Shown: positions 1-64,000 of the stretch, piece after piece
How the letters are laid out: each line of letters begins with the position of its first letter
Numbering within the stretch: the stretch's first letter is position 1
Assembly (NCBI GenBank): GCA_003054655.1
Contig: QAYZ01000014.1
Coordinates: 558,001-622,000 of the forward strand
Source: Spartobacteria bacterium LR76
GTDB lineage: Bacteria > Verrucomicrobiota > Verrucomicrobiia > Chthoniobacterales > Terrimicrobiaceae
DNA length: 64,000 nt
Direction of reading: 5' to 3'
Made by a program: the position numbers and the translations under genes
Notes under the pieces: model-generated
The model's input: only the letters and a program-made list of their open reading frames with translations
Database searches by the model: none
Told to the model about the DNA's origin: nothing

Positions 1-2
1 AC

Positions 3-338
3 CTGAACCCGCCCGAGGACCGCAACATCCTTCCGGGCATGACATGCACGGTCTCCCTGCGCTTCCGCAATCCCGATGGCACGCCGATCGCGCAGCCCGG
101 CCTCTTCCAGATCCCGCTCCGCGCTCTGCTGACCTCGGAGGGCAAGACCTGGGTGTGGCGCTGGGATGAACAAACGGGCAAGGTCTCCCGCATCCCGGTG
201 GAGATGGTGGCTCTCACGGGCGACTCCGTGCAGGTGCGCTCGACCGATCTCAAGGCCGGTAACGAGCTGGTCGCCTCCGGTGTTCGCTTCCTCGACGAAG
301 GCATGACCGTTCAGCGCTTCGAGACCCACAAGCCTTAA
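3..338 (+). CDS. RND efflux periplasmic adaptor, C-terminal part
   Basis: This is the last ~111 codons of a gene entering from the left edge; the frame is open from base 3 and ends at TAA. The peptide contains an ILPGM motif followed by a beta-rich stretch (IPLRALL, then a VWRWDEQTGKVSRIPV segment and a GNELVASG turn). This is the usual C-terminal beta-barrel and membrane-proximal domain of HlyD/AcrA-type membrane fusion proteins. The family links an inner-membrane RND pump to an outer-membrane channel. The RND permease starts 17 bases downstream on the same strand, so the two form an operon. The N-terminal signal and hairpin are outside the window, so the substrate class cannot be judged. 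Confidence 0.85.
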   Translation: MNPPEDRNILPGMTCTVSLRFRNPDGTPIAQPGLFQIPLRALLTSEGKTWVWRWDEQTGKVSRIPVEMVALTGDSVQVRSTDLKAGNELVASGVRFLDEGMTVQRFETHKP

Positions 339-355
339 GGCCCGAAAGCACGCGC

Positions 356-3300
356 ATGAATCTCGCCGAGGCATCCATCCGCAATCGCACCATCACCTGG
401 GTCTTCACCGTCCTCATGGTGGTGCTGGGCGTGGGAGCGTACCTGAATCTCTCGCGGCTCGAAGACCCCGAGTTTACCATCAAGGACGCTCTCATCATCA
501 CGCCGTACCCCGGCGCGACGGCACAGGAGGTCTCCGATGAAGTCACCGACCTGATCGAGCGCGCCGCCCAGCAGCTCGGGCAGGTCGACCGCGTCGTTTC
601 GCGCTCCGAGCGCGGACGCAGCACCGTGACGGTCACGATCAAGGACCAGTACGGCGCCAAGGAACTGCCCCAGGTCTGGGATGAACTCCGCCGCCGGGTC
701 AACGACGTGCAGCGCCAGTTGCCGCCGGGAGCCGGACCTTCGCTCGTTCTCGACGACTTTGGCGATGTCTTTGGTGTCTTCTACGCGATCACCGGTGACG
801 ACTATTCCTACGCCCAGCTTTACGAAGTGGCCAAGCTCCTCCGGCGCGAACTCCTCCTCGCCCAGGACGTGCAAAAGGTCGAGCTCTTCGGCGTCCAGCA
901 GGAGACGATCTACGTCGAGATTTCCCGCGACCGCAGCGCCCAGCTCGGCATCAGCCCGGAGCAGATTCACGCTGCCCTGCGCGAGCAGAATCTCGTGGTT
1001 CCCAGCGGACAGGCCGATGTCGGCTCGTTCCGCATGGCTTTGAGCCCGACCGGGGAATTTCAAAGCGCCGAGGATTTCGAGAATCTCATCATCCGTCACG
1101 GGACGGATGAAACTCCGCTCGTCCACTTGCGCGACATCGCCACGGTGCGCCGGGGTTACAGCGAACCGCCGGATACGATCCTGCGCTACGACGGCAAGCC
1201 CGCCATTGGCTTCGGCATCTCGACCGTTAGCGGCGGCAATGTCGTGACGATGGGTGCCGCTGTGCAGGAGCGCATCCGCCAGCTTGGCTCGCAGATTCCG
1301 CTCGGCGTTCAGCTACACAAGGTCTCCTTCCAGGCCGATACTGTGACCGAGTCGATCAACGCCTTCGTTGCCAATCTCGGCCAGTCGGTCGTGATCGTCA
1401 TTGTCGTTCTGCTCCTGGCCATGGGACTGCGCAGCGGCCTCATCATTGGCTCGATCCTGCTCATTACCATCTGCGGTACCTTCATCGTGATGAAGTCCCA
1501 GGGGCTCATCCTCGAGCGCATCTCGCTCGGGGCGCTCATCATCGCGCTCGTGATGCTGGTGGACAACGCCATCGTCATCACCGAGGGCATGCTCATCGCC
1601 ATCCAGAAGGGCGTCGACCGCATGAAGGCCGCGAAGGACATCGTGAAGCAGACCGCCGTGCCGCTGCTCGGTTCCACCGCCATCGCGGTGCTCGCCTTTG
1701 GCGCGATCGGCCTCTCCGATGACAAGACCGGTGAGTATTGCCGCTCCCTCTTCGATGTGCTCCTGATCTCGCTGCTCCTGAGCTGGATCACCGCCATCAC
1801 CATCACCCCGCTCTTCTGCTTCCTCTTCCTCAAGGCGGGCAAGAAATCCGATGGCGCGCAGCAAAAGGACCCCTATGCGGGTGCGATTTACCAGGGGTAC
1901 AAGAAAATCCTCGTCCTCTGCATGCGCTTCAAATGGGTGACCGTCCTCGTGATGGTCGCGCTCCTCGGGCTTTCCGTGTGGGGCTTCGGATTCGTCGAGA
2001 ACAGCTTCTTCCCCAACTCGACCCGCACGCAGTTCATGATCGACGCTTGGTCGCCCGTGGGCACCCGCCTCGATGCGACGGAAAAGACCGCCGCCGAAAT
2101 GGAGGAATACCTCAAGACCGTTCCCGGCATCACCCATGTCACGACCTGCGTGGGGCAGGGCGCGCTGCGCTTTCTCCTCACTTATGCACCGGAGCGTTTT
2201 GACTCCGCCTACGCGCAGTTCATCGTCGATGTCGACCAGCACTCGACCATCGACCGGGTGCAGCCCGAGGTGCAAAAGGTGCTCAGCGCAAATTTCCCCG
2301 ACTCGCTCATCATCACCAAGCGCTTCCTGCTTGGACCCGGTGAGGGCGGCCGCATTCAGATTCGCTTCTCTGGCCCTGACTACGCGCAACTCCGCAAGCT
2401 CTCCGACCAGGCCATGACCATCCTGCGCGCCGACGGCGGCGCGATGGGCGTGCGTATCGATGCCCGCGAGGAAATGCCTGTCATTCGTCCGCAATTCTCC
2501 GAGGCCCAGGCCCGCCTCGTCGGCCTCACCCGTTCCGACCTCGGTGCGGCCCTGGCCTCCGCCACCAGCGGCCGCCGCATCGGCATCTACCGCGAGGGCG
2601 ACGACCTGATCCCCATCGTCGCCCGCGCACCCGAGAGCGAACGCAGCAACCCGGATGCTATTCGGGATATTCAGATCTTCAGCCCCACGGTGGGCCGGGG
2701 CATCCCGATCCGCCAGATCGTTTCGGACTTCAAGACCGAGCTGGAGGACCCCATCATCATGCGCCGCAATCGCATGCCGACCATCACCGTGCATGCCGAC
2801 CAGAGCAGCGGACTGGCCAGCACGTTGTTTGACCGCATCCGCCCGCAGATCGAGGCGATCAAGCTGCCGCCGGGTTACAAGATGGAGTGGGGCGGCGAGC
2901 ACGAGGATTCCTCGAATGCCCAGGCGGCGCTGGCCGGCACCTTGCCGATCTTTGTCCTGCTCATGGTGCTCATCGTGGTGTGTCTCTTCAACTCGCTGCG
3001 CATCACCGCGATCATCTGGCTCACCGTGCCGCTCTCCCTCATTGGCATCGTCGTGGGCCTGCTCACCTTTCAGCAGCCCTTCGGTTTCATGGCTCTGCTC
3101 GGCGCGCTCAGTCTCTCTGGCATGCTGATCAAGAATGGCATCGTGCTCATCGACGAGATCAACACCCAGTTGAAATCCGGCAAGGACCAGTGGGATAGCG
3201 TCATCGACGCCTCGGTCAGTCGTGTGCGCCCGGTGCTCATGGCCGTGCTCACCACTGTCTTCGGCCTCATCCCGCTCACCGTCGAGGTGTTCTTCGGCGC

Positions 3301-3406
3301 CATGGCGGTCACGATCATTGTCGGCTTGCTCTTTGCCTCCGTTCTCACGCTGCTCGTCGTGCCCACGTTGTACGTGATCTTCTTCCGTTTCCGTCCGACC
3401 GCGTGA
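356..3406 (+). CDS. RND family efflux permease
   Basis: 1016 residues, normal for the AcrB/MdtB family. TM1 lies at about residues 11-31, a large periplasmic loop follows, and a TM bundle from about 335 carries an LVDNAIVITEG motif (around 400) matching the TM4 segment with the proton-relay aspartate. A second periplasmic loop and a C-terminal bundle with a GMLIKNGIVLIDEI motif (TM10 lysine region) complete the two-fold repeat. Such pumps are proton antiporters exporting toxic compounds through a tripartite complex; the adaptor is immediately upstream. TM4 has a single Asp (VDNA) where HAE1 pumps have two, so the protein fits the more divergent RND permeases rather than AcrB itself. The substrate is unknown. 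No outer-membrane factor lies in the window. Confidence 0.93.
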   Translation: MNLAEASIRNRTITWVFTVLMVVLGVGAYLNLSRLEDPEFTIKDALIITPYPGATAQEVSDEVTDLIERAAQQLGQVDRVVSRSERGRSTVTVTIKDQYGAKELPQVWDELRRRVNDVQRQLPPGAGPSLVLDDFGDVFGVFYAITGDDYSYAQLYEVAKLLRRELLLAQDVQKVELFGVQQETIYVEISRDRSAQLGISPEQIHAALREQNLVVPSGQADVGSFRMALSPTGEFQSAEDFENLIIRHGTDETPLVHLRDIATVRRGYSEPPDTILRYDGKPAIGFGISTVSGGNVVTMGAAVQERIRQLGSQIPLGVQLHKVSFQADTVTESINAFVANLGQSVVIVIVVLLLAMGLRSGLIIGSILLITICGTFIVMKSQGLILERISLGALIIALVMLVDNAIVITEGMLIAIQKGVDRMKAAKDIVKQTAVPLLGSTAIAVLAFGAIGLSDDKTGEYCRSLFDVLLISLLLSWITAITITPLFCFLFLKAGKKSDGAQQKDPYAGAIYQGYKKILVLCMRFKWVTVLVMVALLGLSVWGFGFVENSFFPNSTRTQFMIDAWSPVGTRLDATEKTAAEMEEYLKTVPGITHVTTCVGQGALRFLLTYAPERFDSAYAQFIVDVDQHSTIDRVQPEVQKVLSANFPDSLIITKRFLLGPGEGGRIQIRFSGPDYAQLRKLSDQAMTILRADGGAMGVRIDAREEMPVIRPQFSEAQARLVGLTRSDLGAALASATSGRRIGIYREGDDLIPIVARAPESERSNPDAIRDIQIFSPTVGRGIPIRQIVSDFKTELEDPIIMRRNRMPTITVHADQSSGLASTLFDRIRPQIEAIKLPPGYKMEWGGEHEDSSNAQAALAGTLPIFVLLMVLIVVCLFNSLRITAIIWLTVPLSLIGIVVGLLTFQQPFGFMALLGALSLSGMLIKNGIVLIDEINTQLKSGKDQWDSVIDASVSRVRPVLMAVLTTVFGLIPLTVEVFFGAMAVTIIVGLLFASVLTLLVVPTLYVIFFRFRPTA

Positions 3407-3437
3407 ATGGACTGATCCCTTTGCCTCGTTTCGGAAA

Positions 3438-4430
3438 ATGAAAAAAGTCCTCAACGTCCTGCTGTTGATCCTGACGTGGCCGGTCGTGCTGCTCTGCCTC
3501 CTCTGGGCGGTCGGCGCGCTGTACTTCGATCTCCCCTGGGCTTCGTTACGGACGCCCGCTGCGATCATTTATCCGCTCGTGGCGATCTTCATCGCCTGGC
3601 GCGTGCGCGGCGCGTGGAGGAAGGTCGGTGCGATCTTTGCCGCCTTCGCCCTCGTCGCTGCCTGGTGGCTCACGCTTCAGCCCAGCAATGACCGCGACTG
3701 GCAGCCGGAGGTGGACCGCACCGCCTGGGCGGAGATCGATGGCGACGTGGTGACGATTCACAACGTCCGCAACTTCGATTACCGCACAGCCACGGATTTC
3801 ACCCCGCGGTGGGAAACCCGCACCGTGCGACTTTCGCAGCTCACTGAGGGAGACATCTATGTCAACTTCTGGGGTTCCGAGCTCATGGCGCATCCCATCG
3901 CCAGCTTTCAATTTGCCGACGGTCCGCCTATCGCCATTTCCATCGAGATCCGCCGTGAGGTGGGCGAGGGATTCTCGGCCCTCGGCGGCCTGTACCGTCA
4001 GTTTGAGCTCATCTACGTCGTCGGCGACGAAAAGGACATCGTGCGCGTGCGCACCAACTTCCGCTCCGGCGAGGATGTCTATCTTTACCGCACGACGCTC
4101 ACCCCGGATGAAGCCCGCGAGCGTTTCCTCGAGTACCTCGCGGTGCTGAACTCCCTCCACCAGCGCCCGCGCTGGTACAATGCCATCTTCGCCAACTGCA
4201 CCACGGCCATCCGCTCCCAGCGCGAGCGGGCGCTGCGCTCAGTGTGGGACTGGCGCATGCTGATCAATGGCAAGGGCGACCAGATGCTTTTCGAGCGTGA
4301 GGCCATCGTAACCGGCGGGATGCCCTTCGACCAGCTCCGCGCCCAGGCTCTGATCAACAAGGCCGCCCGCGAGGCAAACGACTCCCCGACCTTCTCGCAG
4401 GATATCCGCAAGGGCCGGGTGGGATTCTAG
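3438..4430 (+). CDS. DUF4105 membrane-anchored protein
   Basis: 330 residues. The N-terminus has hydrophobic segments at about 5-30, 38-52 and 62-78, followed by a soluble domain that begins near DRDWQPEVDRTAWAEI. It includes HNVRNFDYRT, a VNFWGSELMAHPIASFQF stretch and, later, YNAIFANCTTAIR, where the conserved NC-T near residue 250 is typical of DUF4105 (also called the Lnb N-terminal periplasmic domain). The biochemical function of DUF4105 is not established to my knowledge. The NC motif and the fold suggest a papain-like (NlpC-like) hydrolase, which is inference. It lies 31 bases after the RND gene and 3 bases before a lipase-like gene, so it is probably co-transcribed with both. Confidence 0.8.
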   Translation: MKKVLNVLLLILTWPVVLLCLLWAVGALYFDLPWASLRTPAAIIYPLVAIFIAWRVRGAWRKVGAIFAAFALVAAWWLTLQPSNDRDWQPEVDRTAWAEIDGDVVTIHNVRNFDYRTATDFTPRWETRTVRLSQLTEGDIYVNFWGSELMAHPIASFQFADGPPIAISIEIRREVGEGFSALGGLYRQFELIYVVGDEKDIVRVRTNFRSGEDVYLYRTTLTPDEARERFLEYLAVLNSLHQRPRWYNAIFANCTTAIRSQRERALRSVWDWRMLINGKGDQMLFEREAIVTGGMPFDQLRAQALINKAAREANDSPTFSQDIRKGRVGF

Positions 4431-4433
4431 ATC

Positions 4434-6077
4434 GTGATGGGCGTTAGGATGGCATACCTCGTGCCGGGAGCGGCGAAAATGCTCGCTCCGATTCTTGCGG
4501 TGTTCCTCCTGGCCTCGCCCTGCTGGGCGGCGGGAATTGGCAATATGCCGGAAATTCCAACCCTGCGCGCCCAGGAGCTGCTCCTCCGCAGCCAGCCCCG
4601 CCAGGTGCGCCCGGTTGAGCGGCTTTCCCTTGCTCTCGGAGCCGCTCAGGCCGCATTCCCGGGAATGGTCGTGGGCAACCGCCGCGATATCGAGATTTAC
4701 TCTGCTGCCGTCGATCAGGTCGTCAGAACCTTGCGGGATGGGGGATATGCAACTCGTGATGTTTCCGGCGGAGGCGGCGCGTTTCGTCTTGTCGTCGACC
4801 GGCAGGGTCGGAACCTGCTTGATCCTGCCGAGACGAGTTCGATCCTGCTCGCCAGTACGGTGCGTCTGCGCGGACTGCGCGCTCGCACCACCGAGGCGGG
4901 CATCGGGGTTCCCTATGTCTTTTGCTATTTCCAGGGATCGCCCTTTCTCAAAACCCAGCCCGGCATTTCCCGTGCGGGCATCTCCGTTCCCGTCACCGCG
5001 CTCCTCGTTTTCGACAAGGGCGAGGCCCGTCTCAGTTTCATCAATCGCCTGAACGAAAATCGCGCCGAGGTCGACGGACAAAAACGCCCCCTGGCCGCCG
5101 ATTTCTCCGCCGCCATCGCCCAGACCCTCTCTCGTACGCCCAACCGCCCCTTCGACATCCCCGGCTTGCTGTTCACCCGGCACTTCCTCCCCAATGCCGG
5201 ACTCTTTCAGTTCCAGCTTTACGATCCGAACCGCATCCCGGTCATCCTCGTTCACGGCCTGTTTTCCCGGCCCGAGGCCTGGACGCAGGTGCTCAACGGC
5301 CTCATGGCCGATCCGCAGGTTCGCAAGCGCTATCAATTCTGGTTCTTCTTCTATCCCACCGGACTGCCGATCTGGCAGTCGTCGATGCTCCTGCGCCGCG
5401 ACCTCGACCGCTACCATGCGGAACTGGAGAAAAACGGGCACCAGCCGAATCTCCATCGCATCATCCTCGTCGGCCACAGCATGGGCGGTCTCATCTCCAG
5501 CCTCACCGTGCGCGAGCCGGGAAAGAGCTTTTGGGCCTCACTCTCCGATAAGTCTCTGGAAGACCTGAACCTCAGCCCGGAGGCGCGCAGCCTCGTGAAG
5601 GACATGGTGAAGTTCCGCCCGCGCAAGGATATCGCCCGCGTGGTCTACGTGACGACGCCGCATCGCGGCAGCCCGATCCCGCACAATCCCGTCATCGTCC
5701 AGGCCATCCGCTTCATCCAGATGCCGCGCACTTTTAGTCGCGAGGACCGCCGTGTGCTGGTCGACGCGATGAATGAAGACCTCGCGGGCCTCTTCACCCT
5801 GCCAGCCAATAGTATTCGTTTCCTGAAATCCGGCTCGCCAGTCCTGGAGGCTGTGGAGACCCTGCCTTTTGCCCGGGACATTCCCCAGCACTCCATCATC
5901 GGCGACCGGGGCAAGGGCGACTCGCCCGACAGTTCCGATGGCATCGTGCCTTATTGGTCTGCCCATTTGCCCACGGCCGTCTCAGAAACAATCATCCCCT
6001 CGGATCACAGCGCGCCGCAGAACCCCGAGACGACCCGGGAAATCCGCCGCATCCTGCTCGACGACGTTAAGCAGTAA
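4434..6077 (+). CDS. secreted alpha/beta hydrolase (lipase-like)
   Basis: About 547 residues from a GTG at 4434; ATGs at 4437 and 4449 are equally possible, and the last places a clean signal peptide (hydrophobic core APILAVFLLAS, cleavage near CWA-AG). The catalytic domain begins near residue 270 with VILVHGLFSRPEAW (oxyanion loop). It continues with the nucleophile elbow GHSMGG at about 350, an aspartate in DSSDGIVPYWS near 505 and a histidine in SDHSAPQ near 525, which together give a complete Ser-Asp-His triad. The ~250-residue N-terminal domain is not one I recognise. Lipase/esterase action on envelope or exogenous lipids is plausible but unproven. It is the last gene of the RND-DUF4105 group. 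Confidence 0.85.
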   Translation: MMGVRMAYLVPGAAKMLAPILAVFLLASPCWAAGIGNMPEIPTLRAQELLLRSQPRQVRPVERLSLALGAAQAAFPGMVVGNRRDIEIYSAAVDQVVRTLRDGGYATRDVSGGGGAFRLVVDRQGRNLLDPAETSSILLASTVRLRGLRARTTEAGIGVPYVFCYFQGSPFLKTQPGISRAGISVPVTALLVFDKGEARLSFINRLNENRAEVDGQKRPLAADFSAAIAQTLSRTPNRPFDIPGLLFTRHFLPNAGLFQFQLYDPNRIPVILVHGLFSRPEAWTQVLNGLMADPQVRKRYQFWFFFYPTGLPIWQSSMLLRRDLDRYHAELEKNGHQPNLHRIILVGHSMGGLISSLTVREPGKSFWASLSDKSLEDLNLSPEARSLVKDMVKFRPRKDIARVVYVTTPHRGSPIPHNPVIVQAIRFIQMPRTFSREDRRVLVDAMNEDLAGLFTLPANSIRFLKSGSPVLEAVETLPFARDIPQHSIIGDRGKGDSPDSSDGIVPYWSAHLPTAVSETIIPSDHSAPQNPETTREIRRILLDDVKQ

Positions 6078-6174
6078 CACACCTCGGAAGGCAGCAGGCG
6101 CCCCGGCTTTTACGTGGGAAAATGGTCTTTTGCGAAATCAGGGCCGTTCCCCGATGTAGGAAATCCCGAAATGC

Positions 6175-7440
6175 ATGATGGTGCGTCAGGGTTTACTTCC
6201 GATGAGGGTATTATGGTTTCTGGGAATCTGGGTTGTTGCAGGCGTCCTGATCGCTGACGGGCGCGCCGAGAGTCCATCGGAAAAAATCAACCGCATCGTC
6301 GATTTCGAGGGAGACGGTGTCACGATTACAAGCAACTTCGAGGGCGGTCGCCTGAACGAAGTCACGTCGAACGGCAAGGGGAGCTTCACCGCGGTCGTCG
6401 CCCCGGAGGTCCGCCCCATGAGCAACGACCAGGCCTGGTATGCTTTCCAGATTTCCTCCCAGAGCAAGAGGCGCGTCACAGTCGCCCTCACCTATACGGA
6501 TGGCAAAAGCCATCTCTTTGCTCCCAGGATCAGCCCTGACCGGCGGACCTGGGCGTTACTGCCCGAGACCTCGATAAGCAAGGCCTCCGATGGCCGGGGC
6601 GTGGTGTTGCGCCTTGACGTCGGACCCGAGCCGTTGTGGGTCTCGGCGCAGGAGCTTTTCACGGAATCCGATTTCAATGAGTGGATCGATGGATTGGCGA
6701 AAAAGCCCTTCATCACCACAGCGCAGATCGGCGAATCCACCCAGGGCCGCCCGATTCGCAAGATGGAGATCACCGAGGCCCCTGCGGACGCTCCGCTGGT
6801 CGTCGTCCTCGGCCGCCAGCATCCGCCGGAGGTCACGGGCACTCTGGGACTCAAGTCCTTTGTCGAAACCATCGCCGGGGACTCGGCTCTCGCTCAATCC
6901 TTCCGCAAGCAATATCGCGTCCTCGTCATGCCGCTGGCCAACCCCGATGGCGTGAATGCAGGGCACTGGCGCTTCAACGTCAACGGCGTCGACATCAACC
7001 GCGACTGGGGCAGCTTTGAGGAAAAGGAGGACATCGTCCTGCGCGATGAGATCCTGCGCGCACGTTCTGTGGCAAAGGACCAGATGCCCTTCTTTATCGA
7101 CTACCACTCGACGCGCAAGGATGTCTTTTATCCGCGCCCCGAGGTGAAGAGCAAACGACCCGACTCGGAACTCGAGGAACCCGACCGCTTCATGCGCAAA
7201 TGGCTCGCCCGGGTGAAAATCCTCACGCCCGGCAAAGCGGTACCCATCGAGGTAAGTCCCGCCACTCGCGAAAAGAAGCTCAACGCCACGACCTGGATGC
7301 GCGATCTCGGTGCCGCCAGCGTCACTCACGAATTTGCCCACGACACGGATCGCGAGGTCATCCGCAAGGCCGGGGAGGCTGATGCGGTGGCCCTCATGGA
7401 GCTGCTCCCGAGGGAGTCCGCTTCGCGCCTGGGGGATTAG
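6175..7440 (+). CDS. M14 family zinc carboxypeptidase, secreted
   Basis: 421 residues with an N-terminal signal (VLWFLGIWVVAGVLIADGRA). Residues ~40-165 form a beta-rich domain of the kind that precedes the catalytic domain in cytosolic carboxypeptidase-like M14 proteins. The M14 domain starts near 175 and has the zinc motif HPPE (about 222-225), a substrate-binding NPDGVNAGHWR...NVNGVDINRDW segment (about 258-282), the third zinc histidine in DYHST (about 309) and the catalytic glutamate in VTHEF (about 384). All metal and catalytic residues therefore look present. It should remove C-terminal amino acids or cleave cell-wall peptides in the periplasm. It sits 4 bases before thrC and heads a four-gene operon, suggesting peptide or amino acid salvage. 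Confidence 0.88.
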   Translation: MMVRQGLLPMRVLWFLGIWVVAGVLIADGRAESPSEKINRIVDFEGDGVTITSNFEGGRLNEVTSNGKGSFTAVVAPEVRPMSNDQAWYAFQISSQSKRRVTVALTYTDGKSHLFAPRISPDRRTWALLPETSISKASDGRGVVLRLDVGPEPLWVSAQELFTESDFNEWIDGLAKKPFITTAQIGESTQGRPIRKMEITEAPADAPLVVVLGRQHPPEVTGTLGLKSFVETIAGDSALAQSFRKQYRVLVMPLANPDGVNAGHWRFNVNGVDINRDWGSFEEKEDIVLRDEILRARSVAKDQMPFFIDYHSTRKDVFYPRPEVKSKRPDSELEEPDRFMRKWLARVKILTPGKAVPIEVSPATREKKLNATTWMRDLGAASVTHEFAHDTDREVIRKAGEADAVALMELLPRESASRLGD

Positions 7441-7444
7441 ATTT

Positions 7445-8611
7445 ATGAGTATGACTGGTTTGTATTGCTCGGCTTGCGGATTGGATCACGACATGACGGT
7501 GCCACAGAATCTGTGCACCTCCTGCGGCAAGCCCCTGTTTGCCCGCTATGATTTGAAAGAGGCCGCCCGCACTCTCACCCCGCAGTCGCTCGCCACGCGC
7601 GGCAAATCGCTCTGGCGCTACCGCGAGGTGCTGCCAGTGCGCAAGGACGAGGATATCGTCACGCTCGGCGAAGGGTGGACACCCATGCTCCACGTGCCGC
7701 GTCTCGGCGCGAAGCTCGGCATGGAGCGTCTCTACATCAAGGATGAGGCGCAGAATCCCACCCAGAGCTTCAAGGCTCGCGGCATGACTGGCGCGGTCTC
7801 GATGGCGAAACAGTACGGCATCAAGAAACTCGCCGTCCCCTCCGCGGGCAATGCCGCCGGCGCTCTCGCCGCCTACGCCGCACGTGCGGGCATCGAGGCC
7901 CACATCTTCATGCCGGCCGACACGCCGCAGGCCAACATCATCGAATGCCGCGAGACCGGCGCTCATGTGACTCTCATCAACGGCCTCATCACCGACTGCG
8001 GCGCAGAGGTCGCCAAGCGCAAAGCCGCCGAGGGGTGGTTCGACGTGTCCACGCTCAAGGAACCTTTCCGCGTCGAGGGGAAAAAGACTCTCGGGTACGA
8101 ACTCGCCGAGCAGTTCGATTGGAAACTGCCCGACGCCGTGCTCTATCCCACTGGCGGAGGCACCGGCCTCATCGGCATGTGGAAGGCTTTTGACGAGATG
8201 CAGCAGATGGGCTGGATCGGCTCCGAGCGCCCGCGCCTTTATACCATCCAGGCGTCCGGCTGCGCGCCCATCGTGCGCGCCTTCGAGGAGGGCAAGCGCT
8301 TCGCCGACGAGTTCCCCAACGCGGCGACAAAGGCCTCCGGACTGCGCGTGCCGAAGGCCATCGGAGATTTCCTCATGCTTGACGCTCTGAGGGCATCGGG
8401 TGGCGGAGTGGTTGCCGTACCCGATGAGGAAATGATCCAGGCCGTGCGCGAACTCGGCTCGGCCGAGGGCATCTTCGCCGCGCCGGAGGGAGCCGCCTGC
8501 TACGCCGCGCTGAAGCATCTGCGCGCACAAAACGTGATCCGGGCCGACGAACAGGCCGTGATCTTTAGTACCGGAGCCGGGGTGAAGTACCTCGAGTGCT
8601 TCCATGACTGA
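7445..8611 (+). CDS. thrC: threonine synthase
   Basis: 388 residues from the ATG at 7445, chosen because GGGGGA lies 8 bases upstream; a longer reading frame would overlap the previous gene. The N-terminus carries a small zinc-ribbon-like pair of CxxC motifs (YCSACG and LCTSCG), followed by the fold-type II PLP domain. The PLP lysine is in [11 protein letters not shown], the phosphate-binding glycines in [11 protein letters not shown], and [17 protein letters not shown] is also conserved. The enzyme converts O-phospho-L-homoserine to threonine. The stop overlaps the next gene by 8 bases. Genes for the earlier steps (homoserine dehydrogenase and kinase) are not in the window. Confidence 0.92.
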
Positions 8612-9899
8612 GGCGGAATTGACGATTCCCTCCGTGCGCGGTTGGCGCAAGCCTTCGCTGAGCACGCAGATCTTTCTCGGTCTGATCCTGGGCGGCGTCT
8701 TTGGCTGGGCTTTCCCCGCCATCGCCGTCCATGGGGAGTTGCTCAAGGATATCTTTCTCAACCTGATCAAGATGATGGTCGGGCCCCTGGTCTTCGCCAG
8801 TATCGTCCAGGGAATCGCGGGCGGCGGCGATCTCAAGCGCGTCGGCCGCATCGGTCTCAAGTCCGTCGTCTACTTCGAGATCATCACGACGCTCGCTCTT
8901 CTGGTCGGATTGGTTTTCGCCAATGTCATTCGACCCGGCCAGCATGTGGCCCTTCACTCCAGCGCCGCGATTGCCGGAGTTCCTGCGGGCAAGCCCCAGA
9001 CTGTCACCGAGATGATCCTGCACGCCGTGCCGACGAGCGTCTTTGATGCCCTGGCGCGGAGCGATGTTCTCCAGATCGTCACCTTTTCGGTGATCTTCGC
9101 CATCGCCCTCTCTCTTGCGGGCAAGGCGGGCGAACCCATCCTGAAATTCACCGAGGGCCTCACCCAGGTGATGTTCAAATTTGCCGGGCTTGTGATGCTC
9201 TTCGCCCCCCTCGGCGTGGCCGGAGCCATGGCCTTCACGATCGCCAAGAACGGCACGGGCATCCTCCTCAGCCTCGGGGCGCTCGTTGGCACGGTTTACC
9301 TGGCCTTTCTTGCCTTCCTCGCCGTGGTGCTGGGTTCTGTCATGCTCATCCTGCGCATCCCGGTGATGCCTTTTCTCCGTGCGGTGAAGGAGCCATGCCT
9401 CATCGCCTTTGGCACCACGAATAGCGAATCCGCCCTGCCCAAGGCCTTCCAGGCCATGGAGAAATTTGGCGTGCCCAAGGGCATCGTCGGCTTTGTCCTC
9501 CCCACGGGATACACCTTCAACCTCGATGGCGCGGCGGTTTATCTTACGGTCGCCATCATCTTCATTTCGCAGGCCGCCGCCAATGTCACCGGCGTCACCC
9601 TCACCTGGTGGCAGCAGATCCTGATGGTATTGACTCTTATGGTCACCTCCAAGGGCGTCGCCGCCGTGCCTCGCGCCGCCATAGTCGTCCTCGTCGCCGC
9701 CCTGCACACCTTCGGCCTTCCCCTGGAGGGTGCGGCGCTCCTCATTGGTATTGACGCCATCCTCGACATGGGACGCTCCGCGGTGAACGTTTTTGGCAAC
9801 TGCCTCGCCAGCGTTGTCGTCGCGAAATGGGAGGGCGAGTTTGACCAGGAGCAGGCTCTCTCCGCCTACGGTTCGCCATCTTTATCCAAGTCCACATGA
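8604..9899 (+). CDS. dicarboxylate/amino acid:cation symporter (DAACS family)
   Basis: 431 residues with about eight hydrophobic spans plus re-entrant hairpins. Family marks are the serine-rich loop TTNSESALPKAFQAME near 270, the FNLDGAAVYLT motif near 303 (usually NMDG in glutamate transporters) and VTSKGVAAVPRAAIV near 347. The C-terminal IDAILDMGRSAVNVFGN near 395 carries the substrate-binding Asp and Asn. Members take up glutamate, aspartate, C4-dicarboxylates or serine/threonine with Na+ or H+. Being translationally coupled to thrC by an 8-base overlap, and to an S51 peptidase by a 4-base overlap, it may import an aspartate-family amino acid; that is inference. Confidence 0.92.
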   Translation: MTEAELTIPSVRGWRKPSLSTQIFLGLILGGVFGWAFPAIAVHGELLKDIFLNLIKMMVGPLVFASIVQGIAGGGDLKRVGRIGLKSVVYFEIITTLALLVGLVFANVIRPGQHVALHSSAAIAGVPAGKPQTVTEMILHAVPTSVFDALARSDVLQIVTFSVIFAIALSLAGKAGEPILKFTEGLTQVMFKFAGLVMLFAPLGVAGAMAFTIAKNGTGILLSLGALVGTVYLAFLAFLAVVLGSVMLILRIPVMPFLRAVKEPCLIAFGTTNSESALPKAFQAMEKFGVPKGIVGFVLPTGYTFNLDGAAVYLTVAIIFISQAAANVTGVTLTWWQQILMVLTLMVTSKGVAAVPRAAIVVLVAALHTFGLPLEGAALLIGIDAILDMGRSAVNVFGNCLASVVVAKWEGEFDQEQALSAYGSPSLSKST

Positions 9900-11449
9900 G
9901 AAACTTCATCGCCAGCATTCTGCTCATTACCTCTGCCAGCGCGTTCGCGGTGGAGACTGAAACCAAGCCCCCCGTCGTCGGCCCCGCCAATGGCACCCTC
10001 CTCGTTGTCGGCGGTGGTGACAAGACCAGCATCTGGCCCACCTTTGTCGACCTTGCCGGCGGCAAGGATGTGCCGATCGTCGTCATCACCACGGCCAGCC
10101 CCAAGAGCGGCACGGACAACAAGGACTTCCTGGAGCTCCAGGCTCTCGGAGCTACCAACCTCACGCTCCTGCACACCGAGGAGCGCACCGAGGCCAACTC
10201 CGACAGCTTTGTCGCACCGCTGCGCAACGCCAAGGCCGTCTGGATCACGGGCGGCCGCCAGTGGAGACTGGTGGATTCCTATTTGAATACGAAGACCGAG
10301 AAGGAAATCCTTAATCTGCTCGCCCGCGGCGGCCTGGTGGGGGGCAGCTCGGCGGGAGCCTCCATTCAAGCCTCCTATCTCCTGCGCGGCGCCCGCTCGG
10401 GCAACAGCATCCTCATGGCTCCCGGTTACGAAGAGGGATTCGGCCTCCTCAGGAACACCGCGGTAGACCAGCATGTGAATACCCGGGGTCGTTCCGAGGA
10501 CATGACCAAGGTTCTCGAGGCTCATCCCAATCTGCTCGGTATCGGGCTCGATGAATCGACCGCCATCGTCGTGCGCAAGGATCGCGCGGACGTCATCGGC
10601 GCAGGCTTCGCGCATTTCACCGCCCGCGAGGTCGGCAAGGACAAATCCTACGAGCTTCGCGCTGGTGGCGCATTTGATCTCGCCAGCCGTCGCCCCATCG
10701 ACCTCGTCGCCGAGCAGTCGGGCGATGAGGGACTCACTCCACCCAGGGACCCCGGCTCCGTGCGGGTGGCCGTCTATGCCGACGAGGGCAGCCCGAAGGC
10801 ACCCGAACTCATCGAGGGATGCCTCGGTGGACTGCCCGACAAGTTTCACATGGAACGGGTCACCGCCGAGCAGATCCGCCAGGGCGTACTGGTCAACTTC
10901 GATGTTCTCGCTCAAGGCGGCGGACGCGCCTCCCTCCAGGCTCAGGCCCTCGGGGATGAAGGGAAGGAAAAAATCCGCGAGTTCCTCCGCAAGGGCGGAG
11001 GTTACGTCGGCATCTGTGCGGGAGCCTATCTCGCTGCCTCCGACCGTCCTTTTTATCTCCGCATTATTAATGCCCGCGTGGTTGATAGGGAGCATTGGGC
11101 GCGCGGCGGGGGCGATGTTCAGATCCGCTTCACCGATGAGGGCAAGCTCGACCTCCGTCAGGAGTCGCCGGAGGTCCAGATCCGCTACAACCAGGGGCCG
11201 CTTCTCGCCCGGGATTCCCAGCCCGATCTGCCCTCCTATACGGAACTTGCGGTTTACGAGACAGAAATTGCGGAAAAAGGTGCGCCTCAGGGGGTTATGA
11301 AGGGAACGTCGGCCATGATCAGCGCGCCTTTCGGGAACGGAAGGGTGTTCCTGAGCAGCCCGCACCCGGAGCGGACACCGGGTCTGGAAAGCATTTTGCA
11401 GTCGGCTGTGCTCTGGGTCGCAAAAAGGGACACGCCAGCTAATCCGTAA
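9896..11449 (+). CDS. secreted S51 (cyanophycinase-like) peptidase fused to BPL_N domain, copy 1
   Basis: 517 residues with a signal peptide (cleavage near SAFA-VE). The N-terminal half is an S51/cyanophycinase-type domain: GTLLVVGGGD at about 33, the nucleophile elbow GGSSAGAS near 150 and the histidine segment DQHVNTRGR near 191. The C-terminal half resembles the BPL_N glutamine-amidotransferase-like domain: VRVAVYADEGS near 285, GGGYVGICAGAYLAA near 370 with a nucleophile-like Cys, and a C-terminal GRVFLSSPHPER. S51 enzymes cleave aspartyl dipeptides or cyanophycin; the exact substrate here is unknown. It ends the M14-thrC-symporter operon. A gapless paralogue of the same length lies at 22463. 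Confidence 0.85.
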   Translation: MRNFIASILLITSASAFAVETETKPPVVGPANGTLLVVGGGDKTSIWPTFVDLAGGKDVPIVVITTASPKSGTDNKDFLELQALGATNLTLLHTEERTEANSDSFVAPLRNAKAVWITGGRQWRLVDSYLNTKTEKEILNLLARGGLVGGSSAGASIQASYLLRGARSGNSILMAPGYEEGFGLLRNTAVDQHVNTRGRSEDMTKVLEAHPNLLGIGLDESTAIVVRKDRADVIGAGFAHFTAREVGKDKSYELRAGGAFDLASRRPIDLVAEQSGDEGLTPPRDPGSVRVAVYADEGSPKAPELIEGCLGGLPDKFHMERVTAEQIRQGVLVNFDVLAQGGGRASLQAQALGDEGKEKIREFLRKGGGYVGICAGAYLAASDRPFYLRIINARVVDREHWARGGGDVQIRFTDEGKLDLRQESPEVQIRYNQGPLLARDSQPDLPSYTELAVYETEIAEKGAPQGVMKGTSAMISAPFGNGRVFLSSPHPERTPGLESILQSAVLWVAKRDTPANP

Positions 11450-11451
11450 AA

Positions 11452-11470
11452 ATCAGGGAGCCTCCCTGAT
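11452..11470 (+). terminator. hairpin after the S51 gene
   Basis: ATCAGGGA and TCCCTGAT form a perfect 8-bp stem with a 3-base loop, two bases after the S51 stop codon. No clear T-run follows on the + strand, so it is a probable transcription-end or RNA-stabilising hairpin rather than a textbook intrinsic terminator. It separates the peptidase-thrC operon from the PEP-CTERM cassette. Confidence 0.5.
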
Positions 11471-11489
11471 GACAAAAAAGGACTGGAAT

Positions 11490-11518
11490 TTAATAACGAT
11501 CGAAATGATCGTGATTAA
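11490..11518. promoter_or_regulatory. imperfect palindrome with ACGAT-N7-ATCGT core (putative operator)
   Basis: Two 12-base arms (TTAATAACGATC and GATCGTGATTAA) match at 11 of 12 positions around a 5-base spacer. The core ACGAT-N7-ATCGT occupies 11496-11512. It lies in the AT-rich gap before the PEP-CTERM gene, 22 bases before its chosen start. The same core with the same spacing occurs at 22215-22231, upstream of the second S51 gene. A dimeric transcription factor site is the simplest reading; the regulator is unknown. Confidence 0.55.
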
Positions 11519-11540
11519 CAATGAGGGAAAAAACAAAAAA

Positions 11541-13391
11541 ATGACACACACGCTGCCAAAAGCCTCCCGAGGGAAAGTGGGAGGACAACTCGCCCGGATC
11601 TTGGCGATCGCTGCCATCGCCGGAGGATTATCTGAATCGATCAACGCTGCCACGTATACGTGGGACGGCGGTACGGGTTCTACTGGTGCCTGGAACACTG
11701 CGGCCAACTGGACGGATGACACAGTTAGTTTTGGTCCGAGTTCTATTCTGTATTTTTCGGCTCCGGGAACTGTCTACAACACCGTTCAAATCAATTCCTA
11801 TGTTGTAAACAATGGAAATGCAGCCACGCTGATCTTCGGATCGGAGACATCAGAAAGTGGTGGGGTTTCCATTATTGGAAACAATAACACCATCACACTC
11901 GTAGGAACTCTCGGATCGAGCCTCGGATTTACCGGCGATCTCGCTTCCGCAAATATCGGCCTCTGGGTTCAGGCAGGCGCAGGTGCCAATGGATTGTATG
12001 CCAACGACACCTCGACTAACACTGCGACAAAATCCAAGGTTGGGGTGCCGATAAGTGTTGGCCTGAACACCACCTTCCTCAATGAATCTGGAAGCGATTT
12101 CTATCTGGATTCGAGGTTGCGCAGTAATAGTGGAGGTTCGCTCATCCTGCGCAAAGGATCGTGGGTGATCGATTACGCAGACATTGTAAACGGCAGCGGA
12201 GAAAGTAGTGAAATCAAAGGCCTTACCATTGAGGACGCCAAGTTAACGCTCAATGTTTCTGGAGGAACGACTGGAACAAATTCGAACAGCCCTCTTGGAC
12301 GGGGAGCGTTGAATCTCGGCCTGGCGGGTTCAGACAAGGACGCGGTCTTTGTGTTCACCTCACTGCAGCGAGCTTCCGACGCGGACAGCAACCGGCTTAC
12401 TCCCACCTCTGGCAATGTGGTCAATGTTGCAGAGGGAACCGGGAAGCGAGTGATTCAAAACGGCAGTGCTGCGAATAAGGAACTTTATTCGTCCCTCACC
12501 ATCAATGGGTCTGCCACCTTGACGCTGGACAATAACAGCATCGATGGCGCTTCTATGGAGATCAGCGCGGATGCATCGGGAGTTAGTATCTCGAACGACG
12601 CTCTGACCGGAGTCCGGGGCACCGGAAACCTCTACCTGACGGGCGGCGGTACATATTTTACCAAAGCCGGAGTAGTCGATGTTACCAAGGGCGTGCGCAA
12701 CAGCTTCACCGGAAAAACGACGGTTCACCAGGGCACGCTGCAATTCATCGAGAGCGGCGGATTTCAGAAATCCTCCGTCATCCAGGTCGACAAGCAGGGC
12801 GTGCTCGATGTCAGTCAGGCGACCAGCGGATATATCGTCGGCGACAGCACCTATCTCAGCGGTTCCGAGACGCAGACGCTCTCGGGCACGGGCAACGTCG
12901 TCGGTACGCTCCTGCTCGGCAGCCAGTCCGTCCTGCGTGCTGGAGGCACGGATGCCGGTAGCTATCGGGCGTCGCTCTCCTTTGCTAGTGATCTCTCGCT
13001 CGGACCATTAACTGTCGCAGATTTATCAGGTGTCTATTATGGAGCAGTAGATACGACAGGAGTCCTTGCCTATGCGGGTGAGCTGCGGGTGACTTTGGCA
13101 CAGGGATTCACTGCGGGCGGTATTTACGATTTGTTCGGATTTGGCACGGAAGCCGGGGATTTTGCCGCGATCACGGTGTATTCCGGCACGAACCTGCTGG
13201 GAAGCCTCTCTCAGGGCGTGGGCGAGTTTGCCACGCTGTGGACCGGATCCATATCGGGGCAGGACTATTCCTTTGACCAACTGAGCGGTGATCTCACCGT
13301 GAGCGCGATTCCCGAGCCTCATACGATGGTCCTGCTCGGGTTGGCCGCATTCTTGCTTATTGCTAACAAGCGCCGGTTCATCCGGCTTTAA
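11541..13391 (+). CDS. PEP-CTERM surface protein with autotransporter-type beta repeats
   Basis: 616 residues from the ATG at 11541. An earlier in-frame ATG at 11469 overlaps the hairpin and palindrome and would give an unlikely leader. The signal peptide (LARILAIAAIAGG) ends near INAA. The mature protein opens with TYTWDGGTGSTGAWNTAANW and is rich in Ser, Thr, Gly and Asn. It contains elements like the autotransporter-associated beta-strand repeat, for example FTGKTTVHQGTLQF (about 393-406) and GTGNVVGTLLLGSQSVLRAGG. The C-terminus is a classic PEP-CTERM sorting signal: IPEPHTMVLLGLAAFLL, then KRR. Known PEP-CTERM proteins are processed by exosortase, which is not in this window. This is the likely cargo of the four prepilin-like genes that follow directly. 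Confidence 0.85.
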   Translation: MTHTLPKASRGKVGGQLARILAIAAIAGGLSESINAATYTWDGGTGSTGAWNTAANWTDDTVSFGPSSILYFSAPGTVYNTVQINSYVVNNGNAATLIFGSETSESGGVSIIGNNNTITLVGTLGSSLGFTGDLASANIGLWVQAGAGANGLYANDTSTNTATKSKVGVPISVGLNTTFLNESGSDFYLDSRLRSNSGGSLILRKGSWVIDYADIVNGSGESSEIKGLTIEDAKLTLNVSGGTTGTNSNSPLGRGALNLGLAGSDKDAVFVFTSLQRASDADSNRLTPTSGNVVNVAEGTGKRVIQNGSAANKELYSSLTINGSATLTLDNNSIDGASMEISADASGVSISNDALTGVRGTGNLYLTGGGTYFTKAGVVDVTKGVRNSFTGKTTVHQGTLQFIESGGFQKSSVIQVDKQGVLDVSQATSGYIVGDSTYLSGSETQTLSGTGNVVGTLLLGSQSVLRAGGTDAGSYRASLSFASDLSLGPLTVADLSGVYYGAVDTTGVLAYAGELRVTLAQGFTAGGIYDLFGFGTEAGDFAAITVYSGTNLLGSLSQGVGEFATLWTGSISGQDYSFDQLSGDLTVSAIPEPHTMVLLGLAAFLLIANKRRFIRL

Positions 13392-13402
13392 GAATCGTTA
13401 GG

Positions 13403-13960
13403 ATGCTGCTGCCTAATCCCATACGAAACACGTCGCACGTCCGCCCGTTGCTGGGCGGACGTGAGGCTGGTTTTTCCCTGGTGGAGGCCTGCATCGCCAT
13501 CGGCCTGGTGGCTTTTTGCCTCGTGGCGCTGCTGGGCCTGTTTCAGGTCGGCCTTACCCAGGAGCGGCAGGCGATCGATCAGGTGCAGGCGGCGCATATC
13601 CTCGCTGCCGTCTCCGATGAGTTTCGCGGTCTGGGCCGTTTGCCGGATGGTACCAAAAGCACGCAGATCACGGGAGAGCGCTTCGGGTTGAAACTTCCAG
13701 ACGCTGGAGGCACGGCCTTTGAGCCGTCGACCCCCATCCGGGTCAATGAGCAGGGAACCATCTCTGCGACGAATCCGTCCTACGTCATTTACTATTGGAT
13801 CACCCCGCCGACTGCGGCGCAGGGCATCTATGCGCCCTATCGCCTCAGGGCCGTCGTGGCCTGGCCCGGCAGCGCGACCGTTCAGGGAACCGCGGATGCA
13901 CCGCAGTTGAAGAACGCCCGCGGCCACGTGGAAACAACCTTGGAGTTCAGTCGTGGATAA
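13403..13960 (+). CDS. Verru_Chthon cassette protein B (prepilin/pseudopilin-like)
   Basis: 185 residues. The N-terminus has a type IV prepilin processing site: a basic leader, then GFSLVE with Gly23 at -1 and Glu28 at +5, followed by a ~22-residue hydrophobic helix (ACIAIGLVAFCLVALLGLFQV). The rest is a small globular domain. Length and context match the Verru_Chthon cassette protein B family, and by size it is comparable to the minor pseudopilin GspI. It starts 11 bases after the PEP-CTERM gene and overlaps the next gene by 8 bases, so it is part of one transcript. It probably resides in the inner membrane before assembly. Confidence is high for the prepilin class and moderate for the family letter. 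Confidence 0.82.
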   Translation: MLLPNPIRNTSHVRPLLGGREAGFSLVEACIAIGLVAFCLVALLGLFQVGLTQERQAIDQVQAAHILAAVSDEFRGLGRLPDGTKSTQITGERFGLKLPDAGGTAFEPSTPIRVNEQGTISATNPSYVIYYWITPPTAAQGIYAPYRLRAVVAWPGSATVQGTADAPQLKNARGHVETTLEFSRG

Positions 13961-14750
13961 TCGCCGTCACACCAGAGCCTTTACGCTCATCGAGCTTCTC
14001 GCGGCCACGGCCGTGTTCATTCTTCTCATGGGTCTGCTCATGCAGGTGCTCGGCTCGGTGAGCAGCACGAGCGATCTTTCCCAGCGCAGGCTGGAGGTGC
14101 TCCGCCAGGCGATCTCCGCGCTCCAGCGCGTCGAGTTTGACCTGCGCGAGACGATCCGCACGGGAGGCTCCGGCATTTTTGTCAACAAAGGAGGATCAGG
14201 GAATATCAACGACGAGTTGTACTTCCTGGCCCCGGTCTCGGGCAGCACCAGCCCGACCGAACCACGCAAGCTCTCCCTCGTCAAATATGGCGTGGCCTCT
14301 CCGGGAGCCGCGCAACCGGCCTTCGGCCAATGGCCCGAGATGCCAGCTCTTTCCCGCACCGTGGTCCCGTTTGATTGGGCGGACGACGTGGGTCGGCTCC
14401 TGCCTCTTTCGGCCAGCACCACCGCGTCTGCTGCCACCGGTGGCGACACCCAGCAAATCTCCCCCAGCGTCATCCGGTATGAAATCTGCTTCCAGCAATG
14501 GAATGGAACGATCACCAGCCAGCCGCCGACGGATTTGAGCAGCGTACGCGCTCTCCTCATCGGCGTGGTGGCGATCGACAAAAAAGCGGCATCACGTTTG
14601 ACGCAGGGCGAGAGGGATTCTCTGGCAGTACGCTTTGAGAAACCACAAGACGGTGTTCGCCCCTCGGCAAAATGGAATGACGAAATAGGGAACCTCCCCC
14701 AGAGCGTTCGGGAAGGAATTCGCATCTATGAACAAACCATATCTATCTAA
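13953..14750 (+). CDS. Verru_Chthon cassette protein C (prepilin/pseudopilin-like)
   Basis: 265 residues from a GTG at 13953. The prepilin site is RAFTLIELL, with Ala9 at -1 and Glu14 at +5, followed by a hydrophobic helix (ATAVFILLMGLLMQVLGSV). A globular domain follows with QRRLEVLRQAISALQRVEFDLRE, a layout like the minor pseudopilin GspJ, which also has a longer body than GspI. It overlaps genes on both sides (8 bases upstream, 23 downstream), which shows tight translational coupling. Its assignment as cassette protein C rests on order and size; the start has no strong ribosome site, in keeping with coupling. Confidence 0.8.
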   Translation: MDNRRHTRAFTLIELLAATAVFILLMGLLMQVLGSVSSTSDLSQRRLEVLRQAISALQRVEFDLRETIRTGGSGIFVNKGGSGNINDELYFLAPVSGSTSPTEPRKLSLVKYGVASPGAAQPAFGQWPEMPALSRTVVPFDWADDVGRLLPLSASTTASAATGGDTQQISPSVIRYEICFQQWNGTITSQPPTDLSSVRALLIGVVAIDKKAASRLTQGERDSLAVRFEKPQDGVRPSAKWNDEIGNLPQSVREGIRIYEQTISI

Positions 14751-15351
14751 TCGCTCCGCCTTTTCAGTGGTGGAGCTCCTCACGGTGATCTCGCTGATCT
14801 CGGTGCTCACCGTCATGGTGACACCTGCGGTCTCCTCCATCATGGGAGCCACCGGCACCACCCGCGCCGTCAACGATGTCTCCAGCGTGATGGAGCATGC
14901 CCGGCAGTCCGCCATGAAGCTCAGCACGTGGGTCTGGGTCGGCGTGGCCGATGTCACGGCTGACAACAACGGATCTCCGCAGATCTGCATCGTGGAACTC
15001 GCCAGCAAGGACGGCTCCTCCGATGCCTCTCCGGCAAACCTGATGCCGCTCCGGCGCAATATGAACGTGCAAGGGGTGAAGTTCCCAACCGCCAAAGACC
15101 CGGATGCCGCGACCATCGGCGACGATAGTCCCGTCTCCAGCCTCGACTGGCAGGTCGTCACCACCAGCGGTCGGCGGAGCGTGGACTTCAAGGATCGCGT
15201 GATCGCCTTCTCGCCCAAGGGTGAGGCGACTCTCGACGGCGATGTCTCCCCGGCCTGGATCAAGGTCCCATTCGTTTCCTACAACAACAGCTCCGATCTC
15301 AAATCCGTGCTTGTGTCCGGCCCGTCCGGTCAGGTGGTTGTCGTACACTAG
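14728..15351 (+). CDS. Verru_Chthon cassette protein D (prepilin/pseudopilin-like)
   Basis: 207 residues. The N-terminal prepilin motif is SAFSVVELLTVISLISVL, with Ala11 at -1 and Glu16 at +5. The body is a GspH/FimT-like globular domain: a segment VSSVMEHARQSAMKLSTWVWVG directly after the helix resembles the FimT/GspH arrangement (helix, then beta strands). It lies 3 bases before the cassette A gene. Together B, C and D supply three of the four minor-pseudopilin types of a type II secretion tip (I, J and H). Confidence 0.8.
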   Translation: MNKPYLSNRSAFSVVELLTVISLISVLTVMVTPAVSSIMGATGTTRAVNDVSSVMEHARQSAMKLSTWVWVGVADVTADNNGSPQICIVELASKDGSSDASPANLMPLRRNMNVQGVKFPTAKDPDAATIGDDSPVSSLDWQVVTTSGRRSVDFKDRVIAFSPKGEATLDGDVSPAWIKVPFVSYNNSSDLKSVLVSGPSGQVVVVH

Positions 15352-15354
15352 ACC

Positions 15355-18300
15355 ATGAGGGGGCGTATTCTCCAGCGGTCCCGGAAGGGCGGGGCGCTTT
15401 TGGTGACGCTGGCATTCGTGGTGCTCGTCACCGTGGCGATTCTCGCCTTCGTTGCCCACACGCAAAGCGCCCTCCTCACCGCGCGCACCACCGTTTCTCG
15501 CCTGGAAAGCGACAACCTGGTGACCAGCGCCGTGGAGGCCACCATCAGCGACCTTCGCATGGAGATGCTGGCAGGGGCATCAAATGTCACCCGCTCCAAT
15601 TATACCTCCCTGGACCCCATGATCGTCCGGCGGCGCTGGGCCATGGTGCCATCCCGCGTGGTATCCTCCAGTCTTCCCGCCACGGGATATGAAAACCTGG
15701 TGAAACAAAGCCTCTCGGGAAGCAGCTTTTATCCCGGGAGCACCGCCACCTCCAATTTCACCAGCAATGGCCCGGCCGCGAGCACCGGCAATCGGCGGGC
15801 GGTAGCCGTCAATACCACGACGCCCTCCTCGGACGGTCGTACCCTCTCCGCCTATCGCTGGGACCAGGTGGCCCTCGCCTCATTGTCTTTCTCCAACAAA
15901 CCCCTGCCGGACTGGATCTATGTCACCCGCCAGGGAGTGCCTCTTTCCGGCACGAATCTCGTGGAGGCCGAGTCCGGGAATCCCGCCTCCACCAATAAAA
16001 ACTACGTCGTTGGGCGGTATGCCTACCAGATCTACGATGTAGGCGGCTTGCTTGACATCAATACGGCAGGGCTGCCTTCGAGATTTGCCACTAACGCCCC
16101 AGCCAAGGGCGGGGTGCAATGGGCTGACCTCACCGCTTTGGGCCTTTCACAGACCCAGGTCGACGAGTTGATGGCGGCGAGGTTCTCAGCGACGAGATCC
16201 GATTCCGGCCTGACCAATCGCATTCGCTACGAGGCTGAGCGCGACGGCTTTCTCTCTCCGCTTTCCGCCGGCGGCAATTCCGATACCTTCTTTTACAGCC
16301 GCCAGGATATGATCCGGTATTTTTTGAAGCTGTTCGGTGTAACCAAATTGAGCGGCTTGAGCGATGCGCAGAGAGCAATCCTCGCCAGCCTCACCCAGGA
16401 TTCCAGGTTTCTTACTTCTCCATCATGGAATCCCGCCCCACTAGGCTCGACCGAGCGCCCGGCAATCAAGAGAGAGACCAAGGGCGGCAATAATTCCTAC
16501 GGGAAAGACGATTTATTCAATCCGGTCATCGTTACAAATACCGTGGCTTCGTCCAAGACCTTTACACGGCCTCGCTTTGACAATCTCAGCACGATGTCCG
16601 GACTCAAGGAGGTGGCTGCAAAGGCCGGGGACCCCTACGTCCTGAGCCGGTTCCCGCTCGATCGGCTCCAGCTCATTACGCGCGACGCCACGGCGACAAG
16701 GACCAATGAAAGTCTGATCTACCGCTACTTTGGCCTGAGCAGATCCTCTCCCAATGACCCATGGCTTTACGACCACGGCACCTCGGAAACCTCCGGGAAC
16801 TCCGAGCGCATCCTCTATCTCGACGAGGTTCGGAACGGGGAGTTCACCGACGACGGCAAGCCACGCGAGCTCGACTTTGTCGAGATGCTCAAGGTTGCCA
16901 TCTCCGCTGGTTCGTTAGGCAAGAGTGCCGGTATTTACAATGGTGGCAGCGATTGGGCCAACGATCGTGACCAACGGGTAAACTATCAACTGGTGCAGAT
17001 CTTTGCGAACATCATAGACCAGTATGACGAGGACGGCTATCCGACTCACATCCAGTTCGACGGAATGGATTTCTACGGGGTGGAGAACCTCCCGTACCTT
17101 CAGCGCATCAAGATTTTCATGGCTCGCCTGCTCGTCGACTCCGAGGCCGCGGTTGATTCCAACGGGAAGCCGCTCAAGAACCAGCCGTATTCCATCGTGT
17201 GGCTGCCGGAGGTTTGGAACCCTCACGACCGAAATCAACCTCTGCCTCCCGATCGCCCGACAAAATTCCGCGTGGTGGCCGACACCTTGGGTGTGGCCTT
17301 TCCCTTGCAGTATCGGGATTCCGTCAACAACACCGACGATTATTTCAATGACAACCTCGACACGGCGGAATTCGATCCCGACAAGAATAACATCGAGTTG
17401 ACGCCGCTCGCGTTGAGCCAGTCCTATGAGCCGATCATGATCAATAGGACTTCCTTGGGAACGCCTTCGGTGCAGCTTAAGGATATCGATCGCAAGCCGC
17501 CCCAGCCGACCGATCCGGCCGATCCCTATGTCGACTGGAGTCTTCAGCCACCGGTCGATAGTGATCTCGCCGGTATCGCCAGCTCGGCTAGCTTTGTGAA
17601 CCTGAATGTCGCCAAGATCGGCCTGCGCTACTACACGAACGATCAGGAGCCCGGCATCACCTTTGGGATGGAATATCAAGATAACAGCGGCAAATGGCAC
17701 CGATATCTGGATCGTACCCTCCTGCGCGCTGGAGCTGATGGTGGCACCGATAGCCCCCGTGGCAAATCCAAGAATCAAAGCGATTACGTGGTGCAGAACA
17801 ATACCCGTATTCTCGCCTTTGATCCTCGCTCCGATCGCTTCTCCACCTACCGAATCCAGGAACGAGATTCCGATTCCGATGCCTATGCGGACAGCGTCTC
17901 CCTGCGTCCGAATCAAAAAGCAGGCTACGGTATGGGCTATAACCAGACCGCCAGCAATCGCCAATCGCCTGCCCGCGATGCCGACTACGGATGGACCATG
18001 GGCTTCGCGAACCCCACGTCGAAATCCACCAGCGGCAGCGGCACCTTGGGCTATGCGATGGGAACCATCCTTCAGAACTCCACGACGGGCACCCGGTACA
18101 CCGACCCCGATGGCATCCAGCGTTCCGGCGATGGCATCCTCGCCAGCGGCACGGATGTCGAGGGACAGATGTACTGGCCAAACAACGGGCCAAGCAGGCC
18201 GATCATCCTGAACCGGCCATTTCGCTCCGTTGCCGAGTTGGGATATGTCTTTCGCGACACGCCGGGGCGCAGTCTTGATTTCTTTACGGACAAAAGCGGC

Positions 18301-18822
18301 GATGCCACGCTGCTCGACTTCTTCTGCATCAGCGAGACGCCGGACGACGCCATCACGTCGGCGAGGGTGTCGGCCAATACCCGGAACGTCAAAGTGCTGG
18401 AGAGTCTGTTGAAAGGTGCGTTGCGCGACCCGGTCACCCAGACCACGTTGTCTGGCACCCGTGCCTCCGAGGCCGCGCAGGCTCTGGTCGCTCTCACCAC
18501 CAATGCCGCCAAGGGGCCTCTGCTGAATCGCTCGGAGCTGGCCACCCAGTTCATGGCCGCTCTTCCAGTTTCCACTTCGGACAAGACCGAGCGGATCAAG
18601 CGCCAGAGGGAGGTCTTTGTCCGCGCTCTGGCGGATTCCCTCGAAACGAGAACCTGGAATCTGTTGATCGACCTTATCGCCCAGACTGGGCGCGTGCCCA
18701 ATGGGAAGACCGCCTTTAAGGATTTCCGCGTGGAATCGGAGCGCCACCTCTGGGTGCACCTCTCCATCGACCGCATCACGGGAAAAATCCTCAATCTGAA
18801 CGTCGAATCCGTCCATGAGTAA
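15355..18822 (+). CDS. Verru_Chthon cassette protein A (large, PilX/GspK-like N-terminus)
   Basis: 1155 residues, by far the largest cassette member. The N-terminus is basic, then GGALLVTLAFVVLVTVAILAF: a prepilin-like helix that lacks the +5 glutamate, as in GspK and PilX minor (pseudo)pilins. Near residue 225 the YDVGGLLDINTAGLP segment and the following DLTALGLSQTQVDELMAAR recall the helix-hairpin-helix-like region of GspK. The large remainder contains many Asn/Asp/Ser-rich segments and no recognised enzyme domain. It overlaps the following small secreted-protein gene by 8 bases. The cassette A family is known by name only; its biochemical role is not described as far as I know. Confidence 0.82.
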   Translation: MRGRILQRSRKGGALLVTLAFVVLVTVAILAFVAHTQSALLTARTTVSRLESDNLVTSAVEATISDLRMEMLAGASNVTRSNYTSLDPMIVRRRWAMVPSRVVSSSLPATGYENLVKQSLSGSSFYPGSTATSNFTSNGPAASTGNRRAVAVNTTTPSSDGRTLSAYRWDQVALASLSFSNKPLPDWIYVTRQGVPLSGTNLVEAESGNPASTNKNYVVGRYAYQIYDVGGLLDINTAGLPSRFATNAPAKGGVQWADLTALGLSQTQVDELMAARFSATRSDSGLTNRIRYEAERDGFLSPLSAGGNSDTFFYSRQDMIRYFLKLFGVTKLSGLSDAQRAILASLTQDSRFLTSPSWNPAPLGSTERPAIKRETKGGNNSYGKDDLFNPVIVTNTVASSKTFTRPRFDNLSTMSGLKEVAAKAGDPYVLSRFPLDRLQLITRDATATRTNESLIYRYFGLSRSSPNDPWLYDHGTSETSGNSERILYLDEVRNGEFTDDGKPRELDFVEMLKVAISAGSLGKSAGIYNGGSDWANDRDQRVNYQLVQIFANIIDQYDEDGYPTHIQFDGMDFYGVENLPYLQRIKIFMARLLVDSEAAVDSNGKPLKNQPYSIVWLPEVWNPHDRNQPLPPDRPTKFRVVADTLGVAFPLQYRDSVNNTDDYFNDNLDTAEFDPDKNNIELTPLALSQSYEPIMINRTSLGTPSVQLKDIDRKPPQPTDPADPYVDWSLQPPVDSDLAGIASSASFVNLNVAKIGLRYYTNDQEPGITFGMEYQDNSGKWHRYLDRTLLRAGADGGTDSPRGKSKNQSDYVVQNNTRILAFDPRSDRFSTYRIQERDSDSDAYADSVSLRPNQKAGYGMGYNQTASNRQSPARDADYGWTMGFANPTSKSTSGSGTLGYAMGTILQNSTTGTRYTDPDGIQRSGDGILASGTDVEGQMYWPNNGPSRPIILNRPFRSVAELGYVFRDTPGRSLDFFTDKSGDATLLDFFCISETPDDAITSARVSANTRNVKVLESLLKGALRDPVTQTTLSGTRASEAAQALVALTTNAAKGPLLNRSELATQFMAALPVSTSDKTERIKRQREVFVRALADSLETRTWNLLIDLIAQTGRVPNGKTAFKDFRVESERHLWVHLSIDRITGKILNLNVESVHE

Positions 18823-19501
18823 ATCCGTTCACCTCGTTCTTCTTCTGCTCGCCTGCCTTGCTGCCAGCGCCGCGGAACCCATGACGCCCCAGGATCTTGT
18901 CGCCGCTGCGCTCAAGGCCAAGACTCTCCCGGAGTCCGCCGCATGGCGCATGGATTTCGAAATCGTGAAGGGCTCGAACGAACCGGGGTGGGGGGTGAAA
19001 GGTATTACCTCAACCCGTGTCGGCGACCTTCAGCGGGATGTCCTCCTCTGGAATGATGGGCGCACGTCCGAGGCGTGGTGGATGGGCGGCGATTACCTCG
19101 CGAATGATCCGCGGCGCGACACGATGCTTTACTCGCCGGAGAAAAAGCCCTTGTCCGTGCTGGGCTGGATCTCCTGGATCGATGAGAAAAACTTCCGCGG
19201 CATCGAGAAACGCGACGACGGTTTCTTCGGGGTGTTTTCCGCTGATCTGCCGTGGACTCTTTACTGGCCGGGGTATTACAAGGTCGACTCCGAGGGCGTG
19301 GGGAGGCTGCACGTGGAAGCATTGTTCTCCGTCGAGGATGGGCATTTGATCTCCATACGCAATGGCAATGTCATCGGGCGATTCACCCGCCTGGCTCCTC
19401 CGGTGGAGGCGCTGGTCCCTCCGGAGAAATTCAGCCAGAAGCAAAAGATCGTCCGGGAGAAGATCGCCCGGAAGTTTCCGCACAAGCGCTCCTCCGACTA
19501 G
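18815..19501 (+). CDS. small secreted protein coupled to the Verru_Chthon cassette
   Basis: 228 residues with a signal peptide (VHLVLLLLACLAASAAEP). The mature part is a predicted beta-rich domain with many tryptophans (for example TSEAWWMGGDYLAN, LSVLGWISWIDEKNF, LPWTLYWPGYY) and a basic C-terminus (KFSQKQKIVREKIARKFPHKR). I do not recognise the family. The gene overlaps cassette A by 8 bases, so it is translated from the same message and may be a fifth, locally specific component, for example a periplasmic or outer-membrane factor. The convergent histidine kinase gene ends 13 bases away. Confidence 0.72.
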   Translation: MSKSVHLVLLLLACLAASAAEPMTPQDLVAAALKAKTLPESAAWRMDFEIVKGSNEPGWGVKGITSTRVGDLQRDVLLWNDGRTSEAWWMGGDYLANDPRRDTMLYSPEKKPLSVLGWISWIDEKNFRGIEKRDDGFFGVFSADLPWTLYWPGYYKVDSEGVGRLHVEALFSVEDGHLISIRNGNVIGRFTRLAPPVEALVPPEKFSQKQKIVREKIARKFPHKRSSD

Positions 19502-19514
19502 GGGTAGGACTGGA

Positions 19515-21284
19515 TCAACCGGGAAACCGGCACCGCACGATCACGCCTGATGGCGTGTTCGGCAGAAATTCGGCCGTTCCGTGGAGCTCACGCACTCGCG
19601 TGGTGATCATGCGCAGGCCGAGGCCTGCGGTGGCTTCGTTCCTGGGCAGCTTGCCATTGCCGTTGTCGCGGATTTCGAAGAGCCAGCTTTTTCCCTCGGG
19701 GTGCAGGTCGAGGCTTACCACCGAGGCATTTCCATGCCGGATGGCGTTGTGGACGGATTCGCGGGCGATCTGGAGCAGGGCGTGAGACGTTTCCTCGGGG
19801 AATGCCGGCATGTCCGCAGGGAGATCGAGCGTACACTCGATTTCAAAAAGACGACGGGTATTCGCCGACAGCCATTGCAGGCCGCCTCTCAGGCCGCCGC
19901 TTTTCAAGGCAGGCGGGATCTGGGCAAAAGCGATGGCTCGGGCCTCGGCGACAGCATCCGTGAGCATGCGGGAAAACTCTCCGGCATCCTCCGCTTCGCG
20001 TCCCTGCATTCCACGCGCGAGGGCCCGCGCACGATAGGCGAGTCCGGTGAGCGTTTGCCCCAGGCCATCATGCAGGTCGCGGGCAAAGCGTTCGCGCTCG
20101 GAGATGACCAGCGCCAGCTTCTCGCGCTCCGATGCCCGCTCGATCTCGATCCCCAGCACCCAGCCGTAGCAGGCTGTGACCACCAGTACGGCCAGGAAGC
20201 TTGCGCCGATGATTTGCAGGCGGGACTCCGCGATGGCATCCAGCCAGGAGGAGAGGTCAAAGTCCATCGCCAGCCATGCATAGGGCTGTTTGTTGGTCGG
20301 GTTGACGATGTGCTGGTGCGCCGTGGCCAGGGGCTGATCCGGAGACCAGGTCACGTATGGCCCCGTGTCCGACCGGGCATAGCTGTCGAGCAGCAGGTTC
20401 TCGGGATTCTTCACCCCCTCGTGAGCCAGCAGGATCGGGGCGGATTCCTGATACGTCCAGATGTAGGCATTCTGCGCGTCGGCATTGGCCTGGAGGATCT
20501 TTTTCAACTGCTTGGTCACCGCCGAGTAGGCGGGCATCTTCTGGTCGCCGGGTTTGCCGGAAAGACGCAGCAGCGAGTCGAGGTTGAGGCTCAGCGCCGC
20601 GGTGTCCACCCGCCAGCCCAGCCGGTCGGCCTGCGCGGTAATGTATTGACGTTCCCTCAGGATGCTGGCCAGCAGCCCGGCGGCGAGCACGAGCGCGATG
20701 GTGGCGCCGTAGATGATGAGTCCCTTGAGCAGCGCGGGGCGGTTTTCCCGGTAGCCGGGGAGGGACTGCACGCGGCGGAGATTGATCCAGCCGCCAAGCC
20801 CGAGCCCGATTATGCTCGCGATGGCGGCGGCCAGCGATGTCCACTCCGGCCCGAGCGTCTGCCCTGGCCGGGAGGCGGCTCCCAGCGGAAACTCGGGGCC
20901 GTATACGACACAGAGCCCGACTGCGCCCCAGACGCAGAGCGAAAGCGAGATCGTGCCGCCGACCGGGAGCGGGCGGAAATCCAGCCTTCGCACCATCAGG
21001 ATCACGAGCGCCGTACTGACGATGCCGAGCACGATCGTCGCGGCAAACAGCACGCCCGAGGCACGAGCGTCCAGGTGCCCGATGAGCGGCAGGACCATGC
21101 CAAAGGCGGAGAGTGCGGATGACCCGGCGAGCAGCAGCCAGTTGACGTTGCGCGATTGCTCAAGCCTCGGGGTGCCCAGCCGGAAGGCTATCAATGCCGC
21201 CAGCGTAAACCCCACCGCACCCGCAAAGAGCACCCAATCCAGCAGCGCCCCCCACCGGGCGATGATCAAAAAATCCCTCATCAT
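19515..21284 (-). CDS. NarL/DegS-type sensor histidine kinase, membrane-bound
   Basis: 589 residues. The N-terminal ~220 residues hold six or seven hydrophobic segments, ending at GLIIYGATIALVLAAGLLASIL. A periplasmic or extracytoplasmic region (about 225-350) and a further TM segment (SFLAVLVVTACYGWVLG) follow. The HisKA_3 box is ERFARDLHDGLGQTLTGLA near 400 with the phospho-accepting His. The HATPase_c domain has the N-box ESVHNAIRHGNAS, DNGNG, and GLGLRMITTRVRELHG at the C-terminus. Kinases of this class pair with LuxR-type regulators, and such a gene lies 30 bases upstream on the same strand. The signal sensed is not evident. Confidence 0.9.
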   Translation of the reverse strand: MMRDFLIIARWGALLDWVLFAGAVGFTLAALIAFRLGTPRLEQSRNVNWLLLAGSSALSAFGMVLPLIGHLDARASGVLFAATIVLGIVSTALVILMVRRLDFRPLPVGGTISLSLCVWGAVGLCVVYGPEFPLGAASRPGQTLGPEWTSLAAAIASIIGLGLGGWINLRRVQSLPGYRENRPALLKGLIIYGATIALVLAAGLLASILRERQYITAQADRLGWRVDTAALSLNLDSLLRLSGKPGDQKMPAYSAVTKQLKKILQANADAQNAYIWTYQESAPILLAHEGVKNPENLLLDSYARSDTGPYVTWSPDQPLATAHQHIVNPTNKQPYAWLAMDFDLSSWLDAIAESRLQIIGASFLAVLVVTACYGWVLGIEIERASEREKLALVISERERFARDLHDGLGQTLTGLAYRARALARGMQGREAEDAGEFSRMLTDAVAEARAIAFAQIPPALKSGGLRGGLQWLSANTRRLFEIECTLDLPADMPAFPEETSHALLQIARESVHNAIRHGNASVVSLDLHPEGKSWLFEIRDNGNGKLPRNEATAGLGLRMITTRVRELHGTAEFLPNTPSGVIVRCRFPG

Positions 21285-21314
21285 TGATCGAATCCCTTAA
21301 AAGCCGTTGTTCTC

Positions 21315-21956
21315 TCAGGAGGTTCTCAATCCATTCCGCAAGCACCACCGCCGGGCCTCGGTTTGAAGCTGCGACATCTGGTGGAGAGAGAGCTTGTTCT
21401 TGATGTGCTCCTTGTGAGTCTCGACGGTCTTGATGCTGAGAAAAAGTCTCTGGCTCATCTCCTTGTTGGAGAGTCCCTCCCCGACGAGCCGGAAGATCTG
21501 CCTCTCTCTCTCACTCAGCGGGGAGATGTCGATCATCGGCTCACCGGACTCGAAGAGGTCGCGGATCGTCTTGCCCAGGTGCGTCTCTCCTCTCGCGGCA
21601 GCCCGGATGGCATCGAGAATCTCCGAGGGATCGTCGCTCTTGCAGACATAGCCGGAGGCCCCTTTTTCAAACAGGCTCTTGGCCACTCCCGGGTCGGCGA
21701 TCATGCTCAGGATGACAAACTTCGTGCCGGGATGTTCCCTCCGCCATCGCGAGAGATTCTCTCCCGCCTCGTTCCGCCCGAGAATGAGATCGCTGACGAA
21801 AACATCCGGTGCCGTGCTCACGATCACCTTTTCGATAGAAGTGGTGTCACGCGCCGTGCCGCAGACCTCAAAATCACCCTCCGACCGGATGAACATCTCC
21901 AGCCCGGACAATGCGACAGGATGGTCGTCGGCTATGGCTACGCGGATGGTTTTCAT
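21315..21956 (-). CDS. NarL/FixJ-family response regulator
   Basis: 213 residues from the ATG at 21956 (MKTIRVAIADDHPVALSG), which gives the standard receiver start; an upstream in-frame ATG at 22028 would add 24 residues that fit no domain. The receiver has the acidic pair in IADDHP, the phospho-acceptor Asp in DVFVSDLILG and the conserved Lys in SGYVCKSDDPSE. The C-terminal LuxR helix-turn-helix is LSERERQIFRLVGEGLSNKEMSQRL, then SIKTVETHKEHIKNKL. It forms an operon with the histidine kinase. The neighbouring Verru_Chthon cassette and S51 gene are possible targets, which is only a guess from position. Confidence 0.9.
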   Translation of the reverse strand: MKTIRVAIADDHPVALSGLEMFIRSEGDFEVCGTARDTTSIEKVIVSTAPDVFVSDLILGRNEAGENLSRWRREHPGTKFVILSMIADPGVAKSLFEKGASGYVCKSDDPSEILDAIRAAARGETHLGKTIRDLFESGEPMIDISPLSERERQIFRLVGEGLSNKEMSQRLFLSIKTVETHKEHIKNKLSLHQMSQLQTEARRWCLRNGLRTS

Positions 21957-22462
21957 CTTTCGGCGGCTGGCGGCGCTCCCGGCTGGAGCGCGGTTACTTA
22001 TGACTAACATTGCGGCATTACGATTCAAGGGATAGTTCGCTCCACCGGCGGAAATCCCGGTGCGCCTTTTGCGGGTGCTCGCCCCAGGCGAATTTGCAGA
22101 TGATGTGGGAAGCGGTGTTGTGATGTGTATGCACTGATCCTGCCGCGGGATATGTGACTTTATCGGGGGCTGAATGCAGGCGCGCCTCCGGAAAAACGAG
22201 GTCTGGACTTATATACGATTAAATATATCGTATATCAATCATGGAGATGAGCGCAGTTCCGAAGGAGTTCGTTCGCAGGATCGGTGTGATATGCTCCCTC
22301 TTGCTCGCTGGTCCGGTATCGGCTCGCATTCTTTGGAGGCGTGCGATCCCGTGCTGGACATGGCGTATTCTCCGGTGAATCTTCCAGCCAGCGGCTTGCT
22401 GCAGTCGGCGCATCGCATGGAGGTGGCTCGGTGATCCCAGGCTTGGGCGGGTACGCGAATGC
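21957..22462. other. ~500-bp non-coding gap with regulatory palindrome
   Basis: No convincing gene lies here. An 86-codon frame at 22174-22434 on the + strand has no family resemblance, no ribosome site and spans the AT-rich palindrome, so I do not call it. The region separates the divergent response regulator and the second S51 gene and should hold both promoters. The AT-rich stretch 22208-22240 stands out against the GC-rich background. Confidence 0.6.
22211..22235. promoter_or_regulatory. perfect palindrome with ACGAT-N7-ATCGT core (putative operator)
   Basis: Arms ATATACGAT and ATCGTATAT are perfect 9-base inverted repeats around the 7-base spacer TAAATAT. The core is the same as at 11496-11512, with identical half-sites and spacing. 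It lies about 230 bases upstream of the second S51 gene, so either the leader is long or the site serves another start. A shared dimeric regulator is inferred. Confidence 0.55.
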
Positions 22463-24016
22463 ATGAGACAGGTCTTCACCATTTTTACTATCGTCGGATT
22501 GGCGCTTGCAACGATGTTGCACACGCTGGCCGGTGAGCCTGCCGCGGGACCGCAGCATGGCACCCTCCTCGCCGTCGGGGGTGGGGACAAGACCAGCATC
22601 TGGCCCATATTTTTCGACCTCATTGGGGGCAAGGATGCGCCCATCGTGGTGGTGACCACGGCCAACTCCAAGAGCGATCTGGCCAACGGCGATGTGCAGG
22701 ATCTCAAGGACCTCGGCGCCAGCAATCTCACCGTGGTGCACACGGATAGCCGCGATACGGCTGATTCCGACTCATTCATCGAGCCGTTGAAGAAGGCGAA
22801 GGCCGTCTGGATCGCTGGGGGCCGGCAGGGGCGTCTGGTCGATATCTATCTCGGCACCAAGGTCGAGCGGGAGCTGCATGCACTCCTGGCCCGTGGAGGC
22901 GTGGTGGGAGGCAGCTCCGCCGGGGCTTCGATCCAGGCGTCGTACCTTGTCCGCGGATCAAAGTCGGACAACACGATCATGATGGCCCCGGGGTATGAAA
23001 AAGGTTTCGGCTTTTTGAGGGACACCGCGATCGACCAGCACGTCAACACGCGCAACCGCGTCAACGACATCAAAGAGGTGCTCGTGGCTCACCCCGAGTT
23101 GCTGGGCATCGGACTCGACGAGGCCACGGCGATCGTGGTGAGGGGCGATCGGGCCGATGTTGTTGGAGCGGGATTTGTCCATTTTTCCACCATCGAGGCG
23201 GGGAAGGATATCGTGTACCAGGTCGCCGCAGGTTCTTCCTATGACCTTGCCGCTCGCAGGCCGGTCGATCCGGTGGTCGAGCGTACGGGAGGCGCCGGTG
23301 ATCGTGTGGTGGAGGAAAGCGGAGTCATCCGCGTGGCGATCTACGCCGACGAGGGCAGCCCCAAGGCCCCGGATCTCATCGAGGGATGCCTCACCGATCT
23401 CCCGGCCCGGTTCCAGTTGCAGCGCGTGTCGGCCGAGCAGATCCGCGCGGGCATACTGGAGGGGTTCGATGTCCTGGCGCAGGGCGGGGGAAGGGCCTCG
23501 ATCCAGTCCGATGCGCTCGGCGAGACCGGAAAGGAAAAGATCCGCGAGTTTGTGCGCGATGGCGGTGGCTACGTGGGGATTTGCGCCGGGGCCTATCTCG
23601 CCGCCTCCGATCGCCCCTACTATCTGCGTCTGGTCAATGCCCGTGTCGTCGATCGGGAGCATTGGGCGCGGGGCGGCGGCGATGTGCAGATCCGCTTCAC
23701 CGAAGAGGGCAGGCGAAACCTCCAGCAAAAGACGCAGGTCGCCCAGATCCGTTACAACCAGGGCCCCCTCCTCGCGCGGGACTCCCAGGTTGACATGCCC
23801 ACCTACACCGAGTTGGCGATCTTTGAGACCGAGATTGCTAAAAAAGATGCTCCCTCAGGGGTGATGAAAGGCACCTCCGCCATGGTGAGTGCCCCGTTCG
23901 GCAAGGGCCGCGTTTTCCTGAGCAGCCCGCACCCGGAACGAACCGTCGGCATGGAGCGGCTTCTCCAGGCTGCCGTCACCTGGTCGGCTCGACGCGATAT
24001 CCCTCCCAATCCCTGA
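22463..24016 (+). CDS. secreted S51 (cyanophycinase-like) peptidase fused to BPL_N domain, copy 2
   Basis: 517 residues, the same length as the protein at 9896, and the two align without gaps over most of their length. There is a signal peptide (FTIFTIVGLALATML, cleavage near LAG). S51 marks are GTLLAVGGGDKTSIWP, GGSSAGAS near 150 and DQHVNTRNR near 191. The C-terminal BPL_N-like domain has IYADEGSPKAPDLIEG, GGGYVGICAGAYLAA and SSPHPER. All candidate nucleophiles (Ser of GSSAG, Cys of ICAGA) are kept, so both copies look functional. Unlike copy 1 it stands alone and has its own upstream region with the ACGAT-N7-ATCGT palindrome, so the copies are likely expressed under different conditions. 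Confidence 0.85.
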   Translation: MRQVFTIFTIVGLALATMLHTLAGEPAAGPQHGTLLAVGGGDKTSIWPIFFDLIGGKDAPIVVVTTANSKSDLANGDVQDLKDLGASNLTVVHTDSRDTADSDSFIEPLKKAKAVWIAGGRQGRLVDIYLGTKVERELHALLARGGVVGGSSAGASIQASYLVRGSKSDNTIMMAPGYEKGFGFLRDTAIDQHVNTRNRVNDIKEVLVAHPELLGIGLDEATAIVVRGDRADVVGAGFVHFSTIEAGKDIVYQVAAGSSYDLAARRPVDPVVERTGGAGDRVVEESGVIRVAIYADEGSPKAPDLIEGCLTDLPARFQLQRVSAEQIRAGILEGFDVLAQGGGRASIQSDALGETGKEKIREFVRDGGGYVGICAGAYLAASDRPYYLRLVNARVVDREHWARGGGDVQIRFTEEGRRNLQQKTQVAQIRYNQGPLLARDSQVDMPTYTELAIFETEIAKKDAPSGVMKGTSAMVSAPFGKGRVFLSSPHPERTVGMERLLQAAVTWSARRDIPPNP

Positions 24017-24188
24017 GCCGGTCATTAGGGCGGCAGCATGGCAGAGGCGTCGCCTTGGCACTGCATCAGAAGGCGGCAATGGCGACAGCCCGCCAGGAAG
24101 CGGCCTGCTCACTCTCAGCCTCGCTGGCCAGGACGAGAATGGCACCTTCCTCTTTGCCCGATTGACTCATCCCGGGAGCAATCACAGT

Positions 24189-24210
24189 CCCTCGGCGGCT
24201 CGTCCGAGGG
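24189..24210. terminator. GC-rich hairpin between convergent genes
   Basis: CCCTCGG (24189-24195) and CCGAGGG (24204-24210) give a 7-bp stem with an 8-base loop. It lies in the gap between the S51 gene (+) and the MarR gene (-), so it could serve both. No T-run on either side, hence modest confidence. Confidence 0.35.
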
Positions 24211-24228
24211 CTGGCCCCGGGAGGTTGT

Positions 24229-24783
24229 TCAAGCCTCAAACTCAGGAGGCACGCTGCTCCCGGGCTTTTCGGGCTCGGGCGGCGTGAGCGTCCGGCCGAG
24301 AAGCTCCCTGGCCCGGGAAAGCAGCTCGCGCAGCCATCTTTGTTCCGTGGCGGAGAACGTTGCGCGCAATTCGTCGATCCAAGCAAATTTCTCCAGATCC
24401 ATCTGCCGGAGCAGCGAGCGCCCTTTCTCCGTAATCTGCACACAGCAGGCCCGCCGGTCGGCAGGGTTGTCCATGCGGGCGAGCAGGCCGGCGTGCTCCA
24501 GCGTGTCGAGCAGCCCCGTCATGGTTGCCGGTCGCACGCCGGCAGCTTCGGAGAGATCGCCGGATCGCAGGCTACCTGTCGATGAATGGTCCAGCAGCGT
24601 GAGGATGACGTAGCGGGTTTCGTTGAGGCCGTATTGCTCCAGGAAAGTTCCCCCGCATCGGTTGGCGAGGTCGCCGACTTCCAGCAGATCGATGAAAACC
24701 TCAAAGGCAGCGAGGCTTTCCTCCGACATCCGGGAGGTGATTGCCTCCCGGAGGCTGCTGTATCTGTTTGGCCGCGCACGCAT
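24229..24783 (-). CDS. MarR-family transcriptional regulator
   Basis: 184 residues from the ATG at 24783; a GTG at 24786, directly after the stop of the RND gene, is also possible. The winged-helix core runs from LNETRYVILTLLDHSS through SGDLSEAAGVRPATMTGLLDTLEHAGLLARMDNPADRRACCVQITEKG, matching the MarR recognition helix and the wing DPADRR-type motif. MarR proteins are dimers, often released by phenolic or other toxic ligands. It is the last gene of a TetR-adaptor-RND operon, so the pump operon carries a regulator at each end. It may act on this operon or on other targets. Confidence 0.9.
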   Translation of the reverse strand: MRARPNRYSSLREAITSRMSEESLAAFEVFIDLLEVGDLANRCGGTFLEQYGLNETRYVILTLLDHSSTGSLRSGDLSEAAGVRPATMTGLLDTLEHAGLLARMDNPADRRACCVQITEKGRSLLRQMDLEKFAWIDELRATFSATEQRWLRELLSRARELLGRTLTPPEPEKPGSSVPPEFEA

Positions 24784-24786
24784 CAC

Positions 24787-27700
24787 CTAGGCTGTGGTGG
24801 GCTGTGCGGGTTTATCAGGCAGAGGCGCGTTCTTCGGCTTCGCCCGGAAGAGCCGCTGAACCACCACGAAGAATAGCGGAACCAGCAGGATGCCGAGGAA
24901 AGTCGACGCGAGCGTGCCGCCGATCACCCCCGTACCGATGGCGTTCTGCCCGCCTGAGCCCGCGCCGGTCGAGATGGCAAGCGGCACCACGCCGAGGCCA
25001 AAGGCCAGCGAGGTCATCAGGATCGGTCGCAGACGCTGCCGCGCTGCCTCCAGGGCGGCGGTGGCGAGATCCATCCCCTCCTCGAAGTTGGCCTTGGCAA
25101 ACTCCACGATCAGGATCGCGTTCTTTGCCGACAGACCCACGATGGTCAGGATGCCGACTTGGAGAAACACGTCATTCGAAAGTCCGCGCCCCCACGTCGC
25201 GAGCACGGCACCAAAGACGCCCAGAGGCACGGCGAGCAGCACGGCGATGGGAATCGCCCAGTTCTCATAGAGAGCAGCGAGGCAGAGAAAGACGACAACG
25301 AGCGAGATGATGTAAAGCGAACCCGCCTGCGCCCCGGCAGCGCGTTCTTCATAGGACAATCCCGTCCACTCAAAGCCCACGCCCGGCGGCATCTTGGCGG
25401 CAATATTCTCCATAGCCGTCATCGCATCACCCGTGCTCAGGCCCGGCGCGGCATTGCCCTGGATCTGCATCGATGGGCGGCCATTGTAGCGCTCCAGTCG
25501 CGGGGAACCGTAGGTCCAGTGGCCGGTGGCAAAGGCGGAGAAAGGCACCATCTGCCCGGAGGCGTTGCGTACATACCACGTGCCGAGATCGTCCGGCTTC
25601 ATGCGCGACTCCGGCTTGCCTTGGATGTAGACGCGCTTCACGCGGCCGCGATCCACGAAGTCATTCACGTAGGACGAACCCCAGGCGGCGGAGAGCGTGG
25701 AGTTGATGTCCGCAATCGTCAGCCCGAGAGCGCTGGCCTTTTCGCGGTCGATCTCGACCTCAAACTGCGGCTCGTCGTTGAGGCCGTTGGGGCGCACGCC
25801 GACGAGCGTCGGGTCTTTTGCGGCCATGCCGAGGAGCTGGTTGCGGGCGTTCATCAACGTCTCGTGGCCGACATTGCCGACATCCATGAGCTGGAAGTCG
25901 AAACCGCTCGCATTGCCCAGCTCCATCACGGCAGGCGGGGCGATAGGGAATACCATCGCCTCGCGAATCGCCATGAACCGGCCCATGGCGCGCTGCGCGA
26001 TCGCCTGCACCTTGTTCTCCTTGCCTGGGCGCTCCGCCCAGTCCTTCATGCGGATAAAGGCGAGGCCGGAGTTCTGGCCGCGTCCGGCGAAGCTGAAGCC
26101 TGCCACGGTAAAGACGCCCTCTACGTTTTTGCCCTCGTCGTTGAGGAGATAGTTGCGCACCTTGGCCAGCACGTTTTCGGTATTCTCGATGGTGCTGCCC
26201 GGCGGCAGGGTCACGAGGGCAAACATCCGGCCTTGGTCCTCCTCGGGCAGGAACGACTTCGGCAGGCTCTGCATGATGATGACCATCGCGCCGACCACTG
26301 CGGCGTAAATGGCCAGATAACGAGCCGAGCGCTTGAGGATGTGCTGGACCGTCGCTCCATAGCGATTGGTGCCGCGCTCAAAAGTACGGTTGAACCAACC
26401 GAAGAATCCCTTGCGATGCAGTGAATGGCCTTTCTCCACCGGCTTGAGCAGCGTGGCGCAAAGGGATGGCGTCAATACGATGGCCACGAGCACCGAGAGC
26501 ATCATCGCCGAGACGATCGTGATGGAGAACTGGCGGTAGATCACCCCGGTCGATCCGCCAAAGAATGCCATCGGGATAAACACCGCCGACAGCACCAGTC
26601 CGATGGCGATCAGCGCGCCGGTGATCTGGTCCATCGACTTTCGCGTGGCTTCCAGTGGAGAAAGTCCCTCCTCCGACATCACGCGCTCGACATTTTCCAC
26701 CACGACAATGGCGTCATCCACCAGCAGGCCGATGGCCAGCACCATGCCAAACATGGTGAGCGTGTTAATGGAGAACCCAAACGCCGCCAGCATGCCAAAG
26801 GTGCCCAGGAGCACCACGGGCACCGCGATCGTGGGAATGAGCGTCGCACGGAAATTCTGCAGGAAGAGATACATCACGCAGAAGACGAGGAAGATCGCCT
26901 CGAAGAGCGTCTTCACCACCTCCTCAATGGAGAGCTCGATGAAGGGTGCGGTATCCAGAGGATAGATGACCTCGAGGCCCTCCGGGAAATTGGGGCGCAG
27001 CTTCTCGATGGTGTGCTTGACGTTCTCGACCGTGGTGAGGGCGTTGGCTCCCGTGGCGAGGCGGATCGCCAGGCCTGAGGCCGGCTTCCCGTTGTACTTG
27101 GCGGTGATGGAGTAGCTTTCCGCGCCCAGCGCGACCTCTGCCACATCGCGCAGGCGCACCTGGCCGCCGTCCGGGTTCACTTTGAGCAGGATGTTTCCAA
27201 ACTCGTCCGGTGTCGTCAGGCGCGTGGGGCCTACGACCGTTGCATTGAGCTGCTGGCCTTTCACCGACGGCAGTCCGCCGAGTTCGCCCGCCGCCACCTG
27301 CACGTTTTGCGCTGCGATGGCCGCGCGCACGTCGCCGGGTGTGAGTTGGTAGTTATTAAGCTTCGCGGGATCGAGCCAGATGCGCATCGCGTATTGCGAG
27401 CCGAAGACCTGAAAGTCGCCGACTCCCTCCGTGCGGCTTACCGGGTCCTGCACCGTTGAGACGATGAAATCCGCGACGTCCTTGTCGGTCATCCTGCCGT
27501 CTTCCGAGACGAAGCCCACGACGAGGAGGAAGTTGCGGGTCGACTTGGCCACGCGGATGCCCTGCTGCTGCACCTCCTGCGGGAGGAGCGGCGTGGCGAG
27601 CGCGAGCTTGTTTTGCACCTGCACCTGCGCCACGTCGGGATTCGTCCCCTGGCGAAAGGTGAGGGTGATCGTCATCTGCCCGTCCTTCGTGCTCTCGGAG

Positions 27701-27942
27701 CTGAAGTAGATCAGGTTGTCGATGCCGTTCATCTGCTGCTCGATCACCTGTACGACGGAACTCTGTACCGTCGCTGCGGAAGCGCCGGGATAGCTCACGG
27801 AAATCGCGATCGCGGGCGGGGCGATGTTCGGGTACTGCGCGATGGGCAGCCTCGTCAGCGCGAGGCCCCCAGCCAGCATGATCACCAGCGCGATCACCCA
27901 GGCGAACACCGGGCGATCGATGAAATACCGGGCCAGGTTCAT
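24787..27942 (-). CDS. HAE1-type RND efflux permease (AcrB-like)
   Basis: 1051 residues from the ATG at 27942 ([19 protein letters not shown]); longer frames add an unrelated basic leader and overlap the adaptor gene. The protein has the twelve-TM two-fold layout of AcrB. TM4 carries the proton-relay pair in [18 protein letters not shown] near 405, and TM10 the lysine in [14 protein letters not shown] near 940. The porter domain has typical stretches such as [14 protein letters not shown] and GAYSIT-like loops. Such pumps export hydrophobic drugs and solvents. The start overlaps the adaptor stop by 4 bases (ATGA), showing translational coupling. No TolC-type gene is nearby. Confidence 0.95.
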
Positions 27943-29105
27943 GCCCCCTCCTTGCCGTCCTTGGTGATCTCGGCGGGAGCGACCTTCGCGCCTGGCGCGG
28001 TCTTTTGCAGACCCTCCACGATCACGCGATCTCCCGGGTCGATGCCCTTGGTCACGAGCCACTTGTCCCCGACTATGCGGTCGGTCTCAAGGATGCGCGA
28101 TTCGACCGTGTTGTCGGCCTTGACCACGAGGGCGACGGGCTGGCCCTTGGCGTTGCGGGTCACGCCGCGCTGCGGGACGAGCAGCCCCTGCTCATTGACA
28201 CCCTCGGTGATGAGGGCGCGGACAAACATTCCCGGCAGCAAGGCCTGCTCGGGATTGGGAAATACCGCGCGAAGGGTCACGGATCCTGTGCCCTGGTCCA
28301 CGCTGACCTCGGAAAATTGCAGCGTGCCGGGATGCTCGTAGGTCGTGCCATCTTCGAGGATCAGCTTCGCCTGCGCATCCCGGCCATCCACGCCCTTGAG
28401 GTCGCCCTGCTGAAACTGCTTCCGCAGCCGCAGGATTTGCGCGCTGGATTGCGTGACATCCACGTAGATCGGGTCGAGCTGATACACCGTGGCGAGCGGA
28501 ATGCTCTGCCCCGTGGTGACGAGCGCGCCCTCGGTGACCGAGGAACGGCCAATACGACCGGAGATCGGGGACATTACCTTGGTGTATTCCAGGTTGATCC
28601 GTGCCGTCTCGGCATCGGCCTTGGCGGCGGCGACATTGGCGTCGGCCTGCTTGAGTGTGGCGGAGGCATCGTCGTAGTCCTGCTTGCTGATGACGCTGGA
28701 GGTGACGAGCTTGGCCCGGCGCTGCATGATCAGCCGCGCCACGTCGGCAGCGGCTTCAGCTCGTGCGACATTGGCCTGGGCGCTGTCATAGGCGGCTTGA
28801 TACCGGGCCGGGTCGATCTGGTAGAGCTGGTCGCCTTCCTTCACATCGCTGCCCTCCTCATAGAGGCGCCTTAATATGATCCCTCCCACCTGAGGACGGA
28901 CCTCCGCGACGCGGTAAGCCGACGTGCGACCGGGCAGCTCGGTGACGATCTCCACCGGCTGGGGATTGATTGTCACCACTCCGACATCCTGCGGAGGCAT
29001 CTGGGGCATGCCCTTGCTGCCGGGATTGTGTTTGCCGCAGGCTGCGAGGCCAAATCCCACACCCAGGGCGGTGGCGGCGTAGAGAAAGGTTCTGGTGTTC
29101 AACAT
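27939..29105 (-). CDS. RND periplasmic adaptor (AcrA-like lipoprotein)
   Basis: 388 residues from the ATG at 29105, the start that gives a lipoprotein signal: [23 protein letters not shown], with lipobox LAAC. Domains in order are a lipoyl/barrel half ([20 protein letters not shown]), an alpha-hairpin (about 95-165, rich in Ala and Gln), the second lipoyl half ([20 protein letters not shown]) and the beta-barrel plus membrane-proximal domain with [14 protein letters not shown] and [18 protein letters not shown]. The lipid anchor and order match AcrA/MexA. It connects the co-transcribed RND pump with an outer-membrane channel. It starts 4 bases after the TetR stop. Confidence 0.93.
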
Positions 29106-29109
29106 AGAG

Positions 29110-29751
29110 TCAGTGGGAAGTGAGTGATTCGGAAAGCGGTAGGGAGATGGTTTCTTGGCATTGCTGAAGCGCCTTGGCCACGAAGCGAAGCTGGGCGTGC
29201 ACACTTTCCTCGTTGCAGTCGTGCACGTGGCCGTAACGGATGTGCGGATGCAGGGCGACGCTGAGGCAATCGAGCAGCGCCTGCGCGGTCTCTCCCACGT
29301 CGGTGGGGCGAAATTCCCCGCTCGCCATGCCCTCCGTGATCAACTGGCGAAATATATCCTGCACGAAAAGGTCGTATTCCCGGATGCACGGCCACACTTC
29401 CTCGACCGCCGTCGCCACCAGTTTGAAGGTCTGCCGCTCGTTCCGAAGCATCTCCGTGTGAAAATGAAAAATGCTCAGTACGCACCGGGAAAGACGGTCC
29501 ATCGAGTTCCCCGGTGAGCCGACGATTTCGGTTAATTTCCCTTTCAACGTCGCGATATTCCGCTCGGCGCAGGACTCCAGGATGGCGTTCCGGGAGGGGA
29601 AAAACTTGTAAATGTTTGCCGTCGACATTCGAAGTTCCGTCGCGATGTCCGCCACTGTGGTTTTCATAAACCCATATTGGCGAAAGAGTTCGTCCGCCTT
29701 TTTCATGATTCGAAGACGTGTCTCTTCCTTGCTGGAGCGGGTCGGAGTCAT
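29110..29751 (-). CDS. TetR-family regulator of the efflux operon
   Basis: 213 residues from the ATG at 29751; a GTG at 29790 is an alternative. The N-terminal helix-turn-helix is KKADELFRQYGFMKTTVADIATELRMSTANIYKFFPSRNAILESC, a standard TetR_N domain. The C-terminal ligand-binding helices contain FHFHTEMLRNERQTFKLVATAVEEVWP. Its place as first gene of the adaptor-RND-MarR operon suggests autorepression and control of the pump. Upstream, the AT-rich segment 29795-29818 has imperfect inverted half-sites that could be its operator. Confidence 0.9.
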   Translation of the reverse strand: MTPTRSSKEETRLRIMKKADELFRQYGFMKTTVADIATELRMSTANIYKFFPSRNAILESCAERNIATLKGKLTEIVGSPGNSMDRLSRCVLSIFHFHTEMLRNERQTFKLVATAVEEVWPCIREYDLFVQDIFRQLITEGMASGEFRPTDVGETAQALLDCLSVALHPHIRYGHVHDCNEESVHAQLRFVAKALQQCQETISLPLSESLTSH

Positions 29752-29794
29752 TGGGTGACGAAAAACGTAACTCGTCACAAACTGCTTCACAAGA

Positions 29795-29818
29795 TTATTT
29801 ATTAATGTGATTAGATAA
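29795..29818. promoter_or_regulatory. AT-rich promoter/operator region of the TetR-RND operon
   Basis: TTATTTA and TAGATAA are near-perfect inverted half-sites (6 of 7 match) separated by 10 bases, in the only AT-rich part of the 140-base gap to the divergent SGNH hydrolase gene. A TetR dimer site overlapping the promoter is plausible. No clear -35/-10 pair could be fixed. Confidence 0.3.
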
Positions 29819-29892
29819 AAGACGGCTAAAGGTCAGGCCCCTTCCTCCTGCATTGCCGGGCGACCGGGTTTTGGCCTATAGCAGGTATTCCC

Positions 29893-30666
29893 ATGAATCT
29901 CCGATTCTCACGCCTCCCCTTGGCCGTTCTCGCGGCCTCAGTCCTCGCTCTCACCGGCGCTGCTTCTGCCCAGGAAGTATGGCCCATGCCTAAAACTTTG
30001 CCCGTCGTGCCGCAGGGTACCACTCTCTCGACCTTCCCGGCTCCCCGGGTGGAGTGGTTGACCCGGGTTTCGGGCAACAACGCCAAAGCCGCGCAGGTCA
30101 AAGACTCGATCAACCTGATCTTCGACGGCGACTCCATCACCGATGGCTGGCAGCGTGGCGGTCTGGAAATCTGGGCGCAACGTTATGGCAAGCTGGGAGC
30201 CTTCGATTTTGGCATCAGCGGCGACCGTACGGAGCATCTCCTCTGGAGGCTGTCTTCCGGGCAGGTCGATAACCTCAAGCCCAAGCTCGTCGCGATCATG
30301 ATCGGGACCAATAACCTCGGGAATAACCAGTCCGTCGAGGATACTGTTGCCGGGGTGAAGGCTGTCGTGGCGGATTACCGCAAACGGCTTCCCGATGCCG
30401 TCATCCTGCTCCAGGGGGTCTTCCCGCGCGGAGCGACGCCGGATAATCCCTTCCGCGCCAAGATCAAGGCGGTGAACCAGGAAATCGCCAAGCTCGCCGA
30501 CGGTGACAAAGTCATCTACGTCGACTTCGGCGACAAGTTCCTCGAGCCCGATGGCTCGCTGAGTCCGAAGATCATGCCCGATGCCCTGCACCCGAACGCC
30601 GCCGGTTACCAGATCTGGGCCGACGCGATCCAGCCCATCATCGACAAATACTTCCCCGCGAAGTAA
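29893..30666 (+). CDS. secreted SGNH/GDSL hydrolase
   Basis: 257 residues with a signal peptide (LPLAVLAASVLALTGAASA, cleavage before QE). The SGNH blocks are present: nucleophile Ser in FDGDSITDGW (block I), Gly in NFGISGDRT-type DFGISGDRTEHLLWRL (block II), Asn in IGTNNLGN (block III) and Asp-His in PDALHPNAAGY (block V). The sequence is close in style to PAF-acetylhydrolase beta/gamma-like and sialate/xylan esterase-type SGNH enzymes, which remove acyl groups from lipids or polysaccharides. The substrate is unknown. A strong hairpin lies 15 bases downstream. Confidence 0.9.
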   Translation: MNLRFSRLPLAVLAASVLALTGAASAQEVWPMPKTLPVVPQGTTLSTFPAPRVEWLTRVSGNNAKAAQVKDSINLIFDGDSITDGWQRGGLEIWAQRYGKLGAFDFGISGDRTEHLLWRLSSGQVDNLKPKLVAIMIGTNNLGNNQSVEDTVAGVKAVVADYRKRLPDAVILLQGVFPRGATPDNPFRAKIKAVNQEIAKLADGDKVIYVDFGDKFLEPDGSLSPKIMPDALHPNAAGYQIWADAIQPIIDKYFPAK

Positions 30667-30681
30667 CAACCTGAGCCGCCC

Positions 30682-30705
30682 GCGTGCCCTCCGAAGAGGG
30701 CACGC
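30682..30705. terminator. bidirectional hairpin terminator
   Basis: GCGTGCCCTC (30682-30691) and GAGGGCACGC (30696-30705) form a perfect 10-bp GC-rich stem with a CGAA tetraloop. It sits between the convergent SGNH hydrolase and ilvD genes. On the + strand a weak AT-rich tail follows; position and strength make a shared terminator likely. Confidence 0.75.
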
Positions 30706-30720
30706 AGACGGCAAATTCTC

Positions 30721-32409
30721 TTAAAGCTCCGGGGTCCGGAGCACCGCGCCAGTGTCGGCGCTCGTCACCATCGACGCATAGCGCGCGAGGTAGCCGTGTT
30801 TCACTTTCGGCTCGGGGCGCTTCCATGCCGCCTTGCGCCCGGCGAGCACGTCATCGCTCACCAGCAGCGAGATTTTCCGGTTCGGGATGTCGATCTCGAT
30901 CTTGTCGCCAGCTTCGACAAAAGCGAGCGGACCGCCCGCCGCCGACTCGGGCGAGATATGGCCGATCGCTCCCCCGCGCGTTGCGCCGGAGAATCGCCCG
31001 TCCGTGATGAGAGCCACGCTTTCGCCGAGTCCGCGCCCCGCGATGGAGGCCGTCGGTGCCAGCATCTCCTGCATGCCGGGACCGCCGCGCGGCCCTTCGT
31101 AGCGGATCACCACCACGTCACCCGCCTTCACCTGGCCGGTGAGGATGCCGATATTCGCGTCATCCTGGGAATTAAAGATCACCGCCGTGCCGGTGAACTT
31201 CATCATCGACGGAGCCACGCCCGCCGCCTTCACCACGCAGCCATCTGGCGCGAGATTGCCGAAGAGAATCGCCAGCCCGCCGCGCTCCGAGTAGGCGCGA
31301 TCCCAGGGGCGGATCACCTCGGGGTCTTTGACTTCCGCCTCCGAGATCACCTCGCCGAGCGTGCGGCCCGTGACCGTGATCGCCTCGCGGTGCAACTGCC
31401 CCTCGCGTTCATCCAGCGTCTTGAGGATCGCGCCGATGCCGCCCGCGCGGTCGATGTCCTCCATGTGGTGAATGCCCGAGGGCGCGACCTTGCAGATCTG
31501 CGGAGTGCGCGCCGCGATGGTGTTGAAATCCTCCATGCTCAGCGGCACCCCGGCCTCGCGGGCGATGGCCAGCGTGTGCAGGATCGTATTCGACGAACCG
31601 CCCATCGCCATGTCGAGGGCGAGCGCGTTTTCGAAGGCCTTCCGCGTGAGAATGTCCGACGGGCGGATATTGTCCCGCACGAGGCGAATGATCGCCCGGC
31701 CTGCCTCGGCAAAGAGCGCGTCACGCGCTGGGTCGGTTGCCAGGATGGAACCATTGCCCGGCAGAGCCAGACCCAGCGCCTCGCAAAGGCAGTTCATGGA
31801 ATTCGCCGTAAACATCCCCGAGCACGACCCGCAGGTCGGGCAGGCCAGTCGTTCCATCGAGTCGAGCTGGCCCTCGGTGATCTTGTTGGCGGAAAGCTGT
31901 CCGACGGCTTCAAAGACCGAGGCGAGGTTGAGCGCCTTGCCCGTCTCGGGATCACGCCCCGCCGCCATGGGGCCGCCGGAAACGAATACGGTCGGGATGT
32001 TCACTCGCGCCGCCGCCATCATCATGCCAGGCACGATCTTGTCGCAGTTTGGGATGCACACCATGCCGTCGAAGCAATGGGCGCGCAGCATCGTTTCCAC
32101 CGAGTCGGCGATCAGTTCGCGCGAGGCGAGCGAGTATTTCATTCCCGCATGGCCCATGGCGATGCCGTCGTCCACTCCGATCGTGTTGAATTCAAAGGGC
32201 ACGCCGCCCGCCGCGCGTACGGCCTCGCGGACCTTTTGCCCCACTACGTCGAGATGCGCGTGACCGGGAATGATCTGCACGAAGGAATTGGCAATCGCGA
32301 TGAACGGCTTGTCCCAATCCTCCTCGGATTGAAGGACGCCGGTGGCGCGTAAAAGACTGCGGTGGGGAGCGCGGTTTGCGCCTTTTTTGATCGTGTCGCT
32401 GATGGCCAT
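30721..32409 (-). CDS. ilvD: dihydroxy-acid dehydratase
   Basis: 562 residues, the normal IlvD length. Cluster-ligating cysteines are visible in [12 protein letters not shown] (near 119) and [19 protein letters not shown] (near 190), and the Mg/substrate motif in [17 protein letters not shown] near 80. The C-terminal [19 protein letters not shown] is also conserved. The enzyme dehydrates 2,3-dihydroxy-isovalerate or -methylvalerate to 2-oxo acids for valine, isoleucine and leucine synthesis, in the cytoplasm. It is a single gene here, divergent from a LysR regulator with only 86 bases between the two starts. Confidence 0.96.
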
Positions 32410-32495
32410 GTTTGCGGTTGCTTGCGCCAGAGTATCGCGGATTTGCGGTATATGATGGAATGACTTGTTTTGAGCGGTTATGATATCAAATCGGT

Positions 32496-33389
32496 ATGGA
32501 TTACACCCTGCGCGAACTCGAGTGCTTCACCGCTGTGGCCGAGGAGCTTTCTTTTACGCGCGCCGCACGGAGGCTCCATCTCGCCCAGCCGCCGCTCTCC
32601 CGGCACATCCGCACTTTGGAGGAGCGGCTCGGCGCGCAGCTCTTTGACCGGCAGGGCCGCTCCGTGGCCATGACCCCCGCTGGTCGGCTGTTTTATGAGG
32701 AAAGCCGGGGCATTCTCGCCCAGCTCGTGCGGGCGGGGGAGATGGCCCGGCGATCCGCCATGGGCGAAAGCGAGCGCCTCCGCCTCGGCTTTGTCAGCGC
32801 GGTGCTCGGGCCGGAGATCGCCCGCGTCCTGCGCGTCTTCCGCGAGACCCACCCCACCGTGCAGCTCATGCTTCACGATCTGCCTCCCGCCGAGCAGATG
32901 CGCCTCATCGCGGAGGGGCGCCTGGATGCGGGTTTCGTGGGACTCACGCCCGTTGAGCGCCCGGCAGGCATTCGCTTTATTCGCTGGCGCAAGGAACGCG
33001 TTCTCGCCTACGTGCCATCCGGTCATCGGCTCGCCCGACAGGCAAAAATCGATCTGGCGGAGTTGATGGGCGAGCGCTTCGTCGCGGTCTCTAGCGAAGC
33101 TGCGCCCGCCTTCGCCGTTTTCATTCAAGAGATATGTCGCAAGGCGGGATTCCGCCCGCGCGTCGTCCTCGAGTCCGCCCGTGCGCAGGCCGTGGCCGTC
33201 ATGGTGGCGGCCGGTTCCGGCGTGGCTTTGCTGCCGGAGTCGCTGTCGGAGTTTACCGGCGGCTCGGCGGTGGCGATTCCCTTGAAGAAGCCCGTCGGCA
33301 TCGAGCACGTCTTCGCTGTTTCGGCCGCCCGGTTATCCACGGCGATGGACGACTTTCTTGCCGCCTTGAAGAAAACCTCCGAGCCGTAG
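32496..33389 (+). CDS. LysR-family transcriptional regulator
   Basis: 297 residues. The N-terminal winged helix is [48 protein letters not shown], followed by a linker helix and a type 2 periplasmic-binding-protein-like effector domain ([10 protein letters not shown] onward, about 90-290). The sequence resembles the BenM/CatM/AlsR-like branch more than IlvY, as far as can be read by eye. LysR regulators usually control the divergent gene, here ilvD. The 86-base gap contains the palindrome TGATATCA at 32481-32488, close to the LysR start. A branched-chain amino acid intermediate as effector is inference. Confidence 0.92.
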
Positions 33390-33441
33390 CGGCGCGCATC
33401 AAGCGACTGGACAGGCCCGGGGAAAAACGGAAGGCTGAATC

Positions 33442-34404
33442 ATGGACTCGGAAGGTCGCTCGCCCTGTTGTGTTCCCCGTCAGGAGCGCCCAGGCCTGCC
33501 CTCGCAACCTCTCCAGTCTGCCTCGTGCTGTGGAAAAAATCCCCGTTTTGCCGGGAACCTTGTATCGCTCCCCGGAGGATGGTTCCTCATGGGTACGGAT
33601 TCCCCCGAGCGCTGGGAGGCCGATGGCGAGGGACCCGTGCGCGAGGTGGAGCTTTCGCCCTTTTCCATCGACGCTACCGCGGTTTCCAACGACGAGTTTG
33701 CCGCCTTCGTACACGACACGGGGTACGTCACCGAAGCCGAGCGTATCGGCTCATCGTTCGTCTTTTGGAAGCAACTGCCCAAAGCCTGGCAGCGGCGCGG
33801 CCAGCCGGGACGCAGCATGCCTGGCGCGGATTGGTGGATTCTGGTCAAGGGCGCTTCGTGGAAACACCCCGAGGGTCCCGGCTCCGACCTGCGCGGAAAG
33901 GGGGGGCACCCGGTCGTCCATGTCTCCTGGAACGATGCCTCCGCCTTCGCCCGGTGGGCGGGAAAACGCCTGCCGACCGAGGCGGAGTGGGAATACGCTG
34001 CGCGCGGCGGATTGGTGCAAAAGCTCTACCCCTGGGGCGACGAACTGACGCCCGGCGGTAAACACCACTGCAACATCTGGCAGGGAAAGTTCCCGGACGA
34101 GAATCGCCCGGAGGACGGCCATTTATGGACTGCTCCCGTCCGGAGCTACGAGCCCAATGGCTTCGGGCTCTACCAGACTTCTGGCAACGTCTGGGAATGG
34201 TGCTCCGATTTCTGGGGGACGCATTGGCCGGAGGGCCTTCTGCGCAATCCCCGAGGAGCAGCCTTCGGCGAGGACCGCGTGATCCGGGGCGGCTCGTTTC
34301 TTTGTCACGCTTCGTACTGCAACCGCTACCGCGTCGCAGCACGCACCCACATCAGCCCCGATTCGGCGACGAGCCATTGCGGGTTTCGCTGCGCCGCGGA
34401 CTAA
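33442..34404 (+). CDS. formylglycine-generating enzyme (FGE)
   Basis: 320 residues; a good ribosome site (GGAAGG) lies 7 bases before the ATG. The FGE-sulfatase domain starts near residue 43 (LPGGWFLMGTD) with PTEAEWEYAARGG near 180 and a C-terminal catalytic block RGGSF-CHASYCNRYRVAAR, then a GFRCA end. The CxxxxC pair (in CHASYC) is the copper/catalytic cysteine pair of true FGE, absent in many merely FGE-like proteins. The enzyme oxidises a cysteine of type I sulfatases to formylglycine. The N-terminal ~40 residues carry two CC pairs (SPCCV and ASCCG). No sulfatase is in the window, so it must serve genes elsewhere; the neighbouring sulfate-uptake genes fit a sulfate-release theme. Confidence 0.9.
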   Translation: MDSEGRSPCCVPRQERPGLPSQPLQSASCCGKNPRFAGNLVSLPGGWFLMGTDSPERWEADGEGPVREVELSPFSIDATAVSNDEFAAFVHDTGYVTEAERIGSSFVFWKQLPKAWQRRGQPGRSMPGADWWILVKGASWKHPEGPGSDLRGKGGHPVVHVSWNDASAFARWAGKRLPTEAEWEYAARGGLVQKLYPWGDELTPGGKHHCNIWQGKFPDENRPEDGHLWTAPVRSYEPNGFGLYQTSGNVWEWCSDFWGTHWPEGLLRNPRGAAFGEDRVIRGGSFLCHASYCNRYRVAARTHISPDSATSHCGFRCAAD

Positions 34405-34423
34405 GGAGAGAAAAGTCCGCGGC
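34393..34423. terminator. GC-rich inverted repeat between convergent FGE and Sbp genes
   Basis: GCCGCGGACT (34393-34402) and AGTCCGCGGC (34414-34423) are a perfect 10-bp inverted repeat with an 11-base loop. The left arm overlaps the last codons of FGE. It can end transcription from both sides. There is no T-run, so it may work with Rho. Confidence 0.6.
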
Positions 34424-34446
34424 ACAACGATGCTACCAGATCCAGT

Positions 34447-35478
34447 CTACTTGCCGGCAGGCTGGTAAATTTGATCAAACACACCGCCGTCGGCGAAGTG
34501 CTCCTTCTGGGCCTTCTTCCAGCCGCCAAATTCACCGTCGATGGTCACGAGTTCCACCTTGGCAAACTTGTCGGCGTACTTCTTGAGGATCTCGGGATTC
34601 GACGGGCGGTAGAAGTTCCTTGCCGCGATTTCCTGTCCCTCGTCGCTGTAGAGATACTTGAGGTACTCCGTGGCGACTTCGCGCGTGCCCTTCTTGTCCA
34701 CCACCTTGTCGACCACCGTCACGGGCGGCTCGGCGAGAATGCTGAGCGAGGGCGTCACGATCTCAAACTGGTCGGGCTTTTCCTTCAGCGAAAGATAGGC
34801 TTCGTTTTCCCAGGCGAGCAGCACGTCGCCGAGACCACGCTCGGTGAAGGTGATCGTCGAGCCACGAGCGCCGGAGTCGAGCACCGGGACGTGTTTGAAG
34901 AGCTCGGCAACGAAAGCCTTGGCTTTCTCCTGGTCCCCGCCGTTCTTCTTGAGAGCATCAGCCCAGGCTGCCAGGTAGTTCCAGCGTGCGCCGCCCGAGG
35001 TTTTCGGGTTTGGCGTGATGACTTCGATGCCGGGCTTCACCAGATCGCTCCAGTCCTTGATGCCCTTGGGGTTTCCCTTGCGGACGAGGAATACGATCGT
35101 CGACGTATATGGCGAGCTGTTGTTGGGCAGGCGCTTCTGCCAGTCTGCCGGGATCAGGTCGCCCTTGTCGTGCAGGGCGTCGATGTCGGCTGCCAGCGCG
35201 AGCGTGGCCACGTCGGCGTTGAGCCCATCAATGATGGCGCGAGCCTGCTTGCCCGAGCCGCCGTGGGACTGGTCGACCTTGACCGTGTCGCCAGTCTTGC
35301 CCTGCCAGTATTTGGCAAAGGCGGCATTGTATTGATCGTAAAGCTCGCGGGTCGGGTCATATGAGACGTTGAGCAGGTTGATATCCTTGGCGATGCCGGC
35401 GGAGATTCCCGCCGCGAGGGCGAGGATCGGGACCGCGAGGCGCAGGGCCTTGGCCGGAGAGGTGAGACGAATCTTCAT
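34447..35478 (-). CDS. sbp: sulfate/thiosulfate ABC-type substrate-binding protein
   Basis: 343 residues with a signal peptide ([16 protein letters not shown]). The mature protein begins with [19 protein letters not shown] and has [47 protein letters not shown] and [27 protein letters not shown]: all signature stretches of the Sbp/CysP family that bind the sulfate dianion. It normally delivers sulfate to CysTWA, but no permease or ATPase gene lies in the window. It is the last gene of an operon with a porin and a YezD-like protein, pointing to sulfur-limited expression. Confidence 0.92.
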
Positions 35479-35517
35479 GGTGTGATGAAGGTGTTTTTTT
35501 GTTGGTTTAGGTAATAC

Positions 35518-36975
35518 CTAGAAGTTCACGCCCAACTGGAAGCCCAGCACGGTGGCGTTGGCGATGTTCCCGGTGGCTCCGGGACGGATGATGTATTGCA
35601 GGTCGGGCTGCACGTAGGCCCACTGGTTGATCTGGATGCGGTAGGAAAACTCCAGCACGCCCTCGTAGCTCTGGATCGGCTGGCCGCGGCTTTCATTGAC
35701 GTCGGCTTTGACATCGCTGTAATCGCCGTAGGCAAAGGCCACGCCGAGCTGGTCATTGTCACGCGTCGGGATGAGGCCCTTGTAAGCGAGTCCCGTCTGG
35801 AAATAGAAGGGCACGTTCGCCTGGAATGCCGGAGCGACGTTGAACAAGCTGAAGAAGTACAAGCCCTGGTCGCTCAGCTTCGGCTTCTCCGCCTTGATCG
35901 GAGCCTTGAAGTCCTTGCCATCTGCCACGCTCTTGCCTTCCGATGGTCCCTTGCCGAGCAACGGCGCGGGAGCTTCCGGTGAAGGTTCGCGGAAGAGCTG
36001 CTGGTCAACCTGAAAGTACACCAGCGTGCGCTGGTCGTACGGCGTTCCGCGGAAGCCTGTATTCTCTACTCCCCAGTAGATGAAGCCCGCTGCGTATTTG
36101 CCCGGGAGCTTGGACGAGCCGATCTTCGGCGTGAAACCCGCCTCCGTCAGCCAGTACAGGCCGTTCAGCTCGGGATCAATCCGGTAACCGGCGAAGTTCA
36201 GGCCATGGTTGCTCGTGTTCGTCGCGTTGGGAATCGCGAGGTAGAGACCCGACTGGGCGTAGAACCAATCCGTCGGGCTGATCTTGCCGTAGCCGCCCCA
36301 GGCGCCATAGCTGCCGCCCCATGGGATGCCATTCGCGCTGATGCCCTTGCCAGACGTATAGGTGTTGTTCAGGAAGAACTTGCTCAGCGGCTGGTTGATG
36401 AAGATATCCGTGGGATTCTGCCATCCACCCGAGAGGGTGAGGAACTTCTTGATGCCAAAGAGTTCCGGCGTGGTGTAGGTCACGTACGCGTTCTGGAAAC
36501 GCCAGAGACGACCGCCCTGGAAGGTGCTCGGGGCAAAGTTGCTGCTCGCGCCGACCCATTTGTTCACGCCTGCGCCGCCGCGGTAGCGGATGTCCGAGTA
36601 GAGCGAGAGACCCTCGAGAGCCTCCCATCCGGTCAGCTTGGCCACGTCGAGTGTGCCCTTGAATTTCCACTCGTCGTCGTAGCCGAAGCGCTGCTCCAGG
36701 CCGCCGTCGACGTTCCACAGGAAGTTGGCCTTCCACTCGCCCCCGAGTTTCAAGCCATGCTCCTCGAGCGTGTCTCGCACGCCGAACCAGTTGCCCGTGG
36801 CGTATTTCCCGTTCCACCACTCGGCCAGCAACGACTTGCTGTCGCTGATCGAGTTGTTGGAGGTGGAGATGACCGATTTGTTTTCGCTGGATTGCGCCAG
36901 GGCTTCACCAGATGTGAACCCTACCGCCGTGGTCGCGACCGCGATGGCCGCAGAGAGAGTTTGAATGCGTTTCAT
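35518..36975 (-). CDS. OprB-family outer-membrane porin
   Basis: 485 residues with a signal peptide (cleavage near ALAQ-SS). It starts with a helical-linker segment, then the OprB marks GNWFGVRDTLEEHGLKLGGEW. Alternating beta-strand patterns with many aromatic girdle residues follow, and the protein ends in aromatic phenylalanine (LGVNF), the normal signal for outer-membrane barrel insertion. A charged insertion (about 340-375, rich in Lys/Pro/Gly) interrupts the barrel pattern and is probably an extracellular loop. OprB porins usually take carbohydrates, but this gene lies between a YezD-like gene and sulfate-binding protein gene in one operon, so sulfate or an organosulfur compound is the likelier substrate (inference). 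Confidence 0.85.
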   Translation of the reverse strand: MKRIQTLSAAIAVATTAVGFTSGEALAQSSENKSVISTSNNSISDSKSLLAEWWNGKYATGNWFGVRDTLEEHGLKLGGEWKANFLWNVDGGLEQRFGYDDEWKFKGTLDVAKLTGWEALEGLSLYSDIRYRGGAGVNKWVGASSNFAPSTFQGGRLWRFQNAYVTYTTPELFGIKKFLTLSGGWQNPTDIFINQPLSKFFLNNTYTSGKGISANGIPWGGSYGAWGGYGKISPTDWFYAQSGLYLAIPNATNTSNHGLNFAGYRIDPELNGLYWLTEAGFTPKIGSSKLPGKYAAGFIYWGVENTGFRGTPYDQRTLVYFQVDQQLFREPSPEAPAPLLGKGPSEGKSVADGKDFKAPIKAEKPKLSDQGLYFFSLFNVAPAFQANVPFYFQTGLAYKGLIPTRDNDQLGVAFAYGDYSDVKADVNESRGQPIQSYEGVLEFSYRIQINQWAYVQPDLQYIIRPGATGNIANATVLGFQLGVNF

Positions 36976-37068
36976 TGTTTTTAGGCATTCCCGAACTCCA
37001 GCGGTCTGGTCGTTGGAAAAGAAGTGGTCTTGGCGGCCTCCAGAGAACTGGTCGGCAAAAACGAAGAT

Positions 37069-37248
37069 CTAGTCGATCAGGCGCGTACGCCTCGTCTGAC
37101 GGATTTCCGTGACGCGGCGGTCGTGAACCACGATCTCAACCACGCCAAATTTGACCTCTCGCACGGCGGCGAGGATTTGCTTTTCGATTTCGCTCTGGGC
37201 CGTTTCCGCGAAGGCATCCGGCTTTGATGTCGGGTTGGTCGCGCTCAT
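37069..37248 (-). CDS. YezD/DUF2292-like small protein
   Basis: 59 residues from the ATG at 37248, chosen because GGAG lies 5 bases upstream and a promoter lies further up inside any longer frame. The core IEKQILAAVREVKFGVVEIVVHDRRVTEIRQTRRTRL matches the DUF2292 pattern (helix, then a GxVEIxVHDGxVxQIExxE-like beta hairpin). Members are often encoded with sulfate or sulfonate uptake genes, as here with a porin and Sbp downstream. The function of the family is not established. Confidence 0.75.
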   Translation of the reverse strand: MSATNPTSKPDAFAETAQSEIEKQILAAVREVKFGVVEIVVHDRRVTEIRQTRRTRLID

Positions 37249-37310
37249 GGGTGCTCCGTCCGATTTGAGATTTGGTTGGTGGTCAGCATGTCTGCCGTGG
37301 TGGTGGGCAG

Positions 37311-37339
37311 AGATAAACAGGTTAATAACGACCAATCAA
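37311..37339 (-). promoter_or_regulatory. sigma-70-like promoter of the YezD-porin-Sbp operon
   Basis: On the - strand TTGATT (37339-37334) and TTATCT (37316-37311) are separated by exactly 17 bases. Predicted transcription would start near 37304, giving a leader of about 55 bases before the YezD start. Just upstream, GTGAT and ATCAC (37343-37361) form an inverted repeat that could bind an activator or repressor such as a CysB-like factor. Confidence 0.55.
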
Positions 37340-37390
37340 GTAGTGATTTGAGAAATATCACGCCTGAGGGATTTTTTTCGGATTTCGAAC

Positions 37391-39145
37391 CTACTTCGTC
37401 TCCTCGCCCTCGGCGAAGAAGGCCTCGTTCATCTCACCCCGCTCGGCGGCGAGGGCGGCGACCTGCTGGCGGATCTCCGGGAACCTCCGCAGGAACTGGC
37501 GGAAGTCGTTCTGGTTGAGCGTGACGAACTTGCTGTAATCCAGCGCGATCACGTCGGCGGAGCGGGGCTTCCCCGAGAGCAGCGCCATCTCGCCAAAGTA
37601 ATCTCCCGCCGTGAGCGGGATCTTGCGATCCGCCACCCGCACTTCCACCTCGCCGGAGGAGATGAAGTACACGTTGTCCGGCGCGTCGCCCGCGCGAATG
37701 ATGCGGTCGCCCGGCTGCGCCGTCCTGGTCTCAAAGTGCAGCAGCAGTACCTCGCGCTGCTCCGGCGTGAGATTGCTGAAAAGCGGAAACCGCTCGGCCA
37801 GCTCCTCCGGGGTGAAGGTCTTGTGCGCCGCCGCTTTCTCCGCCGCGCGCACCCGGGCGTCCTCGAGCTCCTTTTGCAGGGCGAGGAAGCGGGTTTGGCG
37901 GGAGTCCTCAAAGCGCGCTTTCCACCGGGGATTCGCCCGTATCCACGCACAGGCGCGCTCCGTGACGGAAAACACCACCGGGTTCACCGTGATGGAGATC
38001 AGCGCGCCAGCCAGCACGAGGTTCATCCCTTCCTGGGTGAATATCCCGTGCGAGATTCCCAGGCTCGCCAGGATGAAGGAAAATTCGCCGATCTGCGCCA
38101 ATGACGCCGAAACCGTCAGCGCCGTGCTGAGCGGATACCCCAGCACCATCACGATGCCTAGCGCGGCGAGGGATTTACCCACCAGGATCAAGGCTGCCAC
38201 CGTGAGCACGAGCAGCGGTTTTTGCCACAGGATCGCCGGGTCAAACAACATGCCGACCGATACGAAGAACAATACGGCAAAGGCGTCCTGTAGAGGCAGG
38301 GAGTTCGTCGCCGCCTTGTGGCTCAGTTCCGATTCATTCAGCACCATGCCCGCAAAGAACGCCCCGAGCGCATACGACACGCCGAAAAGCTTGGCCGACC
38401 CAAAGGCCAGCCCGAGGGCGATGGCCAGTACCGCCAGCGTGAAAAGCTCGCGCGAACCCGTTCGCGCCACCTGCCGCAGCACCCACGGCATTACGCGCGG
38501 CCCGATCAGCAGCGCGATCACCACAAACGCCGCCACCTTGGCCAGCGTGATGCCCAGGGTGACGAAGATATTGCCGCCCGTCGCCGCGCCATGCCCGCCA
38601 TCCTCGGCGACATGCCCCCCGATCACCCCGGCAAAGGCTGGCACCAGCACGAGCGCCAGCACCATGGCGAGATCCTCCACGATCAGCCAGCCCACCGCGA
38701 TGCGGCCATTGGGCGTCGCCACGCCATTGCGCTCCTCCAGCGCCTTCAGCAGCACCACCGTGCTCGCCACGGAAAGGCACAGCCCCATGATCAGGCTCGG
38801 CCCCATCGCCCAGCCGAAGAGATGAAACACCCCCGCCGTCACTGCCGTCGCCAACACGATCTGCCCGATGGCCCCCGGCAGCGCGATTCGCCGCACCGCC
38901 ATGAGATCCGCCAGGGAAAAGTGCAGACCGACCCCGAACATCAGCAGCATCACACCGATCTCCGCCAACTGGCTCGTCAACGCCGGATCCGCATCAAAGC
39001 CCGGCGTATTCGGCCCGACCAGCACCCCCGCCACCAGATACCCGACCAGCGGCGGCAGATTCAGCCGGTTCGCCAGAAACCCCAGCACAAACGCCAGCGC
39101 GAACCCTACCGAGATGGTGGAAATCAGGGAAACATCATGAGGCAT
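37391..39145 (-). CDS. KefB/YbaL-like cation:proton antiporter with C-terminal cNMP-binding domain
   Basis: 584 residues. Residues 1-390 form the CPA2 monovalent cation:proton antiporter domain, with LVGYLVAGVLVGP (TM2), IGVMLLMFGVGLHFS, the family motif VGWLIVEDLAMVLALV (two acidic residues in the ion site) and LFFVSVGMLFDP. A linker helix follows (about 400-450, Lys/Glu/Ala rich). Instead of the usual TrkA_N nucleotide domain, the C-terminus (about 455-575) is a cyclic-nucleotide-binding-type fold: FPLFSNLTPEQREVLLLHFE, GDRIIRAGDAPDNVYFISSGEVEV, then GDYFGEMALLSGKPRSADVIA. The phosphate-binding cassette GEMALLSGKPRSADV keeps Glu and Arg, so cyclic nucleotide control of K+/Na+ exchange is possible. 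Confidence 0.88.
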   Translation of the reverse strand: MPHDVSLISTISVGFALAFVLGFLANRLNLPPLVGYLVAGVLVGPNTPGFDADPALTSQLAEIGVMLLMFGVGLHFSLADLMAVRRIALPGAIGQIVLATAVTAGVFHLFGWAMGPSLIMGLCLSVASTVVLLKALEERNGVATPNGRIAVGWLIVEDLAMVLALVLVPAFAGVIGGHVAEDGGHGAATGGNIFVTLGITLAKVAAFVVIALLIGPRVMPWVLRQVARTGSRELFTLAVLAIALGLAFGSAKLFGVSYALGAFFAGMVLNESELSHKAATNSLPLQDAFAVLFFVSVGMLFDPAILWQKPLLVLTVAALILVGKSLAALGIVMVLGYPLSTALTVSASLAQIGEFSFILASLGISHGIFTQEGMNLVLAGALISITVNPVVFSVTERACAWIRANPRWKARFEDSRQTRFLALQKELEDARVRAAEKAAAHKTFTPEELAERFPLFSNLTPEQREVLLLHFETRTAQPGDRIIRAGDAPDNVYFISSGEVEVRVADRKIPLTAGDYFGEMALLSGKPRSADVIALDYSKFVTLNQNDFRQFLRRFPEIRQQVAALAAERGEMNEAFFAEGEETK

Positions 39146-39287
39146 GGCGCGTATTTACCCTTGCCCACGTCGCTGTGACCAGAAATACCGGCTGGCAGCG
39201 CCTTTATCGACCGCCCCAGCAGAGTACCGCCTCCGGGCCGCCTAAAAGTCTCGAATTCAGCCCGGAATTTGAGAAGATCCGGCGCGA

Positions 39288-40547
39288 ATGGCAACGAACG
39301 CGCAAAACGCGGCTTCCCACGTCCACCGAATCACGTCCGGCCTTCTCCCTGAGGATGTCCTGGAGCAGCTCCGACCATCTCATGAGCCGCTCCCTCCTCG
39401 CGTTCCCGGCGCATCGCTGACCTCGACCGAGGCCATTCAACGCCGATGGGCGCTGCTTCACGGATCAGAATCCGCCCGGGCCGTGCTGTGGAATGGCGAG
39501 GACCTCGCGACCTATGCGGGCAATATCGAAAACGCAATCGGTGAGGTTCGTGTTCCGATCGCGATCGCCGGACCTCTGCGCGTTAATGGAAGCTTCGCTC
39601 ATGGGGACTATTACGTACCGCTCGCTACCACGGAGGCAGCGCTGGTCGCTTCCTACACGCGAGGATGCCAGTTGCTGAGCGAGGCGGGGGGATGTTCTGC
39701 GTTGCTCTTGTCCGAGGGTGTCAGCCGGGTGCCCGGTTTCGTTTTCTCCAATCTGGTGGAGGTCGGGATCTTCGTGAATTGGCTGCTCTCGCAGAAGGAA
39801 ATCTTCACGCAGGTGGCGGAGTCCACCACCAGTCACGGAAAATTGCTCGATATGCGCCTCACCGTGGAGGGGAATCATGTTTACGTCATCTTCGAGTACC
39901 ACACCGCCGACGCCGCCGGGCAGAACATGGTGACCATCGCAACCCAGGCCGTCTGTGATTACATCGCAGAGCATTCGCCGGTGCGACCTCGCCATATCTT
40001 CGTCGAGGCCAATCTCTCCGGCGACAAGAAAGCCAGCGCCCAGTCTTTTCAGACAGTACGGGGTCGCAAGGTGGCTGCCGAGTGCCTCCTCCCTGCCGCC
40101 GCTTTGGAGAAGCGGCTGCATGCACCTGCCTCGGCGCTTGAGGAATACTGGCGGATGTCCGCCCTCGGCGGCGTGCTTAGCGGGACCATCGGGGTGCAGG
40201 GACACTTCGCCAACGGCCTCGCCGCTCTCTTTCTCGCCACCGGTCAGGACGTCGCCTGTGTCTCGGAGGCAGCGGTGGGCATCACCCGCTTCGAGGCGCA
40301 ACCGGATGGCAGTCTCTATGCCGCGGTCACTTTGCCCAACGTCATTGTCGGCACCGTGGGCGGGGGCACGAAACTGCCCACACAGTCGGCTTGTCTCGAA
40401 ATTCTCGGCTTGAAAGGGACGGGCCATGCGCGGGCTCTGGCCGAGGTGGCCGCCGCCCTGGCGCTCGCGGGCGAGCTGTCCATCATCGGAGCGCTGGCCG
40501 CCGGGCATTTCACCCGGGCTCACCGCAAGTTGGCTCGTAACGACTGA
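39288..40547 (+). CDS. HMG-CoA reductase (class I type)
   Basis: 419 residues. Class I HMGR marks are present in order: an ENAIGEVRVPIAIAGPL segment near 82, TTEAALVAS with Glu116, ADAAGQNM near 210 (in place of DAMGMNM), ANLSGDKKAS with Lys247/248, NGLAALFLATGQDVA with Asp321, VGGGTKLPTQ near 365 and AAGHFTRAH with His407. These correspond to the Glu, Lys, Asp and His catalytic residues of the human enzyme, so activity is likely. The enzyme reduces HMG-CoA to mevalonate with two NADPH. No mevalonate kinase, decarboxylase or HMG-CoA synthase gene is in the window, so either mevalonate is used elsewhere or the substrate differs. It is the first gene of a seven-gene set; UbiA starts 4 bases after its stop. 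Confidence 0.85.
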   Translation: MATNAQNAASHVHRITSGLLPEDVLEQLRPSHEPLPPRVPGASLTSTEAIQRRWALLHGSESARAVLWNGEDLATYAGNIENAIGEVRVPIAIAGPLRVNGSFAHGDYYVPLATTEAALVASYTRGCQLLSEAGGCSALLLSEGVSRVPGFVFSNLVEVGIFVNWLLSQKEIFTQVAESTTSHGKLLDMRLTVEGNHVYVIFEYHTADAAGQNMVTIATQAVCDYIAEHSPVRPRHIFVEANLSGDKKASAQSFQTVRGRKVAAECLLPAAALEKRLHAPASALEEYWRMSALGGVLSGTIGVQGHFANGLAALFLATGQDVACVSEAAVGITRFEAQPDGSLYAAVTLPNVIVGTVGGGTKLPTQSACLEILGLKGTGHARALAEVAAALALAGELSIIGALAAGHFTRAHRKLARND

Positions 40548-40551
40548 TCCG

Positions 40552-41475
40552 ATGAGCGAGCAACCGCGAGGCGCCCGCCGCTGGTGGATTTATCAAAAGG
40601 AGCGATTTCCCCTGCTTGCCCACGGGCCGCTGATCCTGGCGTTCAGCCTTTGCGCTCTCTGTTTCTCCTCGCTCTTGCGTGGCGCCGATCACTTTCCTGC
40701 CGTCCCGGCGATCCTGGTGGCGTTCTTTTCCTCCCTGATTTCCTTCCTTCACCTGCGGCTGGCCGACGAGTTCAAGGACTATGAGGAGGATGCTCGCTAT
40801 CGTCCCTATCGAGCTGTTCCGCGCGGACTGGTGTCTCTCAGGGAACTGGGGATTCTCTGGGCGGTAACCGGTTTGATCCAGGTCGCGCTTGCCGCCGCGC
40901 TCAATATCCGCCTCATCCCACTGCTTCTCATCACCTGGCTCTATCTCGGGCTGATGAGCAGGGAGTTCTTCTGCAAGGCCTGGCTGAAAGCTCATCCCTT
41001 CACCTACATGTGGACGCACATGTTCATCATGCCGCTGATCGATTTCTATGCGACGGCATGCGACTGGCTGATGGTCTCCGATCGTCCTCCGCAGGGGCTG
41101 ATGTGGTTTGTCGTGGTGAGCTTTCTCAATGGATTCATCATCGAAATCGGCCGCAAGATCCGCGCACCCCACGATGAGGAGCATGGGGTGGAAACCTACT
41201 CGTTTCTCTGGGGCCGGGTCGGGGCGGTGGGAGCGTGGTTGCTGGCCATGGGGCTGACGTATTCCTTCGCCGTCGTTGCCGCGCTCCGCATTCACTTCAT
41301 GCCCCCGGTGGCTTTGTTGCTCGGGCTCGTGCTGGCTGTCGCTATTTTCACAGGACTGTGCTTTCTGCGGCAACCACGGAGCGGCAAGGCATTCGAAACA
41401 TTGTCGGGGATATGGACGCTCTGCTTGTATCTGATGCTCGGCGTGATCCCCCTCCTGTGGAAACTCCTAGCCTAA
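40552..41475 (+). CDS. UbiA-family prenyltransferase
   Basis: 307 residues with eight or nine TM segments. The first Asp-rich motif is ADEFKDYEED (Asp72, Asp76, Asp80), corresponding to NDxxDxxxD that binds prenyl diphosphate through Mg2+. The second region is IGRKIRAPHDEEHGVETYSF near 205-224, where the usual DxEGD is replaced by a His/Asp/Glu-rich form. The family moves a polyprenyl or phytyl chain onto an aromatic ring, glycerol phosphate or other acceptor in the inner membrane. The stop overlaps the start of the next gene by one base (TAATG). The acceptor is unknown; the context excludes a simple quinone operon. Confidence 0.85.
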   Translation: MSEQPRGARRWWIYQKERFPLLAHGPLILAFSLCALCFSSLLRGADHFPAVPAILVAFFSSLISFLHLRLADEFKDYEEDARYRPYRAVPRGLVSLRELGILWAVTGLIQVALAAALNIRLIPLLLITWLYLGLMSREFFCKAWLKAHPFTYMWTHMFIMPLIDFYATACDWLMVSDRPPQGLMWFVVVSFLNGFIIEIGRKIRAPHDEEHGVETYSFLWGRVGAVGAWLLAMGLTYSFAVVAALRIHFMPPVALLLGLVLAVAIFTGLCFLRQPRSGKAFETLSGIWTLCLYLMLGVIPLLWKLLA

Positions 41476-43961
41476 TGCTGATCTCCTCCTGGCGCGATGC
41501 GGACTTTTCCCACCATCCGGTGGGCGGCAAGGCGCGCGCCCTGGGCGCTCTGACCCAGGCGGGCTTCCCGGTGCCGGAGTGGACCATCGTCCTCCCTGCC
41601 GCCTGGGAGGCCAATGCCAATGACCTCCGTCTCGGACTGGAGACCTTTCTCTCCTCAACGCCGGGCCCATGGGCCGTGCGGTCCTCTGCCGTCGATGAGG
41701 ACGGGCAGGTGCATTCTTTCGCGGGCCAGTTGGAGAGCTTTCTCAATGTCGCGAGGGAGGATGTCCTGGAAAAAATCCAGGCGGTGTGGGGGTCCGGCTT
41801 CAGCGAGCGCATCATTGCCTATCGTACTCAGGCCGGGCTCTCGCTGCCGCCGCCGCTGCCAGCGGTGATCGTACAGCAGATGGTCTCGGCCGAAGCTGCC
41901 GGGGTGGCCTTCAGCGCGGATCCTGTATCCGGACGCCGGGGCGTCGCGGTGGTCGCTGCCGTACGCGGGTTGGGGGAGGCGCTCGTTTCCGGGGAAGCCA
42001 CGGGCGACAGCTTTCATGTGGATCGCGGTCGCCGCATCGTGGAACGCGCAATAGTCAACGCATCCCAGCCGGTGATCGCGGATGTCCGCGTCCTCGAAAT
42101 CGCCGATCTCGTGCGGCGCTCCGAGCGGTACTTCGGCCTTCCTCAGGATATTGAATGGGCCGTGTCAGGCTCTCGCCTGTACCTCCTTCAGTCGCGCCCG
42201 ATCACCTCGCTAACAGGGAAGGTTGATCCGGACGGATTGTGGCAACTATGGGACAATAGCAATATCGCCGAGAGCTACAGTGGCGTGACCACGCCGCTCA
42301 CCTTTAGCTTCGCCCGGCACGTGTACGAGGAGGTCTATCGGCAGTTCGTCAAGATCCTCCGCGTCCCTCTTTGGCGCATCGAAGCCAATCGCGATGTCTT
42401 TGGCCGTATGCTCGGCCTCGTCCGGGGTCGCGTATTTTATAATCTCCTGAGCTGGTATCGCGTCCTCGCCATGCTCCCTGGCTTTGCGGTGAATCGCCGT
42501 TTCATGGAGCAGATGATGGGAGTGAAGGAACCGCTGCCCGACCACGCCGTCGCGGGAATCATCGGGAAGGCCCGCCAGACGCGGTTCTCGGACTACTCGG
42601 AAATCGCGGGAACGATCCTCGGCCTCCTGGGGAATCACCTGCTCCTCTCGGGAAAGATCACCCGATTTTACCAGCGCCTCGATGAAGCCCTGGCCCTCGG
42701 CGACATCGCCCTGGAAGAAATGCGTCCGGATGAGCTGGCTGCCGCCTATCGCCGTTTGCAAAACCAGCTCCTGACCCGATGGGATGCTCCGCTGATCAAT
42801 GACTTCTTCGCGATGGTCTATTTCGGCGTCTCGCGCAAGCTCGTGGACAAGTGGTGCGGCGATCCCGATGGCACGCTGCAAAACGATCTCATCGCCTGTC
42901 AGGGCGGTATCATCAGCGCCGAACCCGCCCGCCGCATGATGCACCTCGCCGAGATGGCCCGCGCGGATGCCAGCCTCCGCACCGCGCTTGCATCTGGCTC
43001 GCTGGCTGAGATCGAGCAGATCATGCCGCCCGCGTTCCGCTCGGAGTATCACGCCTATCTGGAGAAGTTCGGTGATCGCTGCCTGGAGGAGCTCAAGCTC
43101 GAGAGCGCCACCCTTCACGACGACCCATTGCTTTTGCTGCGTTCGGTCGCGCGACTGGCGGAGCGCGACGCCCTGCCTGTTTCGCGCTCGGCCGACCTCG
43201 CCGCCTCCGCGACCCAGCGGGTGGATGTCGCCCTGCGTGGAAGGCGGTTTCGACGATGGCTCTTCGATTTTGTCATTGGCCAGACCCGTGATCGTGTGCG
43301 CGATCGGGAGAATCTTCGTTTTGAGCGAACCCGCGTTTTTGGCCGGGTGCGCCGCATCTTTGTTGAGCTCGGCAAACGCCTGCACGCCCTGGGTGTTTTG
43401 GAGGATGCGCGCGATATCTTTTACCTGGAGGCTGAGGAGTCGATAGGCTTCGTCGAGGGAACGGCGGTGACGACAAATCTCCGCGAGCTCGCCCGGCTGC
43501 GGAAAGAGGAATTTGCCGGATTTGACACCGACCCGCCATCGGATCGCTTTGAGACCCTCGGCGTGGTTTATGTCGGCAACGCCTTTCAGGCCGCGCGGGC
43601 TTCCGTATTGGCGACCGGTGATGAACGCAAGGGCATCGGATGCTGCCCCGGCGTGGTACGCGGCCGGGCTCGGGTGATTCTCGATCCCCGCCACGCGATC
43701 ATTCATCCCGGGGAAATTCTCGTTGCTCCGCGCACGGACCCCGGCTGGATCATGCTCTTTCCCGCCGCCTCCGGCCTCCTGGTCGAGCATGGCAGCCTCC
43801 TCTCGCACTCTGCCATCGTGGCCCGGGAAATGGGAATGCCCGCCGTCGTCTCGATCCCGGGTCTGACCGCCTGGCTCAAGACGGGCGACGAGGTGGAACT
43901 GGACGGCAGCACGGGACGAATCATCCGCGTCGCGGCCTCGGAGGTGTCTCATGCCGAGTGA
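41475..43961 (+). CDS. PEP-synthase/rifampin-phosphotransferase-like enzyme
   Basis: 828 residues from the ATG at 41475 that shares a base with the UbiA stop. Domains in order: an ATP-grasp PEP/pyruvate-binding domain (1 to about 310, with AVRSSAVDEDG, VIVQQMVSAEAAGVAFSADPVSG and LYLLQSRPIT), a ~400-residue central domain starting DNSNIAESYSGVTTPLTFSF, and a C-terminal swivelling domain (about 715-828) with the phospho-accepting His in GSLLSHSAIVAREMGMPAV. This order is that of rifampin phosphotransferase (RPH), not of true PEP synthase, which has a PEP-binding TIM barrel at the C-terminus. Such enzymes transfer the beta-phosphate of ATP through a phospho-His to a substrate alcohol. In this operon a lipid alcohol is a reasonable guess; antibiotic inactivation is the alternative. 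Confidence 0.85.
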   Translation: MLISSWRDADFSHHPVGGKARALGALTQAGFPVPEWTIVLPAAWEANANDLRLGLETFLSSTPGPWAVRSSAVDEDGQVHSFAGQLESFLNVAREDVLEKIQAVWGSGFSERIIAYRTQAGLSLPPPLPAVIVQQMVSAEAAGVAFSADPVSGRRGVAVVAAVRGLGEALVSGEATGDSFHVDRGRRIVERAIVNASQPVIADVRVLEIADLVRRSERYFGLPQDIEWAVSGSRLYLLQSRPITSLTGKVDPDGLWQLWDNSNIAESYSGVTTPLTFSFARHVYEEVYRQFVKILRVPLWRIEANRDVFGRMLGLVRGRVFYNLLSWYRVLAMLPGFAVNRRFMEQMMGVKEPLPDHAVAGIIGKARQTRFSDYSEIAGTILGLLGNHLLLSGKITRFYQRLDEALALGDIALEEMRPDELAAAYRRLQNQLLTRWDAPLINDFFAMVYFGVSRKLVDKWCGDPDGTLQNDLIACQGGIISAEPARRMMHLAEMARADASLRTALASGSLAEIEQIMPPAFRSEYHAYLEKFGDRCLEELKLESATLHDDPLLLLRSVARLAERDALPVSRSADLAASATQRVDVALRGRRFRRWLFDFVIGQTRDRVRDRENLRFERTRVFGRVRRIFVELGKRLHALGVLEDARDIFYLEAEESIGFVEGTAVTTNLRELARLRKEEFAGFDTDPPSDRFETLGVVYVGNAFQAARASVLATGDERKGIGCCPGVVRGRARVILDPRHAIIHPGEILVAPRTDPGWIMLFPAASGLLVEHGSLLSHSAIVAREMGMPAVVSIPGLTAWLKTGDEVELDGSTGRIIRVAASEVSHAE

Positions 43962-45054
43962 AGCCGCGGCTCATGCCGATTTTGCGACGATCCTTCGATA
44001 CGCCCAGGTCTGGGAGGATGCCGATATCCTGATGGAGGGGCTCGACATTCAGCCAGATGACATCTGCCTTTCCATTGCCTCCGCCGGGGACAATGCCCTG
44101 GCCATGCTGGCGAAAGGGCCGCGCAAAGTCGTCGCCATCGATCTGAACCCCTCCCAGCTCGCCTGCCTGGAACTCCGCGTCGCAGCCTTTCGTCACCTCG
44201 AGCGCAACGACGTTCTCGCGCTGATCGGATCGATGGCCGACGGAGCGCGAAGGCCGCGACTCTACGCGGAGGTTCGCGGTTCCCTTTCGGAAACTGCACG
44301 CGCCTTTTGGGATGCACGTCCCGAGTGGATCGCTCGCGGCATTGGCCACGCGGGCAAGTTTGAGAATTACTTCCGTCTTTTTCGGGAGCGGATCATGCCC
44401 TTGGTACACTCGCGCCAGACCATTGATGCACTGCTGCTGCCACGAGACATCGAGGCTCGCCGGACGTTCTATTCACATCGGTGGGACACCTGGCGCTGGC
44501 GGGTGCTTTTCCACGTCTTTTTTTCCCGCGCCATGATGGGCGCCCTGGGGCGCGATCCCAGCTTCTTTCGGTATGTCGAGGGGAGCGTGGCGGAGAAAAT
44601 CCTCGCCCGCACCCGGCATGCCCTCACGGAGCTGGCCCCGGCGGAGAATCCCTATCTGCAATGGATTCTCACGGGCCGGCACGGTTCCTCCCTGCCGTAT
44701 TACCTGCGGGAGGAAAATTTCGAATCCATCCGTCAAAATCTCGACCGCTTGGAGTGGCATCGCGGCCCGCTCGAGGATTTTCTAGGCGGCCATCCTGTGG
44801 GCACATTCAGCAAGTTCAACCTGAGCGACATCTTTGAGTATCTCTCGGAAGAAACCAGCGATGGCATCTTTCGACTCCTGGCCGACTTTGCCCGGCCCGG
44901 AGGGCGGCTTGCCTACTGGAACATGCTTGCCCCACGCCAGCCTCCTGCCTCACTGGCAGGCCGGGTCACGGCGTTGAATGACCTTTCCTCCCGCCTGCAT
45001 GCTCAGGACAAGGCCTTCTTCTATAGTGCGTTTCACGTGGAGGAGTTTCGATGA
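43951..45054 (+). CDS. BtaA-like (DUF3419) aminocarboxypropyl transferase
   Basis: 367 residues, single DUF3419 domain. Marks are YAQVWEDADILMEGL near 13, the SAM-binding loop LSIASAGDNALAMLA near 40, VVAIDLNPSQLACLELR near 63, GIGHAGKFENYFRLFRERIMP and, later, PVGTFSKFNLSDIFEYLSEE. BtaA moves the 3-amino-3-carboxypropyl group of SAM to diacylglycerol, giving the homoserine ether precursor of betaine lipids (DGTS). The usual partner BtaB, an N-methyltransferase, is missing here, while a GNAT acyltransferase lies two genes on. The gene overlaps its neighbours by 11 and 4 bases. The acceptor could be diacylglycerol or an isoprenoid alcohol. Confidence 0.87.
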   Translation: MPSEAAAHADFATILRYAQVWEDADILMEGLDIQPDDICLSIASAGDNALAMLAKGPRKVVAIDLNPSQLACLELRVAAFRHLERNDVLALIGSMADGARRPRLYAEVRGSLSETARAFWDARPEWIARGIGHAGKFENYFRLFRERIMPLVHSRQTIDALLLPRDIEARRTFYSHRWDTWRWRVLFHVFFSRAMMGALGRDPSFFRYVEGSVAEKILARTRHALTELAPAENPYLQWILTGRHGSSLPYYLREENFESIRQNLDRLEWHRGPLEDFLGGHPVGTFSKFNLSDIFEYLSEETSDGIFRLLADFARPGGRLAYWNMLAPRQPPASLAGRVTALNDLSSRLHAQDKAFFYSAFHVEEFR

Positions 45055-46355
45055 ACCCCTGGCTCGGCATCCTCGCCGTTCTTGCCGCCCTGGGATTGCT
45101 CATGGGTGTGGTCCGGTGTTTTCAATCCCGCCTCAGCGCGGAGCTTTCCCGCAAGGCGGTCCACATCGGCATGGGGTTTGTCTGCCTTTCTTTCCCGTGG
45201 CTTTTTCGTGAAGGGTGGCCGGTCGTCCTGCTCGCCATCCTCGCGGTGGCGGGTCTCGGAGCAGTACGGCTCCTCCCGCTGTTGCGCCGACAGATTGGCG
45301 GCGTGCTCGGCGGGGTGGAGCGCCACTCGCTGGGAGAAATCTACTTCCCGATCGCGGTGGCCGTCGTCTTCCTGCTCGCGGGTGGCAATACTCTTCTTTA
45401 CATCATTCCGGTATTGACTCTCACCCTGGCGGATTCTGTCGGAGCGCTCATTGGCATGCGGTATGGCCATGCCCGCTATTGCACGGACGAGGGCTTCAAG
45501 AGCGCGGAGGGTTCGGTGGCCTTTTTCACCGCCGCCTTTCTGAGCTGCCATATCCCGCTTCTGCTTTTTAGCAGTACGGGACGGGCGGAGACATTGCTCA
45601 TCGGCCTGACCGCAGGGTTTGTCGTGATGCTCCTCGAGGCCATCGCCTGGCGGGGCCAGGACAACCTGATCATCCCGATCGGGATGTATTTTCTGCTCAG
45701 CTTCTACCTCCCGCTGAACGAATGGCAGCTCCTCGGCCGGTTTCTTCTCATCCTGGCGCTCGTGGTTCTCGTTATGCTGGTGCGAAATCGCACGACCCTC
45801 AGCGACAGCGCGATCCTTGCCGGTGCGTTGTCGGGATACGCCGTGTGGGCATTTGGCGGGCGCTTCTGGATATTTCCTCCATTGCTCCTCTTTGTCATTT
45901 ACGTCTGGCTGCCATCTTTCCCCAAGTCCGACCGCCCCGTGCAAAATCTCCATGCGGTCACCCGCGTCATGGCGGGCGGTCTGCTCTGGGTTGGGCTGTC
46001 GCATGTCTATGACCGTGATTTTCTGTTGCCGTACTTGCTCTGCATGGCTGCGCATACCGGCAATATCATCACCGCCAGGCTGCGAATCGTTCGCGAGCAT
46101 CTATCGATGAGAAAGATCGCCGTCATCGCCTTTCTGATTGCCTCGGCGGCATTTCTTCTCCTCGGCTCTGGCGGCGTGGTATTGGGGGTTCTTTCGTTCC
46201 GCAGCCTGTTCTGGCTCCCTGTGGCCGTCGCCGTCTCGATTGCTCTCTTTATCCCTTCGTGGCCGCCCGAGCATCGCAGCGATCAGCGGCTGCAGATCTG
46301 GCTTTCCGAGACCGGCATTGCCATCCTTGTCTCCTGCCTCGGCCTGCTCCCTTGA
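45051..46355 (+). CDS. phytol/dolichol kinase-like membrane protein with DUF92-like C-terminus
   Basis: 434 residues, about 12 TM segments. The N-terminal half has the phytol-kinase/dolichol-kinase/CdsA marks SRKAVHIGMGF near 35 and LADSVGALIGMRYG then FKSAEGSVAFF near 125-160 (CTP-binding region). The C-terminal half has TLSDSAILAGALSGYAVWAFGG near 247 and RPVQNLHAVTRVMAGG near 300, resembling the DUF92/VTE6 pattern (GAxxGxxV..GG and QVxANGG). In plants and cyanobacteria VTE5 and VTE6 phosphorylate phytol in two steps to phytyl diphosphate. A single protein doing both would feed a UbiA enzyme such as the one upstream. The first half is a solid match; the DUF92 part is a weaker reading by eye. 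Confidence 0.72.
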   Translation: MNPWLGILAVLAALGLLMGVVRCFQSRLSAELSRKAVHIGMGFVCLSFPWLFREGWPVVLLAILAVAGLGAVRLLPLLRRQIGGVLGGVERHSLGEIYFPIAVAVVFLLAGGNTLLYIIPVLTLTLADSVGALIGMRYGHARYCTDEGFKSAEGSVAFFTAAFLSCHIPLLLFSSTGRAETLLIGLTAGFVVMLLEAIAWRGQDNLIIPIGMYFLLSFYLPLNEWQLLGRFLLILALVVLVMLVRNRTTLSDSAILAGALSGYAVWAFGGRFWIFPPLLLFVIYVWLPSFPKSDRPVQNLHAVTRVMAGGLLWVGLSHVYDRDFLLPYLLCMAAHTGNIITARLRIVREHLSMRKIAVIAFLIASAAFLLLGSGGVVLGVLSFRSLFWLPVAVAVSIALFIPSWPPEHRSDQRLQIWLSETGIAILVSCLGLLP

Positions 46356-46361
46356 TTTCGC

Positions 46362-47315
46362 ATGAACTTCCTCTCCTTCTCCCAGAATCAGGCACCGCCG
46401 GGTTTTGATCCTCGGCTTCTGGTGTCCCGGCAGGTCGATGAACATCTCTCCGATGAGAGCGGGAAAAATCACTGCTCGCTCTGGTGGTCGGTTGTCCCGG
46501 GCATGCCCGGCGAGCGCCCTGGCGTGATCGGCCACTTTGCCGCGAGCAATCTGGATGAAGCCCTGCCTCTCCTCGAGGCTGCCCTCGGACGTCTGCGCGC
46601 CGCCGGATGCACCATCGCCCTCGGGCCGATGGATGGAAACACCTGGCGCCGTTACCGTGTGCTCACCGAACGCGGTGAGGAACCGCCATTTTTCATGGAG
46701 CCGGATAACCCCGTTTGGTGGGGCGATGCGTTTCGTCTCACCGGCTTTTCCTCCCTCGCCACCTATACGTCATCTCTTGTCGACGATCTTTCGCGTCGCG
46801 ACCCCCGGGCGGAGCGGGCTCGCGCTCGACTGGAGGGTGAGGGAATTCACATCAGGAATCTCAATGCTGATCATTTCGAGGGCGACCTGCGGCGCATCTA
46901 CGCCGTATCGGTCGAGAGCTTTACGGGGAATTTTCTCTACACCCCGATTCCGGAATCCGCGTTCATCGCGCAATATCTCCCGTATCAGGACAATATCCGG
47001 CCTGAGTTCGTCTACATCGCCGAGGACCAGGGTGAACCTGTCGGCTATCTCTTTGCCATTCCCGACTACGCCGAGGCTCAGCGCGGCCTTCCCGTTCGTA
47101 CGCTTATCGGCAAGACGCTGGCCAGCATTCCCGGGCGTCGCTATGGAGGCCTCGGCGTCGTCCTCACCGACCTGCTGCACCAGCGGGCGCGGAGCGCGGG
47201 ATTCAGCCGCGTCATTCACGCCCTGCAATACGAGGGTAACAGCGTGCGCAACATGAGCGAGTTCTTCGGTCGTGTCATGCGACGTTACACGCTCTACTTG
47301 CGCCGCCTTTCATGA
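46362..47315 (+). CDS. GNAT-family acyltransferase
   Basis: 317 residues. The N-terminal ~130 residues carry ALGPMDGNTWRRYRV, a motif seen in GNAT-like proteins that act on cell-surface or lipid substrates. The C-terminal GNAT core includes the beta4-beta5 region FVYIAEDQGEPVGYLFAIPDY and the acyl-CoA pyrophosphate loop RRYGGLGVVLTDLL, followed by ALQYEGNSVRNM. It should N-acylate an amino group with acetyl- or acyl-CoA. In this operon the natural candidate is the free amino group left by the BtaA-like reaction, which is inference. It starts 6 bases after the kinase stop and overlaps the AMP ligase by 4 bases. Confidence 0.8.
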   Translation: MNFLSFSQNQAPPGFDPRLLVSRQVDEHLSDESGKNHCSLWWSVVPGMPGERPGVIGHFAASNLDEALPLLEAALGRLRAAGCTIALGPMDGNTWRRYRVLTERGEEPPFFMEPDNPVWWGDAFRLTGFSSLATYTSSLVDDLSRRDPRAERARARLEGEGIHIRNLNADHFEGDLRRIYAVSVESFTGNFLYTPIPESAFIAQYLPYQDNIRPEFVYIAEDQGEPVGYLFAIPDYAEAQRGLPVRTLIGKTLASIPGRRYGGLGVVLTDLLHQRARSAGFSRVIHALQYEGNSVRNMSEFFGRVMRRYTLYLRRLS

Positions 47316-48823
47316 GCACGATCCCGGAAATCCTGCGTGAAAATGCGGCGAGGTGGCCGGATCGTGAGGCCATCGTCGCTACTCGCGCCGGGCGGGATGT
47401 CGCCGTCACGTTTTCCGATCTGGAGCGCCGGGCTGACCTGTTTGCGAGTAAACTCCACGACAGCGGCATCCATCCCGGAGATCCGGTTCTGGTGTTCGTT
47501 CCCATGTCGGTCGAACTCTACACGGCGCTTCTCGGGATCTTTCGTCTCGGAGCCATCGCCGTATTTCTCGATCCCTCCGCAGGGATCAAGCACATCAACG
47601 CCTGTTGCGATCGCCTGCCTCCGCGAGCCCTCATCAGCGTTCTTCCTCTGCGCCTGATCCGGCCGTTTGTCACGGGTCTCCGGCGCATCCCTCGTGTCTT
47701 TGCCCCGCCGTCGGCGCTTGCCGGGGCCCCTGAAAGCCTGCCTCCCATGCCCGGCCCCGACGATGCAGCCTTGATCACCTTCACCAGCGGCAGCACCGGG
47801 CAGCCCAAGGCTGGTGTGCGAACTCATCGCTTTCTCATCGCTCAACACACGGCGCTGAAGGACTCCATCCGTCTCGAGGAGGGCGAGCGCGATCTCACCA
47901 CGCTTCCCGTCTTTGTCCTCGCTAATCTCGCCTCGGGCATCACCAGCATCCTCCCCGATGCAAAAATCAGTCGCCCGGGATCAGTCGATTCCGCTCGGAT
48001 CGCCTGCCAGGTTGCGCGGCTTCGACCGACACGCACCGGCGGCTCTCCTGCCTTTTATCAACGTCTGCTCGCGCAGCCGGACTCACTGTCTGGATTTCGC
48101 AAGATTTACACCGGCGGTGCTCCTGTCTTTCCCGCCTTTCTTCAAGAGCTTCAGGACGCTGCTCCGCAGGCGGATGTCGTCGCCGTTTATGGTTCCACCG
48201 AAGCCGAACCCATCGCGCATATCTGCTGGAAAGAGATTGCCCCCGCAGACTGGGACGCGATGCGGTCCGGGCGAGGCTTGCTCGCCGGGCGTCCCATACC
48301 CGAGATCCATCTCCGCGTGATTCCGGACCAGTGGGGAAAACCGGCAGTCGATTTCACTCCCCAGCTTTCCGGTCACATCGGCGAGATCATTGTGACCGGA
48401 GATCACGTACTCAAGGGCTATCTCCATGGACAGGGTGACTCGGAAACCAAGATTAGAATCGGTGGCGAGATCTGGCATCGGACGGGAGATGCCGGTTATT
48501 TTGACGAGACTGAGCGTCTCTGGCTGGTGGGGAGATGCTCTGCTCGAATCAGCGATGCTCTTGGCACCCTGTATCCGTTTACAGTGGAATGCGTCGCCAT
48601 GGCATTTCCTGCTATTGTGCGGGCGGCATTTATCAGTTCCCATGAAAAAAGGATCCTTGTGATTGAGCCGAGGTCAACTTTCCGGCAGTCTGATGAACTC
48701 AAGACCGCCTGTGCCTGGGCGTGCATCTCCCGCATTCACGAGGTTTCGGAGATCCCTGTCGATGCTCGGCATAATGCCAAAATTGACTACCCAAAGCTCA
48801 AGCTGCTTATGGAAAAAATCTGA
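47312..48823 (+). CDS. OleC-like AMP-dependent ligase
   Basis: 503 residues of the ANL superfamily. Core motifs are the P-loop LITFTSGSTGQPKAGVRTH near 150, VYGSTEAEP near 292, WHRTGDAGY near 390 with the ATP-ribose Asp, and the catalytic Lys in NAKIDYPKLK near the C-terminus. The N-terminal AVFLDPSAGIKHINACC stretch and the YGSTEAEPIA motif resemble OleC, the beta-lactone synthetase of long-chain olefin synthesis, more than ordinary fatty acyl-CoA ligases. OleA, OleB and OleD are absent here. It could activate the acyl chain used by the neighbouring GNAT protein, or form an intramolecular lactone/ester from the homoserine carboxylate. Last gene of the set. Confidence 0.82.
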   Translation: MSTIPEILRENAARWPDREAIVATRAGRDVAVTFSDLERRADLFASKLHDSGIHPGDPVLVFVPMSVELYTALLGIFRLGAIAVFLDPSAGIKHINACCDRLPPRALISVLPLRLIRPFVTGLRRIPRVFAPPSALAGAPESLPPMPGPDDAALITFTSGSTGQPKAGVRTHRFLIAQHTALKDSIRLEEGERDLTTLPVFVLANLASGITSILPDAKISRPGSVDSARIACQVARLRPTRTGGSPAFYQRLLAQPDSLSGFRKIYTGGAPVFPAFLQELQDAAPQADVVAVYGSTEAEPIAHICWKEIAPADWDAMRSGRGLLAGRPIPEIHLRVIPDQWGKPAVDFTPQLSGHIGEIIVTGDHVLKGYLHGQGDSETKIRIGGEIWHRTGDAGYFDETERLWLVGRCSARISDALGTLYPFTVECVAMAFPAIVRAAFISSHEKRILVIEPRSTFRQSDELKTACAWACISRIHEVSEIPVDARHNAKIDYPKLKLLMEKI

Positions 48824-49033
48824 GACTCCGAACGATAACCATCTTTAGGATTGGCGACCGGTTTTTCTTGGTGAAACGGATTCTTGATCAACAGGAGACG
48901 CTGTTACGGACGTGGATCTGGAGGAAGCCGTTGCTTGAACGAAATTCGTCCACGAAATTGGCGTGCAAACACCTTTGTTGCCTCCTGCTCTTTGCTCTCT
49001 TGCGGATGCGGTATCTCTTAAATCGAAAACGAT

Positions 49034-50164
49034 CTAAATGTGCCAGAGCAGGGCGAGGATGACCTCGAAGACGATGAGCAGGACGATGGCGATTTCGAGC
49101 CATTCCGCGCGCTTGCCCGAGGCCTCGTCAAAGAGCGCGGTGTACGTGTCCTTGATGATCGAGAGCTTGCGATCCACCGCGGCGCTCACCGGCTTTACCC
49201 GGAAGGAATCGACCGCCATCGTGTACACGCGGGCGAGATAGACATCCTCGGTGACCTGGAGGGCATTGTCGACGCGCTCGGTGAGTTCCGTCACCTCGGC
49301 CACGAGGGTGTAGAGCTTGCGGGCGAGCTGGGAAAACTTCCGCGCCGACAGGATGCTCGTGGCGCGCTGGGTTTCCTCCACAAGGTCGTACATGCGGGGG
49401 AGCTCATCATCGAGCAGTTCGTCGTAGTAGCGAAACTCCAGCAACTGCGCATTCGCCATCTCCAGCACCTCGACCACATCGGAATCTCCCCGCGGTTCGC
49501 AGACAAACGCCCGGTCCCAGGTGAGAACCACCAAGTCGTCCTCAAAGTAAGACCCCTTGTAGCGCAGCAGGTCCTTTTTTGCTCCTTCGGAGAGAGGGCG
49601 GTTTTCTCCGGAGAGGAGGGGAATCAGCTCGGGCCGCTCCGGAAGCGATGCGACCTCGACCGGACTGTCCCACTCCTGCACGATGGCGAGCAGGTACTCC
49701 TCCTGCAAATCGGAGTCGAAGGGCCGGATAATTGCCGGGGCGACAGGCGCACGCACCTTGTCCAGCAGCGAACGCCAGATCTCATGCTCCCCGCATCCCA
49801 TCTCGCGATCGAGCGCGTTGATCAGCGCCACGTACCCATCCCACGGCGAGTCTTTGACCGGGACCCGCAAAGAAAGGGCGATGACCCCAAAATCGTAAAG
49901 CCGCGCCACCGCATTTGCGCGGATCGTTTCCTTCTCCACCGCAAACTCGACCGGCCCGAGGCTGAGGAGCACCGGCGGCACGTCGAAGGCGACCGCCTTG
50001 GCCGGCGTGTTGGCCAGTTTGGTTCGGCTGGCTTTTTCCCCGCTGCGGTCGGCCCAAAGGCCCTCCACCTTCGCGAGATCAATGGAGAAACTGACCTGAT
50101 AAAGCCGCTGGATGATGACCTCGCCGACTTTGACTTGGACGCTTGTTGCTGGTGCTTCTACCAT
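49034..50164 (-). CDS. RMD1/YagE (DUF155) family membrane protein
   Basis: 376 residues, mostly soluble with one or two C-terminal TM segments (WLEIAIVLLIVFEVILALLW). DUF155 marks are SYFEDDLVVLTWDRAFVCEP, LLEFRYYDELLDDELPRMYDLVEE, ERVDNALQVTEDVYLARVY and the C-terminal membrane anchor. Eukaryotic relatives (Rmd1, Rmd8, RMND1) are needed in mitochondrial translation or sporulation; bacterial function is unknown. The gene ends in a 210-base gap after the lipid cluster that shows nothing else of note, and is divergent from the ECF sigma gene. Confidence 0.87.
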   Translation of the reverse strand: MVEAPATSVQVKVGEVIIQRLYQVSFSIDLAKVEGLWADRSGEKASRTKLANTPAKAVAFDVPPVLLSLGPVEFAVEKETIRANAVARLYDFGVIALSLRVPVKDSPWDGYVALINALDREMGCGEHEIWRSLLDKVRAPVAPAIIRPFDSDLQEEYLLAIVQEWDSPVEVASLPERPELIPLLSGENRPLSEGAKKDLLRYKGSYFEDDLVVLTWDRAFVCEPRGDSDVVEVLEMANAQLLEFRYYDELLDDELPRMYDLVEETQRATSILSARKFSQLARKLYTLVAEVTELTERVDNALQVTEDVYLARVYTMAVDSFRVKPVSAAVDRKLSIIKDTYTALFDEASGKRAEWLEIAIVLLIVFEVILALLWHI

Positions 50165-50251
50165 CCAGACCCGATTTCTTTAGAAATTTATCCCTTCGGT
50201 CAACGCCTTTCGTTTTCACCGCAGGTGACAATCCGGTAACGAAGGGAGCCG

Positions 50252-51106
50252 ATGTCGTCCTTTTCGCCGGAACTGACACCCGCTGATGAGATATTGGTCG
50301 ATCAGGCCCGTCGAGGCGATCTTCGCGCTCTGGATACCCTCCTGCGCCGCCATCAGGCATGGGTTTTCAATCTTGCTCTCCGCATGGTGTGGCGGCGCGA
50401 TCTGGCGGAGGATGCGACGCAGGAGATCCTTATTAAGGCGACGACGCATCTGGCCGCCTTCGAGGGGCGCTGCCGCTTCTCCATCTGGCTCTATCGCATA
50501 GCTGCCAATCATCTTCTCAACGTCCGACACTCCGAGATGGAGGAGCGAAAAATGACCTTTCGCGACATGGGCCAGTCGCTCGATGAGTGTCTGGATATGG
50601 AACTCGCCGATCCGCGCAGCCTGCCGATTGAGACCGGACTCCTCGTCGAGGAGGCGAAACTGGGCTGCATCACGGCCATGCTCATGTGCCTCGATCGCTC
50701 GCAACGGCTGGCCTTCATCCTGGGTGAGATCTTAGGAGTGCCCAGCGAGGTGGGGGGCGAGGTCATGGAAATCTCGCGGGAGAATTTCCGCCAGCTCCTC
50801 TCCCGCGCCCGGCACGATCTTTATCAGTTCATGAACGAAAAGTGCGGGCTCGTGAATGAAGCGAATCCCTGTCGGTGCACGAAGAAGGCGGCAGCCTTCA
50901 TGAAGCAAGGCTGGCTCGACCCGGACAACCGGCAGTTCACTGACATGCGCATGGCCTCCGTCCGGGAGGTCGCTCCAGATCGGCTGGCGGAGCTTTGCGA
51001 GATCGACCGTGCGCATGCCGAGATTTATCGAGAGGCTCCCTTTTGCGAACCCCGCGAAGGAGCGAGCCGCCTGCGGGAGATACTCGCCCGGTCGCACTTT
51101 TCCTGA
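50252..51106 (+). CDS. ECF sigma factor with Cys-rich C-terminal extension
   Basis: 284 residues, long for an ECF sigma. Region 2 is seen in LDTLLRRHQAWVFNLALRMVWRRDLAEDATQEILIKATTHL and region 4 in DRSQRLAFILGEILGVPSEVGGEVMEISRENFRQLLSRARHDLYQFM. An extra ~95-residue C-terminal domain begins with CGLVNEANPCRCTKKAA, whose C-x7-C-x-C spacing could bind zinc. Extensions of this type may regulate the sigma factor in place of an anti-sigma, and none is encoded next door. GGGAG sits 5 bases before the ATG. The DUF1398 gene 54 bases downstream is a likely target. Confidence 0.88.
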   Translation: MSSFSPELTPADEILVDQARRGDLRALDTLLRRHQAWVFNLALRMVWRRDLAEDATQEILIKATTHLAAFEGRCRFSIWLYRIAANHLLNVRHSEMEERKMTFRDMGQSLDECLDMELADPRSLPIETGLLVEEAKLGCITAMLMCLDRSQRLAFILGEILGVPSEVGGEVMEISRENFRQLLSRARHDLYQFMNEKCGLVNEANPCRCTKKAAAFMKQGWLDPDNRQFTDMRMASVREVAPDRLAELCEIDRAHAEIYREAPFCEPREGASRLREILARSHFS

Positions 51107-51122
51107 AAATCTTTCATCCTTC

Positions 51123-51148
51123 TGTCACAGGCGGCCCGCAAATCGGTC
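51123..51148 (+). promoter_or_regulatory. candidate ECF-type promoter before the DUF1398 gene
   Basis: TGTCACA (51123-51129) is followed after 15 bases by GGTC (51145-51148). This is close to the TGTCACA-N16-CGTC promoter reported for ECF41-type sigma factors. It lies 12 bases before the DUF1398 start. If real, the sigma factor encoded just upstream would drive this gene. Confidence 0.4.
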
Positions 51149-51160
51149 AGACCGCTGTGT

Positions 51161-51577
51161 ATGAACACAGAAGTCATTTCCCGCGTCTCGAAGGCAACCC
51201 TCGCCGGAGAGGTTGCGTTCCCCGAGTTCGTGCAGCTCCTCCTCGCCGCGGGCGTGGAGTATTATCACATCGACTACCTGAGTGGCCGGAAGCGGTTTTA
51301 CGGCGCTGGCGACGAAGTGGTGGAAACCGCGATCACCTTTGAAAACCTCCCGCCGGTCGCGGCGGAGTTCAACCAGCCTGCCGTGAAGGCGGCAATCGTG
51401 GACAGCCAGCTCCATGGCCAGAAATACCGCGCCTTTACCCGGCGCGCCATGGAGGCCGGAGTGATGGGCTACTACGCCTTCCTGACCGGGGGCTGCGTGA
51501 CGTACTTCGGGCGTCTCGGCTGCCAGCATACGGAGTGGTTTCCGGGTCGCGGCCCCGAGGCGGAAAAATCGGAGTAA
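51161..51577 (+). CDS. DUF1398 family protein
   Basis: 138 residues, cytoplasmic. The pattern matches DUF1398: TLAGEVAFPEFVQLLLAAGVEYYHIDYLSGRKRFYGAGDE, then FNQPAVKAAIVDSQLHGQKYRAFTRRAMEAGVMGYYAFLTGGCVTYFGRLG. The two halves repeat the theme 'pEF...maaGVxxYxvd.....tyyGr', so the protein is an internal duplication. Function unknown. Its place just after an ECF sigma gene, with a possible ECF promoter in between, suggests a stress-inducible protein. Confidence 0.8.
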   Translation: MNTEVISRVSKATLAGEVAFPEFVQLLLAAGVEYYHIDYLSGRKRFYGAGDEVVETAITFENLPPVAAEFNQPAVKAAIVDSQLHGQKYRAFTRRAMEAGVMGYYAFLTGGCVTYFGRLGCQHTEWFPGRGPEAEKSE

Positions 51578-51601
51578 AGGAGTCCTCGCGCCTTGGGTGA
51601 G

Positions 51602-52498
51602 TCAGGCGATTTCCACCGCTCCGACGCTCAAGGCGTTTTCCCTCAGGGCGTCGACTAGAGGGCTTTCGGCGGAGACCCTCGCCAGTGCGATGCCGCAGCG
51701 CCGGGTGGCATCCTGCCAGAGCGCGAAGTGGTTTGCGTAGGTCGCCCGATACTGGCGCAAATCGTCTTGGGAAAACTGGAAATCGCGCCGGGCCGTCGAC
51801 TCGCAATCGGCGAGTTCGGTGTTTCCCTGCCAGTCCGGATCAGACTCCGCTGTGCAGTGCGGCGCAAAGATGATGCCTCTCCCGTTTCCCGCCGCCAGCG
51901 CAGGGCAGATCGCCTCCGGATTCGCGGCAAAGAGCAGGTCGCTGATCACGATCCGCAGAGATGCCGCCCGCCAGGGGATCAGCTCAAATCTCGGCACGCT
52001 CTCCACCTCCCCGGCGATGGCGATCTGATGCAGGGCGAGGGAATTTTCCAGTGGAGTCGTCGTTGCTCCAGCCAGCGTGAAGACATGGAGCGAGCTGGCC
52101 GAGCGCTGAACGGTCTCCAGGCAAAAGGCTGCGAGTTCCAGGCTGCGGCGGGCTTTCACCGCGTCGAGCGCCATCGAGGGAGAGCAATCGATCACCAAGT
52201 CCACGAGAGGGCGCACCTCCTCGCGGTAGAGCTTCATCGTGTAGTGGCCGCTCCGTGCGTAGGCCTGCCAGTCGATGTGGCGGGGATCGTCGCCCGGCAT
52301 GTAAGGGCGGTGGTCCTGAAAGTCGATCGAGCTTCCCGCCGCCGACCCGGAGACCTGGCCCGAGGTGCGGCGCAGTCCGCGTGTGATCGGGATGACCAGG
52401 CGGTCCGCCGCAGCGCGAGCCGAGGCTGCGGCAGCCTCCGCGTCGGGCACCAAAGAAAAAAGCGAAGCACCCGTGGATGGCACAGGTGCTTCGCTCAT
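51602..52498 (-). CDS. DUF58 domain protein (MoxR-associated type)
   Basis: 298 residues from the ATG at 52498, or 282 from a GTG at 52450. The DUF58 marks are IDFQDHRPYMPGDDPRHIDWQAYARSG near 92-118, then LVDLVIDCSPSMALD with a DxSxS MIDAS-like site of a vWA fold. Such proteins usually work with a MoxR AAA ATPase, which is not in the window. The first 16 codons overlap a strong intrinsic terminator of the upstream aminotransferase gene, so the GTG start beyond it, or conditional read-through, must be considered. No clear ribosome site precedes either start. Confidence 0.82.
   Translation of the reverse strand: MSEAPVPSTGASLFSLVPDAEAAAASARAAADRLVIPITRGLRRTSGQVSGSAAGSSIDFQDHRPYMPGDDPRHIDWQAYARSGHYTMKLYREEVRPLVDLVIDCSPSMALDAVKARRSLELAAFCLETVQRSASSLHVFTLAGATTTPLENSLALHQIAIAGEVESVPRFELIPWRAASLRIVISDLLFAANPEAICPALAAGNGRGIIFAPHCTAESDPDWQGNTELADCESTARRDFQFSQDDLRQYRATYANHFALWQDATRRCGIALARVSAESPLVDALRENALSVGAVEIA
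52452..52495 (-). terminator. intrinsic terminator after the aspartate aminotransferase gene
   Basis: On the - strand AGCGAAGCACC (52495-52485) and GGTGCTTCGCT (52471-52461) form a perfect 11-bp stem; GTG/CAC inside the loop extends it by 3 bp after one mismatch. A T-rich tail (TTTTTCTTT) follows directly at 52460-52452. This is the best intrinsic terminator in the window, and it overlaps the first codons of the DUF58 reading frame. Confidence 0.85.
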
Positions 52499-52517
52499 GA
52501 AGGGACTTAAGCGGGAG

Positions 52518-53681
52518 TTACAGCGTCTTGCAGAACTCCTCGATACGGTCGAGGCCGGTCTTGATGACGTCGAGGCTCGTCGCATAGCTCAGGCGGACGG
52601 TGCGGTCGTCGCCAAAGGCGATGCCGGGCACCACGGCCACGTTGGCTTTGCTGAGCAGACGGTCGGCGAAGTTCTGCGACTTCAAGCCGAGGCCGCTGAT
52701 GTTGGCGAGCACGTAGAACGCGCCGAGCGGCTTCACTGCCGTTACGCCCGGGATCGAGGAAAGACGCTCGTACATGTACTGACGACGGATATCGAACTCC
52801 TCGCGCATGTCTGTCACGCACTGCTGGTCGCCCTTGAGAGCGGCGAGAGCGCCCTTCTGGGCGAAGGAGCAGGGGTTCGACGTGCTGTGGCTCTGCATCG
52901 AGTCGATGGCGCGGGCGATCGGCTCGGGAGCGCCGAGGTAGCCTAGACGCCATCCGGTCATCGCGTAGGCCTTGCTGAAGCCGTTCACCGTGATGGTCAG
53001 GTCGTAGGCTTCCGGCGTGAGCGAGGCGATGCTGACATGCTCGGCACCTTCATAGGTGAGCTTCTCGTAAATTTCGTCGGAGAGGATGTAGATGTCTTCC
53101 TCGGCGGCCACCTCGGAGATGGCGCGGAGTTCCTCGCGGCTGTAGATCGAACCCGTCGGGTTGCCCGGCGAGTTGATGATGATCATCTTTGTGCGCGGGG
53201 TCATGGCCTCTTCGAACTGCTCGGCTGTGATCTTCCACTGATTTTCCTCGGTGGTCTGCACGATGACCGGCTCGGCACCAGCAAGGCGCACCATCTCGGG
53301 ATAGCTCAGCCAGAAGGGAGCCGGGATGATGACTTCGTCGCCCGGATTGCAAACCGCTGCGATCGCGTTGAAGCAGGACTGCTTCGCGCCATTGCTCACG
53401 ATGATCTGGCTCGGCTTGTATTCCAGGCCGTTGTCCGCCGCGAACTTCTCGGAGATCGCCTGGCGGAGTTCCGGCGTGCCGGAGCTCGGGGTGTACTTCG
53501 TGAAGCCGTTCTGAATCGCCTCGATGCAGGCCGCCTTGATGTGCTCGGGCGTGTCCATGTCGGGCTCGCCGGCACCGAAGCCGCAGACGTCAACGCCTTC
53601 CGCTTTCAAGGCCTTGGCTTTGCTATCGATCGCGAGGGTGAGAGATGGGGTGAGTTCTTTGACGCGGGTTGCGAGTTCCAT
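52518..53681 (-). CDS. PLP-dependent aspartate aminotransferase
   Basis: 387 residues, class I aminotransferase (subgroup I-gamma, as in Bacillus/Thermus AspC). Visible marks are VCGFGAGEPDMDTPEHIK at the N-terminus, SNGAKQSCFNA, NSPGNPTGSIYSREEL near 165, SDEIYEKLTY with the PLP-contacting Asp/Tyr, and the Schiff-base Lys in NGFSKAYAMTGWRLGY near 235. It exchanges amino groups between aspartate and 2-oxoglutarate; related enzymes also use prephenate. The start lies 17 bases after the NDK stop, so the two are co-transcribed, and an intrinsic terminator follows. Confidence 0.93.
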   Translation of the reverse strand: MELATRVKELTPSLTLAIDSKAKALKAEGVDVCGFGAGEPDMDTPEHIKAACIEAIQNGFTKYTPSSGTPELRQAISEKFAADNGLEYKPSQIIVSNGAKQSCFNAIAAVCNPGDEVIIPAPFWLSYPEMVRLAGAEPVIVQTTEENQWKITAEQFEEAMTPRTKMIIINSPGNPTGSIYSREELRAISEVAAEEDIYILSDEIYEKLTYEGAEHVSIASLTPEAYDLTITVNGFSKAYAMTGWRLGYLGAPEPIARAIDSMQSHSTSNPCSFAQKGALAALKGDQQCVTDMREEFDIRRQYMYERLSSIPGVTAVKPLGAFYVLANISGLGLKSQNFADRLLSKANVAVVPGIAFGDDRTVRLSYATSLDVIKTGLDRIEEFCKTL

Positions 53682-53698
53682 GGTTTTTGAGAGGTAGT

Positions 53699-54862
53699 CT
53701 AGGAGAGGTACGAATCGATGAGAGGTTTCAGAGTATTCTCGTTTATCTCGATGATGTCCATTTCGCGACGCGCATTTTCGGCGGAATCCGAGGCATGCGC
53801 CGCATTGATCATCACAGTTTGGCCAAATTCCCGCCGGATCGTGCCCGAAGGGGCCTTCGACGGGTCGGTCGGCCCGAGAACTTCACGAATCTTCCGCACG
53901 GCGTCGACCCCCTGGTAGATCAGGGCCACGCACTTTTCCGTGCCAGGCTGGTTGCGCTTTTCCCCGGTACAGTGCGACGGGCGGGAGCCTGCCATGAACT
54001 GCACGATGGACTCCCAGTGGGAGCGGCCTGCGATGGGGCCGATGAGCTCGCCGAGTTCGGTCTCGGTCTTTTCGTCGATCGGGATGCCAAACTCCTCCTC
54101 GATGGCGAGGCGGGCGCGCTTGGCGCTGGGTTCGCGGAACTTATCCTGCAGCACGTCCAGCACCGGGCCGTAGAATTTCTCGGCCTGGGCGACGCTCATG
54201 TAATGCACCTTGAAGCCGACGATGTAGAGGCCGGTGCGGGAAAAAAGATCGATCACGCCGCCGGGACGGGCGTTGGGGAAGCGGAAATTGTCGGGCTTGA
54301 TCAGGACGAGCGTCGTCTCGACATTCTCGCCGGCGGGGAAGGGCACCGAGTCCACGAGGATGCCGCCATCCGTGTCGGAGTACTTGGCAAAAATCTCCAG
54401 ATGCCTGCGGGCGGAGGCGTCGTCGGGTGCGGCCAGCACGCCGGGCTCGAAGTAAACGACCCTGCCATCCTCGACCAGGCAGTCGCCGTAGGTGTCGCGA
54501 ATGGTTTCGCCGCTGGTGCGCTCCTGCATGATGTGACCGACCACGGAGCGGGTCTTGATCACGGCATCCTCACCGCGCAGGACGAGGAGCAGGGCGCGCT
54601 GGCGTACGCCGTGCTGGTCGGCGGCGAGGTTTTTCAGGATGTAATCGCGGATCAACTCCTGCGTCTGGCGGTGGCGGACGTTGTCCGTCTCGGAGACGCT
54701 GGCCTCGGCGAACTCCTTGATAAACTCCTCGCTCGGAGCAAACAGGCGACCGGAAACGAGCTCCAGGCCCGACCGCGAAAGCAGTCGGCCCACAATGCCT
54801 CCCGTCCGGGATTTCCGGAGCGAGTAGGGCGTGATCAGTACATAGGAAAGCTCGTCGGCCAT
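53699..54862 (-). CDS. tandem nucleoside diphosphate kinase (degenerate first domain)
   Basis: 387 residues, more than twice a normal NDK. The first unit begins YVLITPYSLRKSRTGGIVGRLL and ends in ETIRDTYGDCLVEDGRVVYFEPGVL, where the catalytic NxxHgSDS block is missing. The second begins TLVLIKPDNFRFPNARPGGVIDLF near 185 and has GPTDPSKAPSGTIRREFGQTVMINAAHASDS, with the catalytic His in NAAHASDS. A ~40-residue insertion rich in basic residues (AGSRPSHCTGEKRNQP) lies before that block. NDKs balance nucleoside triphosphates by ping-pong phosphorylation of the His. The second unit may be active; the first is probably structural or regulatory. Confidence 0.82.
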   Translation of the reverse strand: MADELSYVLITPYSLRKSRTGGIVGRLLSRSGLELVSGRLFAPSEEFIKEFAEASVSETDNVRHRQTQELIRDYILKNLAADQHGVRQRALLLVLRGEDAVIKTRSVVGHIMQERTSGETIRDTYGDCLVEDGRVVYFEPGVLAAPDDASARRHLEIFAKYSDTDGGILVDSVPFPAGENVETTLVLIKPDNFRFPNARPGGVIDLFSRTGLYIVGFKVHYMSVAQAEKFYGPVLDVLQDKFREPSAKRARLAIEEEFGIPIDEKTETELGELIGPIAGRSHWESIVQFMAGSRPSHCTGEKRNQPGTEKCVALIYQGVDAVRKIREVLGPTDPSKAPSGTIRREFGQTVMINAAHASDSAENARREMDIIEINENTLKPLIDSYLS

Positions 54863-55024
54863 GGAAAAGGTATGCCGCCCAGACGAGCGGGGCCGGTCTT
54901 AAGCGGGTCGGGCAGGTTATCGGCGGTAGCGGGAGGGGTCAACTGGCTTTTCGCTAAAACCGCCCGGAAAAATGCCCCTTTCCGGTACTTGCGGGGGTGG
55001 CGGGACCGGGATAGAGGGTAGGGA

Positions 55025-55627
55025 GTGATCCGCAGAGCGTACGACTGGATGGTTTCGCAATGGCACTGGCCCTACGCTGCGGCGTTCGCGGGCGTCATCC
55101 TCCTGCTCTTCATCCCTTTGCTGTTTTCCATCGATCCGGCGGAGGCGGTCATCGCCAGCATCATCTTTGCCCAGTTGCCGCTCTACATGATCCACCAGTG
55201 GGAGGAGCATCATGGGGACCGTTTCCGCCTGTGGGTGAACGACCATGTCGGCAAGGGCCGCGAGGTGCTCTCCCGCCCCGCTACCTTTGTCATCAACTCA
55301 GCGGGCGTCTGGGGAGTGGACTTCCTTGCCTTCTATCTGGCCGTCTACGTCGATGCGGGCTGGGGGCTGATCGCTCTCTACCTGCCTGCCGTGAACGCCG
55401 TGGGGCATATTATTCCTGCCGTGGTCACCCGCCGGTATAACCCCGGCCTGTGGTCGGCGGTCTTTGGGTTTCTCCCCTTGAGCTGGGGCGGCATCGTTTA
55501 TCTGTCGCGGGCGCTGGAACCCACGTTTTTCATGCAGGCGGTGAGCCTGGGGGCGGCGATCGCGGTGCACGTCGCGATCCTCGGCTATGTCCAGCAGCGT
55601 CTGCACGCGCTCTCGGGCAACTCCTGA
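55025..55627 (+). CDS. HXXEE-type membrane protein
   Basis: 200 residues from a GTG at 55025, preceded by a GAGGG/TAGGGA purine run; an ATG at 55049 is possible. About five or six TM helices. The namesake motif is HQWEEHH near 58, followed by a conserved NAVGHIIPAVVTRRYNPGLWSAVFGFLPLS segment near 120-150. Function unknown; conserved His and Glu residues inside the membrane hint at a metal-dependent enzyme, which is inference. Convergent with waaA, with one base between the stop codons, so their transcripts must overlap. Confidence 0.75.
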   Translation: MIRRAYDWMVSQWHWPYAAAFAGVILLLFIPLLFSIDPAEAVIASIIFAQLPLYMIHQWEEHHGDRFRLWVNDHVGKGREVLSRPATFVINSAGVWGVDFLAFYLAVYVDAGWGLIALYLPAVNAVGHIIPAVVTRRYNPGLWSAVFGFLPLSWGGIVYLSRALEPTFFMQAVSLGAAIAVHVAILGYVQQRLHALSGNS

Positions 55628-55628
55628 A

Positions 55629-56924
55629 TCAGCCTCGCAGCGCCTCGATGATCTCCACCGTCCGCCGGGTCGCTCCGCGATGCTGGGCGAGACATTCCGC
55701 GCCGCGCCGGGCCATGGTGGAGGCCATTTGCGGATTTTTCAGGCAATCGCTGATGGCTTTTTCCAGTTCGCCCTCATCGGTCACACGGATGGCGGCCTGG
55801 GAGCGCACGAGCTGGTCGCAGAGAGTGGCAAAGTTCTGCATGTTCCCGCCGAAGATCACCGGCTTTCCGGCAGCCAGGGCCTCGACGGGATTCTGCCCTC
55901 CCTTGGCGGTGAGGCTTTTGCCGATGAAGACCACGGAGGCGACGGGGTAGACGTCGCGGAGTTCCCCTGTGGTGTTGATGATAAGTGCTTCGGGATTGGC
56001 CGGAGCGTTCGTCTCGCCCGAGCGCAGAGTCGCACGCAGGCCGATCTTTTCCAACTCCTCCTTCACCTGCCGCCCTCTCTCGGCATGGCGCGGGACGCAG
56101 ACGTAGAAAAGCGTGGGAAATTCCGTGCGCAGCCGGAGGTAAATCCCGCCCAGGATCGCCTCCTCCCCGGAGTGGGTGCTGGCGGCGAGGAGGATCGGTG
56201 CTCCGGCGGGCACGCCGAGCTCTGCGAGGATGGCGGAAAAGTCACGTCCCGGGGTGCGGGATTGCGCGGCATCGTCAAATTTTACGCTCCCGGTGAGGCG
56301 GATGCGCTCTTCCGCGACGCCGAGGGATTTCCAGCGCTCGGCGTCGGCCTCCTCCTGGACGCACAGGACATCGAGCTGGTTGAAGAGCGGCGCGGTGAGA
56401 AACTTGACCATCCGGTACCGCGACTCCGACCGCGGGGAGAGGCGTGCATTTGCGAGGACCAGCTTGGCTCCCTGTGCCTTGGCCTCGGCGGTGAGGTTGG
56501 GCCAGACCTCGGCCTCCACCAGGATCATCATCTTCGGGCGTACGATGCGCATGGCGCGCCTGGCGACCAGGATGAAGTCGATCGGATTGTAAATCGGCTC
56601 CAGCCATTCCGTACGGCGGCGGCTGGCGAGACGGAATCCGGTCGACGTCGTGGTCGAGAGCACGATGCGCAGCGACGGGTCGCTCTTCTTCATCTCGCCG
56701 ATGAGCTTCAGCGCGATGAGCACCTCGCCCACGCTCACGGCGTGCACCCACACATTGTTGTCGCGCCTGAGCTTGTTCAGGACGCGGGGCGAGTAGATGG
56801 CAAACCGCTGGCCAAATTTGTGGCGGTATTTCCCGCGCCGGATCATGCGCAGGAGGAAGCCCGGCAGCAGCGCCAGCAGCACAAAGGGAAATGCGATATT
56901 GTAAAGGAGCCGGACTTTCTTCAT
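55629..56924 (-). CDS. waaA: 3-deoxy-D-manno-octulosonic acid (Kdo) transferase
   Basis: 431 residues, GT30 family. The N-terminal TM anchor is NIAFPFVLLALLPGFLLRM, followed by VWVHAVSVGEVLIALKLI with the catalytic Glu region near 65, VEAEVWPNL near 130, and the C-terminal CMP-Kdo-binding GT-B domain with SVVFIGKSLTAKGGQNPVEALAAGKPVIFGGNMQNF. It transfers Kdo from CMP-Kdo to lipid A on the cytoplasmic side of the inner membrane, proving an LPS-bearing envelope. It overlaps rsmD by 4 bases. Confidence 0.95.
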   Translation of the reverse strand: MKKVRLLYNIAFPFVLLALLPGFLLRMIRRGKYRHKFGQRFAIYSPRVLNKLRRDNNVWVHAVSVGEVLIALKLIGEMKKSDPSLRIVLSTTTSTGFRLASRRRTEWLEPIYNPIDFILVARRAMRIVRPKMMILVEAEVWPNLTAEAKAQGAKLVLANARLSPRSESRYRMVKFLTAPLFNQLDVLCVQEEADAERWKSLGVAEERIRLTGSVKFDDAAQSRTPGRDFSAILAELGVPAGAPILLAASTHSGEEAILGGIYLRLRTEFPTLFYVCVPRHAERGRQVKEELEKIGLRATLRSGETNAPANPEALIINTTGELRDVYPVASVVFIGKSLTAKGGQNPVEALAAGKPVIFGGNMQNFATLCDQLVRSQAAIRVTDEGELEKAISDCLKNPQMASTMARRGAECLAQHRGATRRTVEIIEALRG

Positions 56925-57472
56925 TCCGCGTGGGCGTAGTAGGCGACCTCGCTCTCCCCGTATTGACGCACGCGGAGGAGGACGAGTCCGGCGGTCTCTG
57001 GTTCCGGGCGTCCGATCACGCGTTCGACGATGGCCGTGCCGCCGGGGCGGAGCGCCTTGGCGAGGGCGGGGAGCTTGACGAGTTCGGTGGCAAAATCGCG
57101 ATCCTCCGGCAGCTTCGCGTACGGCGGATCGGCAAAGATGAGGTCAAACGACCCATCGCCGTAAAGCTCGAGAAACTTGAAGGCGTCCATCTGCTGGACG
57201 CTGCCGGTCAGCTTGGATTTGCGCAGGTTGTCGCGCACGCAATTCACGCTGCGCGGGTTGACGTCGACGAAGACGGCGGACTCCGCCCCCCGGCTCAGCG
57301 CCTCGATGCCCATCGCGCCCGACCCGGCAAATAGATCCAGCACGCGCGCGCCCGGCACGGCGTCGCCCAGGCTGGAAAAGATCGCTCCCTTGACGCGGTC
57401 CATCGTGGGACGCACCCCCGCCGGAGGCTGGATGAGAGGCAGTCCCCGGGCCGAACCGGCAATCACACGCAT
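56921..57472 (-). CDS. rsmD: 16S rRNA (guanine(966)-N2)-methyltransferase
   Basis: 183 residues. MRVIAGSARGLPL at the N-terminus, PTMDRVKGAIFSSLG, the SAM-binding VLDLFAGSGAMGIEALSRGA and the catalytic DPPY in IFADPPYAK are all RsmD signatures. It methylates G966 of 16S rRNA in the assembled 30S subunit. It lies between the AsmA-like gene (3 bases away) and waaA (4-base overlap) in one operon. Confidence 0.94.
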   Translation of the reverse strand: MRVIAGSARGLPLIQPPAGVRPTMDRVKGAIFSSLGDAVPGARVLDLFAGSGAMGIEALSRGAESAVFVDVNPRSVNCVRDNLRKSKLTGSVQQMDAFKFLELYGDGSFDLIFADPPYAKLPEDRDFATELVKLPALAKALRPGGTAIVERVIGRPEPETAGLVLLRVRQYGESEVAYYAHAE

Positions 57473-57475
57473 CGC

Positions 57476-58858
57476 CTACTTGTCTCCCTTGGATTTCTTC
57501 TGGGGCTGGCCCCGGAAGAGGCTCTTGAGCATCCCTCCGATGTCCTGGCCGATGTTGATGCCGATCAGCTTGTCCAGCAGGTCGGTCTTCGGGCTGTCGA
57601 TGTGTCCGGTGACATTGAAGTCGAGGCGTTGGTACTCGGGGTCGTCCGTTTTAACGAAATTTTTCCCGAGCACGCCGCGGAGCTGCTGTTGCAGCTTGCG
57701 GTTCACGAGCAGGCTCGCGTCGAGGTCCATCTTGCCATTGAAGCGCACCGGACCGGTGGCTTTCAACACCAGGTTCTCCGATTGCATCGTGAGGCTGTCG
57801 ATCCAGATCCTCTCCTCGCGGACGGTGATGTCCATCTTGGCGTCCTTGAGTTGCAGGAGCTGCAGCTCCTCGATCTGGAGCAGTTCTCCCAGTTTGATCA
57901 GGAAATCGACCGGCTTGAGCTTGGCCGAGATGAGTTCAAAGTGCCCCGTGCCGTTCGTCAACGCGCTGTTGCGCGGATCGCCGGTGAGATGGAGCTGGCC
58001 GACGAGGTTGCCGTCCGTTTTGCCCGGTTCGGCATGTGCCTCCGCGAAGAGCTTCTTCAGCCGGGCATCCTTGACGGAGACATTAAGGTCAAATCTCGGG
58101 TCGCCGAGCGCGACGAGGTGGTAGCTGCCGGCGATTTCTCCGCCTGCCAGCGTGCCGTGGATCTGCGGCAGGTCGAGCACCTCGCCGTCCCAGGTAAAGG
58201 GTCCGCCGACCTTGCGGGGATTGAGATAGCCCGAGATATCCGTGGTGCCGATGTCAAAGGTTCCGGCGGCGGCGATGTTGTCGGAGACATTGGCGTCGAT
58301 GTCGACGCTCTCCAGCATGAGCACCGTGCGGTTCTTGGCATCCAGGAAAGCCACCGTGCCGCCGATGAGGCGGAGGCGCTTGACCTCGGCCTTGAAGGCT
58401 GCGCCGACTACGCGAGGAGCCTCTGGCTTGTCGGGAGCAGCCGGTTTGGGAGGGGGAACTTCCTTGACCCGCCCAGGCAGAGGAGCCATCCAGTCGCCGC
58501 TCGCGAGCTGGCGCACGATGAGCATCGGCTCATAGAGCGAGCAATCGTAGATCACGAAGCGCTTGCTGAAGAGCGGGAGAAAAGAGAACCGGATGCGCAG
58601 GGCCTTGGCCTCGAGGATGTTCATCTTCGGCGTCGTGGGATCTGGCACCTCGATGCCACGGAGCACCAGTCCGCTCCACGGCGTATAGCTGGTGCTGCGA
58701 ATCTTTATAGCCGTACCGATCTGGCGCGTGACGCTCTCGCGTATTCTCTGCTGTACGGTGCTCGATTGCAGGTAAATATTCGTACAAAGAAGCGCGAGAC
58801 CCGCCAGCGCCACCAATACAGCAGGCGCTATCAAAAATCTCTTGGCAAATTTTGACAC
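57476..58858 (-). CDS. AsmA-like envelope protein
   Basis: 460 residues. A single N-terminal TM segment (FLIAPAVLVALAGLALLCTNIYL) anchors a periplasmic domain made of repeated beta patterns, with TPWSGLVLRGIEVPDPTTPKMNILEAKALRI typical of AsmA N-termini and FNVTGHIDSPKTDLLDKL at the end, typical of AsmA/TamB C-terminal parts. A proline-rich hinge (VPPPKPAAPDKPEAP) lies near 137. Members of this superfamily are thought to shuttle lipids between the two membranes. First gene of the AsmA-rsmD-waaA operon; only 36 bases separate it from the divergent lipid kinase gene. Confidence 0.82.
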   Translation of the reverse strand: MSKFAKRFLIAPAVLVALAGLALLCTNIYLQSSTVQQRIRESVTRQIGTAIKIRSTSYTPWSGLVLRGIEVPDPTTPKMNILEAKALRIRFSFLPLFSKRFVIYDCSLYEPMLIVRQLASGDWMAPLPGRVKEVPPPKPAAPDKPEAPRVVGAAFKAEVKRLRLIGGTVAFLDAKNRTVLMLESVDIDANVSDNIAAAGTFDIGTTDISGYLNPRKVGGPFTWDGEVLDLPQIHGTLAGGEIAGSYHLVALGDPRFDLNVSVKDARLKKLFAEAHAEPGKTDGNLVGQLHLTGDPRNSALTNGTGHFELISAKLKPVDFLIKLGELLQIEELQLLQLKDAKMDITVREERIWIDSLTMQSENLVLKATGPVRFNGKMDLDASLLVNRKLQQQLRGVLGKNFVKTDDPEYQRLDFNVTGHIDSPKTDLLDKLIGINIGQDIGGMLKSLFRGQPQKKSKGDK

Positions 58859-58894
58859 GCGGGGAAGCTACGAAACTCAGCCAGAATGTGAAGC

Positions 58895-59785
58895 GTGAAC
58901 AAGAGCTCAAAGATTCTCGTCATCCTTAACCCGGCTGCTCGCAGCGAAAAAGCGAGCACCATGCGGGAGCGGATTCTCGCCTTGTCGCCCCGCGTCACCG
59001 TCTGGATGACCGAGTCGCCGGGAGATGCGCGCTTCCTTGCGCAACGCGCTGTTCACCAGGGTTTTGAATCTGTTGTTGCCGCTGGCGGCGATGGCACGGT
59101 GAATGAGGTGGTGAATGGTCTCGCGGGGGCCGATGTGGCCTTCGGCATCCTGCCCGTCGGCACGATGAATGTCTTCGCCACGGAACTCGGAATTTCGCAA
59201 AATCTTTCCAAGGCCTGGGAGGTAATCGAGGCAGGAAACTGCCGCCTGATCGATCTCGCCAAGGCCAACGAGGAATATTTCGTCCAGCTCGGCGGGGTCG
59301 GCCTCGATGCCGCCGTCGTGCAATCGACCACCCCGGATTCGAAAAAGACGCTCGGTCCGCTGAGCTACCTCATCACGCTCGCGCAGGTCGTCGCCCGCAA
59401 GCCTCCCGAGCTCCTCATCGAGCCGGTCGACGGCCCGGCCCGCAAAGGGAGCTTCGTCCTCGTCGGCAATGGCCGCCTCTACGGCGGACCGTTCGTTCTC
59501 TTCAAGGATGCCCGCATTGATGATGGATTGCTCGATGTTTTGGTTTTTGAAAATCAGAGCCATTGGGATATCATGCGCTACGTGCAGGCGATCGCCTTCG
59601 GCAACCACTCGGAGCTTCCCGACGTGCAGTATTTCCAGACCCGAGGGCTGCGGCTCTCCTGCGAGGAGTATGTCCCCGTCGAACTCGACGGGGAACTCTG
59701 CGGTCACCTGCCGTACGAATTCGGATTTTCCAATCGCAAATTGAGTGTTCTCGCCCCCGAACCTCCGGAGGCTGCGAGTTCTTGA
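58895..59785 (+). CDS. diacylglycerol/lipid kinase (DAGK catalytic domain)
   Basis: 296 residues from a GTG at 58895. The N-terminal domain has KILVILNPAARSEKAS and the nucleotide motif AAGGDGTVNEVVNGLAG near 65, then FGILPVGTMNVFATELGI; the C-terminal beta-sandwich contains FVLVGNGRLYGGPFVLFKDARIDDGLLDVLVF. These are typical of the YegS/DgkB-type lipid kinases that phosphorylate diacylglycerol or related lipids at the inner membrane face. It is coupled to a rhomboid protease gene by a 4-base overlap. Confidence 0.92.
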   Translation: MNKSSKILVILNPAARSEKASTMRERILALSPRVTVWMTESPGDARFLAQRAVHQGFESVVAAGGDGTVNEVVNGLAGADVAFGILPVGTMNVFATELGISQNLSKAWEVIEAGNCRLIDLAKANEEYFVQLGGVGLDAAVVQSTTPDSKKTLGPLSYLITLAQVVARKPPELLIEPVDGPARKGSFVLVGNGRLYGGPFVLFKDARIDDGLLDVLVFENQSHWDIMRYVQAIAFGNHSELPDVQYFQTRGLRLSCEEYVPVELDGELCGHLPYEFGFSNRKLSVLAPEPPEAASS

Positions 59786-60423
59786 ACCGGAGATTTGTCG
59801 GACCTCGGTTTTGGATGATCCCGCTGCTGGTGGGAGTAAACATCGCTGTTTTTCTCTTTCAGTCGCTGCTTTCGGAGCGCGGGCTGTTCATGTTTCAGCA
59901 TGTGTTTGGCCTGAGCCGGTCGGGGATCGAGGCGGGCTTCTGGTGGGAATACATCACCTACGCCTTTCTCCATGCCAACTGGTTTCATCTTGGCGTGAAC
60001 ATGCTGCTGCTCTGGGCTCCGGGCCGGCTCATCGAGCGGTTCATCGGTCCATGGCGCACCCTGCTGCTGTACATCTTTGGCGCGGTGGGAGGAGGCCTCC
60101 TGCAAATGCTCATGGGGCCACAGCTCCTGCTGGGTGCCTCCGGCGCGGTTTGCGGAGTCATCGTGGCGTTTTCCACCTTTTTCCCAAGCCTCAATGTCCT
60201 CCTCCTGCTTTTCTTCGTTCTCCCGCTGGAACTCCGGGCAAAGTACCTCGGCTGGGGGCTGGTCGTCTCCAGCCTGCTGCTCCTGATCTTTGATCGCTAT
60301 ACGCCCATTGGTCATGCGGCTCACCTCGGCGGTGCCCTGGCTGGCTTCCTCTTTGCGCGGGTCTGCGGCTTTTCCCGGCTGAGCGCGCTGGAGAATTGGC
60401 TCTTCCGCCAGCGGACGGGATAG
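59782..60423 (+). CDS. rhomboid-family intramembrane serine protease
   Basis: 213 residues from a TTG at 59782, favoured by GGAGG 10 bases upstream and overlap with the kinase stop; an ATG at 59815 would start directly at TM1. Six or so TM segments. The rhomboid marks are YAFLHANWFHLGVNMLLLW (HxxxN in TM2), the nucleophile Ser in LLGASGAVCG, and the catalytic His in GHAAHLGGALAGFLFAR. It cleaves TM helices of membrane proteins; no target is evident. Convergent with mtgA. Confidence 0.88.
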   Translation: MNRRFVGPRFWMIPLLVGVNIAVFLFQSLLSERGLFMFQHVFGLSRSGIEAGFWWEYITYAFLHANWFHLGVNMLLLWAPGRLIERFIGPWRTLLLYIFGAVGGGLLQMLMGPQLLLGASGAVCGVIVAFSTFFPSLNVLLLLFFVLPLELRAKYLGWGLVVSSLLLLIFDRYTPIGHAAHLGGALAGFLFARVCGFSRLSALENWLFRQRTG

Positions 60424-60436
60424 CTGGACCCGTCCG
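60412..60436. terminator. hairpin between convergent rhomboid and mtgA genes
   Basis: CGGACGGG (60412-60419) and CCCGTCCG (60429-60436) form a perfect 8-bp stem with a 9-base loop that contains most of the rhomboid stop codon region. It can end both transcripts. No long T-run. Confidence 0.55.
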
Positions 60437-60441
60437 GCGCT

Positions 60442-61155
60442 TTAACGCAGCTCCTGCGAGGGAAAGGGCGCGCGGGACGACAGGCGCTCGATGCGGCGGA
60501 TCTTGCGTTGCACCGTGGTGTCGGGGGCGACAGGCGACCATTTGCGGGGATTGGGCAGGATCGCCGCGAGGGCGATCATCTGCGAGCGTGTGAGATCCTG
60601 TACTGGACGGTGAAAGTGCTCCTGCGCCGCCGCTCCGATGCCGTAGATGCCCGGGCCGAGCTCGATGTGGTTCAGATACAGCTCGAGGATGCGCTTTTTG
60701 CTGAGGAGCAGTTCCATCCAGAAGGTGTAGTAAAACTCCAGCCCCTTGCGCACATACGAGCGGCCCTGCCAGAGGAAGACTGAGCGCGCGCACTGCATCG
60801 TGATGGTGGAGGCTCCGCGCACGCTCCGGCCCTTTTCCTCCGCCATCTCGATGGCCTTGCGCAGCTCGGCAAAGTCAAACCCCCTGTGCTTGAAAAACGC
60901 CTGGTCCTCGGACGACCAGATGAAGTGCACGAGTTGCTCTGGCGTGTCCTTCAGCGGCACCCAGATGATCGGGTGCTGCACATCGGGCTTGGCGGAAAAC
61001 CATCCCTCGACGCGCCGCTGAAACTGCATCGGACTCGTCGGAGGATTGAGAAATCCGGCCAGCACAACCTGGAGTGGCGGGATTGCCGCTGCGATCAGGA
61101 TGATGATCGCGAGGATTTTGATCCATGGGCGGCGTTTGGGTTTCTTGGAGGCCAC
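60442..61155 (-). CDS. mtgA: monofunctional peptidoglycan glycosyltransferase
   Basis: About 237 residues from a GTG at 61155; longer frames run through the divergent SDR gene and add unrelated sequence. One TM anchor (ILAIIILIAAAIPPLQVVLAG) precedes a GT51 domain with SSEDQAFFKHRGFDF (the catalytic Glu in EDQ.FFxHxGFD), RGASTITMQCARSVFLW, KRILELYLNHIELGPGIYGIGAAAQEHF and AALAAILPNPRKWSP. It polymerises lipid II into glycan chains and lacks the transpeptidase domain of class A PBPs. The start is the least certain part, as no clear ribosome site is visible. Confidence 0.88.
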   Translation of the reverse strand: MASKKPKRRPWIKILAIIILIAAAIPPLQVVLAGFLNPPTSPMQFQRRVEGWFSAKPDVQHPIIWVPLKDTPEQLVHFIWSSEDQAFFKHRGFDFAELRKAIEMAEEKGRSVRGASTITMQCARSVFLWQGRSYVRKGLEFYYTFWMELLLSKKRILELYLNHIELGPGIYGIGAAAQEHFHRPVQDLTRSQMIALAAILPNPRKWSPVAPDTTVQRKIRRIERLSSRAPFPSQELR

Positions 61156-61215
61156 GGCGGGAGTTTGAATGGGTTCGCTCTGTTGAGAAGTCCGGATTTT
61201 TGCTACCTTCCCTCC

Positions 61216-61908
61216 ATGAGAAATATCGTTGTCACCGGCTGTTCGCGTGGGTTGGGCGAGGCGCTGGCCCGCTTTTTCGCTTCGAAAGGAGACCGGGTGA
61301 TCGGATGCAGCCGCTCTGCCTGCCGGATGACCGAGCTCGGCTCGGAGCTGGGCGACGGTCACGATTTCTCGCCCGTGGATGTCTCCGATGACGAATGGGT
61401 GAGATCGTGGGCGACCCGCATCGTGAACCAATACGGTGCACCGGATCTGCTTATCAACAATGCCGCCGTGATCGCGCCGAATGCTCCGCTCTGGGAGGTC
61501 AGCCGAGCCGACTTTGACCGGGTGATCGATGTGAACATCAAGGGCGTCGCCAATGTCCTGAGGTATTTCCTGCCCCCGATGATCGAGCGCGGGAAAGGCA
61601 TCGTCGCCAATTTCAGCTCCGGCTGGGGACGCTCCACCTCGCCCGAGGTCGCCGCCTATTGCGCCAGCAAATGGGCCATCGAGGGTCTCACCCAATCTCT
61701 GGCTCAGGAACTGCCGGAGGGGATGGCGGCCGTGGCGGTGAATCCGGGCATCATCGATACCGAGATGCTGCAAAGCTGCTTCGGCGCGGGCGCTTCGCAC
61801 TATCCGGATGCGAGGGAGTGGATTCGCGCCGCCGGACCCTTTTTTGCCGGGCTGACGGCTGCTCAGAACGGTCGCTCCCTTACGGTGCCGGGGGCGCTGG
61901 AGGATTAG
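61216..61908 (+). CDS. short-chain dehydrogenase/reductase
   Basis: 230 residues from the ATG at 61216. Classical SDR motifs: the dinucleotide loop TGCSRGLGEAL (TGxxxGxG), INNAA near 80, the catalytic Ser in ANFSSGWG near 137, and YCASK with Tyr and Lys near 152-156. The AVNPGIIDTEM segment follows. It should be an NAD(P)-dependent oxidoreductase with unknown substrate. It is divergent from mtgA and its last 29 bases overlap the end of the convergent glycosyltransferase gene. Confidence 0.9.
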   Translation: MRNIVVTGCSRGLGEALARFFASKGDRVIGCSRSACRMTELGSELGDGHDFSPVDVSDDEWVRSWATRIVNQYGAPDLLINNAAVIAPNAPLWEVSRADFDRVIDVNIKGVANVLRYFLPPMIERGKGIVANFSSGWGRSTSPEVAAYCASKWAIEGLTQSLAQELPEGMAAVAVNPGIIDTEMLQSCFGAGASHYPDAREWIRAAGPFFAGLTAAQNGRSLTVPGALED

Positions 61909-63457
61909 CCTCCGCCTTCGGAGGCAGGTAGTAGAATTTCAGGGCGGGCTGGAGGTATTGCTGCGGTCCCGAGGCGCATTGCCAGAGGAGATTGCCCTCG
62001 GCGAAGAGCTGCTTGTAGAAGGCCTTCCTCCGATCGTACTCGGCACGCTCCTCCGGGCGGGGAGTGTGGGTCTTGAGGAAGAAGCGGTTGTAGTCGTCGT
62101 TGGCGACTGCGACATAATGAATGCCCCGGGCGCGGAGTTCGTCGATTGTGCCCACGTCGGCGGCGAAGAGCTTGCCGAGGATCTTCTGGTCCACGAAGTA
62201 CGGACTGTCGGCGTGGCGCTTCTCGTCGCGGCTGGGCAGGTTGACCCGCTTGTCCTGCACGATGATGGCATCGGGTGGGACGTTCTTTTTGACGTACTCG
62301 ATCAAGGCCTGCCGGGAGTCGTTTTGAAAACCGCCGTCCACGCGCACCAGCATGGTGAACGACCAGATAAGCGCGCCGCCGAGCAGGACGTGGCGGACGA
62401 TCAACGAAATGCGGGAGAACCTGTCCCTCACCGGATGGAACGCTGCGAGTGCCGCGAGAGCGCAAAAGATCAGCGTGTCGGGCAGGAAATACCGGTGGTG
62501 CGTCTTCGGCGAAAACGAAAGGATGAGCATGTATGCCACCGGGAAGAGGGCGAGCGCCCACTCGCTGGCATGGAGATTGCGCCAGCGGTAGCCGATCCGG
62601 AACAGTCCCGCGCCGTAGATCGCGAGGAGCGCCCAGATGAAGGGGTTCGTGGCATCTGCAAAGACCCTGGTATAGACCCCGTGGGGCACCGAGCGGGTGA
62701 GGCCTTTGTGCCCGTGGACGGCGTAGTCCATTTCCTCGCCGACATTGTTGGCGAATTTCGTGAACCCCTCGATCATCGGGTAATTGATCGCGACGAGGAC
62801 GAGAGCGAGGCCCGCCAGGGTGCAGCCGAGCCAGCAGGCCCAGCGGGACCGGTGAACGAAGATCGGAAGGATCGCGACGGGCAGCACGAGAGCGCCGATG
62901 TATTTGCCTGAGATGGCCAGCGCGGCGGCGGCACCGAGCAGGAGAAATCTCACCGGCGACGGCGCGATCCAGCAGCGCACGAGAGCGAGGAAGAACGCCG
63001 CTATGCCCATGGCGAGCGCGGGATCCTCCTTCATGTAATGGGACAGCTCGTAGAGCTGGGAATTTGTGACCAGCAGCAGGCCGGCAGCGACCGCCGCCCA
63101 CGATCCACGCAGGTGTGCCGCCACCAGCACGAGACAGGCGATGGCTGCGGAGGCAAACAGGGCCGAGCTGAAGCGCCCGGCCTCCGTGACGGCCTGCTGG
63201 GAGTCGCCTGCCTTTGTCACATAGGCCACGACCCGGGACGTCTGGAGGAGGAGCAGGGGATGGTTGAAGTTGAACTCTCCCTGGATCAACTGCCTCGCCT
63301 TGCTGGGTTCGTCGGGATGATAGAAGGAAGGGAAATGGTCGTGGCGTGTGAATACCCCCAGCGCGAGCGCAAAAAAGGCCGCTGCGATGGCCCAGTGCCT
63401 CCACGAGAGCGTTGCTCTCGGCGCAGGCTGGTCGATGGTAAAAAAGAATGTCACCAC
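61880..63457 (-). CDS. GT39/ArnT-like membrane glycosyltransferase
   Basis: 525 residues from a GTG at 63457, about 11 TM segments. The first periplasmic loop has FYHPDEPSKARQLIQG, with the Asp-Glu pair typical of GT-C enzymes (as in PMT/ArnT), and LYELSHYMKEDPALAMG near 135. After the TM region a soluble C-terminal domain follows (from about 370), including DAIIVQDKRVNLPSRDEKRHAD and IHYVAVANDDYNRFF, and a proline-rich tail. Such enzymes transfer a sugar from a polyprenyl-phosphate donor to lipid A, protein or glycan; the acceptor is not evident. Confidence 0.78.
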   Translation of the reverse strand: MVTFFFTIDQPAPRATLSWRHWAIAAAFFALALGVFTRHDHFPSFYHPDEPSKARQLIQGEFNFNHPLLLLQTSRVVAYVTKAGDSQQAVTEAGRFSSALFASAAIACLVLVAAHLRGSWAAVAAGLLLVTNSQLYELSHYMKEDPALAMGIAAFFLALVRCWIAPSPVRFLLLGAAAALAISGKYIGALVLPVAILPIFVHRSRWACWLGCTLAGLALVLVAINYPMIEGFTKFANNVGEEMDYAVHGHKGLTRSVPHGVYTRVFADATNPFIWALLAIYGAGLFRIGYRWRNLHASEWALALFPVAYMLILSFSPKTHHRYFLPDTLIFCALAALAAFHPVRDRFSRISLIVRHVLLGGALIWSFTMLVRVDGGFQNDSRQALIEYVKKNVPPDAIIVQDKRVNLPSRDEKRHADSPYFVDQKILGKLFAADVGTIDELRARGIHYVAVANDDYNRFFLKTHTPRPEERAEYDRRKAFYKQLFAEGNLLWQCASGPQQYLQPALKFYYLPPKAEANPPAPPAP

Positions 63458-63527
63458 AGGTCTCGATTCTGCCGGACCAGGCAGCCCGGCGAGGCCGCCG
63501 GACGGCCCTCTCCTGACGGGAAATCGC

Positions 63528-64000
63528 TCACGCGCCTTTCAGCCCGCCCAGCAGGAGCTCGGCGTTGAATCGGGTGTGCCTCAGGTTGGCGGCCAGCACT
63601 TCCATGGCTTCCGCTGCCGGAAGCTCGGAAAGCTGACGGCGCAGCACGACCACCTTTTCATACTCATCCGGATGGTAGAGGAGTTCCTCGCGGCGGGTGC
63701 CGGATTTGATGATATGAATGGCCGGGAAGATGCGCTGCTCGGCGATGGAGCGGTCGAGGTGCACCTCCATGTTGCCCGTACCCTTGAATTCCTCAAAGAT
63801 CAGGTCGTCCATCCGGCTCTTGGTTTCCACCAGGGCCGTGGCGAGAATGGTGAGACTGCCGCCTTCCTCGGTATTGCGGGCCGAGCCGAAGAATTTGCGG
63901 GGCTTGGTCAGCGCCTTGGTGTCGACGCCGCCGCTCATGGTGCGCCCCTTGTTGGGCTGGAGGTTGTTGTATCCCCGGGCCATGCGGGTGAGGGAGTCGA
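63528..64000 (-). CDS. rho: transcription termination factor Rho, C-terminal part
   Basis: The last ~157 codons of Rho; the gene continues past the right edge. Conserved stretches are [22 protein letters not shown] (Q/R loop side), [41 protein letters not shown] and [17 protein letters not shown]. Rho is the RNA-dependent ATPase helicase that ends transcription. A small hairpin with 6-bp arms (63485-63490 and 63495-63500) lies about 28 bases downstream. Its presence fits the many convergent gene ends here that lack T-runs. Confidence 0.96.

Follow-up and report, generated by a model that had tools for sequence, protein, structure and literature searches.

The window, that is, the whole stretch of 64,000 nucleotides that was analysed, contains seven open reading frames (ORFs) on its forward strand which, as the initial annotation had it, are separated by gaps of 4 and 6 bases or overlap by 1, 4, 4 and 11 bases. 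The first encodes an HMG-CoA-reductase-like enzyme (HMGR, 39288..40547, 419 aa, Pfam HMG-CoA_red) and is followed, after the 4-base gap, by the gene for a UbiA-superfamily membrane protein (40552..41475, 307 aa, Pfam UbiA), which overlaps by one base (TAATG) the gene for a PEP-synthase/rifampin-phosphotransferase-like dikinase (RPH-like, 41475..43961). The mechanical ORF start of the latter, at 41235, falls inside the UbiA gene, and its reading frame is open for 828 aa. Next come a DUF3419/BtaA-like protein (43951..45054, 367 aa, Pfam DUF3419), whose gene overlaps the preceding one by 11 bases, and a membrane protein with a kinase-like N-half (45051..46355, 434 aa), whose gene overlaps by 4. 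After the 6-base gap lie a tandem-GNAT acyltransferase, recognised by its predicted fold (46362..47315, 317 aa), and, overlapping it by 4 bases, an acyl-adenylate-forming (AMP) ligase in which Lys490 is kept (47312..48823, 503 aa, Pfam AMP-binding). Five of the proteins score over their Pfam cut-offs; the GNAT protein falls slightly under its own (19 bits vs 20.7) but has a fitting predicted fold. Of the family names first given, phytol-kinase/DUF92 is the weakest.

Recurrence and mobility of the cassette

The seven genes are found together repeatedly and are transferred as one block, and their catalytic motifs are intact. Comparison with a genome of the same genus (G788) shows homology ending at 39160 and restarting at 49034, so that the stretch holding the seven genes (39161..49033, no strand) has no counterpart there; the site is instead occupied in G788 by a polysaccharide-type cluster. 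A simple alternation between cassette and polysaccharide cluster was considered and dropped, since a close relative (L002) holds both, the cassette preceding the polysaccharide cluster, the seven genes being one clean 9.8-kb insertion relative to G788. The cassette is therefore an insertion, and the absence of the polysaccharide cluster from the window a separate event.

The co-occurrence that the initial annotation proposed to look for was found, and supports its view of the seven genes as one functional unit: all seven families are together in 30 of 72 loci, from seven phyla, and 26 of these have the order of the window, although 52 loci come from genome contigs chosen by peptide patterns of the window BtaA, and this rate of synteny is thus not valid for all DUF3419 proteins. 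(The 72 loci leave out L001, L054-L080 and L101-L106, which are short or duplicate, and L100 and L107-L115, which are second contigs or duplicates.) The largest gap between neighbours, measured from mechanical ORF ends, is below 100 bases in 17 of the 26 ordered loci and below 700 in 21, while in the other five it reaches 2.2-7.2 kb, with other genes in between. Two loci (L092 and L095) have all seven genes in a permuted order, and L008 was scored as order 1235467 solely through a mechanical ORF start. Roseinatronobacter (sp. S2) carries all seven on a plasmid, its HMGR gene spanning the start of the record, and Oscillatoria sp. PCC 10802, in which no HMGR was found, has five cassette genes side by side. 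The genes are thus mostly not scattered in relatives; dispersal was seen in a few genomes (e.g. Spirulina L032, L048).

This shared recurrence exceeds chance. Pairwise distance correlations among the seven families are 0.485-0.875, and for each of the 21 pairs none of 500 permutations was as high (rows shorter than 75% of the family median length were dropped from the distances and from the residue counts made with them). Common species descent can explain part of these correlations, and the BtaA tree clusters significantly by phylum. L003 and L049 are close in that tree; both are metagenome-assembled genomes (MAGs) with similar bin names, and their grouping may be a binning error.

Occurrence is patchy: carriers make up 19/387 genomes of the window's phylum (GNAT profile), 3/57 of its order (UbiA profile; G788 is not among them) and 18/339 of the phylum of a cyanobacterial carrier. 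Such a pattern would suit a secreted specialised metabolite, for example a natural product derived from an amino acid by prenylation or acylation and made by these same enzymes, rather than a membrane lipid. The neighbourhood (ORFs of at least 100 aa within 6 kb, small carrier proteins being below detection) speaks on both sides. The families common around the cassette are the seven alone and all others are rare, with an MMPL/RND transporter adjoining 5/72 loci, a P450 3/72, radical SAM plus a membrane protein 4/72, and a PigE-like aminotransferase the variant locus in L016. A secreted product would account for these neighbours, but a lipid fits the RND, P450 and radical-SAM genes equally well, and the families common to at least three loci within that range include none for regulation or resistance, although looser linking groups sensor-kinase/response-regulator-like ORFs of five loci. 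We regard a secreted metabolite as a serious, though less likely, alternative. Several neighbour groups were set aside: the sensor-kinase and protein-kinase groups were treated as generic, a 'family' of minus-strand ORFs in L012, L016 and L083 was ignored because it resembles an antisense reading of coding DNA, and a family found in L006, L010 and L052 only was also ignored.

HMGR and the mevalonate pathway

The window HMGR shares with class I HMG-CoA reductases the Pfam profile (2.1e-109, over the cut-off) and the complete catalytic set, E116, K247, D321 and H412 corresponding to human Glu559, Lys691, Asp767 and His866. E116 is kept in 39/39 rows covering that site and the other three residues in 40/40 clustered HMGRs (a set that excludes L111, which is the L020 gene, the split plasmid copy L081/L100 and the fragment L021). 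It differs in the residues around the HMG carboxylate, with which Lys735 forms a salt bridge (PMC9500038). Where the human enzyme has Ser684 and Lys735, the window protein has Glu240 and Met290; the first position is Glu in 40/40 clustered HMGRs and the second is Lys in none (Met 25, Val 8, Ile 3, Ala 2, Ser 1, Gly 1). Unlike these, the unlinked class I HMGRs of two carriers keep both Ser and Lys (2/2), and HMG-CoA synthase (HMGS) is present in both genomes.

The partner enzyme is mostly missing from carriers. A profile search found no HMGS in the window's own genome, which has DXR of the MEP pathway, and none in 21/25 carrier genomes, 19 of which have DXR (G014 and G017 match neither). The remaining four do have an HMGS match, three of them (G013, G020 and G021) without a DXR match, but since the HMGS profile PF01154 also gives matches in two controls, E. 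coli and B. subtilis, the 35-53-bit matches in G005, G013, G020 and G021 are perhaps not genuine HMG-CoA synthases. G021 also has a distant second HMGR (L109, 52 bits with our own HMGR model), in which the two residues are not comparable and which lies on the contig that holds its HMGS match; this, together with the missing DXR in all three, suggests that some carriers may indeed use the mevalonate pathway. Finally, no HMGR was found genome-wide in seven genomes (L010, L013, L052, L087-L090) in which five or six of the remaining cassette genes lie side by side, on which basis HMGR would seem to be a tailoring step.

The idea that the cassette is an isoprenoid-supply operon, whose HMGR makes mevalonate for its other enzymes, draws on the intact profile and catalytic residues and on the four carriers with HMGS matches, yet it fits poorly with an enzyme that stands without its pathway partner in most of the tested carriers (MEP users), no longer has the lysine binding the HMG carboxylate and is missing from several similar clusters. 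We consider it highly improbable, and HMGR as the supplier of isoprenoid is not supported. The new point of this analysis is that, judging from its residues and genomic context, the cassette HMGR is probably not a mevalonate enzyme; within the family that includes the statin target, its job seems to have changed.

The other six enzymes

The window UbiA (8.5e-12, over the Pfam cut-off) retains the first Asp-rich motif (D72/D76/D80), as do 50/50 UbiA rows. The site of the second Asp-rich motif of UbiA enzymes (PMC9385802) reads E198, R201, K202, R204 and E209, with Arg/Lys where relatives have Asp; R201 and K202 are found in 50/50 rows and R204 in 44/50, in a register taken from weak HMMER alignments. 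As the second motif is missing, the enzyme may not use a prenyl diphosphate. Its model is nearest to archaeal UbiA homologues (4od5, Z 21.0) and aligns with the DGGGP synthase of archaeal ether lipid synthesis (MjDGGGPS, 6m31, Z 18.6), from which it differs by R201, K202 and R204.

The RPH-like protein has the ATP-binding and phosphohistidine domains (Pfam PPDK_N and PEP-utilizers) of rifampin phosphotransferase, PEP synthase and PigC, with conserved ATP-site residues and a histidine, His778, in 45/45 rows with that column (four further rows are gapped), but the window protein is under the cut-off in all 25 NCBIfam scores shown, Rph and PigC included. The best structure match of a relative (from L007) is 5fbs (E 1.5e-64), deposited as a PEP synthase, a chain which we take to be Listeria Rph. 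The membrane protein has no Pfam or NCBIfam match in the window; among 19 relatives, six match DUF92 (best E 2e-4), other Pfam matches being mostly noise, and the C-half is missing from some. The signature of its N-half resembles, we presume, that of CTP-dependent polyprenol/phytol/dolichol kinases. Comparison of this protein and the BtaA-like protein with solved structures gave nothing useful.

The BtaA-like protein matches DUF3419 (2.9e-76, over the Pfam cut-off), is about 26-29% identical to rhizobial DUF3419-type matches on plasmids and is presumably a SAM:aminocarboxypropyl transferase functioning as BtaA does. BtaA and BtaB make betaine lipids (DGTS), BtaB methylating the amine. The likeness lies in a transferase whose predicted reaction places the aminocarboxypropyl group of SAM on a hydroxyl of a lipid, and the difference in a tandem GNAT and an acyl ligase in place of an N-methyltransferase, which was not seen beside the cassette. 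A variant of the DGTS pathway, with BtaA acting on diacylglycerol, would agree with the DUF3419 match and the rhizobial identity, but no methyltransferase-like family is among those common to at least 3/72 loci (judged by eye, among neighbours), the amine that BtaB methylates would be blocked by N-acylation, and such a pathway would give UbiA and HMGR nothing to do, which makes this variant very unlikely.

The GNAT model is a tandem GNAT, its predicted fold superposing on 7q3a with Z 20.1 and an rmsd of 3.4 over 266 residues. N-acylation by a GNAT fold is familiar from ornithine-lipid type aminolipids, in which OlsB acylates an amino acid; the cassette differs by its tandem GNAT, SAM-derived head group and isoprenoid-type enzymes. 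The ligase scores best in NCBIfam with PRK09274, below the cut-off, and does not reach the OleC equivalog cut-offs (226.5 bits vs 900 and 192.6 vs 850). A combined logic of HMGR, acyl ligase and GNAT is shared with the acyl unit of fungal siderophores (HMGR, SidI ligase, SidF GNAT), but the cassette has no hydroxylase or NRPS and its HMGR has lost the HMG-specific residues.

A candidate amino-lipid pathway

No description of the seven-family combination was found in the literature searched (most subscription journals and preprints lay outside its scope), and the cassette probably builds a lipid-like molecule for which none was found either. Our favoured reading, to which we give a probability of roughly 0.4, is a horizontally mobile cassette making one undescribed amino-lipid, N-acylated, SAM-derived and with an isoprenoid part. 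The order first proposed, from kinases to UbiA, BtaA and N-acylation, is chemically plausible, with substrates that are predicted. A lipid alcohol, in all likelihood a prenol, would be phosphorylated by the kinase in the membrane, by the RPH-like dikinase or by both, and the UbiA-like enzyme would link the isoprenoid to an acceptor; the BtaA-like enzyme would transfer the SAM aminocarboxypropyl group to a hydroxyl, so that a homoserine ether forms whose amine is free; and the tandem GNAT would N-acylate this amine, which the betaine-lipid pathway would methylate, with a fatty acid activated by the ligase. The isoprenoid link is suggested by UbiA and a kinase without a profile match, and may be dispensable, since two Opitutus-like MAGs (L012 and L016, completeness not stated) have BtaA, GNAT and ligase but no UbiA or HMGR found genome-wide.

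As for HMGR, it could be a four-electron thioester reductase that has been redirected from HMG-CoA to another acyl-CoA, and serve as an optional tailoring enzyme that reduces a carboxyl of the product or a precursor to a primary alcohol. Alternatively, HMGR and the ligase might turn a fatty acid into a fatty alcohol, the lipid backbone and substrate of BtaA. HMGR needs a CoA thioester, the cassette holds one acyl ligase and position 735 has Met, Val, Ile, Ala, Ser or Gly instead of the carboxylate-binding Lys, all of which would suit this alternative; but HMGR-less clusters retain GNAT and mostly the ligase, UbiA is left unexplained and the invariant Glu240 is unneeded for a plain fatty tail, so we judge it distinctly improbable. 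A bolder version of the amino-lipid reading, which we hold to be unlikely, is a new bacterial class of two-chain amino-lipids, N-acyl homoserinol ethers with an isoprenoid, in which HMGR (Glu240 facing the amine) would reduce the carboxyl via an amino-acyl thioester, yielding a ceramide analogue without serine palmitoyltransferase, horizontally spread over at least seven phyla.

In conclusion, the cassette provides a clearly delimited set of genes, amenable to experiment, for an undescribed lipid or a metabolite resembling one; many of the bacteria that carry it are uncultured, and some are in culture. If its HMGR has the proposed role, it would exemplify an HMG-CoA reductase with a new substrate and a task apart from the mevalonate pathway. 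The cassette also carries a caution: HMGR and UbiA in a bacterial genome need not mean mevalonate or quinone synthesis.

The seven genes and their conservation

An ORF check of the window found all seven genes as the initial annotation had described them, separated by gaps of 4 and 6 bases or overlapping by 1, 11, 4 and 4 bases, with position 41475, within a TAATG shared with the UbiA gene, as the most likely start of the RPH-like gene. Five of the seven proteins pass Pfam cut-offs. Elsewhere in the window, ARAGORN called a tRNA-Gly (33667-33759) within an ORF (33442-34404) that by eye resembles a formylglycine-generating-enzyme gene; this call is probably false.

When a species-genome collection was searched in a single pattern scan for the BtaA-like protein, 52 loci came up; the 72 compared are these, a plasmid, the window itself and another 18 loci from the same phylum as the window (taken to be Verrucomicrobiota on the evidence of L002, a close relative). 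The co-occurrence in question in the initial annotation is largely borne out, as all seven families are found together in 30 of the 72 loci, 26 of them in the order HMGR-UbiA-RPH-BtaA-kinase-GNAT-ligase, while inspection of the flanks revealed that many loci with less than the full set are truncated at a contig boundary. Going by record titles, the complete loci, many of which are MAGs, come from Verrucomicrobiota, Pseudomonadota, Deinococcota (Trueperaceae), Planctomycetota, Nitrospirota, Geobacteraceae and one cyanobacterium.

Gaps between neighbours are all at most 100 bases in 17 of the 26 same-order loci. An RND gene sits inside the cassette in L030, L041, L042 and L044, and several genes do so in L029; the set is permuted in L092 and L095 (HMGR-BtaA-kinase-GNAT-ligase-UbiA-RPH) and in L031 (GNAT-ligase-HMGR-UbiA-RPH-BtaA-kinase). 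One genome has two cassettes (L034 and L049), provided that its bin is clean. Two groups of loci count against strict linkage: those of Spirulina (L032, L048), where BtaA stands alone and UbiA (plus RPH for L032) lies elsewhere in the genome, and those of Oscillatoria (L010, L052), where only UbiA, RPH, BtaA, GNAT and ligase are together.

Gain, loss and descent

The cassette is patchily distributed. Within the window's phylum, a GNAT profile at 1e-30 detects it in 19 of 387 genomes. A separate search of the phylum of a cyanobacterial carrier gave 18 positives among 339 genomes, seven of them scoring much lower. Among 57 genomes of the window's order, a UbiA profile at 1e-50 matches three, the window's own included, and not the same-genus genome G788. 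One carrier is a plasmid.

Both genes flanking the cassette are present in G788 (95% and 93% protein identity), homology with the window stopping at 39160, 15 bp upstream of a KefC-type gene, and restarting where the gene on the other side ends, at 49034. Between these flanks G788 has ~26 kb that look by eye like a polysaccharide cluster; in L002, KefC is followed by the cassette and this in turn by the beginning of that same cluster, so that ~9.8 kb are extra in L002 (5246-15047; genes 5338-14879) versus ~0.2 kb in G788. The whole set of seven has thus been acquired or deleted together, and the polysaccharide cluster was separately lost from this spot in the window, or never present there. 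That cluster (G788:C3:458262-484175, L119 and L120; L002:15048-21101) appears by eye to carry exopolysaccharide export and glycosyltransferase genes, and its presence in G788, its position after the cassette in L002 and its absence there in the window make this a variable site.

For each of the 21 gene pairs, distances are correlated (0.485-0.875), with none of 500 permutations as high. On the BtaA tree, phylum labels require 21 changes for a possible minimum of 12, well-supported branches forcing at least three for Verrucomicrobiota and two for Pseudomonadota, more than one change being no proof of transfer. These labels are also more clustered than in all 200 shuffles, so that descent within phyla contributes as well.

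Active-looking enzymes and an unusual HMGR

The cassette HMGR probably works outside the mevalonate pathway. HMG-CoA synthase has no match in 21 of 25 carrier genomes, 19 of which have DXR, including the window's own (a split match, 2.0e-14). HMGR itself was found in 21 of the 25, as a single copy in 19. Clustered HMGRs (n=40) keep the catalytic Lys, Asp and His in 40/40 and the catalytic Glu in all 39 covering that position, and all 40 have Glu at the position of human Ser684 and none has Lys at that of human Lys735. G036 and G183 offer an internal control: each has a second, unlinked class I HMGR that keeps human Ser684 and Lys735, and an HMG-CoA synthase match. No such synthase match turned up in five further members of the window's phylum whose only HMGR is the clustered one (G278, G202, G275, G267, G342). 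The presence of these canonical genes in the same genomes as the cassette (G036:C71:49544-50548, L107; G183:C44:91906-92931, L108) suggests a mevalonate pathway in both. Searches found no HMGR in carriers G007, G008, G023 and G024, nor in G254, G108, G141 and G030. Among these HMGR-less genomes, seven still have five or six of the remaining cassette genes side by side (L010, L013, L052, L087-L090), and G023 has four (L050). If missing matches in draft genomes are real, the enzyme probably acts on another substrate, as an optional tailoring step.

The other enzymes look active. The RPH-like protein has K19 in 48 of 49 rows (one gap), R69, E227 and R241 in 49/49, and His778 in all 45 rows having that column. 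In the membrane kinase, E31, R34, K35, H38, D128, G154, D204 and N205 are invariant (49/49); they are typical of dolichol/phytol kinases, and the phytol-kinase label, weak by profile, rests on them. The ligase, called OleC-like in the initial annotation, mostly retains adenylation motifs, and Lys490 in 46/47 (one gap). Its top score is with PRK09274 (361 bits, cut-off 478) and it falls far below OleC cut-offs, so beta-lactone chemistry is not implied. The GNAT, identified from its fold, is a tandem GNAT whose best solved neighbour, 7q3a (Z 20.1), gives no clue to the acyl donor.

The closest structural matches of the UbiA AlphaFold model (pLDDT 95.6) are archaeal UbiA homologues (4od5, Z 21.0, rmsd 3.4, 264 residues) and MjDGGGPS (6m31, Z 18.6, rmsd 4.6, 277 residues). 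D72, D76, D80, E198, R201 and K202 are invariant in 50 rows, and position 204 is Arg in 44. When UbiA is aligned with chlorophyll synthase and DGGGPS by HMMER, the alignments being weak, R201 and R204 line up with the first two acidic residues of the second Asp-rich motif; the exact register is tentative because the spacing printed for this DGGGPS motif in PMC9385802 is not self-consistent. The donor or acceptor may therefore be unusual, differing from usual prenyl-diphosphate chemistry.

A candidate pathway and its neighbourhood

In the most economical pathway, (i) a lipid alcohol would be phosphorylated, (ii) UbiA would join an isoprenoid, (iii) BtaA would transfer an aminocarboxypropyl group, (iv) ligase and GNAT would perform N-acylation and, optionally, (v) HMGR would reduce a thioester. 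Beyond a single unit, active-looking enzymes and an HMGR with an altered substrate site, these steps are what we infer. The initial annotation knew of no pathway combining these families, and the literature searched likewise yielded no description of the seven-family combination; the families are known, and the cassette pathway, a candidate for aminolipid-type biosynthesis, appears undescribed.

Neighbouring genes include an MMPL/RND transporter (5/72 loci; the L030 copy also matches a sterol-sensing Pfam domain), a P450 (3/72, one of the three scanned) and a radical SAM/SPASM gene with a membrane protein (4/72; L010:3257-5960, L052:3217-6045, L051:2240-4912, L096:5055-7354), the latter showing a weak lycopene-cyclase-domain match in one of three tested (16.6 bits versus 39.4). 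These neighbours would fit lipid handling and, equally, a secreted metabolite. Of the four radical SAM loci, two are from Oscillatoria genomes, one is from a Cyclobacteriaceae MAG and one from a member of the window's phylum, and three also have a small protein there.

Variant loci were also seen. In L016, a protein (3-2579) with a PigE-like aminotransferase region (324.7 bits, cut-off 850) and a weak semialdehyde-dehydrogenase match precedes an RPH-like gene, BtaA, GNAT and ligase, and no UbiA or HMGR was found in this MAG, which may point to a separate pathway built around this core. In a Krumholzibacteria MAG, a divergent cassette is followed by a gene truncated at the end of the contig (L025:7465-7836); it matches phosphatidylserine decarboxylase (22.6 bits, cut-off 22), and its product could act on the head group. 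In Phormidium tenue, whose cassette lacks HMGR, a gene resembling by eye a PhoX-type phosphatase (L013:4053-6284) lies immediately upstream of the cassette; phosphate control would fit a lipid replacing phospholipid.
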